Below are positions 1-64,000 of a stretch of DNA of 64,000 nucleotides, in pieces; positions within the stretch are counted from its first letter, which is position 1, and every line of letters begins with the position of its first letter. The translations under genes were made by a program, and so were the position numbers. Source of the DNA: Akkermansiaceae bacterium (GTDB lineage Bacteria > Verrucomicrobiota > Verrucomicrobiia > Verrucomicrobiales > Akkermansiaceae); assembly GCA_015062055.1 (NCBI GenBank), contig SUVK01000006.1:1-64000 (forward strand), in the 5' to 3' direction. Under the pieces are notes generated by a model. The model saw only the letters and a program-made list of their open reading frames with translations, had not been told where the DNA came from and made no database searches.

Positions 1-38
1 CGAGACGCATCTTTAAAGGCAAATCAGCACGCCACATG
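1..38 (-). CDS. Possible 5' end of an unidentified gene, cut by the window edge
   Basis: An ATG on the minus strand opens a frame that runs off the left edge after about a dozen codons (begins MWRADLPLKMRL). A plausible promoter lies just upstream. The frame would be transcribed away from and downstream of ybeY, but it seems to have its own promoter. Too little is visible to name a product, and it could be chance. Confidence 0.3.
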
Positions 39-57
39 GCACGAACAGAAAAGCTCC

Positions 58-86
58 ATTTTATCAAAATTGCAGCGTAAATTGAA
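58..86 (-). promoter_or_regulatory. Candidate sigma-70 promoter at the left edge
   Basis: On the minus strand a TTCAAT -35 and a TAAAAT -10 are separated by 17 nt, about 20 nt upstream of the ATG at position 38. Matches are moderate, so this is a suggestion only. Confidence 0.4.
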
Positions 87-121
87 GAAAAATCACTTAC
101 TGTCGCATTTGATCTTGCAAT

Positions 122-562
122 TCAGCCAAAAAATTGTTTTACGAGAGGTTCTTGCACCGAGAAAAGAGCCTCGCGGTCTGCCGGTTCATAGTCAAGGTAA
201 CCATGTAAGTGGGTCAAGCCATGCACCATATAGCGAAAAAGCTCTTCCTCTCGGTCGATTCCGTTTTCTCGTGCATAACGCTCAGCCGTATCACAACTCA
301 CCAAGATTTCACCATACGGAAAGGTGATAGCGTCGGTCTCGCCGGGGTCATTCAAAAACTCCGCATGTACCCGTGCTATGGTCTCATCATCCACTACCGC
401 AATTTCCACAACCGGCAATTCGGAAAGCACGTGGTCCGGCCCCGGCGGGTACGCAAGCAGCTTGGGTAGCATGGTATTGAGAGCCGAGCCGAATCGCTCC
501 AGCAAATCATCTGTTACCCAATCTCTCTCGGCATTAAGATATACTTCAATCTGAGGGTTCAT
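122..562 (-). CDS. ybeY: Endoribonuclease YbeY (rRNA maturation factor)
   Basis: YbeY is a zinc-dependent single-strand endoribonuclease used in 16S rRNA 3'-end processing and ribosome quality control. The 146-residue length fits the family. The C-terminal zinc motif reads HGLTHLHGYLD, matching the family pattern HGxxHLxGYDH with the first two histidines kept. The third zinc ligand position holds Asp instead of His, a substitution I believe occurs in other lineages. The N-terminal half includes the usual segment on not missing a start to the catalytic domain (NDPGETDAITFPYG). The start overlaps the 3' end of tadA, so the two genes are translationally coupled at the end of a three-gene operon. 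Confidence 0.9.
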   Translation of the reverse strand: MNPQIEVYLNAERDWVTDDLLERFGSALNTMLPKLLAYPPGPDHVLSELPVVEIAVVDDETIARVHAEFLNDPGETDAITFPYGEILVSCDTAERYARENGIDREEELFRYMVHGLTHLHGYLDYEPADREALFSVQEPLVKQFFG

Positions 563-1061
563 CGCCGGTATGTTGTTCTCTGAGTTGTTGTTTTCTTAAT
601 TTTGCGGCAGCACGGGCTGCCCGAAAAAAGCTCTGAAATTGCTCCAGACACGCATCGCCCAACACCCCGCCCGCTACAGCACACTTATGATTCAATGGCG
701 GGTTAGAATCCAGCAAGTGAATCCAGCCTCCGCACGCACCTCCTTTGGGGTCGCGTATGCCAAACACCACACGGTCCGGTCGGCAATGAACCATGGCTCC
801 CGCACACATGGGGCAAGGTTCTTTTGTCACATAAACAGTGCAACCCTCAAGACGCCAATCGCCGACAGCAGATTGTGCTGCGGTCAACGCCAGCATCTCT
901 GCATGGGCAGTAGCATCCTTGAGGGTTTCAACCTGGTTCCATCCGCGCCCGATAATGCGACCGTCCTTCACGATAACGCAGCCGCAGGGAACCTCGCCGA
1001 CCGCGCGGGCCTTTTCGGCCTCGCGCATGGCCAGCATCATGTATTGTTCATCCTCTGTCAC
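546..1061 (-). CDS. tadA: tRNA-specific adenosine deaminase TadA
   Basis: TadA deaminates adenosine 34 to inosine in the anticodon wobble position of tRNA. The product is a 171-residue CDA-fold protein. The zinc and proton-shuttle motif HAEMLAL and the second zinc motif PCPMCAGAMVH are intact. The N-terminus (MTEDEQYMMLAMREAEKA) matches family starts. The C-terminal tail is basic and extends slightly past the core fold. It lies 18 nt downstream of the hypothetical gene starting at 1577 and overlaps ybeY by 17 nt. Pairing of tadA with other RNA-processing genes is common in bacteria. Confidence 0.93.
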   Translation of the reverse strand: MTEDEQYMMLAMREAEKARAVGEVPCGCVIVKDGRIIGRGWNQVETLKDATAHAEMLALTAAQSAVGDWRLEGCTVYVTKEPCPMCAGAMVHCRPDRVVFGIRDPKGGACGGWIHLLDSNPPLNHKCAVAGGVLGDACLEQFQSFFRAARAAAKLRKQQLREQHTGDEPSD

Positions 1062-1079
1062 GAGGGGAACGTCGGTAAA

Positions 1080-1577
1080 TTAACGAATGGTGACACGCTC
1101 ATCGGTGTCGAGAATCTGCTGCAGCTCTGCCCAACCGGTCTCGGTCTGGTTCTGGAACATGTGCAGGTATACGGAAACAGCACCGGCGGGGTATTTGTCG
1201 AAAAGCTCATTGACTGCTTCCGTAAGCTTATCGGCATCAAGAGTCTCGGGCAGCACATCCACCACACCGTGACCATTGTGAGCAATACCCAGTTTCTCGA
1301 TGAAGGTCACAAGCATACCCTCGTGCTTGCGAATAAGCCATACCTGCAACAAGTGGTCAGCAATAGTCTCCGCAGGCTTCCATGCAAGGGTCTTCTTTAT
1401 CCATGCAAACTGCTCCTCCAAGGGCTTTTGCTGCAAGAACTGCGGGCGCAACTTCTTCAAGGCACCCAACTCACGCAGGGCGGCACGGTATACACCGCGC
1501 TCTTGGTCGCGCATCCATGCAAGGAAATTGTTGACGGTTTCGTCATCCGACTTCTGGAAAATGGTATAAGACTTCAT
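1080..1577 (-). CDS. Hypothetical protein, first gene of the tadA-ybeY operon
   Basis: A 165-residue soluble protein with no signal peptide or membrane segment. It is rich in Lys, Glu, Leu and Trp and looks mostly helical. A run of basic residues (RELGALKKLRPQFLQQK) sits in the first third. I do not recognise a family. It is co-directional with tadA and separated from it by 18 nt, so the three genes probably share a transcript. A role near translation or RNA processing would be a guess from context only. Confidence 0.7.
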   Translation of the reverse strand: MKSYTIFQKSDDETVNNFLAWMRDQERGVYRAALRELGALKKLRPQFLQQKPLEEQFAWIKKTLAWKPAETIADHLLQVWLIRKHEGMLVTFIEKLGIAHNGHGVVDVLPETLDADKLTEAVNELFDKYPAGAVSVYLHMFQNQTETGWAELQQILDTDERVTIR

Positions 1578-1717
1578 TGTGCTGAGAAATTACGTGTGCC
1601 TAATAAAACATAATTCGAACCGTTTGTCGAGTATAAGATGAGACATGAAGCGAAAAATCAATGTTCTACCGCAGTAGATACGCAAAATCCCTCCCCTGCA
1701 CCAACATTCCATCATCA

Positions 1718-1996
1718 ACGCGTGGGAACAATTAGGTAAATAGCCATTTGCTGTAGCTTCACCGGCGGAACGCCCTTTATTGCGCCACTTGGCATTATGT
1801 CACCCCTCAACCGGGGTTCCGGTTAGTTCGTTACGTTTCCCCGGGGTTTCCCGCCTTCGACAAGCCTATGGCGTGACAAGCCGCCGCGTTGCGGCACCAC
1901 CACCGGTCTACCATACGCCGAGGCTTTGATTTCGGCGGGCATTCGCCCGCAGGCCCTCTCGACAAATTAGTGTTTTACCTAATTGTTCCCGCGCGT
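1718..1996. mobile_element. MITE-like repeat with 23-bp terminal inverted repeats
   Basis: The sequence at 1718-1740 (core GGGAACAATTAGGTAAA) recurs as its reverse complement at 1974-1996 with one mismatch, enclosing about 230 bp. The interior contains no convincing ORF and several GC-rich hairpins, for example GCGGGC-attc-GCCCGC at 1936-1951. The same terminus recurs at 27870-27892. A non-coding element with conserved termini in two intergenic places fits a miniature transposable element mobilised in trans. No flanking target duplication is obvious. The rest of the 1578-2046 gap holds only the osmC promoter. Confidence 0.65.
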
Positions 1997-2010
1997 CATC
2001 ATTATTTAGA

Positions 2011-2037
2011 TTGACGCTTTGACTCTAACCTTATAAA
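2011..2037 (+). promoter_or_regulatory. Candidate osmC promoter with near-leaderless start
   Basis: TTGACG and TATAAA boxes are separated by 15 nt. The -10 box ends only 9 nt before the ATG at 2047, so the transcript would start at or within a few bases of the start codon. The short spacer lowers confidence. Confidence 0.45.
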
Positions 2038-2046
2038 GTACGCATC

Positions 2047-2475
2047 ATGAAAACATCAGACACAACAAGCGTCACCATGTTGACCGGCGATTTGCGCTGC
2101 CACAACTCATTTAAAGGCAGCAGCGCTACCTTTATCACCGATATACCCGCTGCTTCGGGCGGCAGAGGTGAGTACCCTCCGCCTTCCGCCTTGCTCGGGG
2201 CCACTCTCGCCTCATGCATGATGAGCATGCTCGCCTTCACCGGCAAACGCAAGGGTTTTCCCACAGATGGCATCAGTGTACAAGCCTCTTGCTTAGAAGA
2301 CGCTACCGGCATTTGTGGCTTCGACCTCAGAATATCCGTCCCCATGAACCCGCAAAAAAACATCCGCGCCCTAATGGAAGCCGCCGTTCGCTCTTGTCCT
2401 GTGGGGAATGCTCTGCGCCCCGACATCCCCAAAAACATCTCTTGGTTATACGCCGGAGATTCCCGCCCCGACTAA
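2047..2475 (+). CDS. OsmC-family peroxiredoxin-like protein
   Basis: OsmC/Ohr proteins reduce organic hydroperoxides through two cysteines. The 142-residue length is typical. The first conserved cysteine lies in the helix ALLGATLASCMMSML near residue 57 and the second in RSCPVGNAL near residue 119, both in the expected contexts. No signal peptide is present, so the protein is cytoplasmic. It stands alone, reading toward tRNA-Leu. No Shine-Dalgarno is visible and a -10 box lies 9 nt before the ATG, which supports this start. General OsmC-like activity is well supported; the substrate is unknown. Confidence 0.82.
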   Translation: MKTSDTTSVTMLTGDLRCHNSFKGSSATFITDIPAASGGRGEYPPPSALLGATLASCMMSMLAFTGKRKGFPTDGISVQASCLEDATGICGFDLRISVPMNPQKNIRALMEAAVRSCPVGNALRPDIPKNISWLYAGDSRPD

Positions 2476-2510
2476 TTGCGACATATTCGCACCGTTGCCT
2501 CACTTTTTTC

Positions 2511-2539
2511 TTGCCAAGCCTCGCGCTTTGTGCTTGAAT
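2511..2539 (+). promoter_or_regulatory. Possible promoter of tRNA-Leu
   Basis: TTGCCA and TTGAAT hexamers are spaced 17 nt apart, ending 30 nt before the tRNA. The -10 match is weak. Confidence 0.4.
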
Positions 2540-2569
2540 ACCCCTGCGCAGCATCCGCTGCCCACCCCT

Positions 2570-2654
2570 GCTACAGTGGCGGAATGGTAGACGCAGGAGA
2601 CTTAAAATCTCCCGCCCTTCAAAAGGCGTACGGGTTCGAGTCCCGTCTGTAGTA
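2570..2654 (+). tRNA. tRNA-Leu (anticodon UAA)
   Basis: An 85-nt cloverleaf with a long class II variable arm. The acceptor strands are GCTACAG and CTGTAGT (terminal G-U pair) with discriminator A. The anticodon stem GGAGA/TCTCC encloses loop CTTAAAA, giving anticodon TAA. The T-arm GGGTTCGAGTCCC is canonical. CCA is not encoded. The 3' two-thirds serves as the attachment site of the adjacent integrated element and is duplicated near 11.5 kb; this copy is the complete one. Confidence 0.95.
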
Positions 2655-2732
2655 GCTCAAATTAAGCGGCTTACGTTAAAACGTAAGCCGCTTTTGTTTT
2701 GCCTCAATTCCGTAAAAATAAGGCTAAAAACG
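2597..2732 (+). repeat. attL: left 136-bp direct repeat of the integrated element
   Basis: Starts inside the anticodon arm of tRNA-Leu, runs through the tRNA 3' end and its terminator, and stops at the AAAAACG 78 nt past the tRNA. It matches 11533-11668 at all but three positions. The three differences all lie in the terminator hairpin and keep it paired. Integration within the tRNA 3' half, which restores an intact tRNA, is typical of tyrosine integrases. Confidence 0.92.
2664..2700 (+). terminator. Rho-independent terminator of tRNA-Leu
   Basis: A perfect 13-bp stem (2664-2676 with 2681-2693) and TAAA loop is followed by CTTTTGTTTT. A diverged but still paired copy lies at 11600-11629. Confidence 0.85.
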
Positions 2733-2748
2733 CCCAAAAACGCATACA

Positions 2749-2771
2749 AAAATGCCACCAAAACGCCACCG
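2749..2771 (+). repeat. Left arm-type repeat, probable integrase-binding site
   Basis: A 23-bp sequence containing two GCCACC hexamers 10 nt apart (TGCCACC then CGCCACC) lies 16 nt inside attL. It recurs with one mismatch in the same orientation at 11476-11498, just inside attR. Paired direct repeats flanking the core are the expected arrangement for integrase arm sites. Function is inferred. Confidence 0.6.
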
Positions 2772-3120
2772 CTATTTTTACGGGGCTTTTCCAGTAATGG
2801 CGAGGGCTTGCGGGCTTCAATAGTGAAAAGTGCAAAAAATGCCCTTTTTGCTGTTTGTTGCCGGTGCAGTATCATCGGGGCAATGTCATTTTGTGCCGGG
2901 GGCTCTCGCGTGCGTACGCGCATGTATGAAAGTATTTTTTCGATTTTTCAACTACATTGCACTTTATATACTAATTATCAATTTATTAACAGTAGAAAAA
3001 CGCAATACTACAGAAAACAAGCAAGCGTTAACAAATCATTGTATATCAAGCGTATAAGCATAGTATTTTATCAAGACTACACTTTTACTACACCCTTATT
3101 TTACTATAACTCCCACAAAA
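2772..3120. other. Non-coding left end of the element, with scattered TACTACA motifs
   Basis: No convincing gene is seen. The stretch from 2930 is very AT-rich and holds copies of an ACTACA motif at 2950, 3006, 3075 and 3086, the last two 11 bp apart. The same word forms the phased repeats at 9971-10051. A shared DNA-binding protein, such as a replication or excision factor, is an inference. Confidence 0.4.
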
Positions 3121-3150
3121 TAAAACCCCTGCGACATCTGCGGCAGGGGT
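3121..3150 (-). terminator. Terminator of the element's primase-helicase operon
   Basis: On the minus strand the stem ACCCCTGC/GCAGGGGT is followed by TTTATTTT, 25 nt past the helicase stop codon. Confidence 0.7.
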
Positions 3151-3174
3151 AAATCAGGCGTGCGGGATGTAGTT

Positions 3175-4923
3175 TTACTCTTGCGCCATTAGGGCTTGCG
3201 GTATAAAAATGCAATCCTGCGGGGTCTGCATGCCCGGCATTCTTGCGCTTGCTATCCATACTCCGTCATCATTAGGTATGCCTTTTTGTCGGCATCCCTC
3301 AGCCAAAACGGGCTTTATTTTTCCGTTGCTCCATTGCGTGCCGGTGTATATACGCTTCATCATTTCGGCGCGTGGGTCTACCTGCAAGGCCTCTTTGTTA
3401 CTGTTCCATTTCAAGCCAACTATACGCAAGGCCGCTTCTACTTGCTCTTTTACATCCGGCGGCGCGTTTTCTATTAGCTCGCAGGCGGCAGCTACTGTAC
3501 GCTTGCCCGTGCCATAAATATCAACGGTATGATTCAGCAACACGGCAAGGCATCGCGAAAAATCGCTTTCTTGTTCGTCCTGCTCATCGTATACCCTCAT
3601 TATGCGGGCGGCGTTTTCCATCTCTTCCGAGGTCATCAGGTCGCAGCTTGTCAGGGCGTGCCGGCCAGCCGTCAGGATAGAAAAAATCTCTGCCTTTCGG
3701 GCATCAGCTCCCGCATTCATCAGGGCTGCGGCAAGTGTCTTTTGATTCTCCATTATCACCGGCAGCAAGGCCAGCAAGCGGGCTATCAAGCGGGCGTGAA
3801 AGTCTTTCCCTTGCACCAGCTCGCGCCCGGCTTTCTGTCGCTCCCATAGCGGGGATAATACCGCAGGGCTTCGGCGTTCCAGTCTCAAGCCAACAATACG
3901 GGAAGCATCAGCATCGCGGCTTATATCATCGGATATTGAGAAAAGCGCAAAATTGCATTTCATCAAGAAAAATGTCCCCGTGCCATCCTGTGTGCCTTTG
4001 CTTATTTTCCCCTCATAGGCGGCATTTCTCATCAATTCCAGCAAGGCAGCGATATTTTTTTGATTCTTCTTACTCTCGCCCGGCTCCACTTCATCCAACA
4101 ACACCGGCAGGCAATCGCTTTTGCGTCTTTGGCGTGTCGCGGCCTCTGTAGGTATGCCCTCCATAGTCAAGGCATAGGCTCCAAGGATTGCGGCAAGGTC
4201 GTTTTTTAAGTACGTTTTGCCGGTACCGGCAGGGGCGTTAATCCATACATGCGGGCGCATAGGCGTACACCCTGCCAGCAAGGCGGCCGCCGTCCATCCT
4301 GCCAACATGTCACCGGCTCCCGCCATCGTCCACGGGCGGGCGGTCAGTAACTCGACAAGTTGCTTGCCCTCTGCATCCGTCAAGGGATTTTCTGCCGGGG
4401 CGGGTAATGCCTCCCCAATAGCGTATATATGCCGTTCTCGCACGTTTTCCACCCGTTCGGGGCGGCTACCATCGGCAGGAACATGCCAGCACGCACGGCC
4501 GGCATTATACAGCCATCTTCCATCACCATCAGGCCACACGCCACGCGCACGCACGGCTTCGGGGGAAAAAATTTTATACCGAGATTCTTCTATCAATCTT
4601 TCTTGCGCCTCAGCTACAAGCTCCCTTTTACCCGGCGCGGCTCCCGCCTCTGTCTCTTTCGGGAATAAATAACGCTCCCAATGCTCACGCGCGGCCATGT
4701 CTAGCAGGTTTGGCCAGTTTATTTTTTCAGCGGTCAAGCGGTATATATCGCGGCTTGCGGTAGAATAGAATACATGGCTTTTGCCCTCCCTCCCGAGGCA
4801 TATCACCGGGGGGCGGTTGCGTTCTTCTTCTTCGCGCTTCGCTTGTTCATTATCGGCTTGTAATGCCGCCATCTCTTGCTTGTACCTCTTGCGGGCGGGG
4901 TCTCCGTTCTTTTCTGTTTTCAT
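3175..4923 (-). CDS. Replicative helicase-like P-loop ATPase of the integrated element
   Basis: A 582-residue protein with a Walker A motif APAGTGKTYL near residue 234 and a Walker B-like LPVLLDEVE about 45 residues later. This order and the phage/plasmid context fit the primase-associated helicases of the DUF927/D5 type. The N-terminal 60 residues are charged and coiled-coil-like. The C-terminal 150 residues look like a winged-helix DNA-binding tail but this is not certain. It begins 4 nt after the primase stop, so the two proteins are co-translated and probably act together at the element's origin. Helicase activity is inferred; ATPase is well supported. Confidence 0.72.
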   Translation of the reverse strand: MKTEKNGDPARKRYKQEMAALQADNEQAKREEEERNRPPVICLGREGKSHVFYSTASRDIYRLTAEKINWPNLLDMAAREHWERYLFPKETEAGAAPGKRELVAEAQERLIEESRYKIFSPEAVRARGVWPDGDGRWLYNAGRACWHVPADGSRPERVENVRERHIYAIGEALPAPAENPLTDAEGKQLVELLTARPWTMAGAGDMLAGWTAAALLAGCTPMRPHVWINAPAGTGKTYLKNDLAAILGAYALTMEGIPTEAATRQRRKSDCLPVLLDEVEPGESKKNQKNIAALLELMRNAAYEGKISKGTQDGTGTFFLMKCNFALFSISDDISRDADASRIVGLRLERRSPAVLSPLWERQKAGRELVQGKDFHARLIARLLALLPVIMENQKTLAAALMNAGADARKAEIFSILTAGRHALTSCDLMTSEEMENAARIMRVYDEQDEQESDFSRCLAVLLNHTVDIYGTGKRTVAAACELIENAPPDVKEQVEAALRIVGLKWNSNKEALQVDPRAEMMKRIYTGTQWSNGKIKPVLAEGCRQKGIPNDDGVWIASARMPGMQTPQDCIFIPQALMAQE

Positions 4924-4927
4924 TCTG

Positions 4928-6073
4928 TCAAATGTCGGTCATTCTCGCTATAATGTCTCTCATCAGTAGCCACGGGCGGGCGGGGTCAAGGGCGGCTCTT
5001 GCGTCCTTTTTACCCTCTGCCGGTGTCCACTTCTTTACCATGCGCACGCCTGCTTTTTTCAGGGCTTCGGCGGTTGCCTCTGCTCCCTTTTGCCCGGCTT
5101 CATCACCATCTGCCAGCAACACTACAGACTTGCCCCATAAAGCATGCGCCCAAGACTCGCGGAATGTGCCTGCATCAGGTTTAGCCACTACGGCGGGCAA
5201 TGCGTTTTCGGGGTAAGTTTCAGGTTCATCAGTAAGCCATCTTTCAAACTCTGATTCTACCGCTGCACGCACGGCCAACGCGTCAGATTCTCCCTCTGTC
5301 ACTATCACCATACTTGCATATTCTGTGGCATCAATGCCCCATAGTGCAGACTTGCGGCCACGCATCAGGAAACGGGGATTTACCCCTTGCGGGTTGCGGG
5401 TCTTTACACCCAGCACACGCACCGGCTCGCCATCAGCGGGGCAGCTCGTGTACACATATAGCAATCTCTCGCGCTCATCCACCCCCAGCAAGCCACGGCA
5501 AGCGCATTCCTGTATGTCTGTATGGCTCTGAATTATCCACGGGGGAAGATTCAACATCACCGCAAAGCGGGCTTGCAAATCAGGGCGGGCAGCCAAGCGG
5601 CGCACCGCATCCAGGGCGGCGGCTTCTTCTTCGGTCTCTAAAAGCTCTAGTGGCTTTTCTGCGGGCGTTTGCTCGGCGAGCGGTGCAGATATACCCCGGC
5701 GGGCAGAAAACGCGCCCTTGCGCCTCCTGTGGCTCTTTTTCGGGGCGTTTTCGGTGCCGGTGTCTGTCAGCGTATAGCCAACGGCATCCGCTACGGTCTG
5801 CACGCATCGGGCAAAATCCTTGCGGGGGTCTATCCCCTCCACGGCGGCGGCTATATCGTACACCGTGCCACCACGGTTGCAAGCTCTGCACATGGCCACG
5901 CCGCATCCGTCCTTTTCGGTCGTTTCCAGCTTCGGGCGCGTGTGGCTCCCATAGGGGCAGGGATAAAACGTCAAGCGGCCTATATTCTTACCTGCGCCAA
6001 GGGCAGCGCGACAATAGTCTTGCAACACATCAGGCGCACGCAAGGCGGATATATCAGCGGGGCAAATTTTCAT
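4928..6073 (-). CDS. DnaG-like primase with CHC2 zinc finger and Toprim domain
   Basis: The 381-residue protein starts with a CHC2-type zinc finger (YPCPYGSHTRPK and CRACNRGGTVYDIA, residues about 38-75), followed by a basic linker. A Toprim domain follows, with the glutamate motif VIVTEGESDALAVRAA and the metal motif LLADGDEAGQKGA near residue 323. These are the residues needed for primer synthesis. It overlaps the upstream ERCC4 nuclease by 20 nt and precedes the helicase by 4 nt. Together they form an autonomous replication module, as in P4-type satellites and some plasmids. Confidence 0.82.
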   Translation of the reverse strand: MKICPADISALRAPDVLQDYCRAALGAGKNIGRLTFYPCPYGSHTRPKLETTEKDGCGVAMCRACNRGGTVYDIAAAVEGIDPRKDFARCVQTVADAVGYTLTDTGTENAPKKSHRRRKGAFSARRGISAPLAEQTPAEKPLELLETEEEAAALDAVRRLAARPDLQARFAVMLNLPPWIIQSHTDIQECACRGLLGVDERERLLYVYTSCPADGEPVRVLGVKTRNPQGVNPRFLMRGRKSALWGIDATEYASMVIVTEGESDALAVRAAVESEFERWLTDEPETYPENALPAVVAKPDAGTFRESWAHALWGKSVVLLADGDEAGQKGAEATAEALKKAGVRMVKKWTPAEGKKDARAALDPARPWLLMRDIIARMTDI

Positions 6074-6623
6074 CCTGTATAGCCTCCTTTCTGTAAGTGT
6101 CTACCCCTGCAAAATCCTTGCGACTCACTCGCGCACGCAGCGCACCCGCTACCCACGGGGGAAAAGGCAACATCACCCCGGCGGGCTTCATGGCTTCACG
6201 ATAGGCGCAGAATGCCCATGATTCTACCAGTAATGCAGCATCTTCGGGCGTGTCCACCCATACCACATGCACGCCATAGCGGGCTTGTATGGCCATCAAG
6301 GAATGTTCAATCTGCGTTATGTTAGCTCTCCCCTGTGCTACCAATGCGGCAAGCTCTATGTCTCGCCCTATAATCAGCAAGTAGGCATTAGTAAAGCCTC
6401 TCAGCCGGTGCATTTCTCGCATGAATCGGGCGCGTTCTCGCGTCAGACTCCCGGCAAGGTCTGCCACCGTCTTACGCTCTACGCAAAATGATTCTTCAAT
6501 ACCCTTTGCGCTGTAGTCTCCACTTTGCAACGCGCCACGCTCGCTATCACAATGACGGAATATAAGCGGGGTCTGCTCGCGCGTGTCAATTATCAGCCGG
6601 GGTAACTGTGCCTTGTCTCTCAT
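6054..6623 (-). CDS. ERCC4-type (XPF-like) nuclease
   Basis: The 189-residue protein is almost entirely an ERCC4 nuclease domain. The active-site pattern is visible as LIIDTREQTP, then GDYSAKG, then the signature VERKTVADLAGSL (ERKxxxD). It lacks the helix-hairpin-helix and helicase parts of eukaryotic XPF, as is usual for phage and mobile-element members. Family proteins cut branched or flap DNA. Here it is co-transcribed with the primase and helicase, so a role in processing replication or recombination intermediates is likely. An attack on competing DNA is possible but unsupported. The start overlaps the HTH gene stop by 4 nt (ATGA). Confidence 0.8.
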   Translation of the reverse strand: MRDKAQLPRLIIDTREQTPLIFRHCDSERGALQSGDYSAKGIEESFCVERKTVADLAGSLTRERARFMREMHRLRGFTNAYLLIIGRDIELAALVAQGRANITQIEHSLMAIQARYGVHVVWVDTPEDAALLVESWAFCAYREAMKPAGVMLPFPPWVAGALRARVSRKDFAGVDTYRKEAIQDENLPR

Positions 6624-6871
6624 GATTCAGCAAGCGCGTTTTTCTTTTCCAGCCATGCCATGCAATCTTGATATTTGTAACGGGGATTGCTACCTCTGCC
6701 GCCTTGCTTCTTGCCCAAGTATATAACCGGCATTCCCTGCCGTGTGTAATTCTGTATCGTCCCCTTGCTCACATGTAACAAGCTTGCAATCTCCTCTTGC
6801 GTCAAGGGTAGATTCTTTTCTGCCGCATCTTGCAACACCTGTTTTCTCTCCGTTGTAGCTCTCTTACTCAT
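6620..6871 (-). CDS. Small HTH DNA-binding protein, candidate excisionase or regulator
   Basis: An 83-residue protein whose middle section TQEEIASLLHVSKGTIQNYT is a clear helix-turn-helix, followed by a wing-like basic segment (YLGKKQGGRGSNPRYKYQ) and WLEKK. The layout resembles the MerR-like HTH of excisionases, AlpA proteins and small terminase subunits. It is the first gene after a strong promoter and heads the nuclease-primase-helicase operon, so it probably controls excision or replication. Which of these roles it has cannot be read from sequence. Confidence 0.7.
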   Translation of the reverse strand: MSKRATTERKQVLQDAAEKNLPLTQEEIASLLHVSKGTIQNYTRQGMPVIYLGKKQGGRGSNPRYKYQDCMAWLEKKNALAES

Positions 6872-6929
6872 TTTTTTTGCTTTTTTGTTGTAACTGTTTT
6901 TCCTCTTTTTGTGTGAGGTTGCCTGTTTT

Positions 6930-6958
6930 TTTATAGTCTCTTTTTCTCATGCTGTCAA
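6930..6958 (-). promoter_or_regulatory. Strong sigma-70 promoter of the element's replication operon
   Basis: On the minus strand a perfect TTGACA (6953-6958) is followed after 17 nt by TATAAA (6930-6935). The expected start near 6923 leaves a leader of about 50 nt before the HTH gene. Confidence 0.78.
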
Positions 6959-7031
6959 CCGTCTTGCAGTCAATCGTTAGTGTATAATTCGGATAAAACG
7001 GACTATGCGGAAATAAAGCAAAAAAGCAACG

Positions 7032-7060
7032 TACAAAAGCGGGCTTTTTGTCCGCTTTTG
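7032..7060 (-). terminator. Hairpin terminator after the small-regulator operon
   Basis: Perfect 10-bp arms (7032-7041 and 7051-7060, core AAAAGCGG/CCGCTTTT) lie 24 nt past the stop at 7084. The minus-strand arm ends in a T run. It separates the upstream operon from the replication-operon promoter. Confidence 0.6.
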
Positions 7061-7083
7061 TTTTAGCCTGTTTTTTGTCATAC

Positions 7084-7461
7084 TCAACACCGCAGCAATT
7101 CAGTTTCGGCAAAATGGATTAATTCAAGTTCTATCTGTCGCTTCATGGCTATCATCTGACGCAGGCGGTTGCGGTTGCCTGTGTCTCCCTCATCATAACG
7201 GCGGGCGGGGCTGTAGGGCATGGCTCGCGGCTGTATCGGCGCATTTGTCACCGGCAGCAAGGTCAGATTGTCCTCTTTCCAAGGCATCGGCGGGGCGGGG
7301 TTGCCTGTTTTTCTTGCTTTTTCCCATGCTATAAGATAACTCACAAATGCGGAAAAATCCGGTGCCCCGACTTTGCTCATAGCTATAATTATTGCTTCAT
7401 ATTCTTCTGCGTTGCATTTAACCTCAAGCCAAACTCTATCATTCGGAAGATGCTTTATCAT
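7084..7461 (-). CDS. Hypothetical protein of the integrated element
   Basis: A 125-residue soluble protein with no recognised family. The N-terminal 55 residues (WLEVKCNAEEYEAIIIAMSK and so on) look folded and helical. A Pro-rich linker and a C-terminal helix (RLRQMIAMKRQIELELIHF) with coiled-coil character follow. It starts 25 nt after the small gene at 7487-7669, is transcribed with it, and is followed by a hairpin terminator. Sitting between the regulatory region and replication genes suggests an accessory replication or regulatory protein, but this is context only. Confidence 0.6.
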   Translation of the reverse strand: MIKHLPNDRVWLEVKCNAEEYEAIIIAMSKVGAPDFSAFVSYLIAWEKARKTGNPAPPMPWKEDNLTLLPVTNAPIQPRAMPYSPARRYDEGDTGNRNRLRQMIAMKRQIELELIHFAETELLRC

Positions 7462-7486
7462 CTCTTTAGTCTCCGGGGGTAAGGGG

Positions 7487-7669
7487 TTAAGCCATCAGGG
7501 CGGCGGGGCGGTTCTTCACTTCGGCTATCATGGCGCGTTTGAGCATCTCCGGCGCGGTCATACCAAGGCGGGCGGCGGCAAGGTTCAATGCGTCTATTTG
7601 TTCGCGGGTCAGATTCACCATGCAGGGGCGCACGGTGCCGGCGGTCTGTGTGTCTGTTTGTGTAGTCAT
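7487..7669 (-). CDS. Small ribbon-helix-helix-like protein, putative repressor
   Basis: A 60-residue protein. The core VNLTREQIDALNLAAARLGMTAPEMLKRAMIAEV matches the strand-helix-turn-helix layout of CopG/Arc-type DNA-binding proteins, with a short disordered N-terminus rich in Thr and Gln. It has its own consensus promoter in a region shared with oppositely transcribed regulators, the typical place for a repressor of a mobile-element switch. The fold assignment is from pattern only. Confidence 0.6.
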   Translation of the reverse strand: MTTQTDTQTAGTVRPCMVNLTREQIDALNLAAARLGMTAPEMLKRAMIAEVKNRPAALMA

Positions 7670-7676
7670 AATCTAA

Positions 7677-7785
7677 AAGCGGCTAAATTATCCGCATGGC
7701 TTGTTTATAAGATAATCTTAACCGCTTGTAAAGCCAAAAGCGGATAAAATGTCACTTTTCTGCTTTACACGGCAAAAAAAAGCGG
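7677..7785. promoter_or_regulatory. Divergent control region with repeated AAGCGG sites
   Basis: AAGCGG or its complement occurs at 7677-7682, 7722-7727, 7738-7743 and 7780-7785. The first pairs with a CCGC at 7692 and the middle two form an inverted repeat. The sites overlap or touch both divergent promoters, as expected for operators. The same word also occurs in nearby terminator stems, so it may not be a specific operator. Confidence 0.45.
7704..7732 (-). promoter_or_regulatory. Promoter of the small RHH-like gene
   Basis: Minus-strand TTTACA (7727-7732) and TATAAA (7704-7709) are spaced 17 nt apart, 35 nt before the ATG at 7669. Confidence 0.65.
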
Positions 7786-7792
7786 GTAGAAT
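7764..7792 (+). promoter_or_regulatory. Promoter giving a leaderless transcript for the first tandem regulator
   Basis: TTTACA (7764-7769) and TAGAAT (7787-7792) have a 17-nt spacer. Only 7 nt separate the -10 box from the GTG at 7800, so transcription should begin at the start codon itself. Confidence 0.7.
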
Positions 7793-7799
7793 GCGCCCC

Positions 7800-8162
7800 G
7801 TGAATAATGAAGCTATAAAGGCGTCAATCAAGGCTCGCGGCTACACGCTCAAAGCTTTTGCCGAGGTTCTAGGGGTTGCATATGGCACATTGCGGCGCGC
7901 TCTCGCGGGCAATCAACCGTTAACCGAGCAATTACGCCGCCATATCCTGCTTGCCTTGCAATCTGATACACCTGCACCCGAGGGACAGGCCGTGCCGGTT
8001 GATATTCCTTTATCTCTGCCGGGGGAAATATGGCAGGCTATCGACAAGGCCGCATCTGCTCAGGGCATCAGCTCCGAGCGATACACCTCCGAGCTTGTAC
8101 AACGGCTCGCCAAGGATATAACGGCGGGGCTTATACTCTCGCGCCACCGCTCCGGCAAATAA
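7800..8162 (+). CDS. HTH regulator, tandem paralogue 1
   Basis: About 120 residues. The N-terminal half contains a Cro/cI-like helix-turn-helix (YTLKAFAEVLGVAYGTLRRAL). The C-terminal half (LPGEIWQAIDKAASAQGISSERYTSELVQRLAKD) resembles a ribbon-helix-helix, so it may have two DNA-binding modules. The next gene is a diverged copy with the same two-part layout. I chose the GTG at 7800 over the ATG at 7791 because it aligns with the paralogue's start and because a -10 box overlaps the ATG. Probably a lysogeny-type regulator of the element. Confidence 0.7.
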   Translation: MNNEAIKASIKARGYTLKAFAEVLGVAYGTLRRALAGNQPLTEQLRRHILLALQSDTPAPEGQAVPVDIPLSLPGEIWQAIDKAASAQGISSERYTSELVQRLAKDITAGLILSRHRSGK

Positions 8163-8185
8163 GGTTACAATTTGCTTGCACCCGC

Positions 8186-8551
8186 ATGACAGAAAAGCAA
8201 ATAAAGGCGGCAATCCATGCCAAGGGCTACACGCTCAAGGCCTTTGCCGAGATTCTAGGGGTTGCATACGAGACTTTGCGCAAGGGGTTATCAGGTGCCA
8301 AGCCGTTAACCGAGCAACTTCGCCGCCATATCCTGCTTGCCTTGCAAACTACCCCGGCAAATGGAGATGTTAGAACAAGTTACCCACTTGGCGCAGAATC
8401 GGGGTTTTCTTTGCCTCCCCGTATATGGCACGCTCTGGATGCAGAAGCTACCGCGCAAGGAATCACCACCGCAGAATATACGCGCTATCTTGTAATGACT
8501 ATTGCAAATCAGATTGTAGACGATATAATCACGCATCGTCCCCTTGAATAA
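8186..8551 (+). CDS. HTH regulator, tandem paralogue 2
   Basis: About 121 residues, clearly paralogous to the preceding gene: IKAAIHAKGYTLKAFAEILG versus its IKASIKARGYTLKAFAEVLG, and PLTEQLRRHILLALQ in both. The C-terminal helices (PPRIWHALDAEATAQGITTAEY) also correspond. The gene lies 23 nt after paralogue 1. A TACAAT box at 8166-8171 could give it its own very short leader. The copies have diverged more in the linker than in the HTH, suggesting kept DNA-binding roles with different partners or sites. Confidence 0.7.
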   Translation: MTEKQIKAAIHAKGYTLKAFAEILGVAYETLRKGLSGAKPLTEQLRRHILLALQTTPANGDVRTSYPLGAESGFSLPPRIWHALDAEATAQGITTAEYTRYLVMTIANQIVDDIITHRPLE

Positions 8552-8572
8552 AACTTTCATTCCGTCATCTCA

Positions 8573-8613
8573 GCCGCTCCCAGTTTCCTCTGTTCTCCGG
8601 TGGCGGTTTTTCT
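8573..8613 (+). terminator. Possible terminator after the tandem regulators
   Basis: A stem of about 7 of 8 pairs (CCGCTCCC near 8575 with GGTGGCGG ending 8606) precedes TTTTTCTATT. The loop is long, so confidence is moderate. Confidence 0.4.
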
Positions 8614-8905
8614 ATTCATCGGGAATGCAGGTAGAATCAGAAAAAAGAATGCGGCAGCAGGTTTGCCCTCCTACTGCCGCTTATTATGAAAATATATTCT
8701 GTACCCTTTCGGGACAGCCCTATTTTACAAGATTTTCCCCTTGCGTCAAGTGTTTTTTTCATTGCTACCCCAAAAAGGGCGGGGAAAAGGGGCAAACTCT
8801 CCCCCGCCCTGTACTGCCTTTAGTGGCAGATTACAATCAGAAGCTCAAGGCATCTGATTACTACCTCCACATGAGGCAGCGGGATACAGAATATGTACTT
8901 CATAA

Positions 8906-8925
8906 TAAAAAGCCGCTTTCGCGGC
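8906..8925 (-). terminator. Minus-strand terminator with GAAA tetraloop
   Basis: On the minus strand the stem GCCGC/GCGGC encloses a GAAA loop and is followed by TTTTTATTATG. It would end transcripts coming from the gene at 9262-9705 or from an unannotated small RNA. Confidence 0.6.
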
Positions 8926-9133
8926 GCGGGGGATTCTATAACAGGCCCTCTATAAAGTCAAGGATTCTTTCCCCTGCTCCCGGGGGCATCAACAGCGGGA
9001 ATATATCATATAGTAGTTTACTACTTCGCATAACGGCGGTAATGCCAAATTCTCGCAATTAGTTAAAAAGTCACAACTTGCCTATTATAAAGGCTTTATG
9101 AAATTATTTACAAATTACAAATCTAATTATTGC

Positions 9134-9149
9134 GCGTTATGAATAACGC
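9134..9149. promoter_or_regulatory. Short palindrome, possible protein-binding site
   Basis: GCGTTAT and ATAACGC form perfect 7-bp arms with a 2-nt centre in an AT-rich surround. No adjacent gene start explains it. Confidence 0.35.
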
Positions 9150-9261
9150 TAAAAATCAAATTTAACTAATTTATCATTTAATATCAATACGTTACGTTAA
9201 TTAGTTTCTTTTCTATCGGCTTTTATAAGCATCTTTCGTCTTTGTTAAGTTTTTATAATTA

Positions 9262-9705
9262 TTATTCTATTCTTGCCCTGTCTTTTCTCCAATTTATAAG
9301 AAACGGCATGCCGGCATTGCCACCATAAAAAGGAGATTGTTCTTCCTCTTCTCTATCACTCCCGAGGTCATCCGACAAGTCAGACAACGGGAAAAGACTT
9401 GCAAGCGCGGGCGCATTTATATCTTCACTGTATATCTGCCATCCGCAAAAATGAAGTAAAGATATAAACTCAGCGGCGCGAATCAATGCAACTTTGTAAA
9501 TGTCTGTTTTCAATCCAACTTCTACCCTTTTTGATTTTCGCACCTTATCGGGCGCGCACACCACACGCAGATTATACATATAAGGCGCATGCTTTCTCAA
9601 ATAACGCCCTAATGCCTGCACCTCTTCGGGCATCATATCTACCGGGAATAGCTCTGTCATGACTTTATTTTTCACCACGCGCGACAGCTTGTCAAGTTCG
9701 TTCAT
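9262..9705 (-). CDS. Hypothetical protein of the integrated element
   Basis: A 147-residue soluble protein with no recognised family. The first 70 residues are basic (VVKNKV, RKHAPY, DKVRKSKRVEVGLK), the middle is hydrophobic and helical (VALIRAAEFISLLHFCGWQIY), and a very acidic stretch (DLSDDLGSDREEEEQ) comes near the C-terminus. The order basic, hydrophobic, acidic could fit a small DNA-mimic or replication accessory protein, but nothing in it is diagnostic. It stands alone between two non-coding regions, downstream of the iteron region. A weak GATAAT lies upstream. Confidence 0.55.
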   Translation of the reverse strand: MNELDKLSRVVKNKVMTELFPVDMMPEEVQALGRYLRKHAPYMYNLRVVCAPDKVRKSKRVEVGLKTDIYKVALIRAAEFISLLHFCGWQIYSEDINAPALASLFPLSDLSDDLGSDREEEEQSPFYGGNAGMPFLINWRKDRARIE

Positions 9706-9970
9706 AAATCAAGCAAAAAGAATAGACACACCTCACTTATTATCATGCACTTCCGTATCTGTCGCTCACGCGCGCGTATTGGTTGCCAAAACAAATGCGC
9801 CAGAATGCCCCTAAAGCGCACTTTTGCTTGTTTCCGCTATCGAGTACCACGACAGTACAAAAAGTCACGCCAGCGGCAAATCAGGGCGTAAAATCGGCAA
9901 ATCTGCCGTCATAGCATCAGGAATGAAGAATGAAGGCAGGGCGGCAAGCTATCGCCTGCGCTTTGATTCT
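9706..9970. other. Intergenic stretch before the iterons
   Basis: No supported gene. A plus-strand frame at 9824-10102 runs through the iterons and has no family features, so I left it out. A GC-alternating tract (CACGCGCGCG) lies near 9770. Confidence 0.4.
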
Positions 9971-10093
9971 TACTACAAAAACGGCATTTTTTACTACAAA
10001 ACAGGTGCTTCTAACTACAAAACCGCAGCTTTCTACTACACTATTACTACGCTTAACATATTTATTATTATATTATTATATTATATTGTAGTA
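9971..10093. repeat. Iteron array with AT-rich region: candidate replication origin of the element
   Basis: TACTACA (one copy AACTACA) begins at 9971, 9992, 10013 and 10034, an exact 21-bp period of two helical turns. A half-period copy starts at 10045. An almost pure A/T stretch follows, then an inverted copy (TGTAGTA) at 10087-10093. Phased direct repeats beside an AT-rich stretch are the hallmark of iteron-type origins, and the element carries its own primase and helicase. An alternative is an operator or integrase accessory site for the adjacent int gene. Confidence 0.65.
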
Positions 10094-10168
10094 GAAAAAT
10101 AGTGTATAAAATAGTCACATGTGCGCACGCGCTCGCGCGTACATTTTACCAAGATTCTCCCCTGCCGG

Positions 10169-11416
10169 TTAATCCTCCGGGGGCATAATAGAAAAGAATG
10201 CAAAAGCTTCATCTTTGGTCACGGCGTGCCTGTAATGCTTTTGAAGCGTCTTTATATCGTTTCCCAGCTCTTCGGCAGCGTCTGCCATACCATCAAGCGC
10301 ACAAATCATCGTTGCGGCTGTATGCCTCAAGGCATCGCGGGGAATCGTTACCCCTGCCCCGGTTGCCACTCTCTTAAGGTGGCGCGTGTAGTTCTCGCTC
10401 CGTTTCTTTTCTGTCTCTCCCGGCAGAATAAAATCATCAGGCGCACCATGCAAGCCGCTTTTAGCGGTATAATTCAGCCAAGCGGCCAGATTAGGGCGAA
10501 TCTTTGCTATACGGTCAACGTTCGTTTTTGTAATGGCGCGGGATAAATACGCCTCTGCACGGCCACCGGGGAAAAGGTCTTTATACTTCATGCGGCCAAG
10601 CTCTGCCGGGCGTACACCACAAAACAAGGCCAGCAACAAGGCAGGCAAATATGGCTGGCATGCCGTATAGCTGCAAGCAAACGCAAGGATTTTTTGTGTA
10701 TCCTCTGTCGTTATTGTCTCCGGCTCTGTCTCGCTCTTTACTTGAGGCTTGTCCATGGCATCAAGCGGATTCTTCTTCACAATGTCACGCTTTACCCCAT
10801 AAGAAAAAAGCTCCGATAAACATACCATATAATCTTGCACCGTGCGGGGGGCGGGCTTGCCACCGGCTCGCCCTGTTAATGTATCAAGAAAAGTCTGTAC
10901 CCGCTCCGGGGTAATGTTTCCAGCTCTATCATCAGCAAAATATTCAGAAAAACGGCGCACCTTACCGGCAATCTTTCTTAAATGCTCTTTGTCCAGATTC
11001 TCGTTCTCCTTGCTACGCAAATATTCGTTTGCCATCGCCGGGAATAGCGGTGTTATGGATTGAGGGCGCACTTGCTCAAGGGCAATCTGCATAACCTCCG
11101 AGCAGGGCAAATAGCGGCACGCCTCCTTTTGGCACGCTTTCACATAGTCACGCCATAAATCAAGCGCGCGTTTCTCATCGTCAGATATAGCTCCGAACTT
11201 TTGCCCATAGTCGTTGAGTTCTTTCTTTCTGCTTGCTATCAGCTCTTTTGCTGCTTTTACTCCGTCCTCTGTATCGGGAAATGTTTTTCTTTTTCTTTCC
11301 CCGTTTTCTGTCCACTGTGCCAGAATCACATATTTTTTGCGCTTCTTTTCGCGGGTAACGCCTGTTGGCAATTTATCCCACTTTAACCCGGCAATCTTTT
11401 TTCTTTTTTCTCCCAT
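10169..11416 (-). CDS. int: Tyrosine recombinase (integrase)
   Basis: A 415-residue site-specific recombinase. The C-terminal catalytic domain shows the first Arg in LALFCGVRPAELGRMKYKDL, the H-x-x-R box DALRHTAATM, and HYRHAV with the nucleophilic Tyr near the C-terminus. The N-terminal part has a basic AP2-like arm-binding region and a SAM-like core-binding domain. I start at the ATG at 11416 (MGEKRKKIAGLKWDKL) because the upstream 23 codons are hydrophobic and unlike integrases. It reads inward from attR, the usual position, and probably catalyses integration at tRNA-Leu(UAA). Confidence 0.92.
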   Translation of the reverse strand: MGEKRKKIAGLKWDKLPTGVTREKKRKKYVILAQWTENGERKRKTFPDTEDGVKAAKELIASRKKELNDYGQKFGAISDDEKRALDLWRDYVKACQKEACRYLPCSEVMQIALEQVRPQSITPLFPAMANEYLRSKENENLDKEHLRKIAGKVRRFSEYFADDRAGNITPERVQTFLDTLTGRAGGKPAPRTVQDYMVCLSELFSYGVKRDIVKKNPLDAMDKPQVKSETEPETITTEDTQKILAFACSYTACQPYLPALLLALFCGVRPAELGRMKYKDLFPGGRAEAYLSRAITKTNVDRIAKIRPNLAAWLNYTAKSGLHGAPDDFILPGETEKKRSENYTRHLKRVATGAGVTIPRDALRHTAATMICALDGMADAAEELGNDIKTLQKHYRHAVTKDEAFAFFSIMPPED

Positions 11417-11475
11417 GCTTCCCGTATAATACCCATATAAAAACAAGAAACAAGCACAAAAATACATATGCCCAC

Positions 11476-11498
11476 AAAATGCCACCGAAACGCCACCG
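11476..11498 (+). repeat. Right arm-type repeat, probable integrase-binding site
   Basis: Matches 22 of 23 bases of the left copy at 2749-2771, in the same orientation, 34 nt inside attR and upstream of int. The double GCCACC pattern could be recognised by the integrase N-terminal domain. Confidence 0.6.
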
Positions 11499-11532
11499 AT
11501 ATTTGCCGATATTGATATATCAATCTTTGCAA

Positions 11533-11668
11533 GAGACTTAAAATCTCCCGCCCTTCAAAAGGCGTACGGGTTCGAGTCCCGTCTGTAGTAGCTCAAATTA
11601 AGCGGTTTACGTTAAAATGTAAACCGCTTTTGTTTTGCCTCAATTCCGTAAAAATAAGGCTAAAAACG
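11533..11668 (+). repeat. attR: right 136-bp direct repeat
   Basis: Copy of the tRNA-Leu 3' portion, terminator and downstream 32 nt. The tRNA 5' part is missing, so this is not a functional tRNA. It marks the right boundary of the element, 46 nt before the pglZ stop. The preserved hairpin may also terminate BREX transcripts running leftward. Confidence 0.92.
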
Positions 11669-11714
11669 AATAGAAAAAAGCGGCTCTTTTCCGGTAGTGG
11701 CGCTCATCGTCTTA

Positions 11715-14303
11715 TCAATCAAAGAAGTTAAAATCATCAATAGCCATAGCTATATCTATCCGGAATGCTTCACGCTGCTGCAACTGAGTGCCGCTCTCAT
11801 CCTCAATGACGAGGTAGTAGGTATCCCGGTTGTTGTATTTCATACTCTTGAGGCTGAAATTATGGCGATGTACGCGTTCCTGCGCGCTGGTGTTCTCCTT
11901 ATCCGCTATCAGCTTCACGGTGTCGCTGATCTGCTTGCCGTACTCATTCGTAAAATATAGCTTATAGGGGCAAGCAATGCGGTTATCGCCCACAGCTTCG
12001 TTTTGCAGGAAACTCAGCGGGAACAACATGTTCGTTATCTTTCTGCCGGCAGAGAGCAAAGAAATCGTCACAGGCTTAGTATCATACTTTTCCCTGTTCT
12101 TCTTGTACTGTGCGCTGGCATTGCGCAGATATCGGAACTCAATCACCGGCACCACCATCTCTTGCAAACTGATGCCACCATGCACAAAGTTGAGCCCGCC
12201 GCCGCTCATCTTAATGCGCACATTCTCGCGCGGGGTCAGCGCCGCCAACTCGTCCGTAAACTTCACCGGCATCAGGTAACCGGCCTCGGCACCGGGCTCG
12301 GTGATAGCATAGCGGCGTCCATATTCCACCAGCTGCTCGCGGAATGCACTCTTATCCACCTTGTCCAGCTCGCTCAGCGGGCTGTAGGTGTACAGGAAAC
12401 CATGGTCTGCCGTGATACAGATGCGCGTGCCGCCGAACTCATTGCAGATGAGGCGCACCAGATGCTTCAGCTCGTTGATGGCATCCTCACAAGCAGAGAA
12501 TACCTGCGCATCCGAGCTGTGGCCGGCTTCGTCAATCTTATCGTGGTAAATGTACACCACTTCCATGTCTTTCACCAAGGCCTGGCGGGCGGCACGTTTC
12601 AGCCCTATGATATTCTTGTATTGCAAGGCCACACTGGCGGGGTGCTTCGCTTTCAGCACCTTATCACGGTTAGGCATTTCGGTACTTGCGCCGTCCGCCA
12701 GCACACTCACGCCGCCGCCGTCTTTCGCCACCACATCCAGCTTGAGGTGCGGCAGTAGTGCCGCCATGCCGAACTTGGTGATTGTCGGGAAAATCCCCTG
12801 CATGCTTTCCAGCTCTACCGTGCATTGGTTTTCACGGCGCAGTTGTTCTGTCAATTCTGCTGCTACCTCGTAGCGCAGCGCGTCAGAGACAATCACGTAG
12901 AGCTTCCTGTCTCTCGACTCTACTTTGTTACAATAAAAACTCCGCTGGCGATTCACATTGGGTATATAGCCCTGCGTGGCTAATGCCTCGGCGCTCACCG
13001 CTGTCCAGTTGCTACCCAGTTGATTCAGGTACTTGCCATACAGGCTTTCCACCACATCCTGCACATGCTTGAAGAGGTCATCCAGCCCCCCCCGACTCAT
13101 GGTCAGACTGCGGTTGAAACACAGGTGAAAGCGGCGGTAGTAACTATCCATGCGGTAATAGTCACTTTCGTAGGCCCGCCATATTTCCTGTGGTTTGGCA
13201 AGGTGGAATCCCTCGTGGTGCGTGGTGTTAAACTCCTGCATGTTGGCCACCTGCAACAATCCTTCGTAGTAGGGGGCATATCGGTTGTACCATACCTTTG
13301 TACGACGGGTGCCCACCAGGTTGCGGATACTTTCCACGCGGATAAGTCCATCGCATATTTCCTGCATCAGCGTAGCGAGTATACACTCGTCTATGCAGGG
13401 GAAACATTCCGTCTCTGCCAGTTCCTCGGCCTCCGCCTTACTGAAGCGCCGGTAGAGCCGCAGGTCATACTCCACCTCCCCGGCAAGGTCGCCCAAGCCC
13501 TCCGACTGCGTCTGCAACCAGTCGGCAACCAAATCATAGCAGGGTGACTGATAGGCATCGTTGATGTATGCGTCCAGTCCGGTGAGCAGTTGCTCCCGCA
13601 TGGTGCGTGTAGCAGCAGTCATCAGCAAGTGCGCCGCCAGCTTTTTCAGCTCGGGCTCAGCCCCGCCGTTGTATCCGCACATCTGCTGCGCCAGTTTCCA
13701 GAATGCGGTTTCGGCACCATATTTCTTCAGCTTGCCGTATACCGAGTTGTTCTCGGCATCCGTTCCGCGCGACAATACGCCCAAGATAATGCCCGATGGT
13801 TGCGGAGCTCGTATGCCACACAGGGTGGCCATGACAGCCAAGTGCAGCTGCGGCACGGTGGCAATATGGGCGGACATCGCTTTAATGCGGGCACGATGCT
13901 CTGCCACTTGGAAAAACTTACTGTACTCCTTGATTTTCGGACGTATGAGTTCATTCCGGGTCAAGCCCATTTCATCCATCCACATGGAGTTGCGGTCTGC
14001 CCGGTATTCCTCGCTGTACAGGGCAATGTTCAGCAGCCAGTTGTCTTCTGCCCTCCGGAACCGCAGCGGGCAATAGACCAGGTAATTACTCTCCGTGTCG
14101 TCTGCGGCTAACTGCTTCTTAGCTGCAAAGCTATTAGTGCCGGTCAGGACAAGCAGCTTGGCATTTGCCAATTCCATCTCCGCCACTCTGTCCTCAAACT
14201 CGCGTTCTTCATCGTACCAAAAGATGATACGTCGCTTGTAGAACTCTGCCAAGGGTTCAGCAAAGCGGCGGTTCAATTCGCGTGTGATGTTCTCCCAATC
14301 CAT
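11715..14303 (-). CDS. pglZ: BREX protein PglZ (alkaline phosphatase superfamily)
   Basis: PglZ is a core BREX component with a phosphatase/phosphodiesterase-like fold. The 862-residue length is normal. The C-terminal half has the metal-site motifs of the superfamily: VIVSDALRYEVAAELTEQL near residue 475, IYHDKIDEAGHSSDAQVF, and TADHGFLYTY. The segment FPTITKFGMAALLPHLKL is also typical of PglZ. It starts 12 nt after pglX and is the last gene of the operon. In type 1 BREX brxL would follow, but here attR does. The C-terminus is intact. Confidence 0.92.
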   Translation of the reverse strand: MDWENITRELNRRFAEPLAEFYKRRIIFWYDEEREFEDRVAEMELANAKLLVLTGTNSFAAKKQLAADDTESNYLVYCPLRFRRAEDNWLLNIALYSEEYRADRNSMWMDEMGLTRNELIRPKIKEYSKFFQVAEHRARIKAMSAHIATVPQLHLAVMATLCGIRAPQPSGIILGVLSRGTDAENNSVYGKLKKYGAETAFWKLAQQMCGYNGGAEPELKKLAAHLLMTAATRTMREQLLTGLDAYINDAYQSPCYDLVADWLQTQSEGLGDLAGEVEYDLRLYRRFSKAEAEELAETECFPCIDECILATLMQEICDGLIRVESIRNLVGTRRTKVWYNRYAPYYEGLLQVANMQEFNTTHHEGFHLAKPQEIWRAYESDYYRMDSYYRRFHLCFNRSLTMSRGGLDDLFKHVQDVVESLYGKYLNQLGSNWTAVSAEALATQGYIPNVNRQRSFYCNKVESRDRKLYVIVSDALRYEVAAELTEQLRRENQCTVELESMQGIFPTITKFGMAALLPHLKLDVVAKDGGGVSVLADGASTEMPNRDKVLKAKHPASVALQYKNIIGLKRAARQALVKDMEVVYIYHDKIDEAGHSSDAQVFSACEDAINELKHLVRLICNEFGGTRICITADHGFLYTYSPLSELDKVDKSAFREQLVEYGRRYAITEPGAEAGYLMPVKFTDELAALTPRENVRIKMSGGGLNFVHGGISLQEMVVPVIEFRYLRNASAQYKKNREKYDTKPVTISLLSAGRKITNMLFPLSFLQNEAVGDNRIACPYKLYFTNEYGKQISDTVKLIADKENTSAQERVHRHNFSLKSMKYNNRDTYYLVIEDESGTQLQQREAFRIDIAMAIDDFNFFD

Positions 14304-14315
14304 GCTCTCTTGTCC

Positions 14316-17300
14316 TTATTTGATTTTGGTCAGCACGTCACTGAAGAGGGCGTAGTTCTTCTTCACGCCATCATCCAGGTCGATGCTGATGTATTGGTCT
14401 GCTAAGTGGTGTATTTTTTCTTCGTACTCGTGCAGTTCCTTGTCCTGCTCCTGGAGCTTTTTCTGCACCTTGCTCAGCTTCACGCGCTCGCCGGTGTCGG
14501 CGTTCGCCATGCGCTGCTCGATGCCTTCCAAGGCGGTGCGGTAGCGGTCCTGCTGCTGGTGCACGTAGTCGGTGCGGATGCGGGCGATGGTATCCGGTGC
14601 GTAGCGGTGCATGTAGACCAGGGCGCGGAAGCCGCCCTTCTTCCCGCTGTCAAACTGCCAGTAGATGGGCCGCTTCTGGTAGATTTTCAGATGGTCGGCA
14701 TAGAAGTCATCGCGGAAGTATTTGCGGATGACTTCGCGCGCGCTGCCCTTGCCACCCAGCGCATCCGCGATGTAGCGCAGGTTCTCCTCCAGCGATTCCT
14801 CCCCGTAGGCCACGCGGACAAACTCCACGAAGCGCCCCACGATGTCGTCCTCAAAGTATTCATCATCACAGATGGGGATGATGTTGTCCGCATCCGCCGG
14901 AAAACTGCTGTACTTGCTTGCATCCCAATTACCGCCGGCATAAGCCAGCCCTTCCTCATCCAAGGAATAGCGCCCGAACATGCAGCCCACTGCATAGCTG
15001 ATGAGGCTACGGATATCCCGACCCAAATCAGCCTTACGTACCGTCACGTCCTTTTCCTCCACCTCCGGCGTCAGCTCATCCTGTAAACCGTAGATGTCGA
15101 TGAAAATGCGGTTGAGCTCTTCCTCGTTCGCTTTGAGTTGGTAGAAGCGCTCGGAGGCCTCGCGTTCCCATGCCTCGTATGATGCTTGCACACTCCCAAG
15201 ACCACGAAGTAAGGGGTGACGTTTGAAGTCCCATGAGATCTCGAAGGAGTCCCAGTCCTTGCGAGCCCTCCCTATACACTGGTCTGCTAATTCGAGAACC
15301 AAATGAGAATTCTTTTCTATAATCAGAGGTAGATTAGCTACTTCTAGTATATTATAGTGCAAAGAAGATGATAGTCTCAATAAATAATCAACAACTTTTG
15401 AATTAGCCCACCCCAACAATACATGCAAGGAATCGTCTGAAAAAATACTTGGACCAGTAACATCAAAACAAAATCCTATATTTTTTAAGCGGAATGCTAT
15501 AGAGCAGGAAGCAACCTGCGACCACGTTATGCAAGGCCTAAAAAAATAATTTAGGTTTTGTGGCCGAGAGGCTAATTTTCCGGTCTCGTTTTTGAAGTTA
15601 CATATTTCATACCCATCGTATTCCCAATTTAAAATATAGTCATTATTTCCATACCATTTTTTAAAACTTCCACCCTTGTTGTATGGAAACCATTTTTTTC
15701 TCGATAATTTCGCATCTTCTCGGCAACTACAGTGAAAGGAGATATTGCCTAGCGACACCTCATGCCACAGTCTCGTAAATCTTTGAATATCACCTGTTGC
15801 TATCCCTTGGCGAATATCTGCATACTCGGATAATCTTATATGATTCCCATATAGGTTAAAAATAGCTTCCGATGCAGAATAGTTATATATTCCACCAAAC
15901 TTATCAAAGTCAGACACACTCCGAATATACTCGCCCACATGGGAGAAATATAAGCTCCTTTTCTCTGATGAATTCTTCCCATCTCTTAAATCGCGGAAAG
16001 AAGTTTTGTATCGCTTATCCTTTTTTGCAGTATAAACAAAAGCAGCAACCTGTACTACTTCGCCAGAGATATCATCGAATGCACGCGTCCCTAGATGCAA
16101 CATGTTTATACATGTTGACTTGCTCGATAATAATAACCTAAACTTTTCAAAAGAAGATTGATACATCCATGCTTGCATTGTAATATTTGAAGCAATTCCT
16201 AGCGATGTTAAATACGAAAAACTCCGTTCTACAAAAGCAGTGTATAAATCGTTTTTAGATGATGTAAACTTATCTGAAATAAAAAAAGATAGCTTTTTAT
16301 CAGCGTTTCCTGCCCCCATATACGGCGGGTTGGTCACCACAGCATCGTACTTCAACGCCAAGGTTTCAGCCACACGAATCAGCGGGAGGATTTCATTAAC
16401 AATGGCTGCTCCTTGCATATCCCCGTTTTTACGAATCGCCTCAGCGCGAGTATACAGTGCTCCATAATCCAGCGGAGTGCATTTGATGAGCGAGCCGTAT
16501 TCCTTAGCATCGTGAAGCTCACGGACTATGGTTTGCAGGGAGAAATACATCCCGGCATCACCATTAGCAAAGTATTCTAAAGCCTGTTCATCAATGCTAT
16601 TGCTTTCGCAAATAGCGTAGACCTTGGGCTGAGGTACATCCGGCTTGTCTTCTTCATCCTTGCGAGTCAGGAAACGGCGGTCATACTGCCTAGCTTTCAT
16701 CATCACGGCAAAGTAAGCGAGCTGAGCCGCGCGGTCATCGATATCCAGACCATAGATATTCTTCTCTATGATGCTGCGCACGGCATCTCGCGTGGTATAG
16801 CCGCAGGCTTCATAAATCTGCACCAGCACATCAAACATGTAGGCGAGAATGTGTCCGCTGCCGCAGCAAGGGTCGATACACTTGATATCCTCCGGCTTCA
16901 TGGCGGCGTACTCCTTGCGGATGTCTGCCAGCTGAGCCTGAACCTCCGGCTCCTGTTCCGCTTCCTCCAGAAAGTAGCGCCACTGCTGCTTCAGTTCTTC
17001 ATTAGGATGCCCTTCTACCCAAAGGCGACCGAGGGAGTTTTCCACCATGTAGCGCACAATCCAATCCGGCGTAAAGAGCTGGGTGGCAGCGGGAATGTTA
17101 TCTTTGGTGATTTTAACATTCTTCTTCAGGTTTGCGAATACTTCGTCTTTCTTCTCGCTGTTGTAGTATTGGTACAGCCAGCCGATAATCTGCACGGCAT
17201 CCTGCCAATCCTCGGTGGGGATGGAGGTCACCATCTCATGAATCACGCTACCCTCACGCAGCAGATTATCCGGGAAGAGCAGCTCCGTGTAGTCCGCAAT

Positions 17301-17792
17301 GTGCTGGAACATTTGCGGTAGAACAGGGCTGAGGGCATTGCACCGGGTGATGAGCAGGTACTTGAACAGCCCCTCCTTGTCATTCGCCTCCTTGTAGGCA
17401 TAGACCGCATCCATAGAAAGCCCCTCCAGCTCCAGGGACAGGGCTTCATCAATCATCTGCGGCTTGAAGGCATCCTCCTCATTGGTGAAAACACGCACAC
17501 GGGAGGGGAGATATTGGTTCACCTCCATGAAGCGCAGCGCACAGAAACGGTTGAACCAGGTGTAGGCCACTTCCTCCATGACCTGCTCATAGCCTTTGCT
17601 CTGCACCTGCTTCAACAGGGCGCGGCGCTGCCGGATTTCCTCAGCCGAAAGCACCTTGCCATTGATACTCGTGGCCTCTTCCGGTTCGGCGGTGTTAGCC
17701 GCAATACCGTACTGCAAGGCCTTCTGTAAAACGCGGGCAATCAGCTCCCGACGAGCCCAGACCGCAAACTTTTTGATGGCGTTTTTATCCAT
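14316..17792 (-). CDS. pglX: BREX adenine-specific DNA methyltransferase PglX
   Basis: PglX methylates an adenine in the host's BREX site to mark self DNA and sets the system's specificity. The 1158-residue protein has the SAM-binding motif CIDPCCGSGHILAYMF near residue 307 and the catalytic NPPYMG near residue 489. The following segment, residues about 494-834, is encoded by DNA much richer in A and T than the rest of the gene. It coincides with the expected target-recognition part. The C-terminal 320 residues are conserved-looking and end in a coiled-coil (EQRMANADTGERVKLSKVQ). Gaps of 12 nt to brxC and pglZ show tight co-transcription. Confidence 0.94.
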   Translation of the reverse strand: MDKNAIKKFAVWARRELIARVLQKALQYGIAANTAEPEEATSINGKVLSAEEIRQRRALLKQVQSKGYEQVMEEVAYTWFNRFCALRFMEVNQYLPSRVRVFTNEEDAFKPQMIDEALSLELEGLSMDAVYAYKEANDKEGLFKYLLITRCNALSPVLPQMFQHIADYTELLFPDNLLREGSVIHEMVTSIPTEDWQDAVQIIGWLYQYYNSEKKDEVFANLKKNVKITKDNIPAATQLFTPDWIVRYMVENSLGRLWVEGHPNEELKQQWRYFLEEAEQEPEVQAQLADIRKEYAAMKPEDIKCIDPCCGSGHILAYMFDVLVQIYEACGYTTRDAVRSIIEKNIYGLDIDDRAAQLAYFAVMMKARQYDRRFLTRKDEEDKPDVPQPKVYAICESNSIDEQALEYFANGDAGMYFSLQTIVRELHDAKEYGSLIKCTPLDYGALYTRAEAIRKNGDMQGAAIVNEILPLIRVAETLALKYDAVVTNPPYMGAGNADKKLSFFISDKFTSSKNDLYTAFVERSFSYLTSLGIASNITMQAWMYQSSFEKFRLLLSSKSTCINMLHLGTRAFDDISGEVVQVAAFVYTAKKDKRYKTSFRDLRDGKNSSEKRSLYFSHVGEYIRSVSDFDKFGGIYNYSASEAIFNLYGNHIRLSEYADIRQGIATGDIQRFTRLWHEVSLGNISFHCSCREDAKLSRKKWFPYNKGGSFKKWYGNNDYILNWEYDGYEICNFKNETGKLASRPQNLNYFFRPCITWSQVASCSIAFRLKNIGFCFDVTGPSIFSDDSLHVLLGWANSKVVDYLLRLSSSLHYNILEVANLPLIIEKNSHLVLELADQCIGRARKDWDSFEISWDFKRHPLLRGLGSVQASYEAWEREASERFYQLKANEEELNRIFIDIYGLQDELTPEVEEKDVTVRKADLGRDIRSLISYAVGCMFGRYSLDEEGLAYAGGNWDASKYSSFPADADNIIPICDDEYFEDDIVGRFVEFVRVAYGEESLEENLRYIADALGGKGSAREVIRKYFRDDFYADHLKIYQKRPIYWQFDSGKKGGFRALVYMHRYAPDTIARIRTDYVHQQQDRYRTALEGIEQRMANADTGERVKLSKVQKKLQEQDKELHEYEEKIHHLADQYISIDLDDGVKKNYALFSDVLTKIK

Positions 17793-17804
17793 GATAACAG
17801 GGTA

Positions 17805-20800
17805 TTACTTAATCACCACGCCATCACACTCAGCGAGACACTTTTTCAGGCTGGCGCGCAGGGTCTCCACATAGGCATCCACATCGGCAGGGGTTTGCAG
17901 CTTGCGGGTGGGGAAAACGACCGCTCGGTTGAGAACGCGATACTTTTTCTGAGGAGCCGGTGCGGGTGCGGGTTGAGGTTTGTCGCCGGGGACAGGCTTG
18001 GGCAACGGTTGAGGCTCGGGCTTGGGCGGCAGCGGGCGGGAGATTTCCTCGATACGTTCCAGCGCTTCATCCTTCACCTTGGCCAGCTGCGCGGTAAGAC
18101 CATCCAGCAGGGTGAGGGTGGCGTACCCGGCAATATCCGCTTTCTTCTGCTGATAGTAGCGGTCGGCCTGAGCGATGACATCGCGGAAGCGGGAGTCGGT
18201 GCCGGCGGCGGAGTGAACCTCGCTCATGCATTGGCGGACGTTTTCCAGCAGCTCTTCGCGCTTGGCGGCGAGCATTTGCGAGTGAAGGGATTGCACCGTG
18301 GAAATCAGGCCGTTGAGCTCCGGGATGCGCCGGTAATTGAACTTCTGCCCGGGGTGCATGAAGCAGATATCCTGCATGGAAGACAAGGCCGAAGCGGCAT
18401 CGGGGACATCATTCAAATAATCGGCATCGTACTTCAGACTGAGCAGGAGCTTGACCGCGGCATCAAAGACCGGGCGCTGGTTCTTGAAGAACTCCTCGAC
18501 GCGATGAAGATTCTCCCTACTATCCAACAGCTCATCCTGCTTCTTGACGATGAAATTGATCAGCGCGATATTGTCGACCTTTTGCTCAAGAACCGCATTC
18601 ACCAGACGCAAAGCCGCCTCAACGAGCTGACGGTCGGGATAGGGTTGATCGGCATAGTAGCCTACCATGGTGAGCAAGGCACTGCGGCGGGCAGAGAACT
18701 GCTCGATGATGAAGTCCACGAGCTCGTCCTCCTTGGAGGGGACATGGAAAGCATCCAGATACTCGGTCAGGAAGTCACGCGCATCCTTCATCTTGGATGC
18801 AGAAATCGTCTCACGCTTAGAAATCTGGGTTTTGCCGATTTCTGACTTCTTGAGCAGCATATCCGGCAGTTTGGGGTGAGAAGACTGGATGGTATTGCCC
18901 TGATATTTAACCGTGGCTTTCTGCGCCACAACAAGGCGAGCGACCAACGCGGCAATATCCACCTCTCGCCAGCCGAAGGGAATGGCAGAGAAGCGCGTGC
19001 GGATGTCGTGCATGGAGGTGGGCAGGTTCTTGGCATGCTGAATGGTGAGATATTCCTCCACCAGAGCGAGCGCACCCTTATTCTCCTCCAGCCCCTGCAG
19101 GTTGCCGGCGTTGCCGGTGAGAATCGAGGAGATATCAGCTTCGGAGGCGGCCAGAGATTCCATCTGAGCCAGCTCGCGATAGAGATTCGCCACCAGATAT
19201 CGCAGGGCAAGTTCAATCTTGCCTTTGGCATCAACGGCACGCTCGGAAAGGCGCTCGCCGGCCACGTAGAAATCTGCGGCGAGGATAGCCTTGGTAAGCT
19301 CCTCCTTTGCAGCAGCATCCAAGCGGGTAGCTTCTTCCTGCTGGGCGCGGATGATGTCCTGCGTGGATTTGGAGAGAGCGGAAACATTGCGCTGCTTGAT
19401 GTATTTGCGGATTTTCTCCGCCTGTTCCAGCGAGGAGAAGTAATCAGACTCCGGCAGAACGGCTATGGCCTGATTGACGGAATCCGTCATGAGTTTCAGG
19501 TGGTCTTTATCAGCGGCATCGGTAGCCACGGTCAGGAAGCGCAAGCACATGCCCCCCGTGGTATTGCCCACGGCACAGCCGTCTACATAGCGGTCGAAAT
19601 CAAAATCGTAATCCTTATTGTAGCGGAACTTGCGGGTAGTGTAGATATCTGCGTAAATTATCTGAGAAATGCGCTCCACGATAGTGGCGGTATCAACAGA
19701 GGTTTCATTGCGAATGGCTCGCTGGATATCCTGCTCTTCATTGGTGAGGAAGTTGTAATTCTCGCCGCTGCGGCCGATGTAGTTCTGAGAATGCAGGCGG
19801 TCGAGTGATTCGCGCACCTGTTGACGCATGGTGATTTTATCCGCGCGGATATCATCTGCCATGAGGATGACAATGTTGTCGATGTTGGCAGGGATATCGT
19901 TGTCGATGTAGCGGATAAGGTACAGGAGCTTCAGGACATCCACATCGTAAGGTTTGAGGATATCGGCAGCTTGCGCGGCGCGATCGGCTCGCTCGATAAC
20001 CTGGCGGATGGTGCTGTCGAGGAAGGAGTGGACGGTATCGTAGAATCGGAAGAAGGGAACGAGCGTATTTTCATCGCCTTGCTGTACCTTTTGGGCGGCC
20101 TCTTGGAACCCGGAAAGCATGGAGCGCTCACCACCGGAAAGATGCTTGCCGGAGTTGCCGTGGCGGCGAATCTCTGCAAAGACCTTCTGCATAATGATGA
20201 ACTGGTACGGAATGAAGGGGAAGTTGACCGCAAAATCGGCGGCTGAGGAATAGCCCTTGATGTCAGCCTGTGCATCCTTAAACGTAAAAAGGTTGCGCAA
20301 GGTTGCAGAGTTGGCGCCATAGACGGACTCCAGCTCCTGCTCGGCGGCGGGCGTCTTTTTAAGTACACGTTTCTGAATCACCTCATCCACCGAGGAGGAG
20401 GAAAGAGAGAGGCGTGTCTTGAAACGAGCCTGAATGCGGGAGAAAGCGTCTGACTGGACCTTAATGATTTCATCTATCGCTTCTTGCCCCGTGCAAATAA
20501 TCCATACTTTGCCCTGACACACGCTGCCGATATTCTCTGCAAGGGATTGCAAATTGAGCAGCAGGTTCTTATCATCTCCGATATATTGCCCTACCTCGTC
20601 AATCATGAACAGGAGACGATAGTCGGCCGGTTTGGAATCCACGAAGTTCTTGATATCCTGAACAAGAGATTCGATAGAAAGCTCCACGGTCTGTTTGCCC
20701 TTGATGCAGTTATCTGCGTCGGCCTCGCTCATGCCGAGAGCTTGTACCAAGGCAGCACGAACATGCTTGGCTACGAACTTATAATTACGGCGGGAGTCCT

Positions 20801-21374
20801 CCCAGATCTTGCCGGATGATTGAGAAAAGGCCAGGCGGAAAGCCTCTGTCTTACCGGTGCCGGCAAGATATTGCTCCAGTTGCACGACCTCCAGATTTTC
20901 GCCGAAGTAACCGAGATGGTTGTAGAACATTTTGGCAAAGACGCGCTTTACGGCATCCTTGTCTTTATTCAGGCCGGCGACATCGATGTTGAAAAGAATA
21001 GTCTCGGTGGTGCCTTTGGTGGATTGTTCGATGGGAAGAAATGCGGCCGGATTATCCGCAAACTTCTGACGGAACATTTCTACCGTGGAGGAAGAACCCA
21101 CAGGCTTATTCTCCAGAATGTAGGAGAGCATCTTCAGGAAGTGGGACTTACCACTGCCGAAGAAACCGGAAATCCAGACGCCGATATCGTGCGTGGGGAC
21201 GTGGAAAGATTCGCTATAGAAGTTGAAGAATGCAGCAAAGTGCTTGCGGAGCTCCTTGGTGATAACGTACTCACGTACTTCTTGCTCGATAACTTCTGCA
21301 GTTGACTGGTCAACTTTGATAACGCCGTTGATAGAGCGGTTGATGTTCTCTTGGAAAATGTCCTTTATCTTCAT
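17805..21374 (-). CDS. brxC: BREX ATPase BrxC
   Basis: BrxC is a large AAA-type ATPase (DUF499/BrxC family), possibly a DNA- or complex-remodelling component of BREX. The 1189-residue length and opening IKDIFQENINRSINGVIKVDQ are typical. Walker A GFFGSGKSHFLKML lies near residue 71 and a Walker B-like YRLLFMIDEVGQYIGDD near residue 250. The C-terminus contains a proline-rich linker (PKPEPQPLPKPVPGDKPQP) before a final conserved 70 residues. Seven nt separate it from brxB and 12 nt from pglX. Confidence 0.93.
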   Translation of the reverse strand: MKIKDIFQENINRSINGVIKVDQSTAEVIEQEVREYVITKELRKHFAAFFNFYSESFHVPTHDIGVWISGFFGSGKSHFLKMLSYILENKPVGSSSTVEMFRQKFADNPAAFLPIEQSTKGTTETILFNIDVAGLNKDKDAVKRVFAKMFYNHLGYFGENLEVVQLEQYLAGTGKTEAFRLAFSQSSGKIWEDSRRNYKFVAKHVRAALVQALGMSEADADNCIKGKQTVELSIESLVQDIKNFVDSKPADYRLLFMIDEVGQYIGDDKNLLLNLQSLAENIGSVCQGKVWIICTGQEAIDEIIKVQSDAFSRIQARFKTRLSLSSSSVDEVIQKRVLKKTPAAEQELESVYGANSATLRNLFTFKDAQADIKGYSSAADFAVNFPFIPYQFIIMQKVFAEIRRHGNSGKHLSGGERSMLSGFQEAAQKVQQGDENTLVPFFRFYDTVHSFLDSTIRQVIERADRAAQAADILKPYDVDVLKLLYLIRYIDNDIPANIDNIVILMADDIRADKITMRQQVRESLDRLHSQNYIGRSGENYNFLTNEEQDIQRAIRNETSVDTATIVERISQIIYADIYTTRKFRYNKDYDFDFDRYVDGCAVGNTTGGMCLRFLTVATDAADKDHLKLMTDSVNQAIAVLPESDYFSSLEQAEKIRKYIKQRNVSALSKSTQDIIRAQQEEATRLDAAAKEELTKAILAADFYVAGERLSERAVDAKGKIELALRYLVANLYRELAQMESLAASEADISSILTGNAGNLQGLEENKGALALVEEYLTIQHAKNLPTSMHDIRTRFSAIPFGWREVDIAALVARLVVAQKATVKYQGNTIQSSHPKLPDMLLKKSEIGKTQISKRETISASKMKDARDFLTEYLDAFHVPSKEDELVDFIIEQFSARRSALLTMVGYYADQPYPDRQLVEAALRLVNAVLEQKVDNIALINFIVKKQDELLDSRENLHRVEEFFKNQRPVFDAAVKLLLSLKYDADYLNDVPDAASALSSMQDICFMHPGQKFNYRRIPELNGLISTVQSLHSQMLAAKREELLENVRQCMSEVHSAAGTDSRFRDVIAQADRYYQQKKADIAGYATLTLLDGLTAQLAKVKDEALERIEEISRPLPPKPEPQPLPKPVPGDKPQPAPAPAPQKKYRVLNRAVVFPTRKLQTPADVDAYVETLRASLKKCLAECDGVVIK

Positions 21375-21381
21375 AGGTGTA

Positions 21382-21939
21382 TTAAATTTCGTTGAATGCG
21401 CGGTAGTAAGAGTTAGGTGTTAAGGTGTTGAATAAGCGTAAGGAATTGCCGTCAAATGTGCCCGGATACATCACCAGGATGGGGATGTCACCGAAATGAG
21501 GCTGCAGGGCTTCCAGCAGAGAATGCACACGCATGAACGGGAAGACATCGCCCACGCCGGTGAGCATCAGGATATCGCCTTTCTGATGTGGTTCGTATTG
21601 AATTTTGCCGATGTATTCCTCCACCCCGAAGGACATTTGAAGCTGCTCCAGCAGATAGTCAGAGCCTTCCGATTCTTCCATTTCCAGAATACCATCCATG
21701 ATATCCTGCTCTTCACAAAGAGAGAGGAATACCTCGTAAAGATTGCGTTCGACAATGCGGCAGGCCAGCGAGGAATCTGCGGTTATCTGTTCGATGAAGC
21801 GGCGCACAGTCATTTCATCCTTGGCGTTGTAGCAGAACATGCGGATGTTGACCTCATTACTCAGGCCTTTGCCTTCCAGGAAATCGGGTTCCTGCATGTG
21901 ACGGCGAAGCTTGTCAAGACTCTCTCCTATTGTTGTCAT
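21382..21939 (-). CDS. brxB: BREX protein BrxB (DUF1788)
   Basis: 185 residues. The C-terminal half carries the DUF1788 signature: LTGVGDVFPFMRVHSLLEAL, then PILVMYPGTF, then LRLFNTLTPNSYYRAFNEI at the very end. BrxB is a small core protein thought to bridge PglZ and the other BREX subunits. It is 12 nt downstream of brxA and 7 nt upstream of brxC. No enzymatic motif is seen or expected. Confidence 0.92.
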   Translation of the reverse strand: MTTIGESLDKLRRHMQEPDFLEGKGLSNEVNIRMFCYNAKDEMTVRRFIEQITADSSLACRIVERNLYEVFLSLCEEQDIMDGILEMEESEGSDYLLEQLQMSFGVEEYIGKIQYEPHQKGDILMLTGVGDVFPFMRVHSLLEALQPHFGDIPILVMYPGTFDGNSLRLFNTLTPNSYYRAFNEI

Positions 21940-21951
21940 GTTGCCAATGAG

Positions 21952-22581
21952 TTACAAAAATTGATTGAAAGCGGGTAACATGTGCTCATCTCCATTGTTG
22001 CGGAGGGCGTTTTCCAGTACAAAATGCAGCAAAACCGGGCAAAGACGGTCTGCTTTACCTTTTTCGAGATAGCCGGTCTCCAGCAGAATTCGTTTGAGCA
22101 CCTGCTTAATCTTAGTGATGGTGCTATCACTCCAAGAGGCGACCTTATCGTCCTGCTCTTGCAAGCGGAGGAAAAAGGCGTTCACGTCCGCCTTGCTGAA
22201 TGAATCATCGTGCGTGCGGTATTTTTCGCCTATCACGGTCAGCATGAAATCGCACACGAGACGATTCTGCTTCATCATGGCATACAGACAAACCTGTTTG
22301 GCAACATCAAAAGGCTGTGTGGCGATAACCTCTACTAACGACATATCACCTAATGCCCGGAGTCGGCGGACACACCCTAACGACACTTTGCGTAGTGAGC
22401 GCGCTGAGGGGTATTGGTACAGGTTATCAGCAATGATGCGGGAGACAACTTCCTCATCAGAACCGGACTCGACCAACAGTCCGGCCGTAGTCCGCATTTC
22501 GTAAAACAAGAATTGCTCCTGAGTTATGGCTCCACAGTAAGGGCTGGAATTCACCCGTGCTGTCATATTGTTACGAGTCAT
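21952..22581 (-). CDS. brxA: BREX protein BrxA (DUF1819)
   Basis: 209 residues. The family pattern is visible: FLFYEMRTTAGLLVESGSDEEVVSRIIADNLYQYPSARSLRKVSLGCVRRLRAL. BrxA is a small, winged-helix-like DNA-binding BREX protein. It is the first gene of the operon, behind a consensus promoter and a hairpin-containing leader. No Shine-Dalgarno is present. A second ATG (MTARVNS) lies five codons inside and is a possible alternative start. Confidence 0.9.
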   Translation of the reverse strand: MTRNNMTARVNSSPYCGAITQEQFLFYEMRTTAGLLVESGSDEEVVSRIIADNLYQYPSARSLRKVSLGCVRRLRALGDMSLVEVIATQPFDVAKQVCLYAMMKQNRLVCDFMLTVIGEKYRTHDDSFSKADVNAFFLRLQEQDDKVASWSDSTITKIKQVLKRILLETGYLEKGKADRLCPVLLHFVLENALRNNGDEHMLPAFNQFL

Positions 22582-22618
22582 AAACGCTTTGGAACATAGT
22601 GATTAAGTATATTTCTCT

Positions 22619-22651
22619 CCGGCCGATTTTCGGCAAAACCGCCGAAGCCGG
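22619..22651 (-). promoter_or_regulatory. Hairpin in the BREX leader RNA
   Basis: The inner stem TTCGGC/GCCGAA and outer arms CCGGC/GCCGG, joined by a one-sided 5-nt bulge, lie immediately after the predicted transcription start. No U-run follows, so it is not a terminator. RNA stability or protein binding are possible roles. Confidence 0.5.
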
Positions 22652-22662
22652 AAGTGTGGAAA

Positions 22663-22691
22663 AATATACAGATTTTTAGGCACTATGTCAA
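22663..22691 (-). promoter_or_regulatory. Promoter of the BREX operon
   Basis: Minus-strand TTGACA (22686-22691), 17-nt spacer, TATATT (22663-22668). The start near 22655 gives a leader of about 75 nt before brxA. No regulator gene of the BrxR or WYL type lies next to it. Confidence 0.75.
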
Positions 22692-22878
22692 GCTTGAACG
22701 GCCTATAACCAGCATAAAGGCTTATTTTTACAATCACCACGTAAGAACGAGAAAAAACTTTTAGAACGATTTTTCTTGCATGTTTACGTATAAAAGCACA
22801 GCAAATCAGAGAGGCCTAATGTTAGTCTTGCGATGGCAATTTACTATCAGTTATCGAGCAGTAGAGGCAGCAAAGGTG

Positions 22879-22884
22879 TACAAT
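22879..22884 (+). promoter_or_regulatory. -10 box 7 nt before the lipocalin start
   Basis: TACAAT is followed by 7 nt and the ATG at 22892, implying a leaderless mRNA. No good -35 is seen at 16-18 nt. Confidence 0.45.
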
Positions 22885-22891
22885 AGGCAGA

Positions 22892-23404
22892 ATGATTTTA
22901 CGAGCACTCAGATATTATTTATCAAACAAAAATCAAATAGAGGGGCCGAGCCCCGACACAACCCCGATTAACAATGTATGTTGGGAGGCGTTTATGGGAC
23001 GCTGGTTTGAGTTGGGGCGGTTCGAAACCCCATTCGAGTACGAAATGGATGACGTATACACGGAATACGAAACCTTATCAAACGGAAAGATCAAAATTAC
23101 CAATTACGGCACAGATAAAGAAGGGAAAACGCACAAGGCGGAGGCTATGGCAACAATCAAAGGAGAAGGTCATTTGAGCGTCAGTTTTATACCATTTTTA
23201 AGATTTATAGCATCGCCTTACCACGTGTTATACGTGGACGAAAACTACCAACACACCATAGTTTCGAACAGTAGTGGCACGTGTTTATGGATTTTGGGCA
23301 GAGCTCCGTATGACATTCGGACAACGTACGAAAGTCTTTGTGATATTGCAGCAGAGAGAGGTTTTGACACAAAATTATTGCGTCTAACAGCTCACCATTA
23401 CTAA
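22892..23404 (+). CDS. Lipocalin-family protein (Blc-like)
   Basis: Lipocalins of the Blc group bind hydrophobic ligands in a beta-barrel. The first signature MGRWFELGRFETPFE matches the GxWYExARxxxxFE motif, and the strands YTEYETLSNGKIKITNYG and the later HTIVSNSSGTCLWILGR match the family's repeated barrel pattern. Blc proteins normally carry a lipoprotein signal, but none is seen here, so this one is probably cytoplasmic or uses an unusual N-terminus. The ATG at 22892 is chosen because of the -10 box 7 nt upstream; the conserved domain starts about 34 residues in. Confidence 0.78.
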   Translation: MILRALRYYLSNKNQIEGPSPDTTPINNVCWEAFMGRWFELGRFETPFEYEMDDVYTEYETLSNGKIKITNYGTDKEGKTHKAEAMATIKGEGHLSVSFIPFLRFIASPYHVLYVDENYQHTIVSNSSGTCLWILGRAPYDIRTTYESLCDIAAERGFDTKLLRLTAHHY

Positions 23405-23934
23405 TCGCGGTAAAGCATCACGCGATTAAGGTAATCATTTTCGAAGGCTGTAATATGGCCCGACGATGCAGCAGAGGGATAGCTGAGTAACTCCAGACGC
23501 AGAGGCATTTCTCCTCTGTGATAGGGTAGTTGATAATGCTCATAAGGCAGGCGATGATACCCCGCCGATTCATAGAACCTGAGACGAGCAACGCTCACCG
23601 CATCGGACGGGGGCTCAATTTCGAGGATGATGGGCAATCCCGACTGCGCTACATACTTTAATGCGGCTTTACCAATACCCTGCCCTCGAGCAGACTCCGA
23701 AACAGCCAGGTGCTCGACATACACGCACTCAGATAACACCCAATAAAAGAGAATCCCGACAAAGCGTTCGTTATCATATAAGGATAAACAAACAAAGTCA
23801 GATTCTTGCCGCATGGCTGTCTCATGACACAACAAAGCGCGACGCTCATTAAGCGGGAAGGCTCGCTCATAAAGCGCCCACGCCATTGCAAAATCTTCTG
23901 TATTTACATCATTTAACCTTTTGAACTCCGGCAC
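23401..23934 (-). CDS. GNAT-family N-acetyltransferase
   Basis: 177 residues with the acetyl-CoA loop ESARGQGIGKAALKYVA in the standard motif A position and the following VARLRFYESAGYHRLPYEHYQ typical of motif B. The substrate cannot be predicted. The N-terminal part (PEFKRLNDVNTEDFAMAWALYERAFP) resembles GNATs that act on small molecules or protein N-termini. Its 3' end converges with the lipocalin, overlapping by 4 nt. It diverges from birA. Confidence 0.85.
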   Translation of the reverse strand: MPEFKRLNDVNTEDFAMAWALYERAFPLNERRALLCHETAMRQESDFVCLSLYDNERFVGILFYWVLSECVYVEHLAVSESARGQGIGKAALKYVAQSGLPIILEIEPPSDAVSVARLRFYESAGYHRLPYEHYQLPYHRGEMPLRLELLSYPSAASSGHITAFENDYLNRVMLYRD

Positions 23935-24008
23935 GAGTCAAAGCCTATCATGCAGGGCAAATTATGTCAACTTCTCTTTTTTTTACTGGACCTGCCGTAA
24001 TTTTGTTG

Positions 24009-24014
24009 TACAAT
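24009..24014 (+). promoter_or_regulatory. -10 box 6 nt before the birA start
   Basis: TACAAT precedes the ATG at 24021 by 6 nt, implying leaderless transcription. The surrounding GTACAATAG is shared with the lipocalin promoter. Confidence 0.45.
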
Positions 24015-24020
24015 AGCCCC

Positions 24021-24749
24021 ATGAGCATCAAGTGGAAAGTTAAGAAGTTAAAGGAGTGTGAGTCGACCTTTACCGAAGCTCGCAATCTCCCGCCGTGGTC
24101 AGTTGTCAGCAGTGTTCGCCAGCATAAGGGGCGTGGCCGATTCAACCGCGCTTGGTTTGGTGAAGAAGGTGGCTTATGGGCTAATTTTAACTTACCCACA
24201 GAGGATAAAACCTCCAGGCCTTGGGGCTTAATGCCTTTGGTAGCAGGTGTAGCTCTTATCGACACCTTGGCTGCCTACCACATAAAAGGATTAAGACTCC
24301 GTTGGCCCAACGATTTGTTAGTCAATCGTAACAAATTGGCCGGCATACTTGTTGAAAGGCCGTCTGCTCACATGGTTTCGGTGGGGATAGGCATCAACGT
24401 ATACAATAATTTGGTAAAGATTCAAGGCATGACTACCGATGTACCGGTGAGATTGGTTGACCTTATCCCGAACGCATGCCCCACAGTTGACGAATTGCGA
24501 GACCACTTGGCTGACGAGTTAGCAAAAGTTTTCAATGATTTCATTCAAAACGGGTCGGAACCGATTCTCACACGTTTGGAGCAAGCATGGGGCCCTAGTT
24601 TGCCGGTAGTCGCCATTACTGATACCGAGCGCATATGTGGCTTCTTTTCCGGTATCGAGGCAGATGGTTCTCCCATCCTGAAAAAAGTCGATGGTTCTAC
24701 TATTATCGTGCCGGCCATTACGATAAACCGCATGAAAGAACTCGTCTGA
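24021..24749 (+). CDS. birA: Biotin--[acetyl-CoA carboxylase] ligase BirA, catalytic form
   Basis: BirA attaches biotin to the biotin carboxyl carrier protein. The 242-residue protein has the biotin/ATP loop HKGRGRFNRAWFGE and the catalytic core RLRWPNDLLVNRNKLAGILVE, followed by VSVGIGINV. The N-terminal DNA-binding HTH of E. coli BirA is absent, so it is a monofunctional enzyme and not a bio repressor. The ATG at 24021 is preferred over the frame's upstream ATG at 23964: it begins the conserved fold and has a -10 box 6 nt before it. A strong terminator follows the gene. Confidence 0.9.
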   Translation: MSIKWKVKKLKECESTFTEARNLPPWSVVSSVRQHKGRGRFNRAWFGEEGGLWANFNLPTEDKTSRPWGLMPLVAGVALIDTLAAYHIKGLRLRWPNDLLVNRNKLAGILVERPSAHMVSVGIGINVYNNLVKIQGMTTDVPVRLVDLIPNACPTVDELRDHLADELAKVFNDFIQNGSEPILTRLEQAWGPSLPVVAITDTERICGFFSGIEADGSPILKKVDGSTIIVPAITINRMKELV

Positions 24750-24775
24750 TTTACTATCGATAGAACATTTTTCGC

Positions 24776-24812
24776 ATCAGCATGGGGCAATACCCCATGC
24801 TGATTTTCTGTA
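24776..24812 (+). terminator. Terminator after birA
   Basis: A perfect 12-bp stem (ATCAGCATGGGG with its complement, 5-nt loop) is followed by TTTTC and, 10 nt later, TTTTT. Confidence 0.85.
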
Positions 24813-24838
24813 GTCCTTTTTCAACAGCTCTCGAATTC

Positions 24839-24863
24839 AATCATCAAATGACATTTGATGATT
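24839..24863. promoter_or_regulatory. Perfect 11-bp palindrome overlapping a start codon
   Basis: AATCATCAAAT and its complement, separated by GAC, end at the second base of the TTG start of the next gene. It could be an operator bound by that gene's own nucleic-acid-binding product, or an RNA hairpin hiding the start. Confidence 0.55.
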
Positions 24864-25137
24864 GACTTTTACGAAAAAAACGGTATATTATGACCCTGAG
24901 GGGTCAGATAAACAGGCCCGTTACATAACAGTGGACGACGATATCATTTGTACGGAAAAGATAATAGCTGATCGCAAAACATTCTTCATTGACCTTAAAA
25001 GCAATGCAAGAGGAAGAGTTGTGCGTATTACGGAGAAGGTAAGCTCGAACCGTGACCGCATCATGGTACCGGCTGAGATATTAGATGACTTCATTGCTGC
25101 ATTGGAGGACATTCGCCAAGCGAATCAAGAGCATTAA
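24862..25137 (+). CDS. PUR-domain (PurA-like, DUF3276-type) nucleic-acid-binding protein
   Basis: A 91-residue protein. The segment KTFFIDLKSNARGRVVRITEKVSSNRDRIMVPAEILDDF is the PUR repeat pattern (YFFDLxENxRGRFLRI... RxxIxVPAxxxxxF). Bacterial PUR proteins of this size dimerise and bind single-stranded RNA or DNA. The reading frame starts with TTG at 24862; no in-frame ATG exists upstream. The start codon sits in one arm of an 11-bp palindrome, which suggests autoregulation. A TATATT at 24882, inside the frame, might be a promoter for a shorter product. Confidence 0.7.
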   Translation: MTFTKKTVYYDPEGSDKQARYITVDDDIICTEKIIADRKTFFIDLKSNARGRVVRITEKVSSNRDRIMVPAEILDDFIAALEDIRQANQEH

Positions 25138-25287
25138 CTTTAATTCACTTGCAACTCCAAGCGCGCTGGTTTCATTAAAAAGCTGTCACATTTTGAGCTG
25201 GACAAAACGAGAAAAATAGTGCTTAATACGCGCGTGGCGGTGTAACCTGCACACGCCCGGTAAGTCAACTAGCTTATTTACAAAGTC

Positions 25288-26586
25288 ATGAGGAGAATTA
25301 AAGTACTGAAATTGGGTTGGGAGTTTCCGCCGCTTATCAATGGTGGGCTCGGTGTTGCATGCATGGGCATCTCTAAGGCGCTGTCCAAGAAGGTAGATCT
25401 TTCAGTTATTGTTCCCAAGGCCAAACCGGGTCAGAAATATGATGGTTTTGAACTGACAGGTATCAACAACCTGCAGTATTCGGAAATGGAGACACACAGC
25501 GAGGGCTACACGTATGAAAGCTTTACCGTAGTCGGCAAGGCCCCCGTTAACCTCGACCCCTATGCCTGCGAAGAAGGCACCCCCGGCAACATCACCTTTA
25601 CCAAAGAAGGCAAGCTGCTCTTCTCTAAGGTACACAAGGCAGACTTAGCCTTGTTTACCGGCAAGGAAGATTTATATGCAGGTGATTTAGCCCGAAAGGT
25701 TATCGAGTTCTCCAAGATATGTGCAGTAATGGCCCGCGGTTACGACTTTGACGTGGTGCACGCGCACGACTGGATGACGTACCTGGCCGGTGTAGAAGTA
25801 AAGCGCGCCACAGGCAAACCCTTAGTGGTACACCTGCACGCCTCTCAGTTTGACCGTGCCGGTGCAGATGCCCGCGGTTGGATATACGATATTGAAAAAT
25901 ACGGCATGGAGCAGGCAGATGCGGTTATCCCCGTATCTAAGTACACCGGCACCGTAGCGGCCGGTCACTATGGCATTGACCCTGCCAAGATTTTCCCGGT
26001 ACACAACGGTGCAGACCCGGTAGAGGTATTCCACACCAAGAAGAAGTTCCCCGAGAAACTCGTTCTCTTCCTCGGGCGTCTTACCGCCCAGAAAGGGCCG
26101 GAGTTCTTCTTGCAGATTGCAGCTAAAGTACTCGAACAGACCGATGACGTACGCTTTGTCATGGCCGGTACCGGCGAAAAGCTGCGCCAACTTATTGAGA
26201 CAGGCGCCTTCCATGGCGTAGGCGACAAGTTCCACTTCACCGGGTTCCTCAACAAACAAAAGGTCAACGAGTTGTTAAGCATGACCGATGTATACTGCAT
26301 GCCGTCCGTATCTGAGCCGTTCGGGCTCTCTGCACTGGAGGCAGCCCAATTCAATATCCCGGCCGTAATCTCCAAGCAGAGTGGCGTGGCCGAGGTAATG
26401 AAGGGAGCCTTGAAAGCCGACTTCTGGGATGTAAACATGATGGCAAAGCACATTGTGAATCTTATTACAGACGAGAAGCTCTACAAACAAGTGGCAGAGC
26501 AAAGCGCCCAAGACATCAAGAACTCCAACTGGGATACCGCAGCCGACAAGATGCTGCGAGTATATCACCACGTGCTCGGTTGGTAA
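25288..26586 (+). CDS. GT4-family glycosyltransferase, probable glycogen/glucan synthase
   Basis: A GT-B fold enzyme of 432 residues. The N-terminal LGWEFPPLINGGLGVACMGISKAL and DVVHAHDWMTYLAG match glycogen synthase-like proteins, and the C-terminal sugar-nucleotide site is seen in SEPFGLSALEAAQFNIPAV (E-x7-E motif). The N-terminal Gly-Gly loop and spacing fit the starch/glycogen synthase-like glycosyltransferases that lie beside GH57 enzymes in Bacteroidetes and Verrucomicrobia. The adjacent gene is such a GH57. Whether it elongates glycogen or another glucan is inferred. Confidence 0.82.
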   Translation: MRRIKVLKLGWEFPPLINGGLGVACMGISKALSKKVDLSVIVPKAKPGQKYDGFELTGINNLQYSEMETHSEGYTYESFTVVGKAPVNLDPYACEEGTPGNITFTKEGKLLFSKVHKADLALFTGKEDLYAGDLARKVIEFSKICAVMARGYDFDVVHAHDWMTYLAGVEVKRATGKPLVVHLHASQFDRAGADARGWIYDIEKYGMEQADAVIPVSKYTGTVAAGHYGIDPAKIFPVHNGADPVEVFHTKKKFPEKLVLFLGRLTAQKGPEFFLQIAAKVLEQTDDVRFVMAGTGEKLRQLIETGAFHGVGDKFHFTGFLNKQKVNELLSMTDVYCMPSVSEPFGLSALEAAQFNIPAVISKQSGVAEVMKGALKADFWDVNMMAKHIVNLITDEKLYKQVAEQSAQDIKNSNWDTAADKMLRVYHHVLGW

Positions 26587-26610
26587 CCTCTTACCCCCTT
26601 TTAACCAAAC

Positions 26611-27795
26611 ATGAATATCTCCTTAACTTTTCATGCACATCAGCCCAACCGACTGACGCCGTATGATTTCTTCAAGATAGGCGAACACGCTTTCTACGAA
26701 GATGACGAGCTCAACGGGCGCGTGCTCAGCCAGGTAGCAGAGCGTTGCTACCTGCCCGCCAATAGGCTCATGAAGCAGCTTATTGAGCTTTCTGACGGTA
26801 AGTTCAAGTTTGCGCTGGCAATATCCGGTGTAATTTTGGAACAGGCGAAATACCACCGCCCCGACCTCATTGAGTCTTTCAAAGAACTTGCCGAAACCGG
26901 GTGCGTTGAATTTTTGGCCATGCCCTATTATGCCTCGCTGTCATCGCTGTACTCCACCGGGGAGTTTGCAGAGCAGGTCAACGAGCATATGGACCTGATA
27001 GAAGACCTTTTCGGGCAACGCCCCACGGTGTTGTGGAATACCGGCATGCTCTACTCTAACGCCATAGCAGCACAGGCATATGATATGGGGTTTGAGGGTA
27101 TTATGGCAGACGGCAACAGTCGCATGATGTCCAACCGTCACACAAACGACTTGCAGTGTGCCCCGCTTATCGCTAAGACAAAAACCATCATCCGCAACCG
27201 CCACCTCTCTAACGACTTGGCCAACCGTCGCGTTGACCCGAGCTGGAGCGAGTACCCCCTTTCTCCCTATACCTTTGCCGAATGGCTTGGACAGCAGGAA
27301 GGCCAGGTAGTTAATATCTCTCTGGACTACGAGACACTTGGCGAGCGCCAACCCGATACCACGGGTGTGTTTGAGTTCTGGCGCACCATGATTATGGCAA
27401 CCCTTTTCAACGGTAATACCTTCATGACTCCCGGTGAAGCCGTAAGAGAGTTCCCCTCCACCGGCACGATTGACTGCCCCAACCCTGTGAGCTGCTCGAC
27501 TTTCGGTACTACCACGCATTGGAATGGCAATGTCATGCAACAAGAGGCTCTCAAGAAGATATACGACCTTGAGACGCCGGTGAAAGACAGCGAAGACCGA
27601 GACATGATTCACGTGTGGCGTAAGCTGCAAAGTGCAGACCACTTCCATTATATGGAGAAGAGCAATGGGTTCACCCCCTACCCCTCTCCGTTTGATGCAT
27701 ACATTTACTACATGAATGCCTTGGCTGACCTGCAGGTGCGAGTCAAGCGCCAAGCAGAGCTGATTCACCTTGCCCACAAGGCTACCATGGCCTAG
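26611..27795 (+). CDS. Glycoside hydrolase family 57 protein (alpha-amylase/glucan-modifying type)
   Basis: GH57 enzymes use a TIM-barrel-like fold on alpha-glucans. The N-terminus ISLTFHAHQPNRL is the conserved HxHQP region of GH57. The block ETGCVEFLAMPYYASLSSL contains the nucleophile-region pattern and WNTGMLYSNAIAAQAYDMGFEGIMADG is the second signature. The later ISLDYETLGE gives a conserved acidic residue. 394 residues is the short GH57 type. It follows the glycosyltransferase by 24 nt and a terminator ends the pair, so they form a glucan metabolism operon. Confidence 0.85.
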   Translation: MNISLTFHAHQPNRLTPYDFFKIGEHAFYEDDELNGRVLSQVAERCYLPANRLMKQLIELSDGKFKFALAISGVILEQAKYHRPDLIESFKELAETGCVEFLAMPYYASLSSLYSTGEFAEQVNEHMDLIEDLFGQRPTVLWNTGMLYSNAIAAQAYDMGFEGIMADGNSRMMSNRHTNDLQCAPLIAKTKTIIRNRHLSNDLANRRVDPSWSEYPLSPYTFAEWLGQQEGQVVNISLDYETLGERQPDTTGVFEFWRTMIMATLFNGNTFMTPGEAVREFPSTGTIDCPNPVSCSTFGTTTHWNGNVMQQEALKKIYDLETPVKDSEDRDMIHVWRKLQSADHFHYMEKSNGFTPYPSPFDAYIYYMNALADLQVRVKRQAELIHLAHKATMA

Positions 27796-27819
27796 GCATC
27801 GGAACAAAACAACCGAGAA

Positions 27820-27860
27820 ACACGCGGGTGCAGATTAATGCAACCGCGTGTCTTTTTTGT
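27820..27860 (+). terminator. Terminator of the glucan operon
   Basis: Stem ACACGCGG-TGCA with one mismatch, 6-nt loop, followed by CTTTTTTG. Confidence 0.8.
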
Positions 27861-27869
27861 TTAGATTTT

Positions 27870-27937
27870 ACGCGTGGGAACAATTAGGTAAATGGCAATT
27901 TATCTGTCAACATAGACCAAAGCCTTTAATTGTTCCC
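27870..27937. repeat. Remnant of the MITE-like family
   Basis: The first 23 bases equal the terminus at 1718-1740, and the 27928-27937 end (AATTGTTCCC) is the inverted remnant of the other terminus. Only about 70 bp remain, so this is an internal-deletion copy. The last codons of the neighbouring minus-strand gene lie inside it. Confidence 0.6.
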
Positions 27938-28954
27938 TCTGGTTTTGGATTTTCTTATTAAGTAAATGGAACAGGTTAAACCTACGGCAGCAAGAACAAT
28001 CTCAATCCACGGCAACATGAGAGGAGCATACACGAAGAACCCGACCTGCAAAACATGGCATGTAAATGTGAAGAGCGAAGCGCCCAACATTGAAAGAGAA
28101 GTGGCTAACAGGACGGATACCAACAAGGAACGCCAAAAAGGCTTGCCAAGTATTGCAAAAATCAAAACAAAAACCAAGGCAAGCAGGGTGAGAGTAATCG
28201 CACAACCACGAATGGCTCTTTTGTCTGAAAGAACAGGATCAGAAAAACGATGTTGCATATTATCCATTGCCTCTTCCCCCCGAATAAAACCACAACCGGG
28301 TTCCGTTATATCGAGCACATTACCAACAACTCGACCCACAAGGTAAAAATCACCTTTTAATGGAGAGGGCACATAATATAGGGACATCTTCACCGTAGGG
28401 GCCGGAGCTTCTTCGGTTTGTAAAACTACGGTACTATCCGAGCATTCCAAAACGTAAGGCTGCAAGGATTCCGGCATTCGGTAATCTTGCCTACTTAAGG
28501 GCGAAAGCTGAAAATCGCCGTGTAAAAACACACTCGGATTAAGCTTCAGCACAAAGTCGCCGGAACGAAGAATGGGGGCTACAAAAGCAGACTCTCTAAC
28601 ACCATGAACGGTGTGGTAGCACACGCGTGGGTGTGATTGGTTGGAACCATGAAACTTTCGGCATACAGCAATCCCTTTGTTCTCAATACCGAACAAATAG
28701 TCCGCAGCTCCTTGACCGTCTGCAATTATCTCATTAACATGTAAGCGTATCAGTTTGCCATTGTATTCAGAAAGAGAAACGGTTGCGTCATACGGCAACA
28801 CACGCTCGCTACTGAAAATAAACTGAGTATATGTTACCCCTGCAACCGAGACAAGAAAGAGAGCAAAGGCAAGCAAGCCCAGCAGCAACAAGGCAGAAAA
28901 TTTAATGCATCCCAAGCAATCAGGTTTGCGAGATGGTATTTTTGCACAAGCCAT
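27926..28954 (-). CDS. Membrane protein, TMEM43-like
   Basis: 342 residues. A transmembrane helix near residues 18-42 is followed by an extracytoplasmic domain of about 200 residues and three helices after residue 245 (ITLTLLALVFVLIFAIL, LLVSVLLATSLSMLGASLFTF, WIEIVLAAVGLTCSIYLI). The sequence ADYLFGIENKGIAVCRKFHG in the ectodomain recalls the TMEM43/LUMA family, but the match is weak. The final codons lie within a MITE remnant, so its end may have been altered. Function is unknown. Confidence 0.6.
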   Translation of the reverse strand: MACAKIPSRKPDCLGCIKFSALLLLGLLAFALFLVSVAGVTYTQFIFSSERVLPYDATVSLSEYNGKLIRLHVNEIIADGQGAADYLFGIENKGIAVCRKFHGSNQSHPRVCYHTVHGVRESAFVAPILRSGDFVLKLNPSVFLHGDFQLSPLSRQDYRMPESLQPYVLECSDSTVVLQTEEAPAPTVKMSLYYVPSPLKGDFYLVGRVVGNVLDITEPGCGFIRGEEAMDNMQHRFSDPVLSDKRAIRGCAITLTLLALVFVLIFAILGKPFWRSLLVSVLLATSLSMLGASLFTFTCHVLQVGFFVYAPLMLPWIEIVLAAVGLTCSIYLIRKSKTRGNN

Positions 28955-29033
28955 ACCCTACGTTAGACAGGGAATAGTGCATTACTGTTCAATATTTTTG
29001 TACACTGAGAGCAAGCTCATCGTAATATTTGGC

Positions 29034-29061
29034 TTGATTACGGGGGATAATCGGTTATAAT
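29034..29061 (+). promoter_or_regulatory. Promoter of the murCB-ddl-ftsQ operon
   Basis: TTGATT (29034-29039), 16-nt spacer, perfect TATAAT (29056-29061). The -10 ends 14 nt before the ATG, so the leader is about 7 nt. Confidence 0.55.
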
Positions 29062-29075
29062 AACGCGCAAGTATT

Positions 29076-31376
29076 ATGATTGAACAGTTACGCAAACGAC
29101 TTTTGGACCGGGAGCATCCCGTACGCATCCATCTGATAGGAGTAGCCGGTGCCGGCATGAGCGGGTTGGCACGCATGTTGCTTGAAATGGGTCACCGAGT
29201 AAGTGGTTGTGACCGCGTAACAAGCACCGAGACAGAAAAGCTGCAACAAGCCGGGCTCGTCTTTTCTTGCCCGCACAGTGCAGAGTCGGTTCAAGATGCC
29301 GAAATTATCATATACTCCAGCGCGATTCGCGAAGAAAATGTGGCCTTGGCTGCAGCCCGACAAAACGGGAGTTTGTGCTTGCGACGCGCAGAATGTTTAG
29401 CTGCAATTCTCAACAACAAGAAAGGCGTCGTAGTTGCCGGCACCCACGGCAAAACCACAACCTCGGCCATGTCTGCCCACCTGCTCCGCGAGGGCCGTAT
29501 GCGTCCCTGCCACTATGTGGGGGCAGAAATCCCCGTATTGGGCGCCAATGCCCATTGGAACGAGGACAGCGAGTATCTTGTTGCCGAAGGTGACGAAAGT
29601 GATGGAACACTGGTCAACTACATCCCCGAGCATAGTATCATCTTGAACATTGAAGCCGAACATTTAGACTTCTACCGTGACTTAGACCACATCAAGAGTG
29701 TTTTCCACCGTCTTTGCCGTCAAACTCGTGGCAAGCTCATCTACTGCAAGAACGATGCAGGCGCCCATGATGTGTGCTCTCAATACCCCAATACGATTTC
29801 ATACGGCTGGCAAGATGCCGACTACACGGCAACCGACATGACCGTAAAGCGAGGGCGCACCCTCTACACAATCAATTACAAAGGAGAACCGCTCGGGCGT
29901 GTGGAGTTAGGCATACCCGGCCGACACAATGTACTCAACTCATTAGCAGCTACGGCACTGGCCCTGGAGCTGGGGTGCGACTTTGCCAGCGTAACGAGAG
30001 GGTTGGTCAGCTTTGCGGGGGCTCGCCGACGTTTCGAGACTAAGTATCTCTCCCGACAATACCGCATTGTAGACGACTACGGGCACCACCCCACGGAGAT
30101 TGCAGCAACCTTGCAAACGGCACAAAGCCTCAAACCGGACCGTTTGATTGTACTCTTCCAGCCCCATCGCTATACCCGCACCCAGTTGTTGCGAGATGAC
30201 TTTGGCAAAGTACTGCAAAACCTTGACAAGCTTTATGTAGCAGATGTCTACCCTGCCAGCGAGCTACCGATACCCGGCATCAGCGGGCAAACGATTGTAG
30301 ATGCAGTACAAGAAAACGGCCCGGTAGACGCAGCATTCTTACCCAATCTGCCACTGGCACACCATACGGTCGGCAACGCACTGCGCCCCGGTGATATGTT
30401 CATCACCTTGGGTGCAGGTAATGTTCATGAGGCCGGCACCAAAATTGCTGCAGACTTGCGTATTCTTGCAGAAATGCAACAAGAGTGCGGCGAAGATATC
30501 AATTATCGACTCTATGAGCCGATGAGCAAGCATACCACCATGGGAGTTGGCGGCGAAGCTCAATACTGGGTGGAGCCCAACAGCTTTGAAAAAATGCAAG
30601 CAGTGGTTAACTTCTTCAAAGATCGCCATATACCGGTGCATATCATCGGCAGAGGCTCCAACGTCATTGTTCGAGAGGGCGGCATCCGAGGCGCCGTGAT
30701 TCATCCCTGCTGTGGCGAGTTCGATAAGATTGAACTGCAAGGTCGCAACATCGTTGCCGGAGCCGGCGTGAAACTCAAAAAACTTGCAGCATTTGCCGCA
30801 CAAAACGGCATTGCGGGTTTTGAGTGGATGGATGGCATCCCCGGTTACGTAGGAGGCAGCCTCAGGATGAACGCCGGTGCTATGGGGAGCGATATGTGGG
30901 GTGTGTTCTGCTCTGCCGTTGCCCTCAATGAGGACGGCGATATCGTCGAGTTTGAAAAAGAAAACATGAAGGGTGCCATCTACCGCCGCATCCCCGAGTT
31001 TGAACACAATATGGTGATGCAAGCCACATTCCGTGGCACCCCGGATGCCCCGCAAGCAATAGCGGACCGCATGGAGGCCAGCAGAACCCACCGCAAAACA
31101 ACCCAGCCCTTAGCCCCCAGCGCAGGTTGCACCTTCGTTAACCCCGAGGAAATACCTGCCGGCAAACTCATAGACGAAATGGGGCTCAAAGGCTTCTCCA
31201 TCGGCGGCGCACAAGTATCTGAGGTCCATGCAAACTTTATCATCAACAAGGGAGGAGCCAAAGCAACCGATATTACCGAGCTTATTGATTACATTCGCAA
31301 CAAAGCCAAAACAGAACGAGGCATCACCTTGCGAACCGAGGTACAGGTAATCGGCGATCGCGAACCCCAATTCTGA
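29076..31376 (+). CDS. murCB: Fused UDP-N-acetylmuramate--L-alanine ligase and UDP-N-acetylenolpyruvoylglucosamine reductase (MurC-MurB)
   Basis: A 766-residue bifunctional enzyme for two consecutive cytoplasmic steps of peptidoglycan synthesis. Residues 1-460 are MurC: GVAGAGMSGLARMLLEMGHRVSGCDR, the ATP loop VVAGTHGKTTTSAMSAHLL near residue 122, and VDDYGHHPTEI. Residues about 475-766 are MurB: MGVGGEAQYWVEPNSFEKM (FAD), HIIGRGSNVIVREGG and GGSLRMNAGAMG, and a TLRTEVQVIG ending. The reductase comes after the ligase although it acts first. Fusions of this type are known in Verrucomicrobia. ddl follows after 19 nt. Confidence 0.93.
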   Translation: MIEQLRKRLLDREHPVRIHLIGVAGAGMSGLARMLLEMGHRVSGCDRVTSTETEKLQQAGLVFSCPHSAESVQDAEIIIYSSAIREENVALAAARQNGSLCLRRAECLAAILNNKKGVVVAGTHGKTTTSAMSAHLLREGRMRPCHYVGAEIPVLGANAHWNEDSEYLVAEGDESDGTLVNYIPEHSIILNIEAEHLDFYRDLDHIKSVFHRLCRQTRGKLIYCKNDAGAHDVCSQYPNTISYGWQDADYTATDMTVKRGRTLYTINYKGEPLGRVELGIPGRHNVLNSLAATALALELGCDFASVTRGLVSFAGARRRFETKYLSRQYRIVDDYGHHPTEIAATLQTAQSLKPDRLIVLFQPHRYTRTQLLRDDFGKVLQNLDKLYVADVYPASELPIPGISGQTIVDAVQENGPVDAAFLPNLPLAHHTVGNALRPGDMFITLGAGNVHEAGTKIAADLRILAEMQQECGEDINYRLYEPMSKHTTMGVGGEAQYWVEPNSFEKMQAVVNFFKDRHIPVHIIGRGSNVIVREGGIRGAVIHPCCGEFDKIELQGRNIVAGAGVKLKKLAAFAAQNGIAGFEWMDGIPGYVGGSLRMNAGAMGSDMWGVFCSAVALNEDGDIVEFEKENMKGAIYRRIPEFEHNMVMQATFRGTPDAPQAIADRMEASRTHRKTTQPLAPSAGCTFVNPEEIPAGKLIDEMGLKGFSIGGAQVSEVHANFIINKGGAKATDITELIDYIRNKAKTERGITLRTEVQVIGDREPQF

Positions 31377-31395
31377 TTTTCAACGCATAGCATTC

Positions 31396-32319
31396 ATGAA
31401 GACACTTACAAAAGACACAGCTATTGCCCTGTTAATGGGTGGTCCCGGTTCAGAACGACAAGTATCTCTTGTATCTGGCAATGCCGTACTGACCGCTCTC
31501 AAAGAAGAAGGATTCACCAACGTAACCCCGGTTATCGTCGAAAGAGAACGCCCGACCATTCCCGCAGGCACCGAACTGTGCTACAATATGATTCACGGTA
31601 CATACGGTGAAGACGGCGGGCTGCAATCATATTTGGAGGAGTTAGGGATTCCCTACACCGGTGCCGGTGCTGCAACAAGCCGCAACTGCTTTGACAAAAT
31701 TCTCACCAAAAAAGCATTCTTTGCAGCAGGTGTACCCACCCCGGCAGATGAGGTTATCAACCCCGGAGAAATGCCCACCATCGGGGTACCTTGCGTTATT
31801 AAGCCCCCCTGCGAGGGGTCTTCCGTAGGTGTCAGTATCGTGAAAACAGAAGAAGAGCTGCCGGCGGCTGTTAGTGAAGCAGCAAAATACGGCACCGACC
31901 TTTTGGTTGAGGAATACATAGAGGGTAAAGAGTTGACCGTCGCTATTTTCAACGGCACAGCACTGCCCGTCATTCATATTGCCCCGAGAGAAGGTTTTTA
32001 CGATTATGCCAATAAATACCCCTCACTCTCCGGCGGTGTCGGGTCTGACTACATCTGCCCGGCAGATATTACCGAAGAAGAGACAAAGGCCGTACAAGAA
32101 GCTGCTTTAGCTGCATACAAGGCTCTTAATGTAGAGGTCTATGGTCGAGTCGATGTTCTGCTGACGAAAGACAGCAAGCCTTATGTGCTCGAAATTAATA
32201 CCATACCGGGCATGACCAGCGCCTCGCTTTTCCCCAAAGCGGCGGCTGCTGTGGGCATCAGCTTCGGAGAGCTCTGCCGCCGTATTGCCGAAATATCCCT
32301 GAACCAGCCACGAGGGTAA
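31396..32319 (+). CDS. ddl: D-alanine--D-alanine ligase
   Basis: A 307-residue ATP-grasp enzyme that makes the D-Ala-D-Ala dipeptide for the muropeptide. Motifs include LMGGPGSERQVSLVSGNAV at the N-terminus, CVIKPPCEGSSVGVSIV (ATP-grasp loop), GRVDVLLTKDSKPYVLEINTIPGMTSASLFP with the metal-binding E and N. Length matches the DdlB type. It lies between murCB and ftsQ, with 8 nt to the next gene, in a classic cell-wall cluster order. Confidence 0.95.
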   Translation: MKTLTKDTAIALLMGGPGSERQVSLVSGNAVLTALKEEGFTNVTPVIVERERPTIPAGTELCYNMIHGTYGEDGGLQSYLEELGIPYTGAGAATSRNCFDKILTKKAFFAAGVPTPADEVINPGEMPTIGVPCVIKPPCEGSSVGVSIVKTEEELPAAVSEAAKYGTDLLVEEYIEGKELTVAIFNGTALPVIHIAPREGFYDYANKYPSLSGGVGSDYICPADITEEETKAVQEAALAAYKALNVEVYGRVDVLLTKDSKPYVLEINTIPGMTSASLFPKAAAAVGISFGELCRRIAEISLNQPRG

Positions 32320-32327
32320 CATAATAA

Positions 32328-33332
32328 ATGAAGCAAAACGGCAACAGATACCGCAAACACGAGAAAAGCACCGTTAAGCAGCTGGAGAACAAGCTTTCTC
32401 TCGGCCAGCGACTCTTTAGTGTTATCACATTTTTACGCGGAGCAAAACATCTGCGCAAGTGGTTAATTATAGCCAGCTGTGCGGTACTGATAATTGCCGT
32501 TTTGCATTTAATTGTTCAATGGGTAACGGCCTCTTACGATAACCGAAGCCACACATACACGGATGAAATTCGGGCCCCATATTCCACAGAAAACACAGGA
32601 ACCCACTCTTCCGAGCTCTATCAAGTGAGTGATGATCCGAAAAGCATTATTCACCACATTAGTTATAACTCACGATACGGTATCATCAGCAAACCCCAAG
32701 TCGTTGATTTGTTAGGGATTAGTGACAATACTGACATATCTTCCCTCCCGATTGACGAATTACAAAAAAAACTCAATAACCACCCGGCTATCAAAGATGC
32801 AAGAATTACGATTTCGGGGGCAAATACCCTGCATATCGACATAACGGAGCGTATACCCCTCTTATATGTGGAAATGGCAGATAGTGCCATCACCGGTAAA
32901 TCAACTAAATTATGCCTGAGCCCGGAGTGCGAAATCTTTGCTCCCGATCCGGTCTTTCACGGTCAATTCGTTGATTTACCGACATGGAGGCTCAACCCCG
33001 GAGACGTCAAATTACTAGCCCCCGGGCAAACCCTCGATGCAGAATTGTGTCGCCCCGTCATAGAACTGGCTAAAGCCGCCAACAAATATAGCGATCTGAC
33101 ACAGCTCCCGCACATCACCAGCATTGAGCGACCACCCCATAACACGGCACAATGGCAAATGATTGTACAGCTCGAAACCGGCACTACGGTAGAAATGAGC
33201 ACTCTGCACGATATACCCCAGCAGGTAGAACGACTCGTCAGGGTGCTGGAGCACGCACGCTGCATCAATAAAAAAATCATCTCCACAAACGTCATTCCCG
33301 AAGAATATATCCCTGCCGTTTATGCGGAATAA
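32328..33332 (+). CDS. ftsQ: Cell division protein FtsQ/DivIB
   Basis: A 334-residue bitopic membrane protein of the divisome. A short basic cytoplasmic part precedes a single transmembrane helix near residues 45-65 (KWLIIASCAVLIIAVLHLIVQW). A POTRA-like domain follows (DISSLPIDELQKKLNNHPAIKDARITISGANTLHIDITERIPLLYV), then the FtsQ beta domain ending HARCINKKIISTNVIPEEYIPAVYAE. The location after ddl supports the call. It sits 8 nt after ddl and is followed by the nusA promoter. Confidence 0.87.
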   Translation: MKQNGNRYRKHEKSTVKQLENKLSLGQRLFSVITFLRGAKHLRKWLIIASCAVLIIAVLHLIVQWVTASYDNRSHTYTDEIRAPYSTENTGTHSSELYQVSDDPKSIIHHISYNSRYGIISKPQVVDLLGISDNTDISSLPIDELQKKLNNHPAIKDARITISGANTLHIDITERIPLLYVEMADSAITGKSTKLCLSPECEIFAPDPVFHGQFVDLPTWRLNPGDVKLLAPGQTLDAELCRPVIELAKAANKYSDLTQLPHITSIERPPHNTAQWQMIVQLETGTTVEMSTLHDIPQQVERLVRVLEHARCINKKIISTNVIPEEYIPAVYAE

Positions 33333-33380
33333 AAGTCTCTGTTTATGTCAATTTTATAAACCGTAAATATTCATTTTTTC

Positions 33381-33409
33381 TTGACAAATTCATCATAAGC
33401 ACTTAGAAT
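33381..33409 (+). promoter_or_regulatory. Promoter of the nusA-infB-rbfA operon
   Basis: A perfect TTGACA (33381-33386), 17-nt spacer and TAGAAT (33404-33409). Transcription should start near 33416, about 100 nt before nusA. Confidence 0.78.
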
Positions 33410-33442
33410 GTGCGCATCAAGTTCCGGTCTGTTCATAGATTG

Positions 33443-33470
33443 GGGCGGGTTTAACACCCGCTCTTTTTTT
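33443..33470 (+). terminator. Leader terminator (attenuator) upstream of nusA
   Basis: The stem GGGCGGGT/ACCCGCTC with loop TTAAC is followed by seven T residues, all between the promoter and the nusA start. It would end the transcript after about 55 nt unless read through. Confidence 0.75.
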
Positions 33471-33514
33471 GTAGCAGGCAGATAATCAAAACACAGCAAC
33501 ACATAACAAGAAAA

Positions 33515-34801
33515 ATGGCCGCCACAGACATCTCAGCCCTGATCGATTTCTACGTTCGAGAAAAGGATCTTTCCCGCGAACGCGTTGTTCAGGCTCTCGA
33601 AGCCTCGTTCCTCACCGCATACAATAAAATGGTACCCGGTGCAGACCGTATTCGCAACATACGTGCCATCATCAACCCGCAAAAGAACTCTGTTAAAATT
33701 AAAGCAGAGATGGTCGTTGTGGAGGATGAAGAAATGACAGATCCCTACAATGAGATTAAGCTTTCCGTTGCAGAGCAGTTGTATGCAGCAAAAGGCAAGA
33801 GTGTCTCCGTCGGCGACACGCTTTCTCTTAACATCACCCCGCAAGACTTCGGGCGTATTGCTGTACAAACCGCGCGCCAAACCATGCAACAGCGCATTCG
33901 CAAGGCAGAGCAAGAAATGCTTGCCGAAGCTTTCCGCGACCGAGTGGGCGAGCTGGTAACCGGCACCGTACGCCGTTACGATAAAGGAGATGTCATCGTA
34001 GAGGTGGACAAGTTTGAAGGTATAGTACCCTCCCGTCACCGCATCCCCAAGGAAGACTACGCAGCCGGCGACAAGTTGAGATTTTATGTAGTTGAGGTAC
34101 GAGATGGAGCTCGCGGCCATGAGTTGATACTTTCTCGCAGCCACCCCAACTTAGTACGCCGACTTTTTGAGAATGAGGTACTTGAGATTGCTGAAAGAAC
34201 CGTTGAGATTGTCAACATTGTGCGCGAGCCCGGCTACCGCACCAAATTGGTAGTACGCAGTGAAGACCCGAATGTAGACCCCATCGGTGCTTGTGTAGGC
34301 ATGCGTGGCGCCCGTGTCAAAAACGTGGTGAATGAGCTCAACCACGAGAAGGTGGATATTTTGGAGTACACCGAAGATAAAGCCGCGATGGTGCTTGACT
34401 CTCTCGCACCCATCGAGCCCATCAAGGTAGATGTCGACCAGCAAAACCGCATTGTGTCAGTCTATGTGGCCGATGATAAAACCGCAGCCAAAGCCAAGGG
34501 CAGCCGTGGCAAGAATGTGCGCTTAACCGCACGCCTCATCTCCGCCCCCAACGACCGCTGGGATGTGCGAGTGGAAGCCTATGACCGAATGAGCCAGACC
34601 AAAACGATTGCCCGAGAAGGAGCCAACGAGCTGGTCAGCATTCTCGGCATAAGTGCTGAACTCGCCGATGAAATGATAGACAATGGTTTCACAACGGTAC
34701 AAGGCATCGCCAGCTATGTACAGCCTGAAGATTTGGTAGATGCCTTGGGCATCAGCGAAGAACAGGCTTTCGCTATCGTCGATAAAGCGAAAAACGCTTA
34801 A
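33515..34801 (+). CDS. nusA: Transcription termination/antitermination factor NusA
   Basis: NusA binds RNA polymerase and modulates pausing, termination and antitermination. The 428 residues show the N-terminal polymerase-binding domain, an S1 domain (GELVTGTVRRYDKGDVIVEVDKFEGIVPSRHR, near residue 147), KH domains with GACVGMRGARVKNVVNEL near residue 265, and a C-terminal helix-hairpin-helix ending (LVSILGISAELADEMIDNGF). It is first in a nusA-infB-rbfA operon. rimP, usually just upstream, is absent here; ftsQ takes that position. A promoter and a leader terminator lie before it. Confidence 0.95.
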   Translation: MAATDISALIDFYVREKDLSRERVVQALEASFLTAYNKMVPGADRIRNIRAIINPQKNSVKIKAEMVVVEDEEMTDPYNEIKLSVAEQLYAAKGKSVSVGDTLSLNITPQDFGRIAVQTARQTMQQRIRKAEQEMLAEAFRDRVGELVTGTVRRYDKGDVIVEVDKFEGIVPSRHRIPKEDYAAGDKLRFYVVEVRDGARGHELILSRSHPNLVRRLFENEVLEIAERTVEIVNIVREPGYRTKLVVRSEDPNVDPIGACVGMRGARVKNVVNELNHEKVDILEYTEDKAAMVLDSLAPIEPIKVDVDQQNRIVSVYVADDKTAAKAKGSRGKNVRLTARLISAPNDRWDVRVEAYDRMSQTKTIAREGANELVSILGISAELADEMIDNGFTTVQGIASYVQPEDLVDALGISEEQAFAIVDKAKNA

Positions 34802-34843
34802 AACAAAGCCGTAATCAGACAGAAACGAATTTTATAACACAAA

Positions 34844-36961
34844 ATGGCCAATCCCGAAAAGCAAAAGCCCCAGGTACTCGACCTACTGGGCAACACAAAG
34901 AAGAAAAAGGCCCCCGTAGGCACACCTGCTGCGAAGCAGGCCCCTGCCCCGGCGACTCGTCAAGAGGCAACTCCTAAAAACCAGCAAGCGCCCAAAAAAG
35001 CAGCGCTCGACTTATTGCAGCCACACAAGAAACCCAAAAAAGTGCAAGAACCGGCTGCAACGGCAATGGTAGCCCCCGCCCCTAAACCGCAGGAGAAACC
35101 GGCAGCTCAGCCCAAAGAAAAAAGCACACCGGCCCCTAAGAAAGAGCAAGAAAAACCGGCACCGGTCCCCGGAGGCAGCACGATTAACGTAAAAGCACCG
35201 GTATCGGTAGCAGATCTTGCAGCCAACATGGGGATTAAGCCCTTCATGCTGATTAAGGACTTGCTGCCCATGGGTGTTTTTGCGAATCCTACGACAACCT
35301 TAGACAACGACCAAGTTGCGGCCTTGTGCGAAAAACACGGGTTCATCTTCGAGCGTGTTAAGCGCGAAAAAGGAGCCGGTATCAAAGCCCCTGTAGAGGT
35401 GGTTAAAGAGCCCGAGCCGGTCGCTATCGAAAAGGAACCGGAAGATGCCCTTAAAGTACGCACACCCATCATCACGGTAATGGGGCACGTAGACCACGGC
35501 AAAACCTCCCTTTTGGACTACATTCGTCGCACGAAGGTAGTATCCGGTGAGGCTGGTGGTATTACTCAACACATCGGGGCATACTCCGTAGATCACAACG
35601 GAAGCTTGCTGACATTCATAGACACCCCGGGGCACGCCATCTTCACCGAGATGCGCGCACGCGGTGCCGACGTCACAGATATTGTGGTACTGGTAGTTGC
35701 AGCCAACGATGGTATCATGCCCCAGACAAAAGAGGCAATCATGCATGCCAAAGCCGCGGGTAAAACAATAATCGTTGCCGTCAACAAGTGCGATCTTCCC
35801 ACGGCCGACCCCATCCGCGTTCGCACCCAGCTCATGGAAAACGACCTCATGCCCACAGACTTCGGTGGCGAGGTTGAATGTGTTGATGTTTCCGCCCACA
35901 CCGGGGCCGGTATAGACGACCTGCTCGACCTGCTCTGCTTACAGGCAGAAGTTATGGAGCTTAAGGCAAACCCCCGTGGTAATTGCCGAGCCTCCATTAT
36001 CGAAGCTCGTATAGAGCAAGGTAAAGGCAGCTCTGCCACCGTAATTGTACAAAGCGGCACTCTTAAGGTGGGTATGCCTTTCATCTGCGGCCCGTACGCC
36101 GGCAAGGTCAAAACCCTCTTTAATGACCAGGGTAAAGCCATCAAAAAGGTGACACCCGGTATGCCTGCCGAGGTTTCCGGGTTCTTACAGACCCCCAATG
36201 TGGGTGACGAGATGGTCGAAATGGACAACGAACGTGCGGCTCGCAAGCTTTCTGAAGAAAGACAAGAAGAATTGCGCCAGCAGCGCTTAGCTGCCCCCAA
36301 ACGCTCCAGAATGGAAGACATCTTGGCCATGATGGGCGACGGCAGCCAGAAGGCGGTACTTAAGCTCTACCTCAAGGGCGACGTACAAGGCTCTGTAGAA
36401 GCAATCAGGAAGGCTATTCTTGACATCGAAAGCGAGAAGGTAGAGTGCCAATTCATAGGTGCGTCAGCCGGTCCCATCTCCGAAAGTGATATTCTGTTGG
36501 CCTCTTCATCAGACGCCATTGTGCTCGGTTTCAACGTGAAAGTAGAGAGCAACGCGGTGAAGGCAGTAAAACGCGAAGGCGTGCAGGTTAAGATATACTC
36601 TATCGTCTATGAGCTTATAGACCAAGTTAAGGACGCCATGCTCGGCTTGCTCGAGCCCGAAACCCGCGAAACGATTCTCGGTCATGCAGAAATCAGACAG
36701 GTATTTAAATTGAACAAAGGTAAAGCTGCGGGGTCATATGTATCTGACGGCAAGATGCTGCGTACCGCCGAAGCCCGCGTTCTGCGAGATGGTCAGGTGG
36801 TGTTCGATGGTCGTATGTCTACGCTTCGACGCTTCCAGGATGAAGTGGAGGAAGTTAAGAGCGGCCTTGAATGCGGTATACGCCTCGCCGACTATAATGA
36901 TTACGAAGAGGGCGACATCATCGAATGTTACTCTTTGGAGAAGATTAAGCAAACCCTCTGA
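34844..36961 (+). CDS. infB: Translation initiation factor IF-2
   Basis: A 705-residue GTPase that brings initiator tRNA to the 30S subunit. An N-terminal Ala/Pro/Lys-rich region of about 120 residues precedes the conserved IF2_N fold. The G domain starts with GHVDHGKTSLLDYIRR near residue 214, followed by DTPGHAIFTEMRARGADVTD and NKCDLP. The C-terminal domains include VECQFIGASAGPISESDILLA and the terminal IIECYSLEKIKQTL. Gene order after nusA and before rbfA is standard. Confidence 0.96.
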   Translation: MANPEKQKPQVLDLLGNTKKKKAPVGTPAAKQAPAPATRQEATPKNQQAPKKAALDLLQPHKKPKKVQEPAATAMVAPAPKPQEKPAAQPKEKSTPAPKKEQEKPAPVPGGSTINVKAPVSVADLAANMGIKPFMLIKDLLPMGVFANPTTTLDNDQVAALCEKHGFIFERVKREKGAGIKAPVEVVKEPEPVAIEKEPEDALKVRTPIITVMGHVDHGKTSLLDYIRRTKVVSGEAGGITQHIGAYSVDHNGSLLTFIDTPGHAIFTEMRARGADVTDIVVLVVAANDGIMPQTKEAIMHAKAAGKTIIVAVNKCDLPTADPIRVRTQLMENDLMPTDFGGEVECVDVSAHTGAGIDDLLDLLCLQAEVMELKANPRGNCRASIIEARIEQGKGSSATVIVQSGTLKVGMPFICGPYAGKVKTLFNDQGKAIKKVTPGMPAEVSGFLQTPNVGDEMVEMDNERAARKLSEERQEELRQQRLAAPKRSRMEDILAMMGDGSQKAVLKLYLKGDVQGSVEAIRKAILDIESEKVECQFIGASAGPISESDILLASSSDAIVLGFNVKVESNAVKAVKREGVQVKIYSIVYELIDQVKDAMLGLLEPETRETILGHAEIRQVFKLNKGKAAGSYVSDGKMLRTAEARVLRDGQVVFDGRMSTLRRFQDEVEEVKSGLECGIRLADYNDYEEGDIIECYSLEKIKQTL

Positions 36962-36975
36962 TAAACCACAGTACC

Positions 36976-37362
36976 ATGGCCACACGACGACTCGACAAAG
37001 TAAACGAGCTGATGCGCCGCGAAATCGGCACCTTCATTCAGAAGGAATTTGATTGGAGCGGAACCATCGTATCAATCCTTGATGTTGAAATTACGGAAGA
37101 CCTCAAGGAAGGCCGCGTTTGGGTCGGCGTTGTGGGGCGTATGGCACCATCTCAAGTCATCGATAAGCTCACCAAAAACCGTGGGCTCATTCAAAAAGCT
37201 GTGAGCAGGCGTGTTGTATTACGCAACACGCCGAAGCTCACCTTCAAACACGATAATTCTGCGCAACGAGGTGTAGCCATGGTCAACTTGTTGGATGACA
37301 TTGAGCAAAACCTCCCCAAAGCGCCACCCCTGCCCGAGGGTGAGTTTGACCCCGAGATTTGA
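36976..37362 (+). CDS. rbfA: Ribosome-binding factor A
   Basis: 128 residues with the KH-type RbfA fold. The N-terminus RRLDKVNELMRREIGTFIQKEF and the conserved ending of the fold DNSAQRGVAMVNLLDDIEQN match the family. RbfA helps 30S maturation and cold adaptation. It follows infB by 14 nt, closing the nusA operon. The C-terminal acidic tail (PPLPEGEFDPEI) is short. Confidence 0.9.
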   Translation: MATRRLDKVNELMRREIGTFIQKEFDWSGTIVSILDVEITEDLKEGRVWVGVVGRMAPSQVIDKLTKNRGLIQKAVSRRVVLRNTPKLTFKHDNSAQRGVAMVNLLDDIEQNLPKAPPLPEGEFDPEI

Positions 37363-37393
37363 CCTTTTTCACCGTTTATTTTAACGTACAACG

Positions 37394-40300
37394 ATGAGCA
37401 AGGGTACAACCAGTCCCGTCATCAAGCGCAAGGGAAGCATTATCCCGACGGTCTGTTTGGTCCTGTTAGTTCTTCTTTGTACAGTGCTGGTCTGGTTATC
37501 AACGGCCGGACTGCCACGTTTTATTGTAGATAAAATTGAGGTAGCCATTACGGCAAAGGGCGTTCCCATCAAAATTGACAAGGTCAAGCTCAATATATTT
37601 CGAAAAGCCGGGCTCGAAGCCGTAGGGATAAAGGTGTACGCACGTCCGGATGATCAACACCCCATTATCACGGCCGACTCGGTAAGCGCCTCGCTCTCTC
37701 CATTAAAACTGATTATGGGGGAGGTGGAGCTCCGTACCCTGCAATTAGAAAACGGCAACATTGCGATTCCGGTCTCAGACTCAACAGAGTTTCAAACGCT
37801 GACCACATCCGGTATTAACATATCGGCAACCTTTCATGGTGACTATATGAGGCTCACGACAACGGAGCTGAAGCTGCAAGGTATCCCCATACATATCAAA
37901 GGTAGTTTTAACTTAAAAGAATTGCTGAAAGGCCATGCTGCTGAAGAAGAGCAGGAAAAGCTGGTCATACCGGCCATCATCAAAACATGCCAAAATGTTG
38001 TAGACCGAGTATACCATCAAATTGAGCAACAAGACTGGCAACCCCATGAATACCCGGAACTTCACATAGACATATCTGCCGGTGAAAAAGTTAAGATTCA
38101 TGTTGATGCACGTGCTCCGAAATATGATATAGAGGAGTTTCACTTCAGGGGTGCTGTAGCCGACATCAATTATGAAGGAGACCGTCTCATTATCAACAAC
38201 CTCGCGTTCAAAACCGTAGATCCGACTTCTCATGTGCAGCTTATGGGTGGGTATGAGATTGAAACACGTAAGCTTCATCTCACCCTGGAAAGCGATGCCG
38301 CGCTCTTGGATATGGCAAAGGCTCTGGCTCAAGGGGAGCTACTCACTTGGCTGAATAAATTCAGTCACAAACCGGAGCACACCCCCCATATCAATCTTAA
38401 GGTCAATACTACATTCGGCGAGAATTTTACATTAAATGACGCAACATTCGATGGTGAAATTGACCAAAATAAGCTTCACATAGGAGATTCGATTGTAGAT
38501 CACCTGCATCTCTCGTTCTTCTATAGTAACGGAAATTTCAATATCAACAATCTTACATTAAAGTTTCCTGATGGTAAAATAAACTTTCGGGCCACATCAA
38601 ATAATGGCTCGGGTAAAGCCTCTATACAAGCAGAACTCCCCATCATCAGAATATTAACTCTTGTCAACGAGTTCACCGATGCCCCGATTTTCCTTCCTGC
38701 CGGGCTCCGACTCGGCAACAAGATTAATTTTGATGCGACAGCAGAGCTGACAATGCCGGAGTTCAAAGCCGGAGATTCCTACCAAAATCAATTTATTCCG
38801 CGACTGCAATCCCTTCAGGCGCAAATCCAATTCGAGAAACTACAGTTTTTGAGCTACAGCTTTAATGAGCCTGAAATTGCATTAACGCTGAGCAAAGACT
38901 CCGCGGAAAATCGTTCTCTTTTTAATTTCTCAAATCTCGTTAATCTTCAAATTACAGCAACAAATTTTGCCTATAAGATTAACAAAGAAACGCAACTCCG
39001 GCTTCAGCAACCGCAAATAACCTTAATCATTAATAACGCAGAGTACGGTAATGGTGATGGAAACGTCCGCGCACCCGATGCACAACTACAGCTCCTAACG
39101 GCAGCAGTAGATTTGAATGGAATCGTCATAACAGACGCAGCATTCAACATACATGCTAAAGATTTACATTATAACTCTGCGAGCTACGGGCTAACTCATG
39201 CAGAAGCCGATTTTTCAGCAAAAACATTAAGCAAAGACAAGCTCCGGATAGATAATATCAGCTTAAGCACCCACATATCGGCGCAGCCCGACAGCACGCT
39301 ACCGGCATCCCCGGAAGAGGCACAATTAAAAATCAGCGCAGACGCAATTCACTACGATGACTCGAAACTGGGTAAATTTGAAACTCACTTAGAAATATCA
39401 GAATCGCACGAAGGACAGCTTACCCTGCACTTCATACCCGAATCTGAAACAGCAGGAGAAAAAGCAGAACTTACGGCAACGACAGTATTAAGCAGTGATG
39501 GGCTTATCATTTTTGACAACATACAGGCCTTTTTGCCCTGTTCTAATTTCCAACACATAATAGACGCATTCGGAATAAAGCTTAACGAATTTGCCTTGCC
39601 ACACAATGTAACAATAGTCGGCAGCACGAGTCTGCACATAGATACCATGTTGCCGAAAAGAGTAAAGCTGAAAGCTAATATACCAACACTCGAGAGAACC
39701 CCGCATCGCCTCAAAGCATTTACTGATAAAAAGATTACGATTGCGACCGATTTGGACTTGAGTGCAGAAGAAAACGAAGATGGGCATTACTCGTACAGCG
39801 GAAACCTCAAGGTGACCCATAGCAGTGGCGAGCTCACCGCTTCGCTTCAAGGCAACACGGCAAGTCATCTTCATGTTACGGGCACCAACACCATACGCCC
39901 GGATATTGTTGACATGCTTTTGGACTATAAAGATGCGCATGAAATACTCCGCGACTTCAAGTTTGACGACAAGAGCCAATCACGCATAGAAAACATTGCG
40001 GTAGATGTCAGTTACGATAACGGCACACGTGTAAAAGTAGATTGCGACATAACTCTCAACGACGTACAATATCAACTTCTTGCGATAGAAGATGATGACA
40101 ATGGCAACGAAATACCCAATAAATCATTAGGCAAACTGCCCTTTACCGATGTAAACAGAGCAAAAGCGCATCTTACGGCAAATTATCGCAAAGGAGTAAC
40201 AGAGAACGGCCGTACGCTACCCACCATTTCTGAAATCTCACTCAGCCAAGTTGAGCTTAACTACAACAACCGAGCCTGGATTAAATTGCAGGACTTCTCA

Positions 40301-41476
40301 AAGTTAGGCATCAAAACGGAAAAATTAACCGCAAAAAGATATCGGGAATCAACCTTAAGCGGGGACAAAATAACCATTGATATAGAAAAGGGAGCGGTCA
40401 GACTCAACAATGTGAGAGGAACGGTGTATGCCGCCTATTCTCTGGGAATGTTCTACCCGGAATTAAGGGACTACATGAGCATAATGCTTACACCCTACCC
40501 CACTCAAATCAGCACCCAATATTGCCAATTCCCCATTTACTCCGACAGTAAGGAAAAAATGGAAGGCAACATCAGCGTATCAAGCGAACAACTGGTTGGA
40601 TTAGATCTTCTCGGAACTCATATACCATTTACCAAGTTCAGCGGATTCATTCAACTGACAGATGACTATGTGTATCTGGACAGAATGAATGCGCGCTGCT
40701 GGGAGGGCACCGTCAATGCAGCCGTTAAAATCGGTATTTCTGATAAGGCCCCTGCGTTTGATGGGCAAGTATCGGCACAAAACATGAATTTGAAAGCCAT
40801 TGCTAAATCTTACGACACGAAACTTGATTCGGCTCTTTGCGAAGCTCAAATCAGATTCAGAGCAGAGACATCTGATACAAAAGACTTCCGCGCCTATGGT
40901 ACAGCCAGAATCGTTAATGGCAATCTGATGTCGTTGAGTCTATTCCAACCCATAGGAGCTTTCGTTTCGGACATAACGGGAAATATGCGAGAACTTGACG
41001 AGTCTGCACGTAAGCATGAGACTCAAAATGTATTGCAGCGACTTTCTAGCTCGACAGGAGCAACAATCAACGCTATCGGTACCCAAATTGATAAAACCGC
41101 TCAATACATCCCCGGTTACAATCACATCTTTGCATATGACCTGCAAAACGCCTTTATCGAGTTTATTATTGATAAAGGACACTTTAAGACAAACAAGTTT
41201 AAGGCGCTCGGGTATAACCTCAAGGTAACGGGATATCTCGACATCAATCTGGACACGACAGACATTTACGGCAATATGTGGCCTCAGGTATCAAGCTTGC
41301 CGACCGTGGTACTCTCCCCTATCACCTTCTTATCAGACTTCATGCTTGATATTGTCATTCACGGCAAAATTGACGACATTCAATGGTCTTTCCGATTAGA
41401 CAAGCGTATAAACGACAACAGCCCGAAGACCGCCGATTCTGCAAAAGATCAAGAATGTGCAAACAAGCCACGTTAA
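37394..41476 (+). CDS. Large AsmA/TamB-like envelope protein
   Basis: A 1360-residue protein with one N-terminal transmembrane helix (residues about 18-40: IPTVCLVLLVLLCTVLVWLSTAG) and then a long, strand-rich periplasmic region, as in AsmA-like proteins that bridge inner and outer membranes and carry lipid. The opening after the helix (RFIVDKIEVAITAKGVPIKIDKVKLNIF) and the C-terminal TGYLDINLDTTDIYGNMW fit the AsmA-like pattern. No enzymatic motif is seen. It is 31 nt after rbfA and might be co-transcribed or separate. The lipid-transport role is inferred from family. Confidence 0.75.
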   Translation: MSKGTTSPVIKRKGSIIPTVCLVLLVLLCTVLVWLSTAGLPRFIVDKIEVAITAKGVPIKIDKVKLNIFRKAGLEAVGIKVYARPDDQHPIITADSVSASLSPLKLIMGEVELRTLQLENGNIAIPVSDSTEFQTLTTSGINISATFHGDYMRLTTTELKLQGIPIHIKGSFNLKELLKGHAAEEEQEKLVIPAIIKTCQNVVDRVYHQIEQQDWQPHEYPELHIDISAGEKVKIHVDARAPKYDIEEFHFRGAVADINYEGDRLIINNLAFKTVDPTSHVQLMGGYEIETRKLHLTLESDAALLDMAKALAQGELLTWLNKFSHKPEHTPHINLKVNTTFGENFTLNDATFDGEIDQNKLHIGDSIVDHLHLSFFYSNGNFNINNLTLKFPDGKINFRATSNNGSGKASIQAELPIIRILTLVNEFTDAPIFLPAGLRLGNKINFDATAELTMPEFKAGDSYQNQFIPRLQSLQAQIQFEKLQFLSYSFNEPEIALTLSKDSAENRSLFNFSNLVNLQITATNFAYKINKETQLRLQQPQITLIINNAEYGNGDGNVRAPDAQLQLLTAAVDLNGIVITDAAFNIHAKDLHYNSASYGLTHAEADFSAKTLSKDKLRIDNISLSTHISAQPDSTLPASPEEAQLKISADAIHYDDSKLGKFETHLEISESHEGQLTLHFIPESETAGEKAELTATTVLSSDGLIIFDNIQAFLPCSNFQHIIDAFGIKLNEFALPHNVTIVGSTSLHIDTMLPKRVKLKANIPTLERTPHRLKAFTDKKITIATDLDLSAEENEDGHYSYSGNLKVTHSSGELTASLQGNTASHLHVTGTNTIRPDIVDMLLDYKDAHEILRDFKFDDKSQSRIENIAVDVSYDNGTRVKVDCDITLNDVQYQLLAIEDDDNGNEIPNKSLGKLPFTDVNRAKAHLTANYRKGVTENGRTLPTISEISLSQVELNYNNRAWIKLQDFSKLGIKTEKLTAKRYRESTLSGDKITIDIEKGAVRLNNVRGTVYAAYSLGMFYPELRDYMSIMLTPYPTQISTQYCQFPIYSDSKEKMEGNISVSSEQLVGLDLLGTHIPFTKFSGFIQLTDDYVYLDRMNARCWEGTVNAAVKIGISDKAPAFDGQVSAQNMNLKAIAKSYDTKLDSALCEAQIRFRAETSDTKDFRAYGTARIVNGNLMSLSLFQPIGAFVSDITGNMRELDESARKHETQNVLQRLSSSTGATINAIGTQIDKTAQYIPGYNHIFAYDLQNAFIEFIIDKGHFKTNKFKALGYNLKVTGYLDINLDTTDIYGNMWPQVSSLPTVVLSPITFLSDFMLDIVIHGKIDDIQWSFRLDKRINDNSPKTADSAKDQECANKPR

Positions 41477-41479
41477 AGC

Positions 41480-42709
41480 TTATTTCATCAAGCCGTACTC
41501 CAAGATAATAGCAGCCTCTGATTCAACGGCAGATTGTGCTTGTTTGATAAGCTCCAGCTGCATTTCATAAATGGTACTGTCGCGACTTATCAACTCCTCG
41601 GCAGAAGAAACAGGCATCTTTTGCAAATAGGCAATGCGCTTTTGCATATAAGAACGCCAATTGTGATATTCTCGAACACTGGTTTTGAGCGTAGCAATCT
41701 TATTTTTATGTTCAACAAGACCGGTTTGAACTTGTCGTTTCACTTTTTCAAATTGGTCTTTATTGCGTTGATAATTATTCCAGACACTCAAATTAGTATC
41801 TAAGGAATAACTGAGGTTGAGATTGATACGCGTATCTTCACCGCTCAAGAAAGTACCCTCATATGTTCCACCCGACGAAGAAAACAAAGAGGGGCTGTAG
41901 AGCGAGGTATTAATAGTGGGAAGATATTGCAAAGCAATTTGGTACTGAGCCAACCGAGCTTGTTCCAGACGGAGGGCGTAAGCACATACAACCAAGTCAT
42001 CCAAACGATTCAAGCGCGGTTCGTAATCAGACCATTGGACTTTGGGGGCAGAAGAGGGCAAGATTTGCCAACGAGCAGAGTAGTCTCCAAGAAGTTCGCT
42101 CATTTGCTGCCAATGGGCAGCATCTTCTGCCAGATGATTTTTTTTACTTAAAAGCTTATCTTGTTCGGTTGCATTGGGGTTGGTGGATTCCAACGCTCTG
42201 GCCTCCAATTGAAGGCGGCGTGTATGAACCAAAGTATATAGCTTGGCAACCAGTTCTCGCTCCTTGCCTTCTCGAGCCTTAATAGCTGCAAATGTTTTGG
42301 CTTTGGCTGCATACACCCGATACGGAACCTGAGTAAGCGTAGGTATGGCGAACGTTATATTCACATTCGAGCTCAGGTCGTTGGCTGATATATCATCCGA
42401 CAAACTTTTGATATTTTTCGTAAAATAACCATAATAAGACACCCCGGGTATCATATCAGTATAAATGCTGAGGCTATCGCGTTCAGCCTCTTCAATAGCA
42501 CTCTGAGCATCAGCCAGTTCAGTATTGCAACGCATCATCATGGCAACAGCTTGTTCCCAAGAAATAATGCGCAGGGGTAATTGGTCCCACTCTTTTGCAT
42601 CGGCATATTGTTTATGCAGATTCTCAGACACGGTGTCGAGCCGTTGCTCAAGGCTACATGCGCTTAAGAGAACTATAGGCAAAAGAGAAATGGTAACCGG
42701 TACTCGCAT
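41480..42709 (-). CDS. TolC-family outer membrane efflux lipoprotein
   Basis: About 409 residues with a lipoprotein signal (LLPIVLLSACS). It has the TolC-like duplicated coiled-coil layout: long helices rich in Ala, Gln and Glu (RYEQAVAMM-like, DAQSAIEEAERD, LELIKQAQSAVESEAAIILEYG) and repeat segments with strand-forming NVNITFAIPTLT and INLNLSYSLDTNL. TolC proteins form outer membrane export channels. No periplasmic adaptor or pump lies beside it, so its partner is unknown. It follows an LplT-like transporter on the same strand after 47 nt. Start chosen at the second ATG (MRVPVTIS). Confidence 0.78.
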   Translation of the reverse strand: MRVPVTISLLPIVLLSACSLEQRLDTVSENLHKQYADAKEWDQLPLRIISWEQAVAMMMRCNTELADAQSAIEEAERDSLSIYTDMIPGVSYYGYFTKNIKSLSDDISANDLSSNVNITFAIPTLTQVPYRVYAAKAKTFAAIKAREGKERELVAKLYTLVHTRRLQLEARALESTNPNATEQDKLLSKKNHLAEDAAHWQQMSELLGDYSARWQILPSSAPKVQWSDYEPRLNRLDDLVVCAYALRLEQARLAQYQIALQYLPTINTSLYSPSLFSSSGGTYEGTFLSGEDTRINLNLSYSLDTNLSVWNNYQRNKDQFEKVKRQVQTGLVEHKNKIATLKTSVREYHNWRSYMQKRIAYLQKMPVSSAEELISRDSTIYEMQLELIKQAQSAVESEAAIILEYGLMK

Positions 42710-42756
42710 CGTTGTGTATTCTATCAAAATTATAGCTCGATATCAAGCCTGAGAAT

Positions 42757-44025
42757 TCAGTTAATTTTTTTGGTATTAACGTAAATAAACAGCGCCACAA
42801 CAGCCGATGTAGCAGCCAAGAGCGCACATTGCACCGACGGAGACACACCGCATTCACACAGAATAAATTGTACCCCTACAGATAACATCCCCAAGAAGCA
42901 ATCTACAAGATTACCGGCAGCTATCACATCCCCTCGCTTATCATTGTCGGCTTTATCCTGCAACAACGCGTTTAACGGCACCAAATAACCGGCTGCCACA
43001 AAACCGGTAAATGCCAAAGACATTAAAAACAAGAGCGAACCATAAGGAGCCACAGCCAACAAAATACAGCCCAACGTCATACCGACTCCGCCCACATTGG
43101 CTACCCATATACGAATGCGCTTGGCGCACACTACAGAGGCAATAATGCCACCCAAAATAGAACCACCGCTTATCCAAGCAATCAACAAGGCTGAGTCTTT
43201 TTGCTGGGCTAAAACCTCCATGAATGCAGCCTGCTCACTCACGGTGTTGGCTTCTTCTGCCATTTGTAGTGCAATAAGCATCATCATTCCGGCTATAAAC
43301 CAGAAATAACCGATACCAATTTCGCAGTTACGCAGCACCTTATTACGCCACAGCATTTTGAGTTGGGCAAAATGCTGCCACAGTAAGCTCCACTGAAACG
43401 GCTTGGTGCTTTGCGGTTGATAACGCGGTATGGTTAAACTGAGCAAAAAGACGATACCGGCACCTATCGTAGCAAAAGCACAAGGCCAGGCCGCTGCCTC
43501 GTACCCGGACTCGGGCCCCCATTGAGTCAAAAGCACATATACGAGAGAAAGCGCCCCGATTTGCCCGATCAATAGCGCGAGCATAGAGCTGATTTCTAAT
43601 ATGCCGCTGGCAAACCCTATATTTTCGGACCCGACAATATCTTTAACCAGACCTTTTTTCGCAGGGCTGAAAAACATAGCTTGCACACAGAAAACGGTGA
43701 AGAACCCTACAGCCAACCATAGGCTATGCATAAAGAGCCCCGCCGTCATACCCGTCAAAACAACCACTTGCAGCAAAACCATAGCTTGCAGCAGGCGTGT
43801 CTTGCAATAGCGATCGGCCAGCCATCCGCCCAAAGGAGAAAACAAAACAAACGGCAATACAATCAACACAGAAAGTGGATACTGCAATTTTTGCGACATC
43901 CAAATACCGAGTGCAATCAATAAAAATTGAACCCCTTTTTCATTAAGGGAATTCATCGATTGTATAACAGTGAGGCTCCAAAAAGAGCGCCAAATGTTCT
44001 TTTGTTTGTCAGGTAAGGTATTCAT
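42757..44025 (-). CDS. MFS transporter, LplT-like lysophospholipid transporter
   Basis: A 422-residue integral membrane protein with 12 predicted helices. The first loop GGWLADRYCKTRLLQAMVLLQ fits the MFS signature and FFSPAKKGLVKDIVG is close to the LplT motif FSPAKYGILPE. LplT moves lysophospholipids across the inner membrane for reacylation. The family is often fused to acyltransferase Aas, but here it is alone. It precedes a TolC-like gene by 47 nt on the same strand, possibly as one transcript. The substrate is an inference from the motif. Confidence 0.75.
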   Translation of the reverse strand: MNTLPDKQKNIWRSFWSLTVIQSMNSLNEKGVQFLLIALGIWMSQKLQYPLSVLIVLPFVLFSPLGGWLADRYCKTRLLQAMVLLQVVVLTGMTAGLFMHSLWLAVGFFTVFCVQAMFFSPAKKGLVKDIVGSENIGFASGILEISSMLALLIGQIGALSLVYVLLTQWGPESGYEAAAWPCAFATIGAGIVFLLSLTIPRYQPQSTKPFQWSLLWQHFAQLKMLWRNKVLRNCEIGIGYFWFIAGMMMLIALQMAEEANTVSEQAAFMEVLAQQKDSALLIAWISGGSILGGIIASVVCAKRIRIWVANVGGVGMTLGCILLAVAPYGSLLFLMSLAFTGFVAAGYLVPLNALLQDKADNDKRGDVIAAGNLVDCFLGMLSVGVQFILCECGVSPSVQCALLAATSAVVALFIYVNTKKIN

Positions 44026-44086
44026 ATATACGCATGAAAAACAGCCGCACCATAAAACGGTGCGGCCATGTCAGATAAAATGAAGT

Positions 44087-44716
44087 TTATTGCCAGTTAT
44101 TGTCTTGCATAAACAATGAAGCGTTACGATGACCTTGAGCTGCAGCCTTGCTGACCCAATATCTTGCTTGATTCAAGTCCGACTGCACCCCCAGCCCCAT
44201 ATAGTAACACTTACCGAGATTATATTGCCCGTTTGCATCGTTCATTTTAGCAGCTATGGCAAAATACTCTGCAGCTTTGGCGCGGTCTTGCGGCACCCCC
44301 TGCCCGTTCAGATAATGCAGCCCCAAGTTATTGTATGCCACGGGGCTACCCTGAGCAGCAGCTTTTTCATACCATAAAACGGCAGTCTTCATATCTACCG
44401 GCACACCGGCACCACTGTAATAACAACCCGCTAAGTTGTTTTGGGCATCAGCATTACCGGCTTGCGCAGCAAGTGTATACCAACGCACGGCCTCTTTGAG
44501 ATCTTTTTTTACACCGTAGCCGAAATCATAACACTTGCCGAGCATCAATTGAGCCTCTGTATTATTACCCTCCGCAGCTTTTCTGTACAACGGCACGGCT
44601 GCCTCGTAATTCCTGGCAGCGTACAAAGTTTCTGCTTGCTCGTACAAAGCCTGTGGCGTCTCGCAAGACGTCAATGCAATGAGAAGAACTGTGGCAATTG
44701 TCAGCTGACGCTTCAT
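44087..44716 (-). CDS. Sel1-repeat lipoprotein
   Basis: About 209 residues with a lipoprotein signal (LLIALTSCETP). Tandem Sel1-like repeats of 36 residues follow: AQLMLGKCYDFGYGVKKDLKEAVRWY, AQNNLAGCYYSGAGVPVDMKTAVLWY, AYNNLGLHYLNGQGVPQDRAKAAEYF and GQYNLGKCYYMGLGVQSDLNQARYW. Sel1 repeats form superhelices for protein binding, and exported ones often take part in envelope or host interaction. It is 19 nt downstream of trxB and may share its transcript. The ATG at 44716 is chosen because it begins the signal peptide. Confidence 0.85.
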   Translation of the reverse strand: MKRQLTIATVLLIALTSCETPQALYEQAETLYAARNYEAAVPLYRKAAEGNNTEAQLMLGKCYDFGYGVKKDLKEAVRWYTLAAQAGNADAQNNLAGCYYSGAGVPVDMKTAVLWYEKAAAQGSPVAYNNLGLHYLNGQGVPQDRAKAAEYFAIAAKMNDANGQYNLGKCYYMGLGVQSDLNQARYWVSKAAAQGHRNASLFMQDNNWQ

Positions 44717-44735
44717 GGCAGGGAAAAAGTATGAC

Positions 44736-45668
44736 TTACTCTCTGGCAAGTAGGTAGCGTTCTGCCTCGATGGCTGCCCAGCACCCCATACCTGCGGCCG
44801 ATACAGCCTGACGGTATACCGGATCGGCAACATCTCCGGCTGCAAAAAGACCGGGGGTCTTGGTAGCGGTGCCACCGTTTACGCGTTTGATGAATCCTGC
44901 ATCATCGACATCTACCAAATCACCTACGAACTTACTGTTGGGCTTGTGGCCGATTGCCATGAAGACGCACTTGACCTCGAGCGGGCGTTGCTCGCCGGTC
45001 ACGGTATCTTGCAACGTCACAGAGCTGAGCTCGCCGGTTTCATCTTTTTGGTAAGCTGCAATAGTGCTGTTCCACACCGGTTCAATCTTGGGGTTGGTAA
45101 GCACTCTCTGCTGCATGGCCTTGCTGGCTCGCAGTTGGTCCCGGCGATGAATAAGGTAAACCTTGCTTGCAAAACGTGTCAAGAAAGAGGCTTCTTCGCA
45201 AGCACTATCACCGCCACCGACAACGCACACGGGCACATCCCGATAGAATGCACCATCGCAAGTTGCGCAAGCCGTAAGGCCATGGCCGATAAGCTCTTTC
45301 TCGCCCTCGATTCCCAAGTAACGAGCCGTGGCCCCCGTAGCAATAATGACAGCCTCTGCCTTGTAGGCGCCACCTGTTGTCGTTACCACAAACAAGTCGC
45401 TGCATGCCTCTTTCGTTACGGAAACTACGTTCTCGTACGCATAGCGGGCACCAAACTTTTCGGCTTGCATGCTCATATTCGACATCAGGTCAAACCCCAT
45501 TATCCCTTCCGGGAATCCGGGGAAGTTTTCAACCTCTGTTGTCGTTGTAAGCTGTCCGCCGAGTTGCTCGCCCGTGAATACCAAGGGTGACAAATCTGCT
45601 CGTGCAGCATATATGGCTGCCGTATAGCCGGCGGGCCCTGTTCCAATTATAATCAGTTTTTCGTCCAT
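44736..45668 (-). CDS. trxB: Thioredoxin-disulfide reductase
   Basis: A 310-residue FAD/NADPH enzyme that reduces thioredoxin. Motifs: IIIGTGPAGYTAAIYAARADL (FAD), the redox-active CATC in GLTACATCDGAFYRDV near residue 137, VCVVGGGDSACEEASFL (NADPH), and GLFAAGDVADPVYRQAVSAAGMG. The start at 45668 (MDEKLIIIGTGPAG) is the family's usual start; a longer frame to 45704 has no support. The Sel1-repeat gene follows after 19 nt. Confidence 0.95.
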   Translation of the reverse strand: MDEKLIIIGTGPAGYTAAIYAARADLSPLVFTGEQLGGQLTTTTEVENFPGFPEGIMGFDLMSNMSMQAEKFGARYAYENVVSVTKEACSDLFVVTTTGGAYKAEAVIIATGATARYLGIEGEKELIGHGLTACATCDGAFYRDVPVCVVGGGDSACEEASFLTRFASKVYLIHRRDQLRASKAMQQRVLTNPKIEPVWNSTIAAYQKDETGELSSVTLQDTVTGEQRPLEVKCVFMAIGHKPNSKFVGDLVDVDDAGFIKRVNGGTATKTPGLFAAGDVADPVYRQAVSAAGMGCWAAIEAERYLLARE

Positions 45669-45762
45669 TGGCGCTATCTTACATGATATTTGCCCACGCT
45701 GCAAGAATAATATGCGTCTTATCTTAGAATATTTCTAAAAAAAAGACAACTAACGGAGTCAC

Positions 45763-46365
45763 TCAGTGCTTACCACACTTGCATTGATGGCCTTCACCGT
45801 GGCCACCGCAGCATTCGTGGTCGTCGCCATGGCCACCGCAGCATTCGTGGTCTTCACCATGGCCACCGCAGCAGCACTTATGGTCATCATCATCACCATG
45901 GTTATGATGGCAATCGGAGTCGCAATCATCGCAATTACCGTGGCAACCGCCACCGCAAGAGCAAGCACTCATTTGTTGCATCATACTGTCGGCAACCTCT
46001 TCATCCGTGGGGGCTACCCCTTTTTCGATAGCAAGGCACAGATATTGATTAACAGTGGAAAGCAAAGTATCAAGCTCTTGACGAGCTTCGAGGAAACCAC
46101 GGCAAGTATCATTCTCTACAACATTTTGGCGCAAGGCATCAAACTTGGCAATTTCTTCTTCAGAAGGAGGCATACCGGCCATATGCTTGTTGCGAAGCTC
46201 CTCACCATATTCATTAACTTTACGGAATAAATCCGTAGCCTCGGGGTTTTGATAAAACAGACGAATGCGAGCATTGGCAGAAACAACTTTCTGACACTGA
46301 GCGAAAGCGGAAGCGAGCTCAGAGGTCAACTTAACAAGCTCGGGGGTAAGAGAAGTATTAGACAT
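45763..46365 (-). CDS. YlbF/YmcA-domain protein with Cys/His-rich metal-binding tail
   Basis: A 200-residue protein. Residues 1-130 are a helical YlbF-type domain (VKLTSELASAFAQCQKVVSA and EEIAKFDALRQNVVENDTCRGFLEARQELDTLLSTVNQYL). The remaining 70 residues are an unusual tail rich in Cys, His, Gly and Asp, with near-repeats ECCGGHGDDHE and DCDSDCHHNHGDDDDHKC. In firmicutes YlbF-YmcA-YaaT proteins carry iron-sulfur clusters and modulate RNase Y, whereas this tail looks more like a metal-sequestering or metallochaperone module. A metal role is an inference from residue content. It is convergent with nothing nearby and stands alone. Confidence 0.78.
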   Translation of the reverse strand: MSNTSLTPELVKLTSELASAFAQCQKVVSANARIRLFYQNPEATDLFRKVNEYGEELRNKHMAGMPPSEEEIAKFDALRQNVVENDTCRGFLEARQELDTLLSTVNQYLCLAIEKGVAPTDEEVADSMMQQMSACSCGGGCHGNCDDCDSDCHHNHGDDDDHKCCCGGHGEDHECCGGHGDDHECCGGHGEGHQCKCGKH

Positions 46366-46477
46366 AACACCACAAGACTAGCACGTTTTCAGGCACAAAG
46401 CAACACCTCATTAAGTCAGTTTCGAGCAATAAATGCTCTAATTCATCAAGTTAATACCTAAATATACGCATTTTCTC

Positions 46478-46507
46478 TTGGCAAAGATATGGAATTTATG
46501 CTATAAT
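46478..46507 (+). promoter_or_regulatory. Promoter of hisB with near-leaderless start
   Basis: TTGGCA (46478-46483), 18-nt spacer, perfect TATAAT (46502-46507), then only 8 nt to the ATG. Confidence 0.6.
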
Positions 46508-46515
46508 AACGCTAC

Positions 46516-47103
46516 ATGAGAACCGCTGATTGCAAGAGGACCACGGGCGAGACGGATATAGAGTTGAAAATCAATCTGGATGGCACAGGAAGCGCCAATA
46601 TCCGGACAGGGCATGCTTTTTTTAATCACATGTTACACCTATTGGCACGGCACAGTCTTATAGACATGGAGTTAACCGCAGTAGGAGACTTAGAAGTAGA
46701 CGCCCACCACACAGTAGAAGATACCGGTATTGTCATCGGCGACACGATTTTACGAGCCTTAGGCGATAAAAAAGGAATCAACCGTTATGGTTGCGCCTAT
46801 GTACCGATGGATGAAACACTATGCCGCTGCGTAATAGACATCTCGAATCGACCGTACTTAGAGTTTCGCGCGCCGGAAGGTGCTGCAGATGCCCCCAACA
46901 TGCCGCTCTCTCTTGTGGTTGAATTTTGTCGGGCTATCGTCAATAATCTTCGTTGCAACCTGCATATCGAAGTATTTTACGGGATGGACGGCCACCACAT
47001 AGCCGAAGCCGTATTCAAAAGTCTGGCACGAGCACTCAGGCAAGCGATAGAACGCGACGCTCGCACCGCAGGCATGATTCCCTCAACCAAAGGAGCCATA
47101 TAA
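46516..47103 (+). CDS. hisB: Imidazoleglycerol-phosphate dehydratase
   Basis: 195 residues, the normal size for monofunctional HisB, which dehydrates IGP in histidine biosynthesis. Manganese-ligand motifs are present: HMLHLLARHS, then DAHHTVEDTGIVIGDTI, then the second-half FYGMDGHHIAEAVFKSLARALRQA. hisH follows after 11 nt, so the two are co-expressed. No other his gene is in the window, so the pathway is split. Confidence 0.95.
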   Translation: MRTADCKRTTGETDIELKINLDGTGSANIRTGHAFFNHMLHLLARHSLIDMELTAVGDLEVDAHHTVEDTGIVIGDTILRALGDKKGINRYGCAYVPMDETLCRCVIDISNRPYLEFRAPEGAADAPNMPLSLVVEFCRAIVNNLRCNLHIEVFYGMDGHHIAEAVFKSLARALRQAIERDARTAGMIPSTKGAI

Positions 47104-47114
47104 CCTATCGCACA

Positions 47115-47726
47115 ATGAGCATCCTCGGTATTATTGACTACGGAGCCGGCAATTTGGCCAGCGTGTGCAACTCTTTCCGCGCTATCGGGATAGAGGCCAC
47201 ACTGGTACGCAGACCGCAAGAAATGGAGGGGCTTACCCACTTGGTACTGCCCGGGGTGGGGGCTTTCGGCGATTGCGCTACGGCATTAGTCAAGCAGGGA
47301 TTATCAGACGTCATACGCAGCTGGATTTCAGAGAATAAGCCGTTCTTAGGCATTTGTATCGGTTACCAAATACTGTTTGAAAGCAGCGAAGAAACCCCGG
47401 GGGCCAAAGGCTTGGGAGTATTCAAAGGGCATGTGCGCCGTTTTTCTGACACCGGGCTCAAAATACCCCACATGGGGTGGAACTCTGTTACCCCGACCAC
47501 CCCAACGCACCCGATATGGGCAGATATGGGAGAAGCACCCTACTTTTACTACGTACATTCATATTACCCGGAACCGGCAGATAAGGGGATAATAGCAGCA
47601 ACCAGCGTATACGGCGACACCTATGCCGCAGCCGTTATCAAAGGACGCCTTATCGCTACTCAATTTCACCCCGAAAAAAGCCAGCTCCAAGGGTTACGAC
47701 TTCTTAAAAACTTTATTACCTTATAA
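47115..47726 (+). CDS. hisH: Imidazole glycerol phosphate synthase glutamine amidotransferase subunit HisH
   Basis: 203 residues, a class I glutaminase that supplies ammonia to HisF. The oxyanion region PGVGAFGDC, nucleophile Cys in FLGICIGYQILFE and catalytic His/Glu in ATQFHPEKS are all intact. The ATG at 47115 gives the standard N-terminus MSILGIIDYGAGN; a longer frame is not used. It follows hisB by 11 nt. hisF is not in the window. An LptF/G-type gene starts 6 nt later. Confidence 0.95.
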   Translation: MSILGIIDYGAGNLASVCNSFRAIGIEATLVRRPQEMEGLTHLVLPGVGAFGDCATALVKQGLSDVIRSWISENKPFLGICIGYQILFESSEETPGAKGLGVFKGHVRRFSDTGLKIPHMGWNSVTPTTPTHPIWADMGEAPYFYYVHSYYPEPADKGIIAATSVYGDTYAAAVIKGRLIATQFHPEKSQLQGLRLLKNFITL

Positions 47727-47732
47727 CATACA

Positions 47733-48980
47733 GTGAAAACGCTCGATCGCTACATACTCAAACAGCTACTATTTGTCACCTTTTTAGGGGTGTTATCGCT
47801 TACACTGCTGATGCTGCTGGGGCAATTATTCAAAGAGCTGCATAGCCTTTTGGTAGAAAGTGGAGCACCGCCCTCCATAGTGGTAGACTTCATCTTGCAA
47901 GTCATCCCCTTCTCTCTCACATTTACCGTACCATGGGGGTTCTTGACGGCGGTTCTCTTGGTATATGGGCGTTTGGCTGCAGACAACGAACTGACCTCTA
48001 TGCGTATGGCGGGGCTTAGTTTGTGGCGACTCAGCATGCCGGCTATCGGTATGGGGATTGCGTTATCAGCCTTGTGTTACTACATAAATATAGAAGTAGC
48101 CCCGAGAGGAAAAAATGCCATGACAGAACTCGTGGTGAACGCCGCCTTAGAAAACCCTAAAAACCTGCTTCATAACAGCCAAGGACAAACAAAGTTTGAC
48201 GGGGCCAAACTATTGATTAATGGAAAAAAAGACGGCAAGTTAATGGGAGTGAGTGTATACCCTCTGCCCGGTGGCAATGGTGATTCTAACGTCATGGGGA
48301 TGGGCGGGTGCATTGCTGCTCACGCAGAATCTGCCGAAATCGGCGATTACGATTATCAAACCCATATTCTTCACTTGACCTTCTATAATATTACCTTCGA
48401 ATACAATGAAGATAAACAAGGTAATGTGGTATATATGCCCTTCATCAATGAATTCCCGATGAAGTTGCAAATCCCGGTGCCCAAGCGAAAAATGAAATCT
48501 AACCGCTACACCAATGCCGAGATAGCGGATCTGCTTGAACAGTGGGACTTTGTACGCCATACCAACCCCGAGGCTATGGAGCAATACTCAAAGGCAGCAG
48601 CACAAACCTCGCCTTTCCCCTGTGCATCTAACCTTTGGAGCGCTGCTGTAGAAGACAGCAAATATCTCCATAAAGGCATGACAAAGAAGAACGAACGAGA
48701 ATTCCGCACCGAAGGCGTCAAGCGAGCCTCGTTCTCACTGGCATGCTTCGTATTCTCGCTCATAGGTGTGCCACTTGCCATCACGGCCAGGCGGCGCGAC
48801 ACCTCTACAGGTTTTGCCATCGGCATTATGGTAGCAGCCTTATATTTCGTAGCATTGGTATTCTGCGAAACCTCTCGCAAGTCGGGGGGAATAACGCCCT
48901 ACATTTTGCTGTGGCTGCCCAACGTACTGGGTATAGCCTTTGCCATATGGCAACACGCCAAAGCAAAGTATAGAGGCTGA
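47733..48980 (+). CDS. LptF/LptG-family permease of the lipopolysaccharide export ABC transporter
   Basis: 415 residues. Family pattern: TM helices near residues 10-30, 55-80, 90-115 and three near the C-terminus (residues about 330-410), with a large periplasmic beta-jellyroll domain between. The N-terminus LDRYILKQLLFVTFLGVLSLT and the loop RLAADNELTSMRMAGLSLWRL are typical of YjgP/YjgQ. It begins with GTG, six nt after hisH. Which of LptF or LptG it is cannot be settled. It would act at the inner membrane with LptB. An NlpC-like lipoprotein starts 1 nt after its stop. Confidence 0.83.
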   Translation: MKTLDRYILKQLLFVTFLGVLSLTLLMLLGQLFKELHSLLVESGAPPSIVVDFILQVIPFSLTFTVPWGFLTAVLLVYGRLAADNELTSMRMAGLSLWRLSMPAIGMGIALSALCYYINIEVAPRGKNAMTELVVNAALENPKNLLHNSQGQTKFDGAKLLINGKKDGKLMGVSVYPLPGGNGDSNVMGMGGCIAAHAESAEIGDYDYQTHILHLTFYNITFEYNEDKQGNVVYMPFINEFPMKLQIPVPKRKMKSNRYTNAEIADLLEQWDFVRHTNPEAMEQYSKAAAQTSPFPCASNLWSAAVEDSKYLHKGMTKKNEREFRTEGVKRASFSLACFVFSLIGVPLAITARRRDTSTGFAIGIMVAALYFVALVFCETSRKSGGITPYILLWLPNVLGIAFAIWQHAKAKYRG

Positions 48981-48981
48981 T

Positions 48982-49707
48982 ATGAAGTATCTTTTCCCAG
49001 CGATAGCGCTCATTCTTTTGGGTGGTTGCCGTACAAGCCATCGTGGTGCTCCGCCACCGGTCATCCCGGCTCCGGCAGAGTACGTCACCCGTGCGCAAGC
49101 TATACAAACGGCTAAAGCCTACACCGGCTTGAATTGGCAGGCAGAAAAACGCCACAGCTTACATGGGACCGACCCGAACGGGCAATGGGTAGACACCCCG
49201 GATGCCGCAGCAGCCACAACATTGGGCTCTGCCATGTGGTGGCAATGTGGTAACAACATCGGTATGCCATACAAATGGGGCGGTTTCGACACCCCTCAAC
49301 AATTTTGCGAACGTCTGCAAAATGATAGTATTGTGTATGCCGGAGATTACGCATCGGCGGCCAAAATCGAGGGTGGTGACAATGCCGTAAGCCAATATGC
49401 AGCCGGCATCGACTGCTCGGGCTTAGTATCTCGGTGCTGGAGACTCGAGCGCCCGTATTCTACACGAGAGCTGGGGGCCCTCTGCACCCAACTACCCGAC
49501 TTCTCCGCGCTACAACCGGGAGACATTGCGCTGAAACCGGGTACTCATGTCATTCTCTTCACAGGGTGGGCAGATAAAAACAAAAGCAGTTTTTACGCGA
49601 TAGAAGCCGGCGGAGTACCACACTGGAAGTGCTATTGCTACCGCATCAACATTGCTACATTGAAAAGGCTCGGCTACACCCCCCATCGATACAAAAACAT
49701 ACGCTGA
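48982..49707 (+). CDS. NlpC/P60-like lipoprotein, putative cell-wall hydrolase
   Basis: About 241 residues with a lipoprotein signal (IALILLGGCRTS). The C-terminal half has the papain-like NlpC/P60 features: the catalytic Cys in QYAAGIDCSGLVSRCW near residue 148, and the His in KPGTHVILFTGW about 50 residues later. Family members cut peptidoglycan peptides. It overlaps no gene and starts 1 nt past the LptF/G stop, so the two are linked. The start at 48982 is chosen because it opens the signal peptide, while the frame extends upstream. A strong bidirectional terminator follows. Confidence 0.75.
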   Translation: MKYLFPAIALILLGGCRTSHRGAPPPVIPAPAEYVTRAQAIQTAKAYTGLNWQAEKRHSLHGTDPNGQWVDTPDAAAATTLGSAMWWQCGNNIGMPYKWGGFDTPQQFCERLQNDSIVYAGDYASAAKIEGGDNAVSQYAAGIDCSGLVSRCWRLERPYSTRELGALCTQLPDFSALQPGDIALKPGTHVILFTGWADKNKSSFYAIEAGGVPHWKCYCYRINIATLKRLGYTPHRYKNIR

Positions 49708-49752
49708 GCCACATTCACCCCCTCCTCCATTTAAGCTCAAAAAGGGCACTGA

Positions 49753-49790
49753 AAAACCCTTTCCGCTTATCAGGCGGAAAGGGTTTTGTA
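49753..49790. terminator. Bidirectional terminator between the NlpC-like gene and rplY
   Basis: Perfect 14-bp stem (AAAACCCTTTCCGC and complement), 7-nt loop, with T-rich ends in both directions between convergent genes. Confidence 0.9.
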
Positions 49791-49813
49791 TAATATAGAT
49801 AAATAAGGGGGAA

Positions 49814-50368
49814 TTAGGGCTTCACAACGGAAGCAAGAACAACCGTACCGTTGAACGGGGTCGTTACATTGGCGGGCAATTCAAGCTGAGCCAGACGGAA
49901 GGACTCACCCATCTTGACGGCACTGATGTCGCCGCTTACGCAGCAGGGGATATCCTTAACAGCGCACTTAACGGGCATCTCGTGTACAATCTGGTGTACA
50001 ACACCACCCATACCAACACCAACGGGGGTACCTGTAAGCTTAACAGCAACCTTGGTCTTAACAACGGTGTCGGGAGTCACAGCCTCAAAGTCGAGGTGAG
50101 TGGTAGCATCGGTCAAGAAGCAGCGCTGCACATCCTTAACCATGGCCAAAACCTCGGTACCATCGAGATTAAGCTTTACGAGAACGCTATCAGAATCAGC
50201 AGCGTTAAGGAAAGCACGTACGTCAGAAACCTTGGCTTGAACGTTGATATTGCCTTCAACAGCCGGGCCATAGATAACGCCGGGTACATAACCCTGAGCG
50301 CGCAGAGCGTTGAGCTTACCGGAACCGATAACCTCGCGCTTCGTCACATTGAGTGTAAGAGTCGTCAT
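49814..50368 (-). CDS. rplY: 50S ribosomal protein L25 (Ctc/TL5 type)
   Basis: 184 residues. The N-terminal TLNVTKREVIGSGKLNALRAQGYVPGVIYG is the L25 5S-rRNA-binding fold, and the second half is the extra C-terminal domain of the general-stress Ctc/TL5 type (GGVVHQIVHEMPVKCAVKDIP). It binds 5S rRNA in the 50S subunit. The ATG at 50368 gives the family N-terminus; the frame continues upstream to 50482 without support. It is convergent with the NlpC-like gene and shares its terminator. Confidence 0.92.
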   Translation of the reverse strand: MTTLTLNVTKREVIGSGKLNALRAQGYVPGVIYGPAVEGNINVQAKVSDVRAFLNAADSDSVLVKLNLDGTEVLAMVKDVQRCFLTDATTHLDFEAVTPDTVVKTKVAVKLTGTPVGVGMGGVVHQIVHEMPVKCAVKDIPCCVSGDISAVKMGESFRLAQLELPANVTTPFNGTVVLASVVKP

Positions 50369-50576
50369 AATGATGAAACTATGTTTGAAATTGTGTTTTG
50401 TCTGAGTTCTTCCGACGTCGGTGCGCGATAATGTCACCCGCCGGGCTTGTCTCACTCCGCCACTAGGCGCGAGTGGGCGCACAGAATGCCATTTTTATTA
50501 AGAAATGTCAAGCGAAATCGCATTTCTCACAAAAAATTATTGCAATAATGCTAAAATTTTGATAGATATGGGCCAT

Positions 50577-51344
50577 ATGATGAAGAGAACATTAACTATT
50601 GCTCTGGCAGTGTGTAGCATGGCAATGGTAGCATGCAAACAAACCTTGGTATCAGAAAGCGGCCTTTACAATGTCGAGTTGAAAAGGCACCCGAAAGTGT
50701 TAGCGGATGGGATTTGGACATGGGGCAAAGGGAATCCTTATGCCCGGCAGAAATCCGGCAAGATATACATACACCCCTTGGACGTATCAAAAGTAAGCAG
50801 AGAGCATGCGAAAGCCTCTCGCGTGATGGTGGTGCAGATGCAAGATTACATGGTACAGTCCATAGCAGCAGAGTTGAAAGAGCTCAACAAAGCAAATAAA
50901 ACGAACTGGGTATTGACGACGAATCCGGCCGAGGCAGATGTAAGCATACGCACGGCAATCGTAAAGTTTGTACCGCAAAAGCCCAAATTGAAAGCCGTAT
51001 CTGCCATTGGCAGCACTGTAACAGGGGTGCCCGGAGTCTCCAAATTAATGGGAATCATTGCCGATGGCAACATTGTTATAGAGGGTACAATGAGAGATGC
51101 CCGAACCGGCCAACTGTTTCTGGCATTCAAAGACGCCAACCGTAAAACGGTGCGCCTTTACTCTGACGAAGCCTACACAGAGACCGGCAACGCAGATGCC
51201 AACCTCAAAGAATGGGCTAAAAACATAGCTTCCGTTGTACGTTTGAGCGCCTACGACAAATTGGGCAACAGCACACTACAACAAAAAGCAGAAGAGCGCT
51301 CCTATTTCAGCGTATTCTCACAAGCTGTATCTGATTCATTCTGA
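50577..51344 (+). CDS. DUF3313-like exported lipoprotein
   Basis: About 255 residues. A lipoprotein signal (TLTIALAVCSMAMVAC) is clear. The body shows the DUF3313 pattern: IYIHPLDVSKVSREHAKASRV, then AEADVSIRTAIVKFVPQKP, then IEGTMRDARTGQLFLAFKD. The function of this family is unknown; it sits in the outer membrane or periplasm. The ATG at 50577 is chosen for the signal peptide; 50568 is also possible. rnr follows after 14 nt, so the two may be co-transcribed. Confidence 0.75.
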   Translation: MMKRTLTIALAVCSMAMVACKQTLVSESGLYNVELKRHPKVLADGIWTWGKGNPYARQKSGKIYIHPLDVSKVSREHAKASRVMVVQMQDYMVQSIAAELKELNKANKTNWVLTTNPAEADVSIRTAIVKFVPQKPKLKAVSAIGSTVTGVPGVSKLMGIIADGNIVIEGTMRDARTGQLFLAFKDANRKTVRLYSDEAYTETGNADANLKEWAKNIASVVRLSAYDKLGNSTLQQKAEERSYFSVFSQAVSDSF

Positions 51345-51358
51345 AGCCGGGCAAAGGG

Positions 51359-53596
51359 ATGCCGAATCATCCGGAGAACAACGATTTAGAAAACCGACTG
51401 ACTGCCTACTTACGACAGCCACGGTATGAGGCTCAAGATGCATCTGCAATCGCGCGGGGCTTAGGCGTATCCTCTGCAGAGCGCCCTGCTCTGCGCGCTT
51501 TGCTGAAAGAGTGGCAACAGAGCGGCAAACTGGTGAGACTGCGCCAAGCGCGTTTCGTACTTCGAGCCGTGGCGGACACGCCGCTTGTGGGGCGCATACG
51601 CCAACTTCCTAAAGGAAAACTCTTGTTTATAGCCGATGCCGCCGGGCAACCAGTACTGAAAAAACTAACTGATGAAGACAGCACCGGCCCCATAGAACTA
51701 CCGGTCCAACCCCACCGAGATGGCGGGGCCATGGATGGGGATCTTGTAAAAGTTACCATACGGCGCAATGCCCCCCGAGCTTATGGTCGCCGCAAAGGCA
51801 AACCACAGCCCGAGGAGCTGTCTCTAGAAGTTAGAGTAGATGAGATTATCGAGCGTCGACGTGATACGTGGGTGGGCATTTATCGGGCCGGGGGACGCTA
51901 TGGTTATTTGATGGGAGACGGCAAAAGCGCTCCCGAAAGCGTACGCATTGCAGAACCTCCGCCCGCCAATTTGCAATCTGGTATGGTAATTTCAGCACGT
52001 ATCATCAATTATCCTATCGGCAAGATGGCTGCCACTGCAGCTATCGAAAAAGTGCTGGGGTGGCCGGACGATACAGGTGTAGATATCACCACCATCATAC
52101 ACCGTTACACACTGAGGGAAAACTTCCCCACAGCTGTACTGAAAGAAGCGGAGCAATTGAGCGACAATATACCGTCAGATGAATACAGCCGCCGCGATGA
52201 TTGGCGCAGGGAAATCGTTTTCACCATAGACCCGGCTTCCGCACGAGATTACGATGATGCCATTTGCGTAAAAGAGCTTTCTAAAGACAGCTGGGAGCTC
52301 GCCGTACACATTGCAGACGTAAGCTACTATGTTAAGCCCGATAGCGAGATGGACCGCGAAGCCTACATGCGCGGCAACTCCACATACTTACCGGACCGCG
52401 TATTACCCATGCTGCCACCGAGATTGAGCGATAATCTTTGCTCACTGCGCGCCGGCGAAGATAGGCTGACCAAGCTGTGTCTGATGAGAATCAACCGCAA
52501 GGGCGAGGTCTTTCGGGCAGAGTTTCGCAATGCGGTCATATGCTCCCGCTGCCGACTTGATTACGGCATGGCATTGGCCGTTATTGAAGGGCGCAACAGC
52601 ACTCAAGACGCAGAGGTAGATGCAGCCATCAAAACAGCGCACAAACTTGCTACCGTTTTGCGGCAAAAACGCATGAAAAAAGGTGCGCTCGACCTGGAAG
52701 TTCCCGAGCTCAATTTGATACTCACCCCGCAAGGTAAGGTAGAAAGCGTAGAGACAACACGCAGTGATGCGGCGCATCAAATGATAGAAGAGTTTATGCT
52801 TGCCGCCAACGAGGCCGTGGCGCATGCTCTCACAGCAAGTATAACCCCCACCATTTATCGAGTACATGAAGAACCCGACCCGGCAAAACTGCAAAGTTTT
52901 GCAAACACCGCACGCAGCTATGGTCTACAAGTGGGCACCCTCAATTCACGAGATGAATTAAAACGAGTGATCGAGCAAATACGCGGGCATGAAAATGAGC
53001 AAATTCTCACGACAGCCCTGCTACGCTCCATGATGCGAGCCTGCTATTCAACTCGGGCACTGGGGCACTTCGGGTTGGCTAAAACAGATTACTGTCACTT
53101 TACAAGCCCAATACGGCGCTATGCAGACCTACTGGTTCACCGTGGGTTCGATCGGCTCATATTCGGCAAAAATGCCCGTATTCACCTGCCGCACATGGGG
53201 CAATTGGTTGCTATGGCAGAGCATATTTCAGAAACGGAGCGCAACTCTGCTGCAGCCGAAAATGAAGCAAAACAAACGAAACTCGCCCAATTTTTGGCAG
53301 ACGAGTGCGACAGTCAATCCCCGAGAGTTTGGGACGGCATCATTACAGACGCCTACCCGCAAGGATTTGCCGTAGAGGTTCCTGCCCTTCAAATGAAAGG
53401 TTTTGTCGGTGGCGAAGAGCTAGAAAACGCCTACGGCGCGAGGTGGTTCTTTGAGCAACACACCCGCCGATGGACATCTACCGATGGTCGCTACCTGCTG
53501 CCGGGCGATACCCTGAAGCTTATTCCCTGTAATGTTGACACAGTTTGTCGCTTTATCGATTTTCGCCCGGCCGAAGCATCAGAAATCAAAGCGTAA
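51359..53596 (+). CDS. rnr: Ribonuclease R (VacB)
   Basis: A 745-residue 3'-5' exoribonuclease of the RNB family that degrades structured RNA. An N-terminal winged-helix (DASAIARGLGVSSAERPALRALLKEW) and cold-shock domains precede the RNB catalytic domain with FTIDPASARDYDDAICVKEL near residue 295, which holds the metal-binding Asp cluster. PIRRYADLLVHRGFDRL and a C-terminal S1 domain (WDGIITDAYPQGFAVEVPALQMKGFV) follow. Its 3' end overlaps the convergent OMP gene by 18 nt. It lies 14 nt after a DUF3313-like gene. Confidence 0.94.
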   Translation: MPNHPENNDLENRLTAYLRQPRYEAQDASAIARGLGVSSAERPALRALLKEWQQSGKLVRLRQARFVLRAVADTPLVGRIRQLPKGKLLFIADAAGQPVLKKLTDEDSTGPIELPVQPHRDGGAMDGDLVKVTIRRNAPRAYGRRKGKPQPEELSLEVRVDEIIERRRDTWVGIYRAGGRYGYLMGDGKSAPESVRIAEPPPANLQSGMVISARIINYPIGKMAATAAIEKVLGWPDDTGVDITTIIHRYTLRENFPTAVLKEAEQLSDNIPSDEYSRRDDWRREIVFTIDPASARDYDDAICVKELSKDSWELAVHIADVSYYVKPDSEMDREAYMRGNSTYLPDRVLPMLPPRLSDNLCSLRAGEDRLTKLCLMRINRKGEVFRAEFRNAVICSRCRLDYGMALAVIEGRNSTQDAEVDAAIKTAHKLATVLRQKRMKKGALDLEVPELNLILTPQGKVESVETTRSDAAHQMIEEFMLAANEAVAHALTASITPTIYRVHEEPDPAKLQSFANTARSYGLQVGTLNSRDELKRVIEQIRGHENEQILTTALLRSMMRACYSTRALGHFGLAKTDYCHFTSPIRRYADLLVHRGFDRLIFGKNARIHLPHMGQLVAMAEHISETERNSAAAENEAKQTKLAQFLADECDSQSPRVWDGIITDAYPQGFAVEVPALQMKGFVGGEELENAYGARWFFEQHTRRWTSTDGRYLLPGDTLKLIPCNVDTVCRFIDFRPAEASEIKA

Positions 53597-54319
53597 GCCC
53601 GCGCGGATTTCGTGCACCCCCCATTCCGGGGCTTTTACGCTAGGACTATGGCGTTCCCATTCGTGACGAGCTTCAGGGCGAGCGGTAGAAGAGCTGAATT
53701 GATACCCAATCTCAAGGCTTGTTCTCTCTCCCAATTGGTAATTAAGCCCCGCATATGCCGCATATTTGAACCCTGCCACGGTATCCGTTTGCTCCGGGTC
53801 ACTGTAATATGTACCATCATACGGGTCATAGTATCCATCGTACGGATAGTAATCTAACGCCAAGCTCTGGATATCGAGCCCGGCTTTTACACCGGCAGCC
53901 AAGCTCAAACGCTCTGTAACCGGCAACTGTACACGGTAACCGACCATCAACGAAAAAGTATTGCGGTCATACTCGTACTCAAAATATCTTGGTCTGTGAT
54001 GCCCATACAACATCATTTCGACATCTCCGCCGCCACCGCCTATTGCAACATCGACCGTTAATGCTTGGTATTTCGTAAATCGGTATGCATATTCAAACTC
54101 GATTTGCGCTAAATCGCAATCATACAGCTCATCCTCCGAATTGTTGCTGATTCCGTAGGAGAGATTGAATGCAAATTGGTGAGGACTTGCCTCCGGCTCT
54201 GCCACCTGCATCGTAATGTGATGCAGCAGGCTATCATCTACCACTTCGCCAGGTACCGGCTCTACGGCTGCACTTGCCATCGCCCCTACTACACTTATTG
54301 CCCATATTGTTTTCTTCAT
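53579..54319 (-). CDS. Outer membrane beta-barrel protein
   Basis: 246 residues with a cleavable signal peptide (KKTIWAISVVGAMASAAVEP). The mature region alternates hydrophobic and polar residues in about eight strands (FEYAYRFTKYQALTVDVAIGG, LMVGYRVQLPVTERLSLAAGVKAGLD, YAAYAGLNYQLGERTSLEIGYQFSS) and ends with the typical terminal strand EIRAGLRFDF with C-terminal Phe. This is the pattern of small porin-like barrels. A Tyr/Asp/Gly-rich loop (DYYPYDGYYDPYDGTYY) stands out. Substrate is unknown. Confidence 0.8.
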   Translation of the reverse strand: MKKTIWAISVVGAMASAAVEPVPGEVVDDSLLHHITMQVAEPEASPHQFAFNLSYGISNNSEDELYDCDLAQIEFEYAYRFTKYQALTVDVAIGGGGGDVEMMLYGHHRPRYFEYEYDRNTFSLMVGYRVQLPVTERLSLAAGVKAGLDIQSLALDYYPYDGYYDPYDGTYYSDPEQTDTVAGFKYAAYAGLNYQLGERTSLEIGYQFSSSTARPEARHEWERHSPSVKAPEWGVHEIRAGLRFDF

Positions 54320-54407
54320 AAAATCTATTTGTTTTCCATATATTTACCAAATCATTAACCGTTTTACAAGCATAAATAAATTTATTTTGAAAAAAATCAT
54401 TATAGAG

Positions 54408-54435
54408 TTGACAATTCCTATTATAATAGTATAAA
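54408..54435 (+). promoter_or_regulatory. Promoter of the first small ankyrin gene
   Basis: A perfect TTGACA (54408-54413) and TATAAA (54430-54435) with a 16-nt spacer. Unlike many genes here, a purine-rich AAAGGA precedes the ATG by 9 nt. Confidence 0.65.
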
Positions 54436-54465
54436 TAAAATCAACAACCGAAAGGAATAACAAAT

Positions 54466-54933
54466 ATGAAGAAATCGATTTACACAGCAGTTGTAGGGGC
54501 CCTGCTTTGTGGGGCGATAATAACGCCGCAAGTAACAGCAGATGAGGGATTTAACCACCCGAAGCGTCAAGTATTACGCGCAGCACGGGGTGGGGATGCC
54601 GAATTGAAGGCACTGTTGAATCGAGGGGTTAATATTAACGCGACCGATGAAGATGGAGAAACGGCACTCATGGAAGCCGCAGATAGTCGCAACGCGGAAA
54701 CTGTGAGAGTCTTGATAGCCAACGGCGCTAATGTCAATGCTGCAGATGAAGACGGAGAAACGGCATTGATGATTGCAGCAGACGAAGGCAACGCAGAAGT
54801 AGTACGCCTCCTCATAGAAGCCGGCGCCAATGTAAACGCACGCGATGAAGACGGAGAAACGGCCCTCGACAAAGCAATCGACGAGAGAAACCACCAAGTA
54901 GCCGAGCAGCTTCGCGCAGCCGGGGCGAGATGA
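54466..54933 (+). CDS. Exported minimal ankyrin-repeat protein 1
   Basis: 155 residues: a signal peptide (SIYTAVVGALLCGAIITPQVTA), a capping stretch (VLRAARGGDAELKALLNRG), and about three near-identical 33-residue ankyrin repeats, each with ADEDGETALM or ARDEDGETALD at the turn. The repeats are also nearly identical as DNA, implying recent duplication. Ankyrin repeats bind protein partners. A periplasmic or secreted role is likely. A similar gene lies 138 nt downstream and a longer one beyond nadE. A rare clear Shine-Dalgarno supports the start. Confidence 0.83.
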   Translation: MKKSIYTAVVGALLCGAIITPQVTADEGFNHPKRQVLRAARGGDAELKALLNRGVNINATDEDGETALMEAADSRNAETVRVLIANGANVNAADEDGETALMIAADEGNAEVVRLLIEAGANVNARDEDGETALDKAIDERNHQVAEQLRAAGAR

Positions 54934-54960
54934 CAGATAGCACAAACAATCAATTTTCAA

Positions 54961-54986
54961 AGCTCGGGGTTTCCCGAGCTTTTTTG
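54961..54986 (+). terminator. Terminator after ankyrin gene 1
   Basis: Stem AGCTCGGG/CCCGAGCT with GTTT loop, followed by six T residues. Confidence 0.85.
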
Positions 54987-55016
54987 TTTAACGAGCTAAC
55001 AATTTGGAAGTTAGAA

Positions 55017-55045
55017 TTGACGCAACGGCATTCATTCTGTATAAA
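55017..55045 (+). promoter_or_regulatory. Promoter of the second small ankyrin gene
   Basis: TTGACG (55017-55022), 17-nt spacer, TATAAA (55040-55045), 26 nt before the ATG. Confidence 0.65.
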
Positions 55046-55071
55046 ATGGCGACACAACATCCCATAACAGA

Positions 55072-55542
55072 ATGAAAGAACTTATCATCTACAACATTAT
55101 TGCAGCAGCATTGGCCGGGGCTGTGCTGATACCTCTGGCAGCAGCAACCAACACCGGTTTTAAGAACGATAAAGAAGAAATTTATCATGCAGCCCGACAA
55201 GGAGGCGAAGAGCTCCGCGCGATTATGGCAGAAGGGCTTAGCATAAACACCATTGATGAGCAGGGGAAAACAGCACTCATGGATGCAGCTGATAATAATG
55301 AAGAAAAAATCGTGCAAATACTCATCAGTAACGGGGCCAATGTGAACATGCAAGATGAGAAAGGCGAAACTGCCCTTATGCTTGCGGCCGAAGACGGCTC
55401 TACTAATATCGTTTGCCTGCTTTTAGATGCAGATGCCGACCCTAAAATTCGTGATAGAAAAGGCGAAACGGCATTGCAAAAGGCAGAAAATGCGGGGCAC
55501 AGCGATACCGCCGGGTTTATTGGCCGTGCCGGCAACAACTAA
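55072..55542 (+). CDS. Exported minimal ankyrin-repeat protein 2
   Basis: 156 residues and a paralogue of the gene at 54466. The N-terminal hydrophobic stretch (IIYNIIAAALAGAVLIPLAAA) acts as a signal or anchor, followed by YHAARQGGEELRAIMAEG and three ankyrin repeats (EQGKTALMDAADNNEEKIVQILISNGANVN, EKGETALMLAAEDGSTNIVCLLLDADADPK, and a shorter last one). It has its own promoter and is followed by a strong hairpin shared with the convergent nadE. Confidence 0.8.
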   Translation: MKELIIYNIIAAALAGAVLIPLAAATNTGFKNDKEEIYHAARQGGEELRAIMAEGLSINTIDEQGKTALMDAADNNEEKIVQILISNGANVNMQDEKGETALMLAAEDGSTNIVCLLLDADADPKIRDRKGETALQKAENAGHSDTAGFIGRAGNN

Positions 55543-55550
55543 GGACTTCA

Positions 55551-55585
55551 TCACGGCAGTCTTACATAAGACTGCCGTGATAAAA
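55551..55585. terminator. Bidirectional terminator between ankyrin 2 and nadE
   Basis: Perfect 13-bp stem TCACGGCAGTCTT and complement, ACAT loop, flanked by A- and T-rich tracts. Confidence 0.75.
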
Positions 55586-55591
55586 ACTGTA

Positions 55592-57514
55592 TCAATTCCA
55601 CTGCCACAAAGTTCCGCAAACATCGGTGGGCATACGCCAATCGCCACGGGGAGAAAGAGCAATAGTGCCTACTTTGGGACCATCGGGCACACATGTACGC
55701 TTGAATTGCTGCGTAAAGAAGCGACGCAGGAACATACGCAAGGTGCTATCGACCAATGATTCATCATATTCACCATAGAAAGCATGCAAAGCAAGTGCTT
55801 TCAATTTAGCAGGTTCGGCACCATACTTGATGAAGTGGTAGAGGAAGAAATCATGCAAATCATACGGCCCGAGAATTTCCTCAGTTTTTTGGTCAATTTT
55901 ACCATCATCAGAAGGGGGCAATAACTCCGGGCTTACAGGTGTTGCATTAACAGAGCGCAACACAGCGGCCAGCTCAGGCTCGACCTTAGTGGCAGAATAT
56001 TCAATGAGACAACGAATAAGAGATTTCGGGATAGAGCAGTTCACCCCATACATGCTCATGTGGTCGCCATTATAGGTAGCCCACCCGAGAGCTATTTCAG
56101 AGAGGTCTCCTGTGCCCACCACCATTCCGCCGGTCTTATTGGCAAAGTTCATGAGCAGTTTGGTACGCTCTCTAGCCTGAACATTCTCGTATGTGTTGGT
56201 CCGCAGAGCGGGGTCAAACTCCAAATCTTTGAAATGCAAAAGACAGGCTTCCTTGATATTAATTTCTTTAAAGGTACACCCCAGCAGTTGAATCATCTTA
56301 ACAGCGTTGGAGTATGTGCGCCCCGTAGTACCGAAACCGGGCATGGTGAGAGCCAATATACAATCATTATTGCGCCCCATCATTTTACATGCGCGGTCGC
56401 ACACCAACAAAGCCAAAGTGCTATCCAACCCGCCCGATACACCTATAACCAAAGTTTTAGCCCGGGCGCATTCTATGCGCTTGACCAAGGCCGAAGCCTG
56501 AATGTTAAGAATCTCCTCACAGCGAGATTCCAACATGTCCGGCTCCGGCACAAAGGGGCGTGGTGGCAGGTAGGCATACTTCAAATCGCAGCTCGGTGAA
56601 TCACATTGACAGGAGACTCGCCGAGGCTCGGGCCATTCTGCTTGCAACAAATTGTCGCAGAACGAACTCTCGCTTATACGTGCCGTTCTTAACCGCTGCA
56701 CATCAACATCGGCATAAATCATGGTGCAATCACGCGAGAACGGCTCATTGGCAGCCGCCATGCGGCCATTCACGGCAATGAGGGACGCGCCGGCACACAC
56801 GCCTTCTTGGGTACTTTCTCCCACTCCGGCACAGGTGTGTACATAGGCAGCCACACAACTGCCACTCCGAGCTGCCACCTGAGTACGGGTATACTCACCG
56901 CGGCCTACAAGAGCTAATGCGGCAGAGGGATTCAGAATAACGCTTACCCCCTGCATTGCCAAACGGGTAGAGGGCGGTAACAAGGCAGAGGCGTCATCGC
57001 CTATCTCGATACCTATTTTCAGTTCCTCATTTACCTCAAACACCAAATCGGTACCAATGGGGATGCTATGGCCCGCAGCATGTAATTCTACTTCGGTACG
57101 TGTCAACATGGCCGCCGGGGAAAAACAGCGCCGCTCATAACATTCTCGCTTATTGGGAATGACGCTCTTGGGCACAAACCCGCGTATAACACCGCCTTGT
57201 ACCACAGCTGCTACATTAAATAATTTGTCATCAATCAGCAAGGGCAAACCTAACACAGCTACCAGCGGCATGCTCGCAGCTTCATTGGCAAAACGAATCA
57301 GCGCTTGCTCTGCGGCTCTCAGCAAGGTAGGCTGAAAGAACAGATCCCCGCAAGAGGCAGCCGTTATACACAGCTCGGGGAAAACCACTACAGCAGCCCC
57401 CTGCTCTGAGGCTATGCGAGCAGCAGCTATAAGCTCATTTGTATTATACTCTACATCTGCTACGCGTACGCGCGGAACAGATGCTGCCAATCTGTAATAG
57501 CCGTATGTGCTCAT
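55592..57514 (-). CDS. nadE: NAD+ synthetase with glutaminase-like domain, nucleophile cysteine missing
   Basis: A 640-residue enzyme in the glutamine-dependent NadE layout: an N-terminal nitrilase-fold domain and a C-terminal synthetase with the ATP loop VIGVSGGLDSTLALLV near residue 350. In the nitrilase domain the Glu (VVVFPELCITAASCGDLFF) and Lys (FVPKSVIPNKRECYERRCF) are present. The segment that normally reads xExCEDLW reads IGIEIGDDAS, so the catalytic Cys is Gly and the glutaminase should be inactive. The C-terminal half appears fully functional and would use free ammonia. The gene converges with the ankyrin gene at 55072 and diverges from the ankyrin gene at 57636. Confidence 0.88.
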   Translation of the reverse strand: MSTYGYYRLAASVPRVRVADVEYNTNELIAAARIASEQGAAVVVFPELCITAASCGDLFFQPTLLRAAEQALIRFANEAASMPLVAVLGLPLLIDDKLFNVAAVVQGGVIRGFVPKSVIPNKRECYERRCFSPAAMLTRTEVELHAAGHSIPIGTDLVFEVNEELKIGIEIGDDASALLPPSTRLAMQGVSVILNPSAALALVGRGEYTRTQVAARSGSCVAAYVHTCAGVGESTQEGVCAGASLIAVNGRMAAANEPFSRDCTMIYADVDVQRLRTARISESSFCDNLLQAEWPEPRRVSCQCDSPSCDLKYAYLPPRPFVPEPDMLESRCEEILNIQASALVKRIECARAKTLVIGVSGGLDSTLALLVCDRACKMMGRNNDCILALTMPGFGTTGRTYSNAVKMIQLLGCTFKEINIKEACLLHFKDLEFDPALRTNTYENVQARERTKLLMNFANKTGGMVVGTGDLSEIALGWATYNGDHMSMYGVNCSIPKSLIRCLIEYSATKVEPELAAVLRSVNATPVSPELLPPSDDGKIDQKTEEILGPYDLHDFFLYHFIKYGAEPAKLKALALHAFYGEYDESLVDSTLRMFLRRFFTQQFKRTCVPDGPKVGTIALSPRGDWRMPTDVCGTLWQWN

Positions 57515-57635
57515 TTCAACGTCTATTCTGCCACAATCTTATCGAATGTCAACCCTAAACGGGCTATAAAAAACAGCGTCATACCCAAACTCTCGCCTTG
57601 CGGGCTGCCATAACGTATGGTAGAAAACAGTTACC

Positions 57636-59069
57636 ATGAAACCGCGTATCAAAGCTATCATGATGTGTGCTGCCATGTTGACGGCAGCGCTGCCTGCCTA
57701 TTCTCAGCAAGAATCACTTCAACAGCCCTCCCCTCTGATGGAGCTCATGCAGAAAGGGACGGCCTCTGAGCTGGAAAAATTGATTGCCGAAGGTTTTGAC
57801 GTCAATCAATGCGATGCAGAAGGGACCTCTGCATTATTGCTGGCAACGGCGAACCGTCGCTCTGATCTCATGTATGTATTGTTAGAGAACGGCGCAGACC
57901 CCAACTTTGCCAAAGACCCCGGCATAACAGCCTTGGGCATTGCCTGCATGTTCGACGACTGGTCAATGGTAGACTTGCTTATCACACATGGTGCAGATGT
58001 GAATTACTGTGCCCCCAACGGCGAGAGTACGCTTTCTATGGCCTGTGCACAGGGCGCCATTAATGCCGTGCAAATGTTACTGACAGCCAACGCCACCCCC
58101 GATGTAAGAGACGCCAAGGGGATTACACCCCTGTTGCATGTCATTATGCATAATACGGAAAACAGTCTCTCAATAGCCCGCATGTTGCTGGAGAAAGGCG
58201 CCAATGCCAACTTGTCTATGCCCAATGGGTTCTCGCCGCTGATGGGTGCCGTGCAGATGAACGACATGGACATTGCCATGTTGCTACTGGAGCAAGGAGC
58301 CGACATCAACGCCCGCCAAGGTAACGGCAAAGGCCCGTCGGCTCTCTCTATTGCCGTAGCATTGGGGCACAATGAAATGGTCGAATTACTTACCGAAAAC
58401 AAAGCCGATATAACGGTAGGCATTAACCCCCAAACCTCATTGATTGCCTATGCGTCTATGCTGGCACGTGCCGATGTGATGGAACCGTTGCTGAAACATG
58501 GGGCCAATGCCAACACGCGAGACGCACGCAGCAATGCTACCCCGTTGCATGTTACGGCAACCGGCAATGCGCTCATGATAGACTCCATTCAAATTATGGG
58601 TGCAGGGTCTTTATTGACTCAGCACGAAAGCAAAATGGATGCACCCTTGGCCTGCCAAGTACTTATCAACAACGGCGCAGATGTGAATGCAGTCGATAAC
58701 GACGGCACTACCCCCGCCATGATTGCCGCTATGGACGGCTGCCCCGAAACCCTCAAGGTGCTCATTGATAATGGGGCAGACCTGAACAAGGCAGACCGGG
58801 CCGGGCGCACACCGCTTATTCTTGCCGTGCTCAGCCCCGAGGAAAAGGCCAACATCTCGCTTACTCACGTAACCCCGATTGCAGCAGATCAAGTGAGACC
58901 CCACGTGGTCGCCAGCATGGCAGAATACCCCGATGTGGTTAACACGGTAAAGCTTCTGCTCAGTGCAGGTGCAGATGTTAATGCCAAAGATAAAGCAGGC
59001 AAAACAGCCCGCGACTACGCAACCAATGCCGAGGTCATCCGCCTGCTGGATGAAGCCGCAGCAAAATAA
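57636..59069 (+). CDS. Exported multi-ankyrin-repeat protein
   Basis: 477 residues with an N-terminal signal peptide (IMMCAAMLTAALPAYSQQ). Nine or more ankyrin repeats follow, with typical GADPNFAKDPGITALGIA, GADVNYCAPNGESTLSMA, GADINARQGNGKGPSALSIA and GADVNAVDNDGTTPAMIAA turns, ending GADVNAKDKAGKTARDYAT. Such proteins form elongated scaffolds for protein binding outside the cytoplasm. It has the same general type as the two small ankyrin genes. The alkD-like gene starts on the last base of its stop (TAATG), so the two are translationally coupled. Confidence 0.88.
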   Translation: MKPRIKAIMMCAAMLTAALPAYSQQESLQQPSPLMELMQKGTASELEKLIAEGFDVNQCDAEGTSALLLATANRRSDLMYVLLENGADPNFAKDPGITALGIACMFDDWSMVDLLITHGADVNYCAPNGESTLSMACAQGAINAVQMLLTANATPDVRDAKGITPLLHVIMHNTENSLSIARMLLEKGANANLSMPNGFSPLMGAVQMNDMDIAMLLLEQGADINARQGNGKGPSALSIAVALGHNEMVELLTENKADITVGINPQTSLIAYASMLARADVMEPLLKHGANANTRDARSNATPLHVTATGNALMIDSIQIMGAGSLLTQHESKMDAPLACQVLINNGADVNAVDNDGTTPAMIAAMDGCPETLKVLIDNGADLNKADRAGRTPLILAVLSPEEKANISLTHVTPIAADQVRPHVVASMAEYPDVVNTVKLLLSAGADVNAKDKAGKTARDYATNAEVIRLLDEAAAK

Positions 59070-59758
59070 TGCAGATACAAAAACTCAGAGAACGCCTGAA
59101 AGCGCTGGCAGAGCCACGTTTTCAGGCGTTTGCCGCATCTTTGATACCGGGAGAAGAGCATTTACTCGGTGTACGGTTGCCGGTTTTGCGCAAACTGGCT
59201 AAAGAAATTGCAGCCACCAATCGAGAGGTTATCTTTCATGAGCACACCCCACCACAAAGTATGGAAGAATGCATGCTGCGGGGCATGCTCCCGGGGTACG
59301 CGGCCAACAACATCGGCATTAATCAACGGCTCAGCGAGCTGGCTTGCTTTGTCCCACTCATTACCAACTGGAGCATTTGCGACTCATGCTGCGCTACTTA
59401 TAAATTCGCAAGAGAGCACCGTGAGCAAGTTTGGGATTTTTTACAACCTTATCTTTATTCAGAACAAGAGTTCGAATCGAGATTCGGGCTCGTCATGTTG
59501 CTCAACCACTTTGTACAGCAAGAAGATTGGGTAGAACGCATTGTTACCCTTTTACCAAAACTCCCCTTTACGGGGTATTATTCGGAAATGGCAGCGGCTT
59601 GGCTTCTGTGCGAAATTCACCTACGCTACCCTCATCAAGCCTTAAAACTTGTGGCAGCAAACTCTCCCCTTTCGCCCACCATTATTGCGCGTACACAACG
59701 AAAGATTCGCGAGTCTCGCAGAAATTATATCAATGCGCACCGCCGCCAAAAGCTATAA
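59069..59758 (+). CDS. AlkD-like DNA alkylation repair protein
   Basis: 229 residues of helical HEAT-like repeats, as in AlkD DNA glycosylases. The segment LLGVRLPVLRKLAKEIA and the later FVPLITNWSICDSCCATYKFAREH contain the conserved NWxxCD-like signature, with the Asp of the family's active-site cleft. AlkD excises positively charged alkylated bases without flipping them. It begins within the stop of the ankyrin gene, an unusual operon partner. Some family members lack activity, so the enzymatic claim is moderate. Confidence 0.8.
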   Translation: MQIQKLRERLKALAEPRFQAFAASLIPGEEHLLGVRLPVLRKLAKEIAATNREVIFHEHTPPQSMEECMLRGMLPGYAANNIGINQRLSELACFVPLITNWSICDSCCATYKFAREHREQVWDFLQPYLYSEQEFESRFGLVMLLNHFVQQEDWVERIVTLLPKLPFTGYYSEMAAAWLLCEIHLRYPHQALKLVAANSPLSPTIIARTQRKIRESRRNYINAHRRQKL

Positions 59759-59984
59759 CGACCTTAATAAGGGCATCTGCGAGTTTATCTAACATGATTA
59801 TGAGCCTTTCTCTTGCTTGAAATTGTATTGTTTACGGATAAATGCGCTGTAGATTTGCGCCGGATTTTCTATTATGAGTACCCGGCACACAAAAATCTAT
59901 CACACAAAATAATTTTTTCGACTTGAACAAGCGTCGAAACTAAAAGAGTATTAATCGAGTTTTGCCGACAAGCGCTCCGGCAAA

Positions 59985-61046
59985 TCAGTAATCTTGCACA
60001 GGGGAGCCGGGAGTAGGTATTGCAAGAGTCGGCACCTCCGCATTAAAGGCCCGATTGTCTGCAAGGTAGTCGTGCCATTCGATAAAGGTCATGGGAGGAC
60101 GAGCCGACAGAGGGAAGCGGAAGGTATTAACACGGCGCACCACCTCTTCCAACAACGATTCAGGCAGTTGCGCCACGGCATCGGCTATAGAATCCAAATG
60201 TTCACAGGCGTTGTGGCACACAAGGGGGAGATCACACCCCGCTTGCAGGGCGAGGGCTACAGATTGCGCAGGGGTATAATGCTTGGCAATAGCACCCATA
60301 CAGAGGTCATCCGTAAAAACAATGCCGTTGTAACCCAGTTGAGTACGCAAAAAGTTCTGCACCAATGCGGGAGAAAGAGAAGTAGGCAGCTCGGCATCAA
60401 TCTCGGGTATGAGCACGTGCGCTATCATCATCGATGGCAGCTCGGGCATGAGAGCGTTGAATGGTATGCCGGCCTCTGCCAGAAAAGCATCTCGCGTGCC
60501 ATGCAGTACGGGCAGGTCGAAATGAGGGTCGCACTCTGCCGCCCCCATGCCGGGAAAATGTTTACCGCAAGTAGCTATGCCGGCGCGAACGTGGGCTCGA
60601 TTCCATATACCGGCCCAAGAGGTAACAGCTTGAGAATCCGTTCCCCAACAACGGCTTGGCAAAGCATTGGCTCGGGTAGAACCAATATCTAACACCGGTG
60701 CAAAATTAGTATTTATGCCCAAGGTATGCAAGCATTGGGCATTGTAATACGCCGCGCGGGTGATGAGTATATCATCTTGCGTGGCGCAAAGCTCGGCAGC
60801 AGAGGGGTGCTGCACAAAAATATCGGCGGTGCGAACCACGCGTCCTCCCTCTTGATCGATTGCGATGATGGGCTCATCGGGTCCGGTAGTAAGGGCGCGC
60901 AGTTCGTCCGTCAGCTCACGGGTAAACTCATAATCCGTGATATTGCGAGAAAATAAGATGTATCCCGCCGGTTGCAAGCGAGAGAATAGTTCACGCTCAC
61001 GTGAGGTGAGCATAGTACCTTCTATACCGACAACAACGGGAAGCAT
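59985..61046 (-). CDS. nagZ: Beta-N-acetylhexosaminidase NagZ (GH3)
   Basis: A 353-residue GH3 enzyme that removes GlcNAc from muropeptides during cell-wall recycling. Seen motifs: IAIDQEGGRVVRT, CGKHFPGMGAAECDPHFDLP with the catalytic Asp/His dyad in DPH, and NGIVFTDDLCMGAIA with the nucleophile Asp. The second His of the usual KHFPGHG is Met here, but that residue is not the dyad His. The ATG at 61046 starts the conserved fold; an upstream ATG at 61079 has no support. It overlaps nothing and follows pyrE after 35 nt. Confidence 0.9.
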   Translation of the reverse strand: MLPVVVGIEGTMLTSRERELFSRLQPAGYILFSRNITDYEFTRELTDELRALTTGPDEPIIAIDQEGGRVVRTADIFVQHPSAAELCATQDDILITRAAYYNAQCLHTLGINTNFAPVLDIGSTRANALPSRCWGTDSQAVTSWAGIWNRAHVRAGIATCGKHFPGMGAAECDPHFDLPVLHGTRDAFLAEAGIPFNALMPELPSMMIAHVLIPEIDAELPTSLSPALVQNFLRTQLGYNGIVFTDDLCMGAIAKHYTPAQSVALALQAGCDLPLVCHNACEHLDSIADAVAQLPESLLEEVVRRVNTFRFPLSARPPMTFIEWHDYLADNRAFNAEVPTLAIPTPGSPVQDY

Positions 61047-61081
61047 CTTGAGATTTGATGAAGCTATCTCGCAGAGCAATA

Positions 61082-61648
61082 TTACTTATCGCCGAAAATG
61101 CTGGCGCGTGTAAACATGGGGTACACGGGGATACCGCGGCTTTCGATAGCCTCGCGACCACCCTCTTGGCGGTCTACCAATACCAGTGCTGCCACTACCT
61201 TACCGCCTTCAGCCTCAATGGCATCTATAGCTTTCAAGGTGGAACCGCCGGTAGTGATAACATCATCCACCACAATTACCTGCTGACCGGCGGCAAAGTT
61301 GCCTTCTATGCGCTTGCCTCGGCCGTGGTCTTTTGCCTCCTTGCGAACGGTGAACACACACAGAGGTTTCTCTGCAGCGGCAGAATACATACCGATGGCC
61401 AGAGATATAGGATCTGCCCCCATGGTCATACCTCCAATAGCCTCAGCCTCGGGGAACTTGGGCAGAATCTCCTCTTGCACCAGCTGCCAACCCACCTCAC
61501 CGATGAGGTTAGCACCACGGGCATCTAACGCCGTGACGCGGCAGTCGCAGTACAAGTCGCTCTCCTTACCGGAGGCAAGAATAAAATGACCGGTCTTGAT
61601 GGACTTTGCCAACAAGATTTCAAGCAATTCAGATTTGGCTTTACTCAT
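61082..61648 (-). CDS. pyrE: Orotate phosphoribosyltransferase
   Basis: 188 residues. PyrE joins orotate to PRPP in pyrimidine synthesis. The PRPP-binding motif VIVVDDVITTGGSTLKAIDAI is intact, as are FILASGKESDLYCDCR near the N-terminus and the lysine-bearing loop VRKEAKDHGRGKRIEG. It reads in the same direction as nagZ, 35 nt upstream of it, and may be co-transcribed. Length fits the bacterial short form. Confidence 0.93.
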   Translation of the reverse strand: MSKAKSELLEILLAKSIKTGHFILASGKESDLYCDCRVTALDARGANLIGEVGWQLVQEEILPKFPEAEAIGGMTMGADPISLAIGMYSAAAEKPLCVFTVRKEAKDHGRGKRIEGNFAAGQQVIVVDDVITTGGSTLKAIDAIEAEGGKVVAALVLVDRQEGGREAIESRGIPVYPMFTRASIFGDK

Positions 61649-61805
61649 GACGCGTCTATTCTACCCTGCACGGCTTGTGATTGCAACCCAAAAGAGAGCA
61701 AAACCGCAGAATAAGTAGTGAAAATGCAATACAAAATGGCGCGTTCCCGGGGGGAGAGGGCCCACCGAAAACACGCCATGCGTTTTTCTCTCAACTCAAA
61801 ACTGA

Positions 61806-62147
61806 TTAATGTCTGCGCCCACGATGCTTGCCGTGGTATTTGCCATGGGGGCCATGCGGGTGCGGCTTGTGCGCCCTATGATGCTTGGGTGGCCTCGGTC
61901 CTTTGCCATGATGATGGTGGTGATGAGGGGGAGGCGGCGGGATTACTCGTACCGGAGGCGGCGGGGCTACCACCACTACACCGGGCGGCGGGGCCACCAC
62001 AACGGGGGGTGGGGGTGGCGGTACGGGTGCCACTACTACGGGAGTACCGACATTGACCTGAATACCTACCCTCGCTTCTGCCTGTGAAGCGAAGAAGAAT
62101 GCTGCCAATGCCCCAAACATTAACGGATTGTAAGAAGACTTTTTCAT
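61806..62147 (-). CDS. Exported Pro/His-rich protein with natural hexahistidine
   Basis: 113 residues. A signal peptide (SYNPLMFGALAAFFFASQAEA) precedes a low-complexity body: VAPVPPPPPPVVVAPPPGVV and a series of PPPP, then a run of six His (PHHHHHHGKGPRP) and a terminal basic, His-rich segment (KHHRAHKPHPHGPHGKYHGK). Such proteins can bind metals or bridge to the cell wall; neither is shown. The ATG at 62147 is chosen because it begins the signal peptide. No homologue is recognised. Confidence 0.7.
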   Translation of the reverse strand: MKKSSYNPLMFGALAAFFFASQAEARVGIQVNVGTPVVVAPVPPPPPPVVVAPPPGVVVVAPPPPVRVIPPPPPHHHHHHGKGPRPPKHHRAHKPHPHGPHGKYHGKHRGRRH

Positions 62148-62162
62148 AACATATAGCGGGCA

Positions 62163-62202
62163 AAAAGCCCTGTTCAGATGTATATACACCAAAACAGGGC
62201 TT
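62163..62202 (-). terminator. Terminator of ruvX
   Basis: Stem AAGCCCTGTT and complement (62165-62174 with 62193-62202) is followed on the minus strand by TTTTTG. It lies between ruvX and the Pro/His-rich gene. Confidence 0.7.
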
Positions 62203-62237
62203 AATGTTCAATAAAAATAATAATTCACGAAACAAAA

Positions 62238-62678
62238 TCAACAAAAATTCCAATCGTCGGCGGGAGGCGATACGCGTTCGAGCCAAAGATTAAGGATTTC
62301 TACCGCGGCGGCTTGGTCAATAATGGGCTTAAAGTCTTTGGCACGCTTACCCGCAGCGTGCAATTTCTTTGCGGCTTCTACAGTGGTATAGAATTCATCT
62401 ACATAAACCAGAGGTAAGTCGGGGAATTTTTGGTGTAATTTATCACCGAACTCGCGCACATATTCGCAGGCAGAGCCTTCGGAGCCATCGGCACGCAAGG
62501 GCAAGCCCAGCACAAGAGTACGAATACCGCGTAGACGGACAAGCTCTTCTATACGCTTGAGCGGATTAATTTTGTCAACCTGAATACTCTCTACGGGGTG
62601 GGCAAGAATGCCGCATGAATCGGTGGCGGCAATACCGATGCGGGCTTTGCCCATGTCTATACCGAGCGCAGGGTGCAT
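62238..62678 (-). CDS. ruvX: Pre-16S rRNA nuclease / Holliday junction resolvase-like protein RuvX (YqgF)
   Basis: 146 residues with an RNase H-like fold. The first Asp lies in ALGIDMGKARIGIAATDSCGILAHPVESI, and PLRADGSEGSACEYVREFGDKL plus the later VYVDEFYTTVEAAKKL provide the further catalytic acids. In many bacteria this protein trims the 5' end of 16S rRNA. It is 4 nt downstream of the mannose-1-phosphate guanylyltransferase gene's stop, so both are co-transcribed. Confidence 0.9.
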   Translation of the reverse strand: MHPALGIDMGKARIGIAATDSCGILAHPVESIQVDKINPLKRIEELVRLRGIRTLVLGLPLRADGSEGSACEYVREFGDKLHQKFPDLPLVYVDEFYTTVEAAKKLHAAGKRAKDFKPIIDQAAAVEILNLWLERVSPPADDWNFC

Positions 62679-62682
62679 AACA

Positions 62683-63744
62683 TCAAACCAGGGAATCGGG
62701 CAACTTGGCTACCACATTCTTAATTTTGTCTGCTTGATCACGGTGAGCCACCAACAAGGCATCGCCCGTATCAACAACAATCAGGTCATCCACCCCCACA
62801 AGGGCAACATGTTTACCGTTGGCAGAGAATACGATATTGCGAGAAGCTTCCAGAGCACTCAAGGGTGTATTGGCAGCATTGGCTGCGGCATCTTGCTCAA
62901 GATATTTGCCGACCGAAATCCAAGAGCCGACGTCATCCCAATCAAACGTTGCTTCAAAGTTGAGCACACGGTCTGCTTTTTCCATAAGAGCAAAGTCAAT
63001 ACTGATGGGGGTAAGCTTGGCAAACTCGGTCGCGATAAACGATGGAATATCAACGGAATGAGTAAAGCGGTCGATAAAATCTGCCAACTCGGGTGTATGA
63101 GCCGCCAACTGAGCTCGCACATGAGCCACATTCCAGATAAACATACCGGCATTCCATGTAAAATTACCGCTGGCAAGGTATTGTTCGGCAGTGGCGGCAT
63201 CCGGTTTTTCGCGAAAACGCACCACCTCGTAGCAATCATGCGTAAGTGTGGCATCATTCAATTTATCGGCACGCTCGATATAACCATAGCTCGGGCAAGG
63301 CCAAGTTGGGCGTATGCCGATGGTCATCAGCGCATTCTCTCGCCCTGCCAGATTGAGCGCATCTGCTGCCAACGAGCGAAAAGCATTGTCATCCAAAATG
63401 AGAGAATCGCTGGGTATCACAATCATGTTGGCCCCTGCATCGCGTGCGGCGACCAGCGCAACGCCTAAAGAAACAGCCGGAGCTGTGTCGCGGCGTGCCG
63501 GTTCGGCAACGATATTACCTACCGGCAGCTCCGGCACCTGACGCCGCACCTCGGCCTCTTGCATTGCATTGGTGAGAATGAAAATATTTTCGACAGGAAC
63601 CAATCCATCGAGCCGCTCTACAGCTTGGCGCAGCATAGTACCGTTGCCGAAGAGATCCAACAACTGTTTGGGCTTAGCGTTGCGAGAAAGCGGCCAAAAT
63701 CGAGTGCCGCTGCCACCAGCGAGAATAAGTGCGTAATTTGCCAT
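62683..63744 (-). CDS. Mannose-1-phosphate guanylyltransferase
   Basis: 353 residues. It makes GDP-mannose for surface polysaccharides. The nucleotidyltransferase signature YALILAGGSGTRFWPLSRNAKPKQLLDLFG is at the N-terminus, and FREKPDAATAEQYLASGNFTWNAGMFIWNV is the conserved central motif. The short form without a C-terminal cupin (no phosphomannose isomerase domain) fits ManC-only types. I start at 63744 (MANYALIL) although the frame extends upstream; the fold begins there. ruvX follows after 4 nt. Confidence 0.9.
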   Translation of the reverse strand: MANYALILAGGSGTRFWPLSRNAKPKQLLDLFGNGTMLRQAVERLDGLVPVENIFILTNAMQEAEVRRQVPELPVGNIVAEPARRDTAPAVSLGVALVAARDAGANMIVIPSDSLILDDNAFRSLAADALNLAGRENALMTIGIRPTWPCPSYGYIERADKLNDATLTHDCYEVVRFREKPDAATAEQYLASGNFTWNAGMFIWNVAHVRAQLAAHTPELADFIDRFTHSVDIPSFIATEFAKLTPISIDFALMEKADRVLNFEATFDWDDVGSWISVGKYLEQDAAANAANTPLSALEASRNIVFSANGKHVALVGVDDLIVVDTGDALLVAHRDQADKIKNVVAKLPDSLV

Positions 63745-63825
63745 TGCACCGCCAGTATAATGGCAGAAGAGATAAGAATCAAGCAGAATTGCATCTTCTA
63801 TCAGAATTACGGGCATAAATACTAC

Positions 63826-63854
63826 TTGCAAACACCCCATTTATATGCTAAAAT
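63826..63854 (+). promoter_or_regulatory. Promoter of the GyrB/ParE-like gene
   Basis: TTGCAA (63826-63831), 17-nt spacer, TAAAAT (63849-63854). The -10 ends 12 nt before the ATG, giving a leader of about 6 nt. Confidence 0.6.
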
Positions 63855-63866
63855 ATCAATCGAAAT

Positions 63867-64000
63867 ATGGCAGGAGAATATACGGAGGAGCATATTAAGT
63901 CACTTACGTGGCAAGAGCATATACGAGCACGCGCCGGCATGTACATCGGCAAGCTCGGGGACGGAAGTATGGCCGATGACGGCCCCTATGTGCTGATTAA
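63867..64000 (+). CDS. DNA topoisomerase subunit B (GyrB/ParE), 5' part only
   Basis: 44 codons before the window ends. The opening has [21 protein letters not shown], matching the RxRPGMYIGD motif that begins the GHKL ATPase domain of GyrB and ParE. Type II topoisomerases introduce or relax supercoils and separate chromosomes. The motif sits at residues about 13-29, near the N-terminus as in family members. The rest, and thus whether it is GyrB or ParE, is outside the window. The promoter is just upstream. Confidence 0.8.

Follow-up and report, generated by a model that had tools for sequence, protein, structure and literature searches.

An intact element in the tRNA-Leu(UAA) gene of an Akkermansia bacterium is a probable member of a PICI-like family of phage satellites

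In the current analysis an intact element of 9.07 kb (2597-11668) has been identified inside the tRNA-Leu(UAA) gene of an Akkermansia genome, in a window of 64,000 nucleotides that belongs to contig C15 of the draft genome G000. We consider it to be a member of a PICI-like family of phage satellites of Akkermansia, with a probability of roughly 0.7 as judged from sequence comparisons. The satellite reading was at first a guess from missing genes, and is now strengthened by sister elements that encode TerS without TerL, the core of which is near-identical to the TerS core of a prophage in the same genome. In Proteobacteria and Firmicutes phage satellites are familiar. No paper on satellites of Akkermansia was found in the searched literature, and as far as that literature shows a PICI-like satellite family is apparently undescribed in Verrucomicrobiota. 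Roughly one Akkermansia species genome in six has a member of the family; some members have defence cargo and some a TerS matched to prophages of the genus, and satellite transduction is thereby open to direct testing in a probiotic gut bacterium. The replication module, with its conserved iterons and ERCC4 nuclease, is new.

The tRNA-Leu(UAA) gene that serves as the integration site (2569..2656, plus strand; ARAGORN and Rfam RF00005) is intact, its 3' part being derived from the element. The attL repeat (2597..2732, plus strand) comprises 136 bp covering the tRNA from its anticodon stem to the 3' end, together with a terminator hairpin, and attR (11533..11668, plus strand) is the displaced original tRNA 3' part with its terminator. 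These direct repeats, already described in the first-pass annotation, differ at three positions (2670, 2682 and 2687) and are spaced by 8,936 bp, which is the size of the predicted excised circle. For a 23-nt piece of the repeat the expected number of chance matches is zero, and no third copy occurs within the 64-kb window. Two of the mismatches form a compensatory pair in the terminator stem (C-G to T-A) and the remaining one is a G-T wobble; therefore the terminator hairpins of both copies fold alike. As the tRNA 3' part and the terminator are present in either copy, the element brings its own tRNA end and terminator. The paired arm repeats noted earlier have also been recovered: AAAATGCCACCNAAACGCCACCGNTATTT, with two GCCACC units 11 bp apart, is found in the window only at 2749..2777 (first arm, plus strand) and 11476..11504 (second arm, plus strand), where it is assigned as the arm-type site of Int.

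Among the closest species, the tRNA-Leu loci of G051 and G002 were inspected and neither gave a clean empty site. The contig of G051 stops within or just beyond the repeat region. G002, the closest species (L110, G002:C8, 1640-1900), has the same tRNA-Leu followed by the left arm of the element; the arm gives way within a few hundred bp to another gene, and the locus represents either a scar or another element.

The minus strand of the element encodes the helicase, primase, ERCC4 nuclease, a small HTH protein and two small proteins, followed by a 147-aa protein and the integrase, and the plus strand encodes two paralogous HTH regulators divergent from the replication operon. The replicative helicase (3175..4923, minus strand) has a Walker A motif NAPAGTGKT and a Walker B motif VLLDE and matches PHROG 35358 (1.3e-65), a family annotated as 'DNA primase'; no solved structure was matched. 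It shares 24-30% sequence identity with primase/helicase proteins of phages, among them the CHC2/Toprim primase and helicase modules of tailed phages of Bordetella, Pseudomonas and Aeromonas, from which the module of the window differs in being a compact operon with no virion genes. The primase (4928..6073, minus strand) is comprised of a zinc finger and a Toprim domain (Pfam 9e-5, PHROG 1e-11, and alignments). The ERCC4/XPF-type nuclease (6054..6623, minus strand; PF02732, 1.9e-15) retains the active-site residues GDY...VERKTVAD, aligns with the XPF structure 2bgw (1.9e-4) and is 32% identical over 120 aa to proteins of haloarchaeal tailed viruses. The first gene of the operon (6620..6871, minus strand) encodes a small AlpA/Xis/Nu1-like HTH protein that is conserved in sister elements. 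The HTH-nuclease-primase-helicase operon proposed from the open reading frames is thus borne out by these family matches. Weak TerS matches of the small HTH protein suggested a Nu1-type TerS, an assignment that was rejected as the protein also occurs in elements with a real TerS.

Upstream of the operon lie a 125-aa protein without a Pfam or PHROG family match (7084..7461, minus strand) and a 60-aa regulator-like protein (7487..7669, minus strand) conserved in two sister elements, L025 and L029. The HTH regulators a (7749..8162, plus strand; start probably at 7791) and b (8186..8551, plus strand) are 52% identical to each other. An AT-rich non-coding stretch (9023..9195) is about 70% conserved in L029. 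The tyrosine integrase (10169..11485, minus strand; start probably at 11416) holds up on the family searches (Pfam 4e-10, PHROG 3e-29), with the residues R, R and Y present, and is 55% identical to the integrase of L029. Another Akkermansia locus, L022 (G000:C40:88-3141), has two tandem integrases about 34% identical to that of the window with a small HTH gene between them, and similar pairs are found in G049, G064 and G066.

Among the ten main proteins of the element no capsid, portal, tail, TerL, other virion, lysis, relaxase or conjugation families were recognised with Pfam and PHROGs, in agreement with the first-pass annotation. An integrative mobilisable element, dependent on a conjugative element for its movement, would resemble the element of the window in its integrase, excision, small size, tRNA site and helper-dependent transfer; HTH b resembles NikA very weakly (Pfam, E 0.04), and relaxase matches are present in 5/76 Akkermansia genomes. 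This explanation is nevertheless very improbable, given that the element has no relaxase, that no PF03432 relaxase occurs anywhere in the draft genome G000, and that its relatives carry TerS, for which we know of no use in conjugation.

The putative replication origin (9964..10102) includes TTACTACAAA iterons at a 21-bp pitch, an AT-rich unwinding region and an inverted iteron. The array, which had been proposed as an iteron origin from the window alone, is real and is conserved in L029, where the iterons, the pitch, the AT-rich stretch and the inverted iteron are almost identical. The other proteins shared by the two elements are only 34-59% identical, which suggests strong selection on the origin DNA. 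Of the 164 loci examined, this iteron pattern is carried by the window element and L029 only. A different set of iterons is found beside an AT-rich stretch in L016, at the equivalent place after int. In the window element the origin is placed after int rather than after rep.

A non-coding region (8634-8985) has been identified that holds two transcription units in tandem, both having a sigma-70-like promoter and a terminator of their own. Candidate small RNA B (8634..8721, minus strand) has an upstream promoter and a covarying terminator hairpin, and candidate small RNA A of about 160 nt (8768..8927, minus strand) has the promoter TTGAC-TATAGAAT and a terminator. Their stems covary across six sequences from six Akkermansia loci, and the covariance model finds only six strong sites among the 76 genomes, of which one is beside a fragment of HTH a, one downstream of tRNA-Leu and two in element remnants at tRNA-Pro/Phe. 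No Rfam family matches these RNAs.

Full-length homologues of the primase, counted with a primase profile at E 1.6e-42 or better, are encoded at 14 places in 13 of the 76 Akkermansia species genomes. The loci examined share a core of Int, HTH, primase and helicase, with or without ERCC4, and lie mostly in tRNA genes: tRNA-Cys (L016, 6.4 kb), tRNA-Tyr (L017), tRNA-Ser (L018 and L019), tRNA-Val (L157, 7.5 kb) and tRNA-Met (L158, 10.4 kb, with a restriction-modification pair). The same core recurs elsewhere in the genus; a look at other Verrucomicrobiota genomes had been put forward as a check. The same integration site also recurs. L025, from a goat MAG, adjoins the same tRNA-Leu(UAA) in the same orientation and has in common with the window element the HTH pair, the 60-aa protein, ERCC4, primase and helicase. 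Defence cargo of sister elements includes an Eco57I-type methylase with a BsuBI/PstI-type endonuclease, a restriction-modification system (L030, 12984-15415), and a GmrSD/HNH restriction-enzyme-like protein (L028, 6780-8030).

Protein searches of viral databases had been proposed as a check. In IMG/VR the primase and helicase have distant relatives only, and the integrase and the 147-aa protein have none. Near-identical DNA to the element is not present in phage records. The claim that the element is unlike the familiar satellites stands in so far as its replication genes match no Pfam or PHROG family tied to a named satellite, and fails for the ERCC4 nuclease, which is not unique and is found in at least four sister lineages.

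L029 is a contig of 13.7 kb with an exact 141-bp overlap of its ends, an assembly overlap that marks a circle of 13,561 bp. The circle includes one attP homologous to the tRNA-Leu repeat and flanked by two arm repeats, in the arrangement seen in the window with a different motif, and has no recognised virion genes and no match in plasmid records. This Akkermansia-type contig is filed in a MAG labelled Clostridia, which is probably a binning error. A second comparison involves L017 (G016) and L094 (G046), elements that are 100% identical with left flanks only 97-98% identical; this indicates that the element has recently passed between genomes classed as different species. The circular form and the element identical in two species support, at the level of sequence, the mobility of the family.

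The examined sister loci were also without recognised virion genes. A decayed prophage that lost its structural genes, a reading to which the phage homologues of the helicase, primase and ERCC4 protein lend something, is disfavoured and highly unlikely on these observations: the core frames are all intact, nothing is missing from the att sites or the arms, one compact set of genes without virion genes recurs at different tRNA genes, and the circular L029 equally has none.

Positive evidence for a satellite comes from the packaging genes of sister elements. An Sf6-type TerS (PF20901) follows int in L017/L094, L026 and L029 (match of 2e-9 in L029) with no TerL, and no TerS was found in the sister elements L016, L018 and L019. 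In G046 the TerS of the satellite (L094) and that of the resident prophage (L098), which also carries TerL and a Mu-type portal, are identical at 45/46 residues of the C-terminal core and at 37/81 (46%) of the DNA-binding part, where identity falls to 25% at its lowest. The satellite TerS likewise shares 44/46 residues of the core and 38/88 of the DNA-binding part with the Akkermansia phage DTMo-2021a (A. muciniphila), the TerL of which is 96% identical to the prophage TerL. Such a mosaic, with a helper-like core and a divergent DNA-binding part, is the pattern expected of packaging hijackers as far as sequence can tell, and DTMo-2021a with its prophage relatives is a candidate helper for the sister element. 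A. muciniphila has inducible prophages (PMC8008629), and candidate helpers are therefore present in the genus.

The window copy has no PF20901 TerS, and none is encoded anywhere in G000. TerS redirects packaging in PICIs, where only some members carry it and others use cis sites (PMC6092414). G000 holds a lambda-type prophage segment with a GpA TerL; it shares no DNA with the element, and similarity thus points to no common packaging site. The search for a cis site by DNA shared with the host prophage or with phage records gave none, a search that a cis site without long similarity would escape. An integrative replicon or plasmid, which excises and replicates with no dedicated packaging and spreads by rare passive events (generalised transduction or uptake of free DNA), would fit a window copy without a recognisable TerS and with its own origin and replication genes, as well as the plasmid-like circle in which L029 was assembled. 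We regard it as unlikely, since sister elements with the same core carry a TerS with a helper-matched core and no partition gene was recognised in the element proteins with Pfam and PHROGs.

For the preferred PICI-like satellite, packaging of the window copy may be surmised from its family, and the candidate factor is the 147-aa protein (9262..9705, minus strand) that occupies the terS slot relative to L029, L017 and L026. It matches no family, and the structure predicted for it is of low quality (pLDDT 51.5), inadequate for a fold search. Homologues are found in two element remnants only; between these and the window copy the N-terminus has diverged and the C-terminus (ALASLFPLSDLSDDLGSDRE...FYGGNAGMPF) hardly varies, the latter resembling in its sequence a partner-binding tail. 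The remnants, L152 (G002:C83) and L153 (G051:C88), are decayed copies of a related element at tRNA-Pro/Phe. Both retain the small RNA cassette, some of the HTH pair and the 147-aa gene, which in L152 is incomplete; an integrase fragment is left in L153 only. A bolder proposal, of a separate Verrucomicrobiota satellite family with its own ERCC4-primase-helicase replicon, in which the 147-aa protein replaces TerS and the tandem small RNA cassette contributes to the control of the satellite or its helper, is offered tentatively and is rather doubtful.

L029 also encodes a 783-aa coiled-coil protein (11851-13701, continuing into 3-641) like the start of a tape-measure protein, and L017 a protein of 695 aa, unrelated to it, that weakly matches a head-morphogenesis family (PHROG 1660, 7e-5). 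Both are possible tail or capsid factors of satellites.

A life cycle can be suggested for the element. Int would insert it at the anticodon stem-loop of tRNA-Leu(UAA), where the element's own copy makes good the tRNA 3' part and terminator, and the HTH a/b pair probably silences the operon on the opposite strand. On entry or induction of a helper phage, Int would excise the circle, which the HTH-ERCC4-primase-helicase module is expected to replicate from the iteron origin, and the DNA would then be packed into helper particles. Sister elements probably supply their own TerS, of which the domain on the TerL side copies that of the helper and the DNA-binding domain would read the satellite; in the window copy the redirection of packaging is presumed to fall to the terS-slot protein of 147 aa or to a cis packaging site. 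The anatomy, the conserved origin, the circular sister form, the TerS mosaic and the element identical in two species are seen in the DNA. The steps of repression, helper induction, packaging and transduction, as well as the part played by the 147-aa protein, are inferred. The earlier view that the element can integrate, excise and replicate and does not transfer itself is in keeping with its tRNA integration, excision equipment, own replication module and absence of transfer genes.

The similarity to PICIs, including SaPIs, extends to Int at one end, a defined attachment site, the absence of virion or lytic genes, a primase-type replication module with an iteron origin, TerS without TerL in sister elements, and variable defence cargo in some Akkermansia members. 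The regulators (HTH a/b, plus strand) diverge from the xis/replication operon (minus strand) as in PICIs, a likeness of layout alone. The Akkermansia elements are of 6-14 kb, roughly a third of the length of a 32-kb Akkermansia phage. They differ from PICIs in belonging to another phylum and in the HTH-ERCC4-primase-helicase module with its ERCC4 nuclease, and the window copy differs further in being without TerS. P4-like satellites share tRNA integration and an own primase/helicase, whereas the element has no match to Psu, Sid or Delta (Pfam, PHROGs), its replication proteins are different and its sister elements carry TerS.

Adjacent to the element the minus strand of the window (11715-22581) encodes the BREX genes brxA, brxB, brxC, pglX and pglZ. 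The end of pglZ is 47 bp from attR with no brxL after it, so the att site seems to be where the BREX operon ends. On the other side of the element, a 23-bp inverted repeat (96%) is found in non-coding DNA at 1718-1740 and 1974-1996, with its copies 233 bp apart, and is possibly a miniature mobile or REP-like element.
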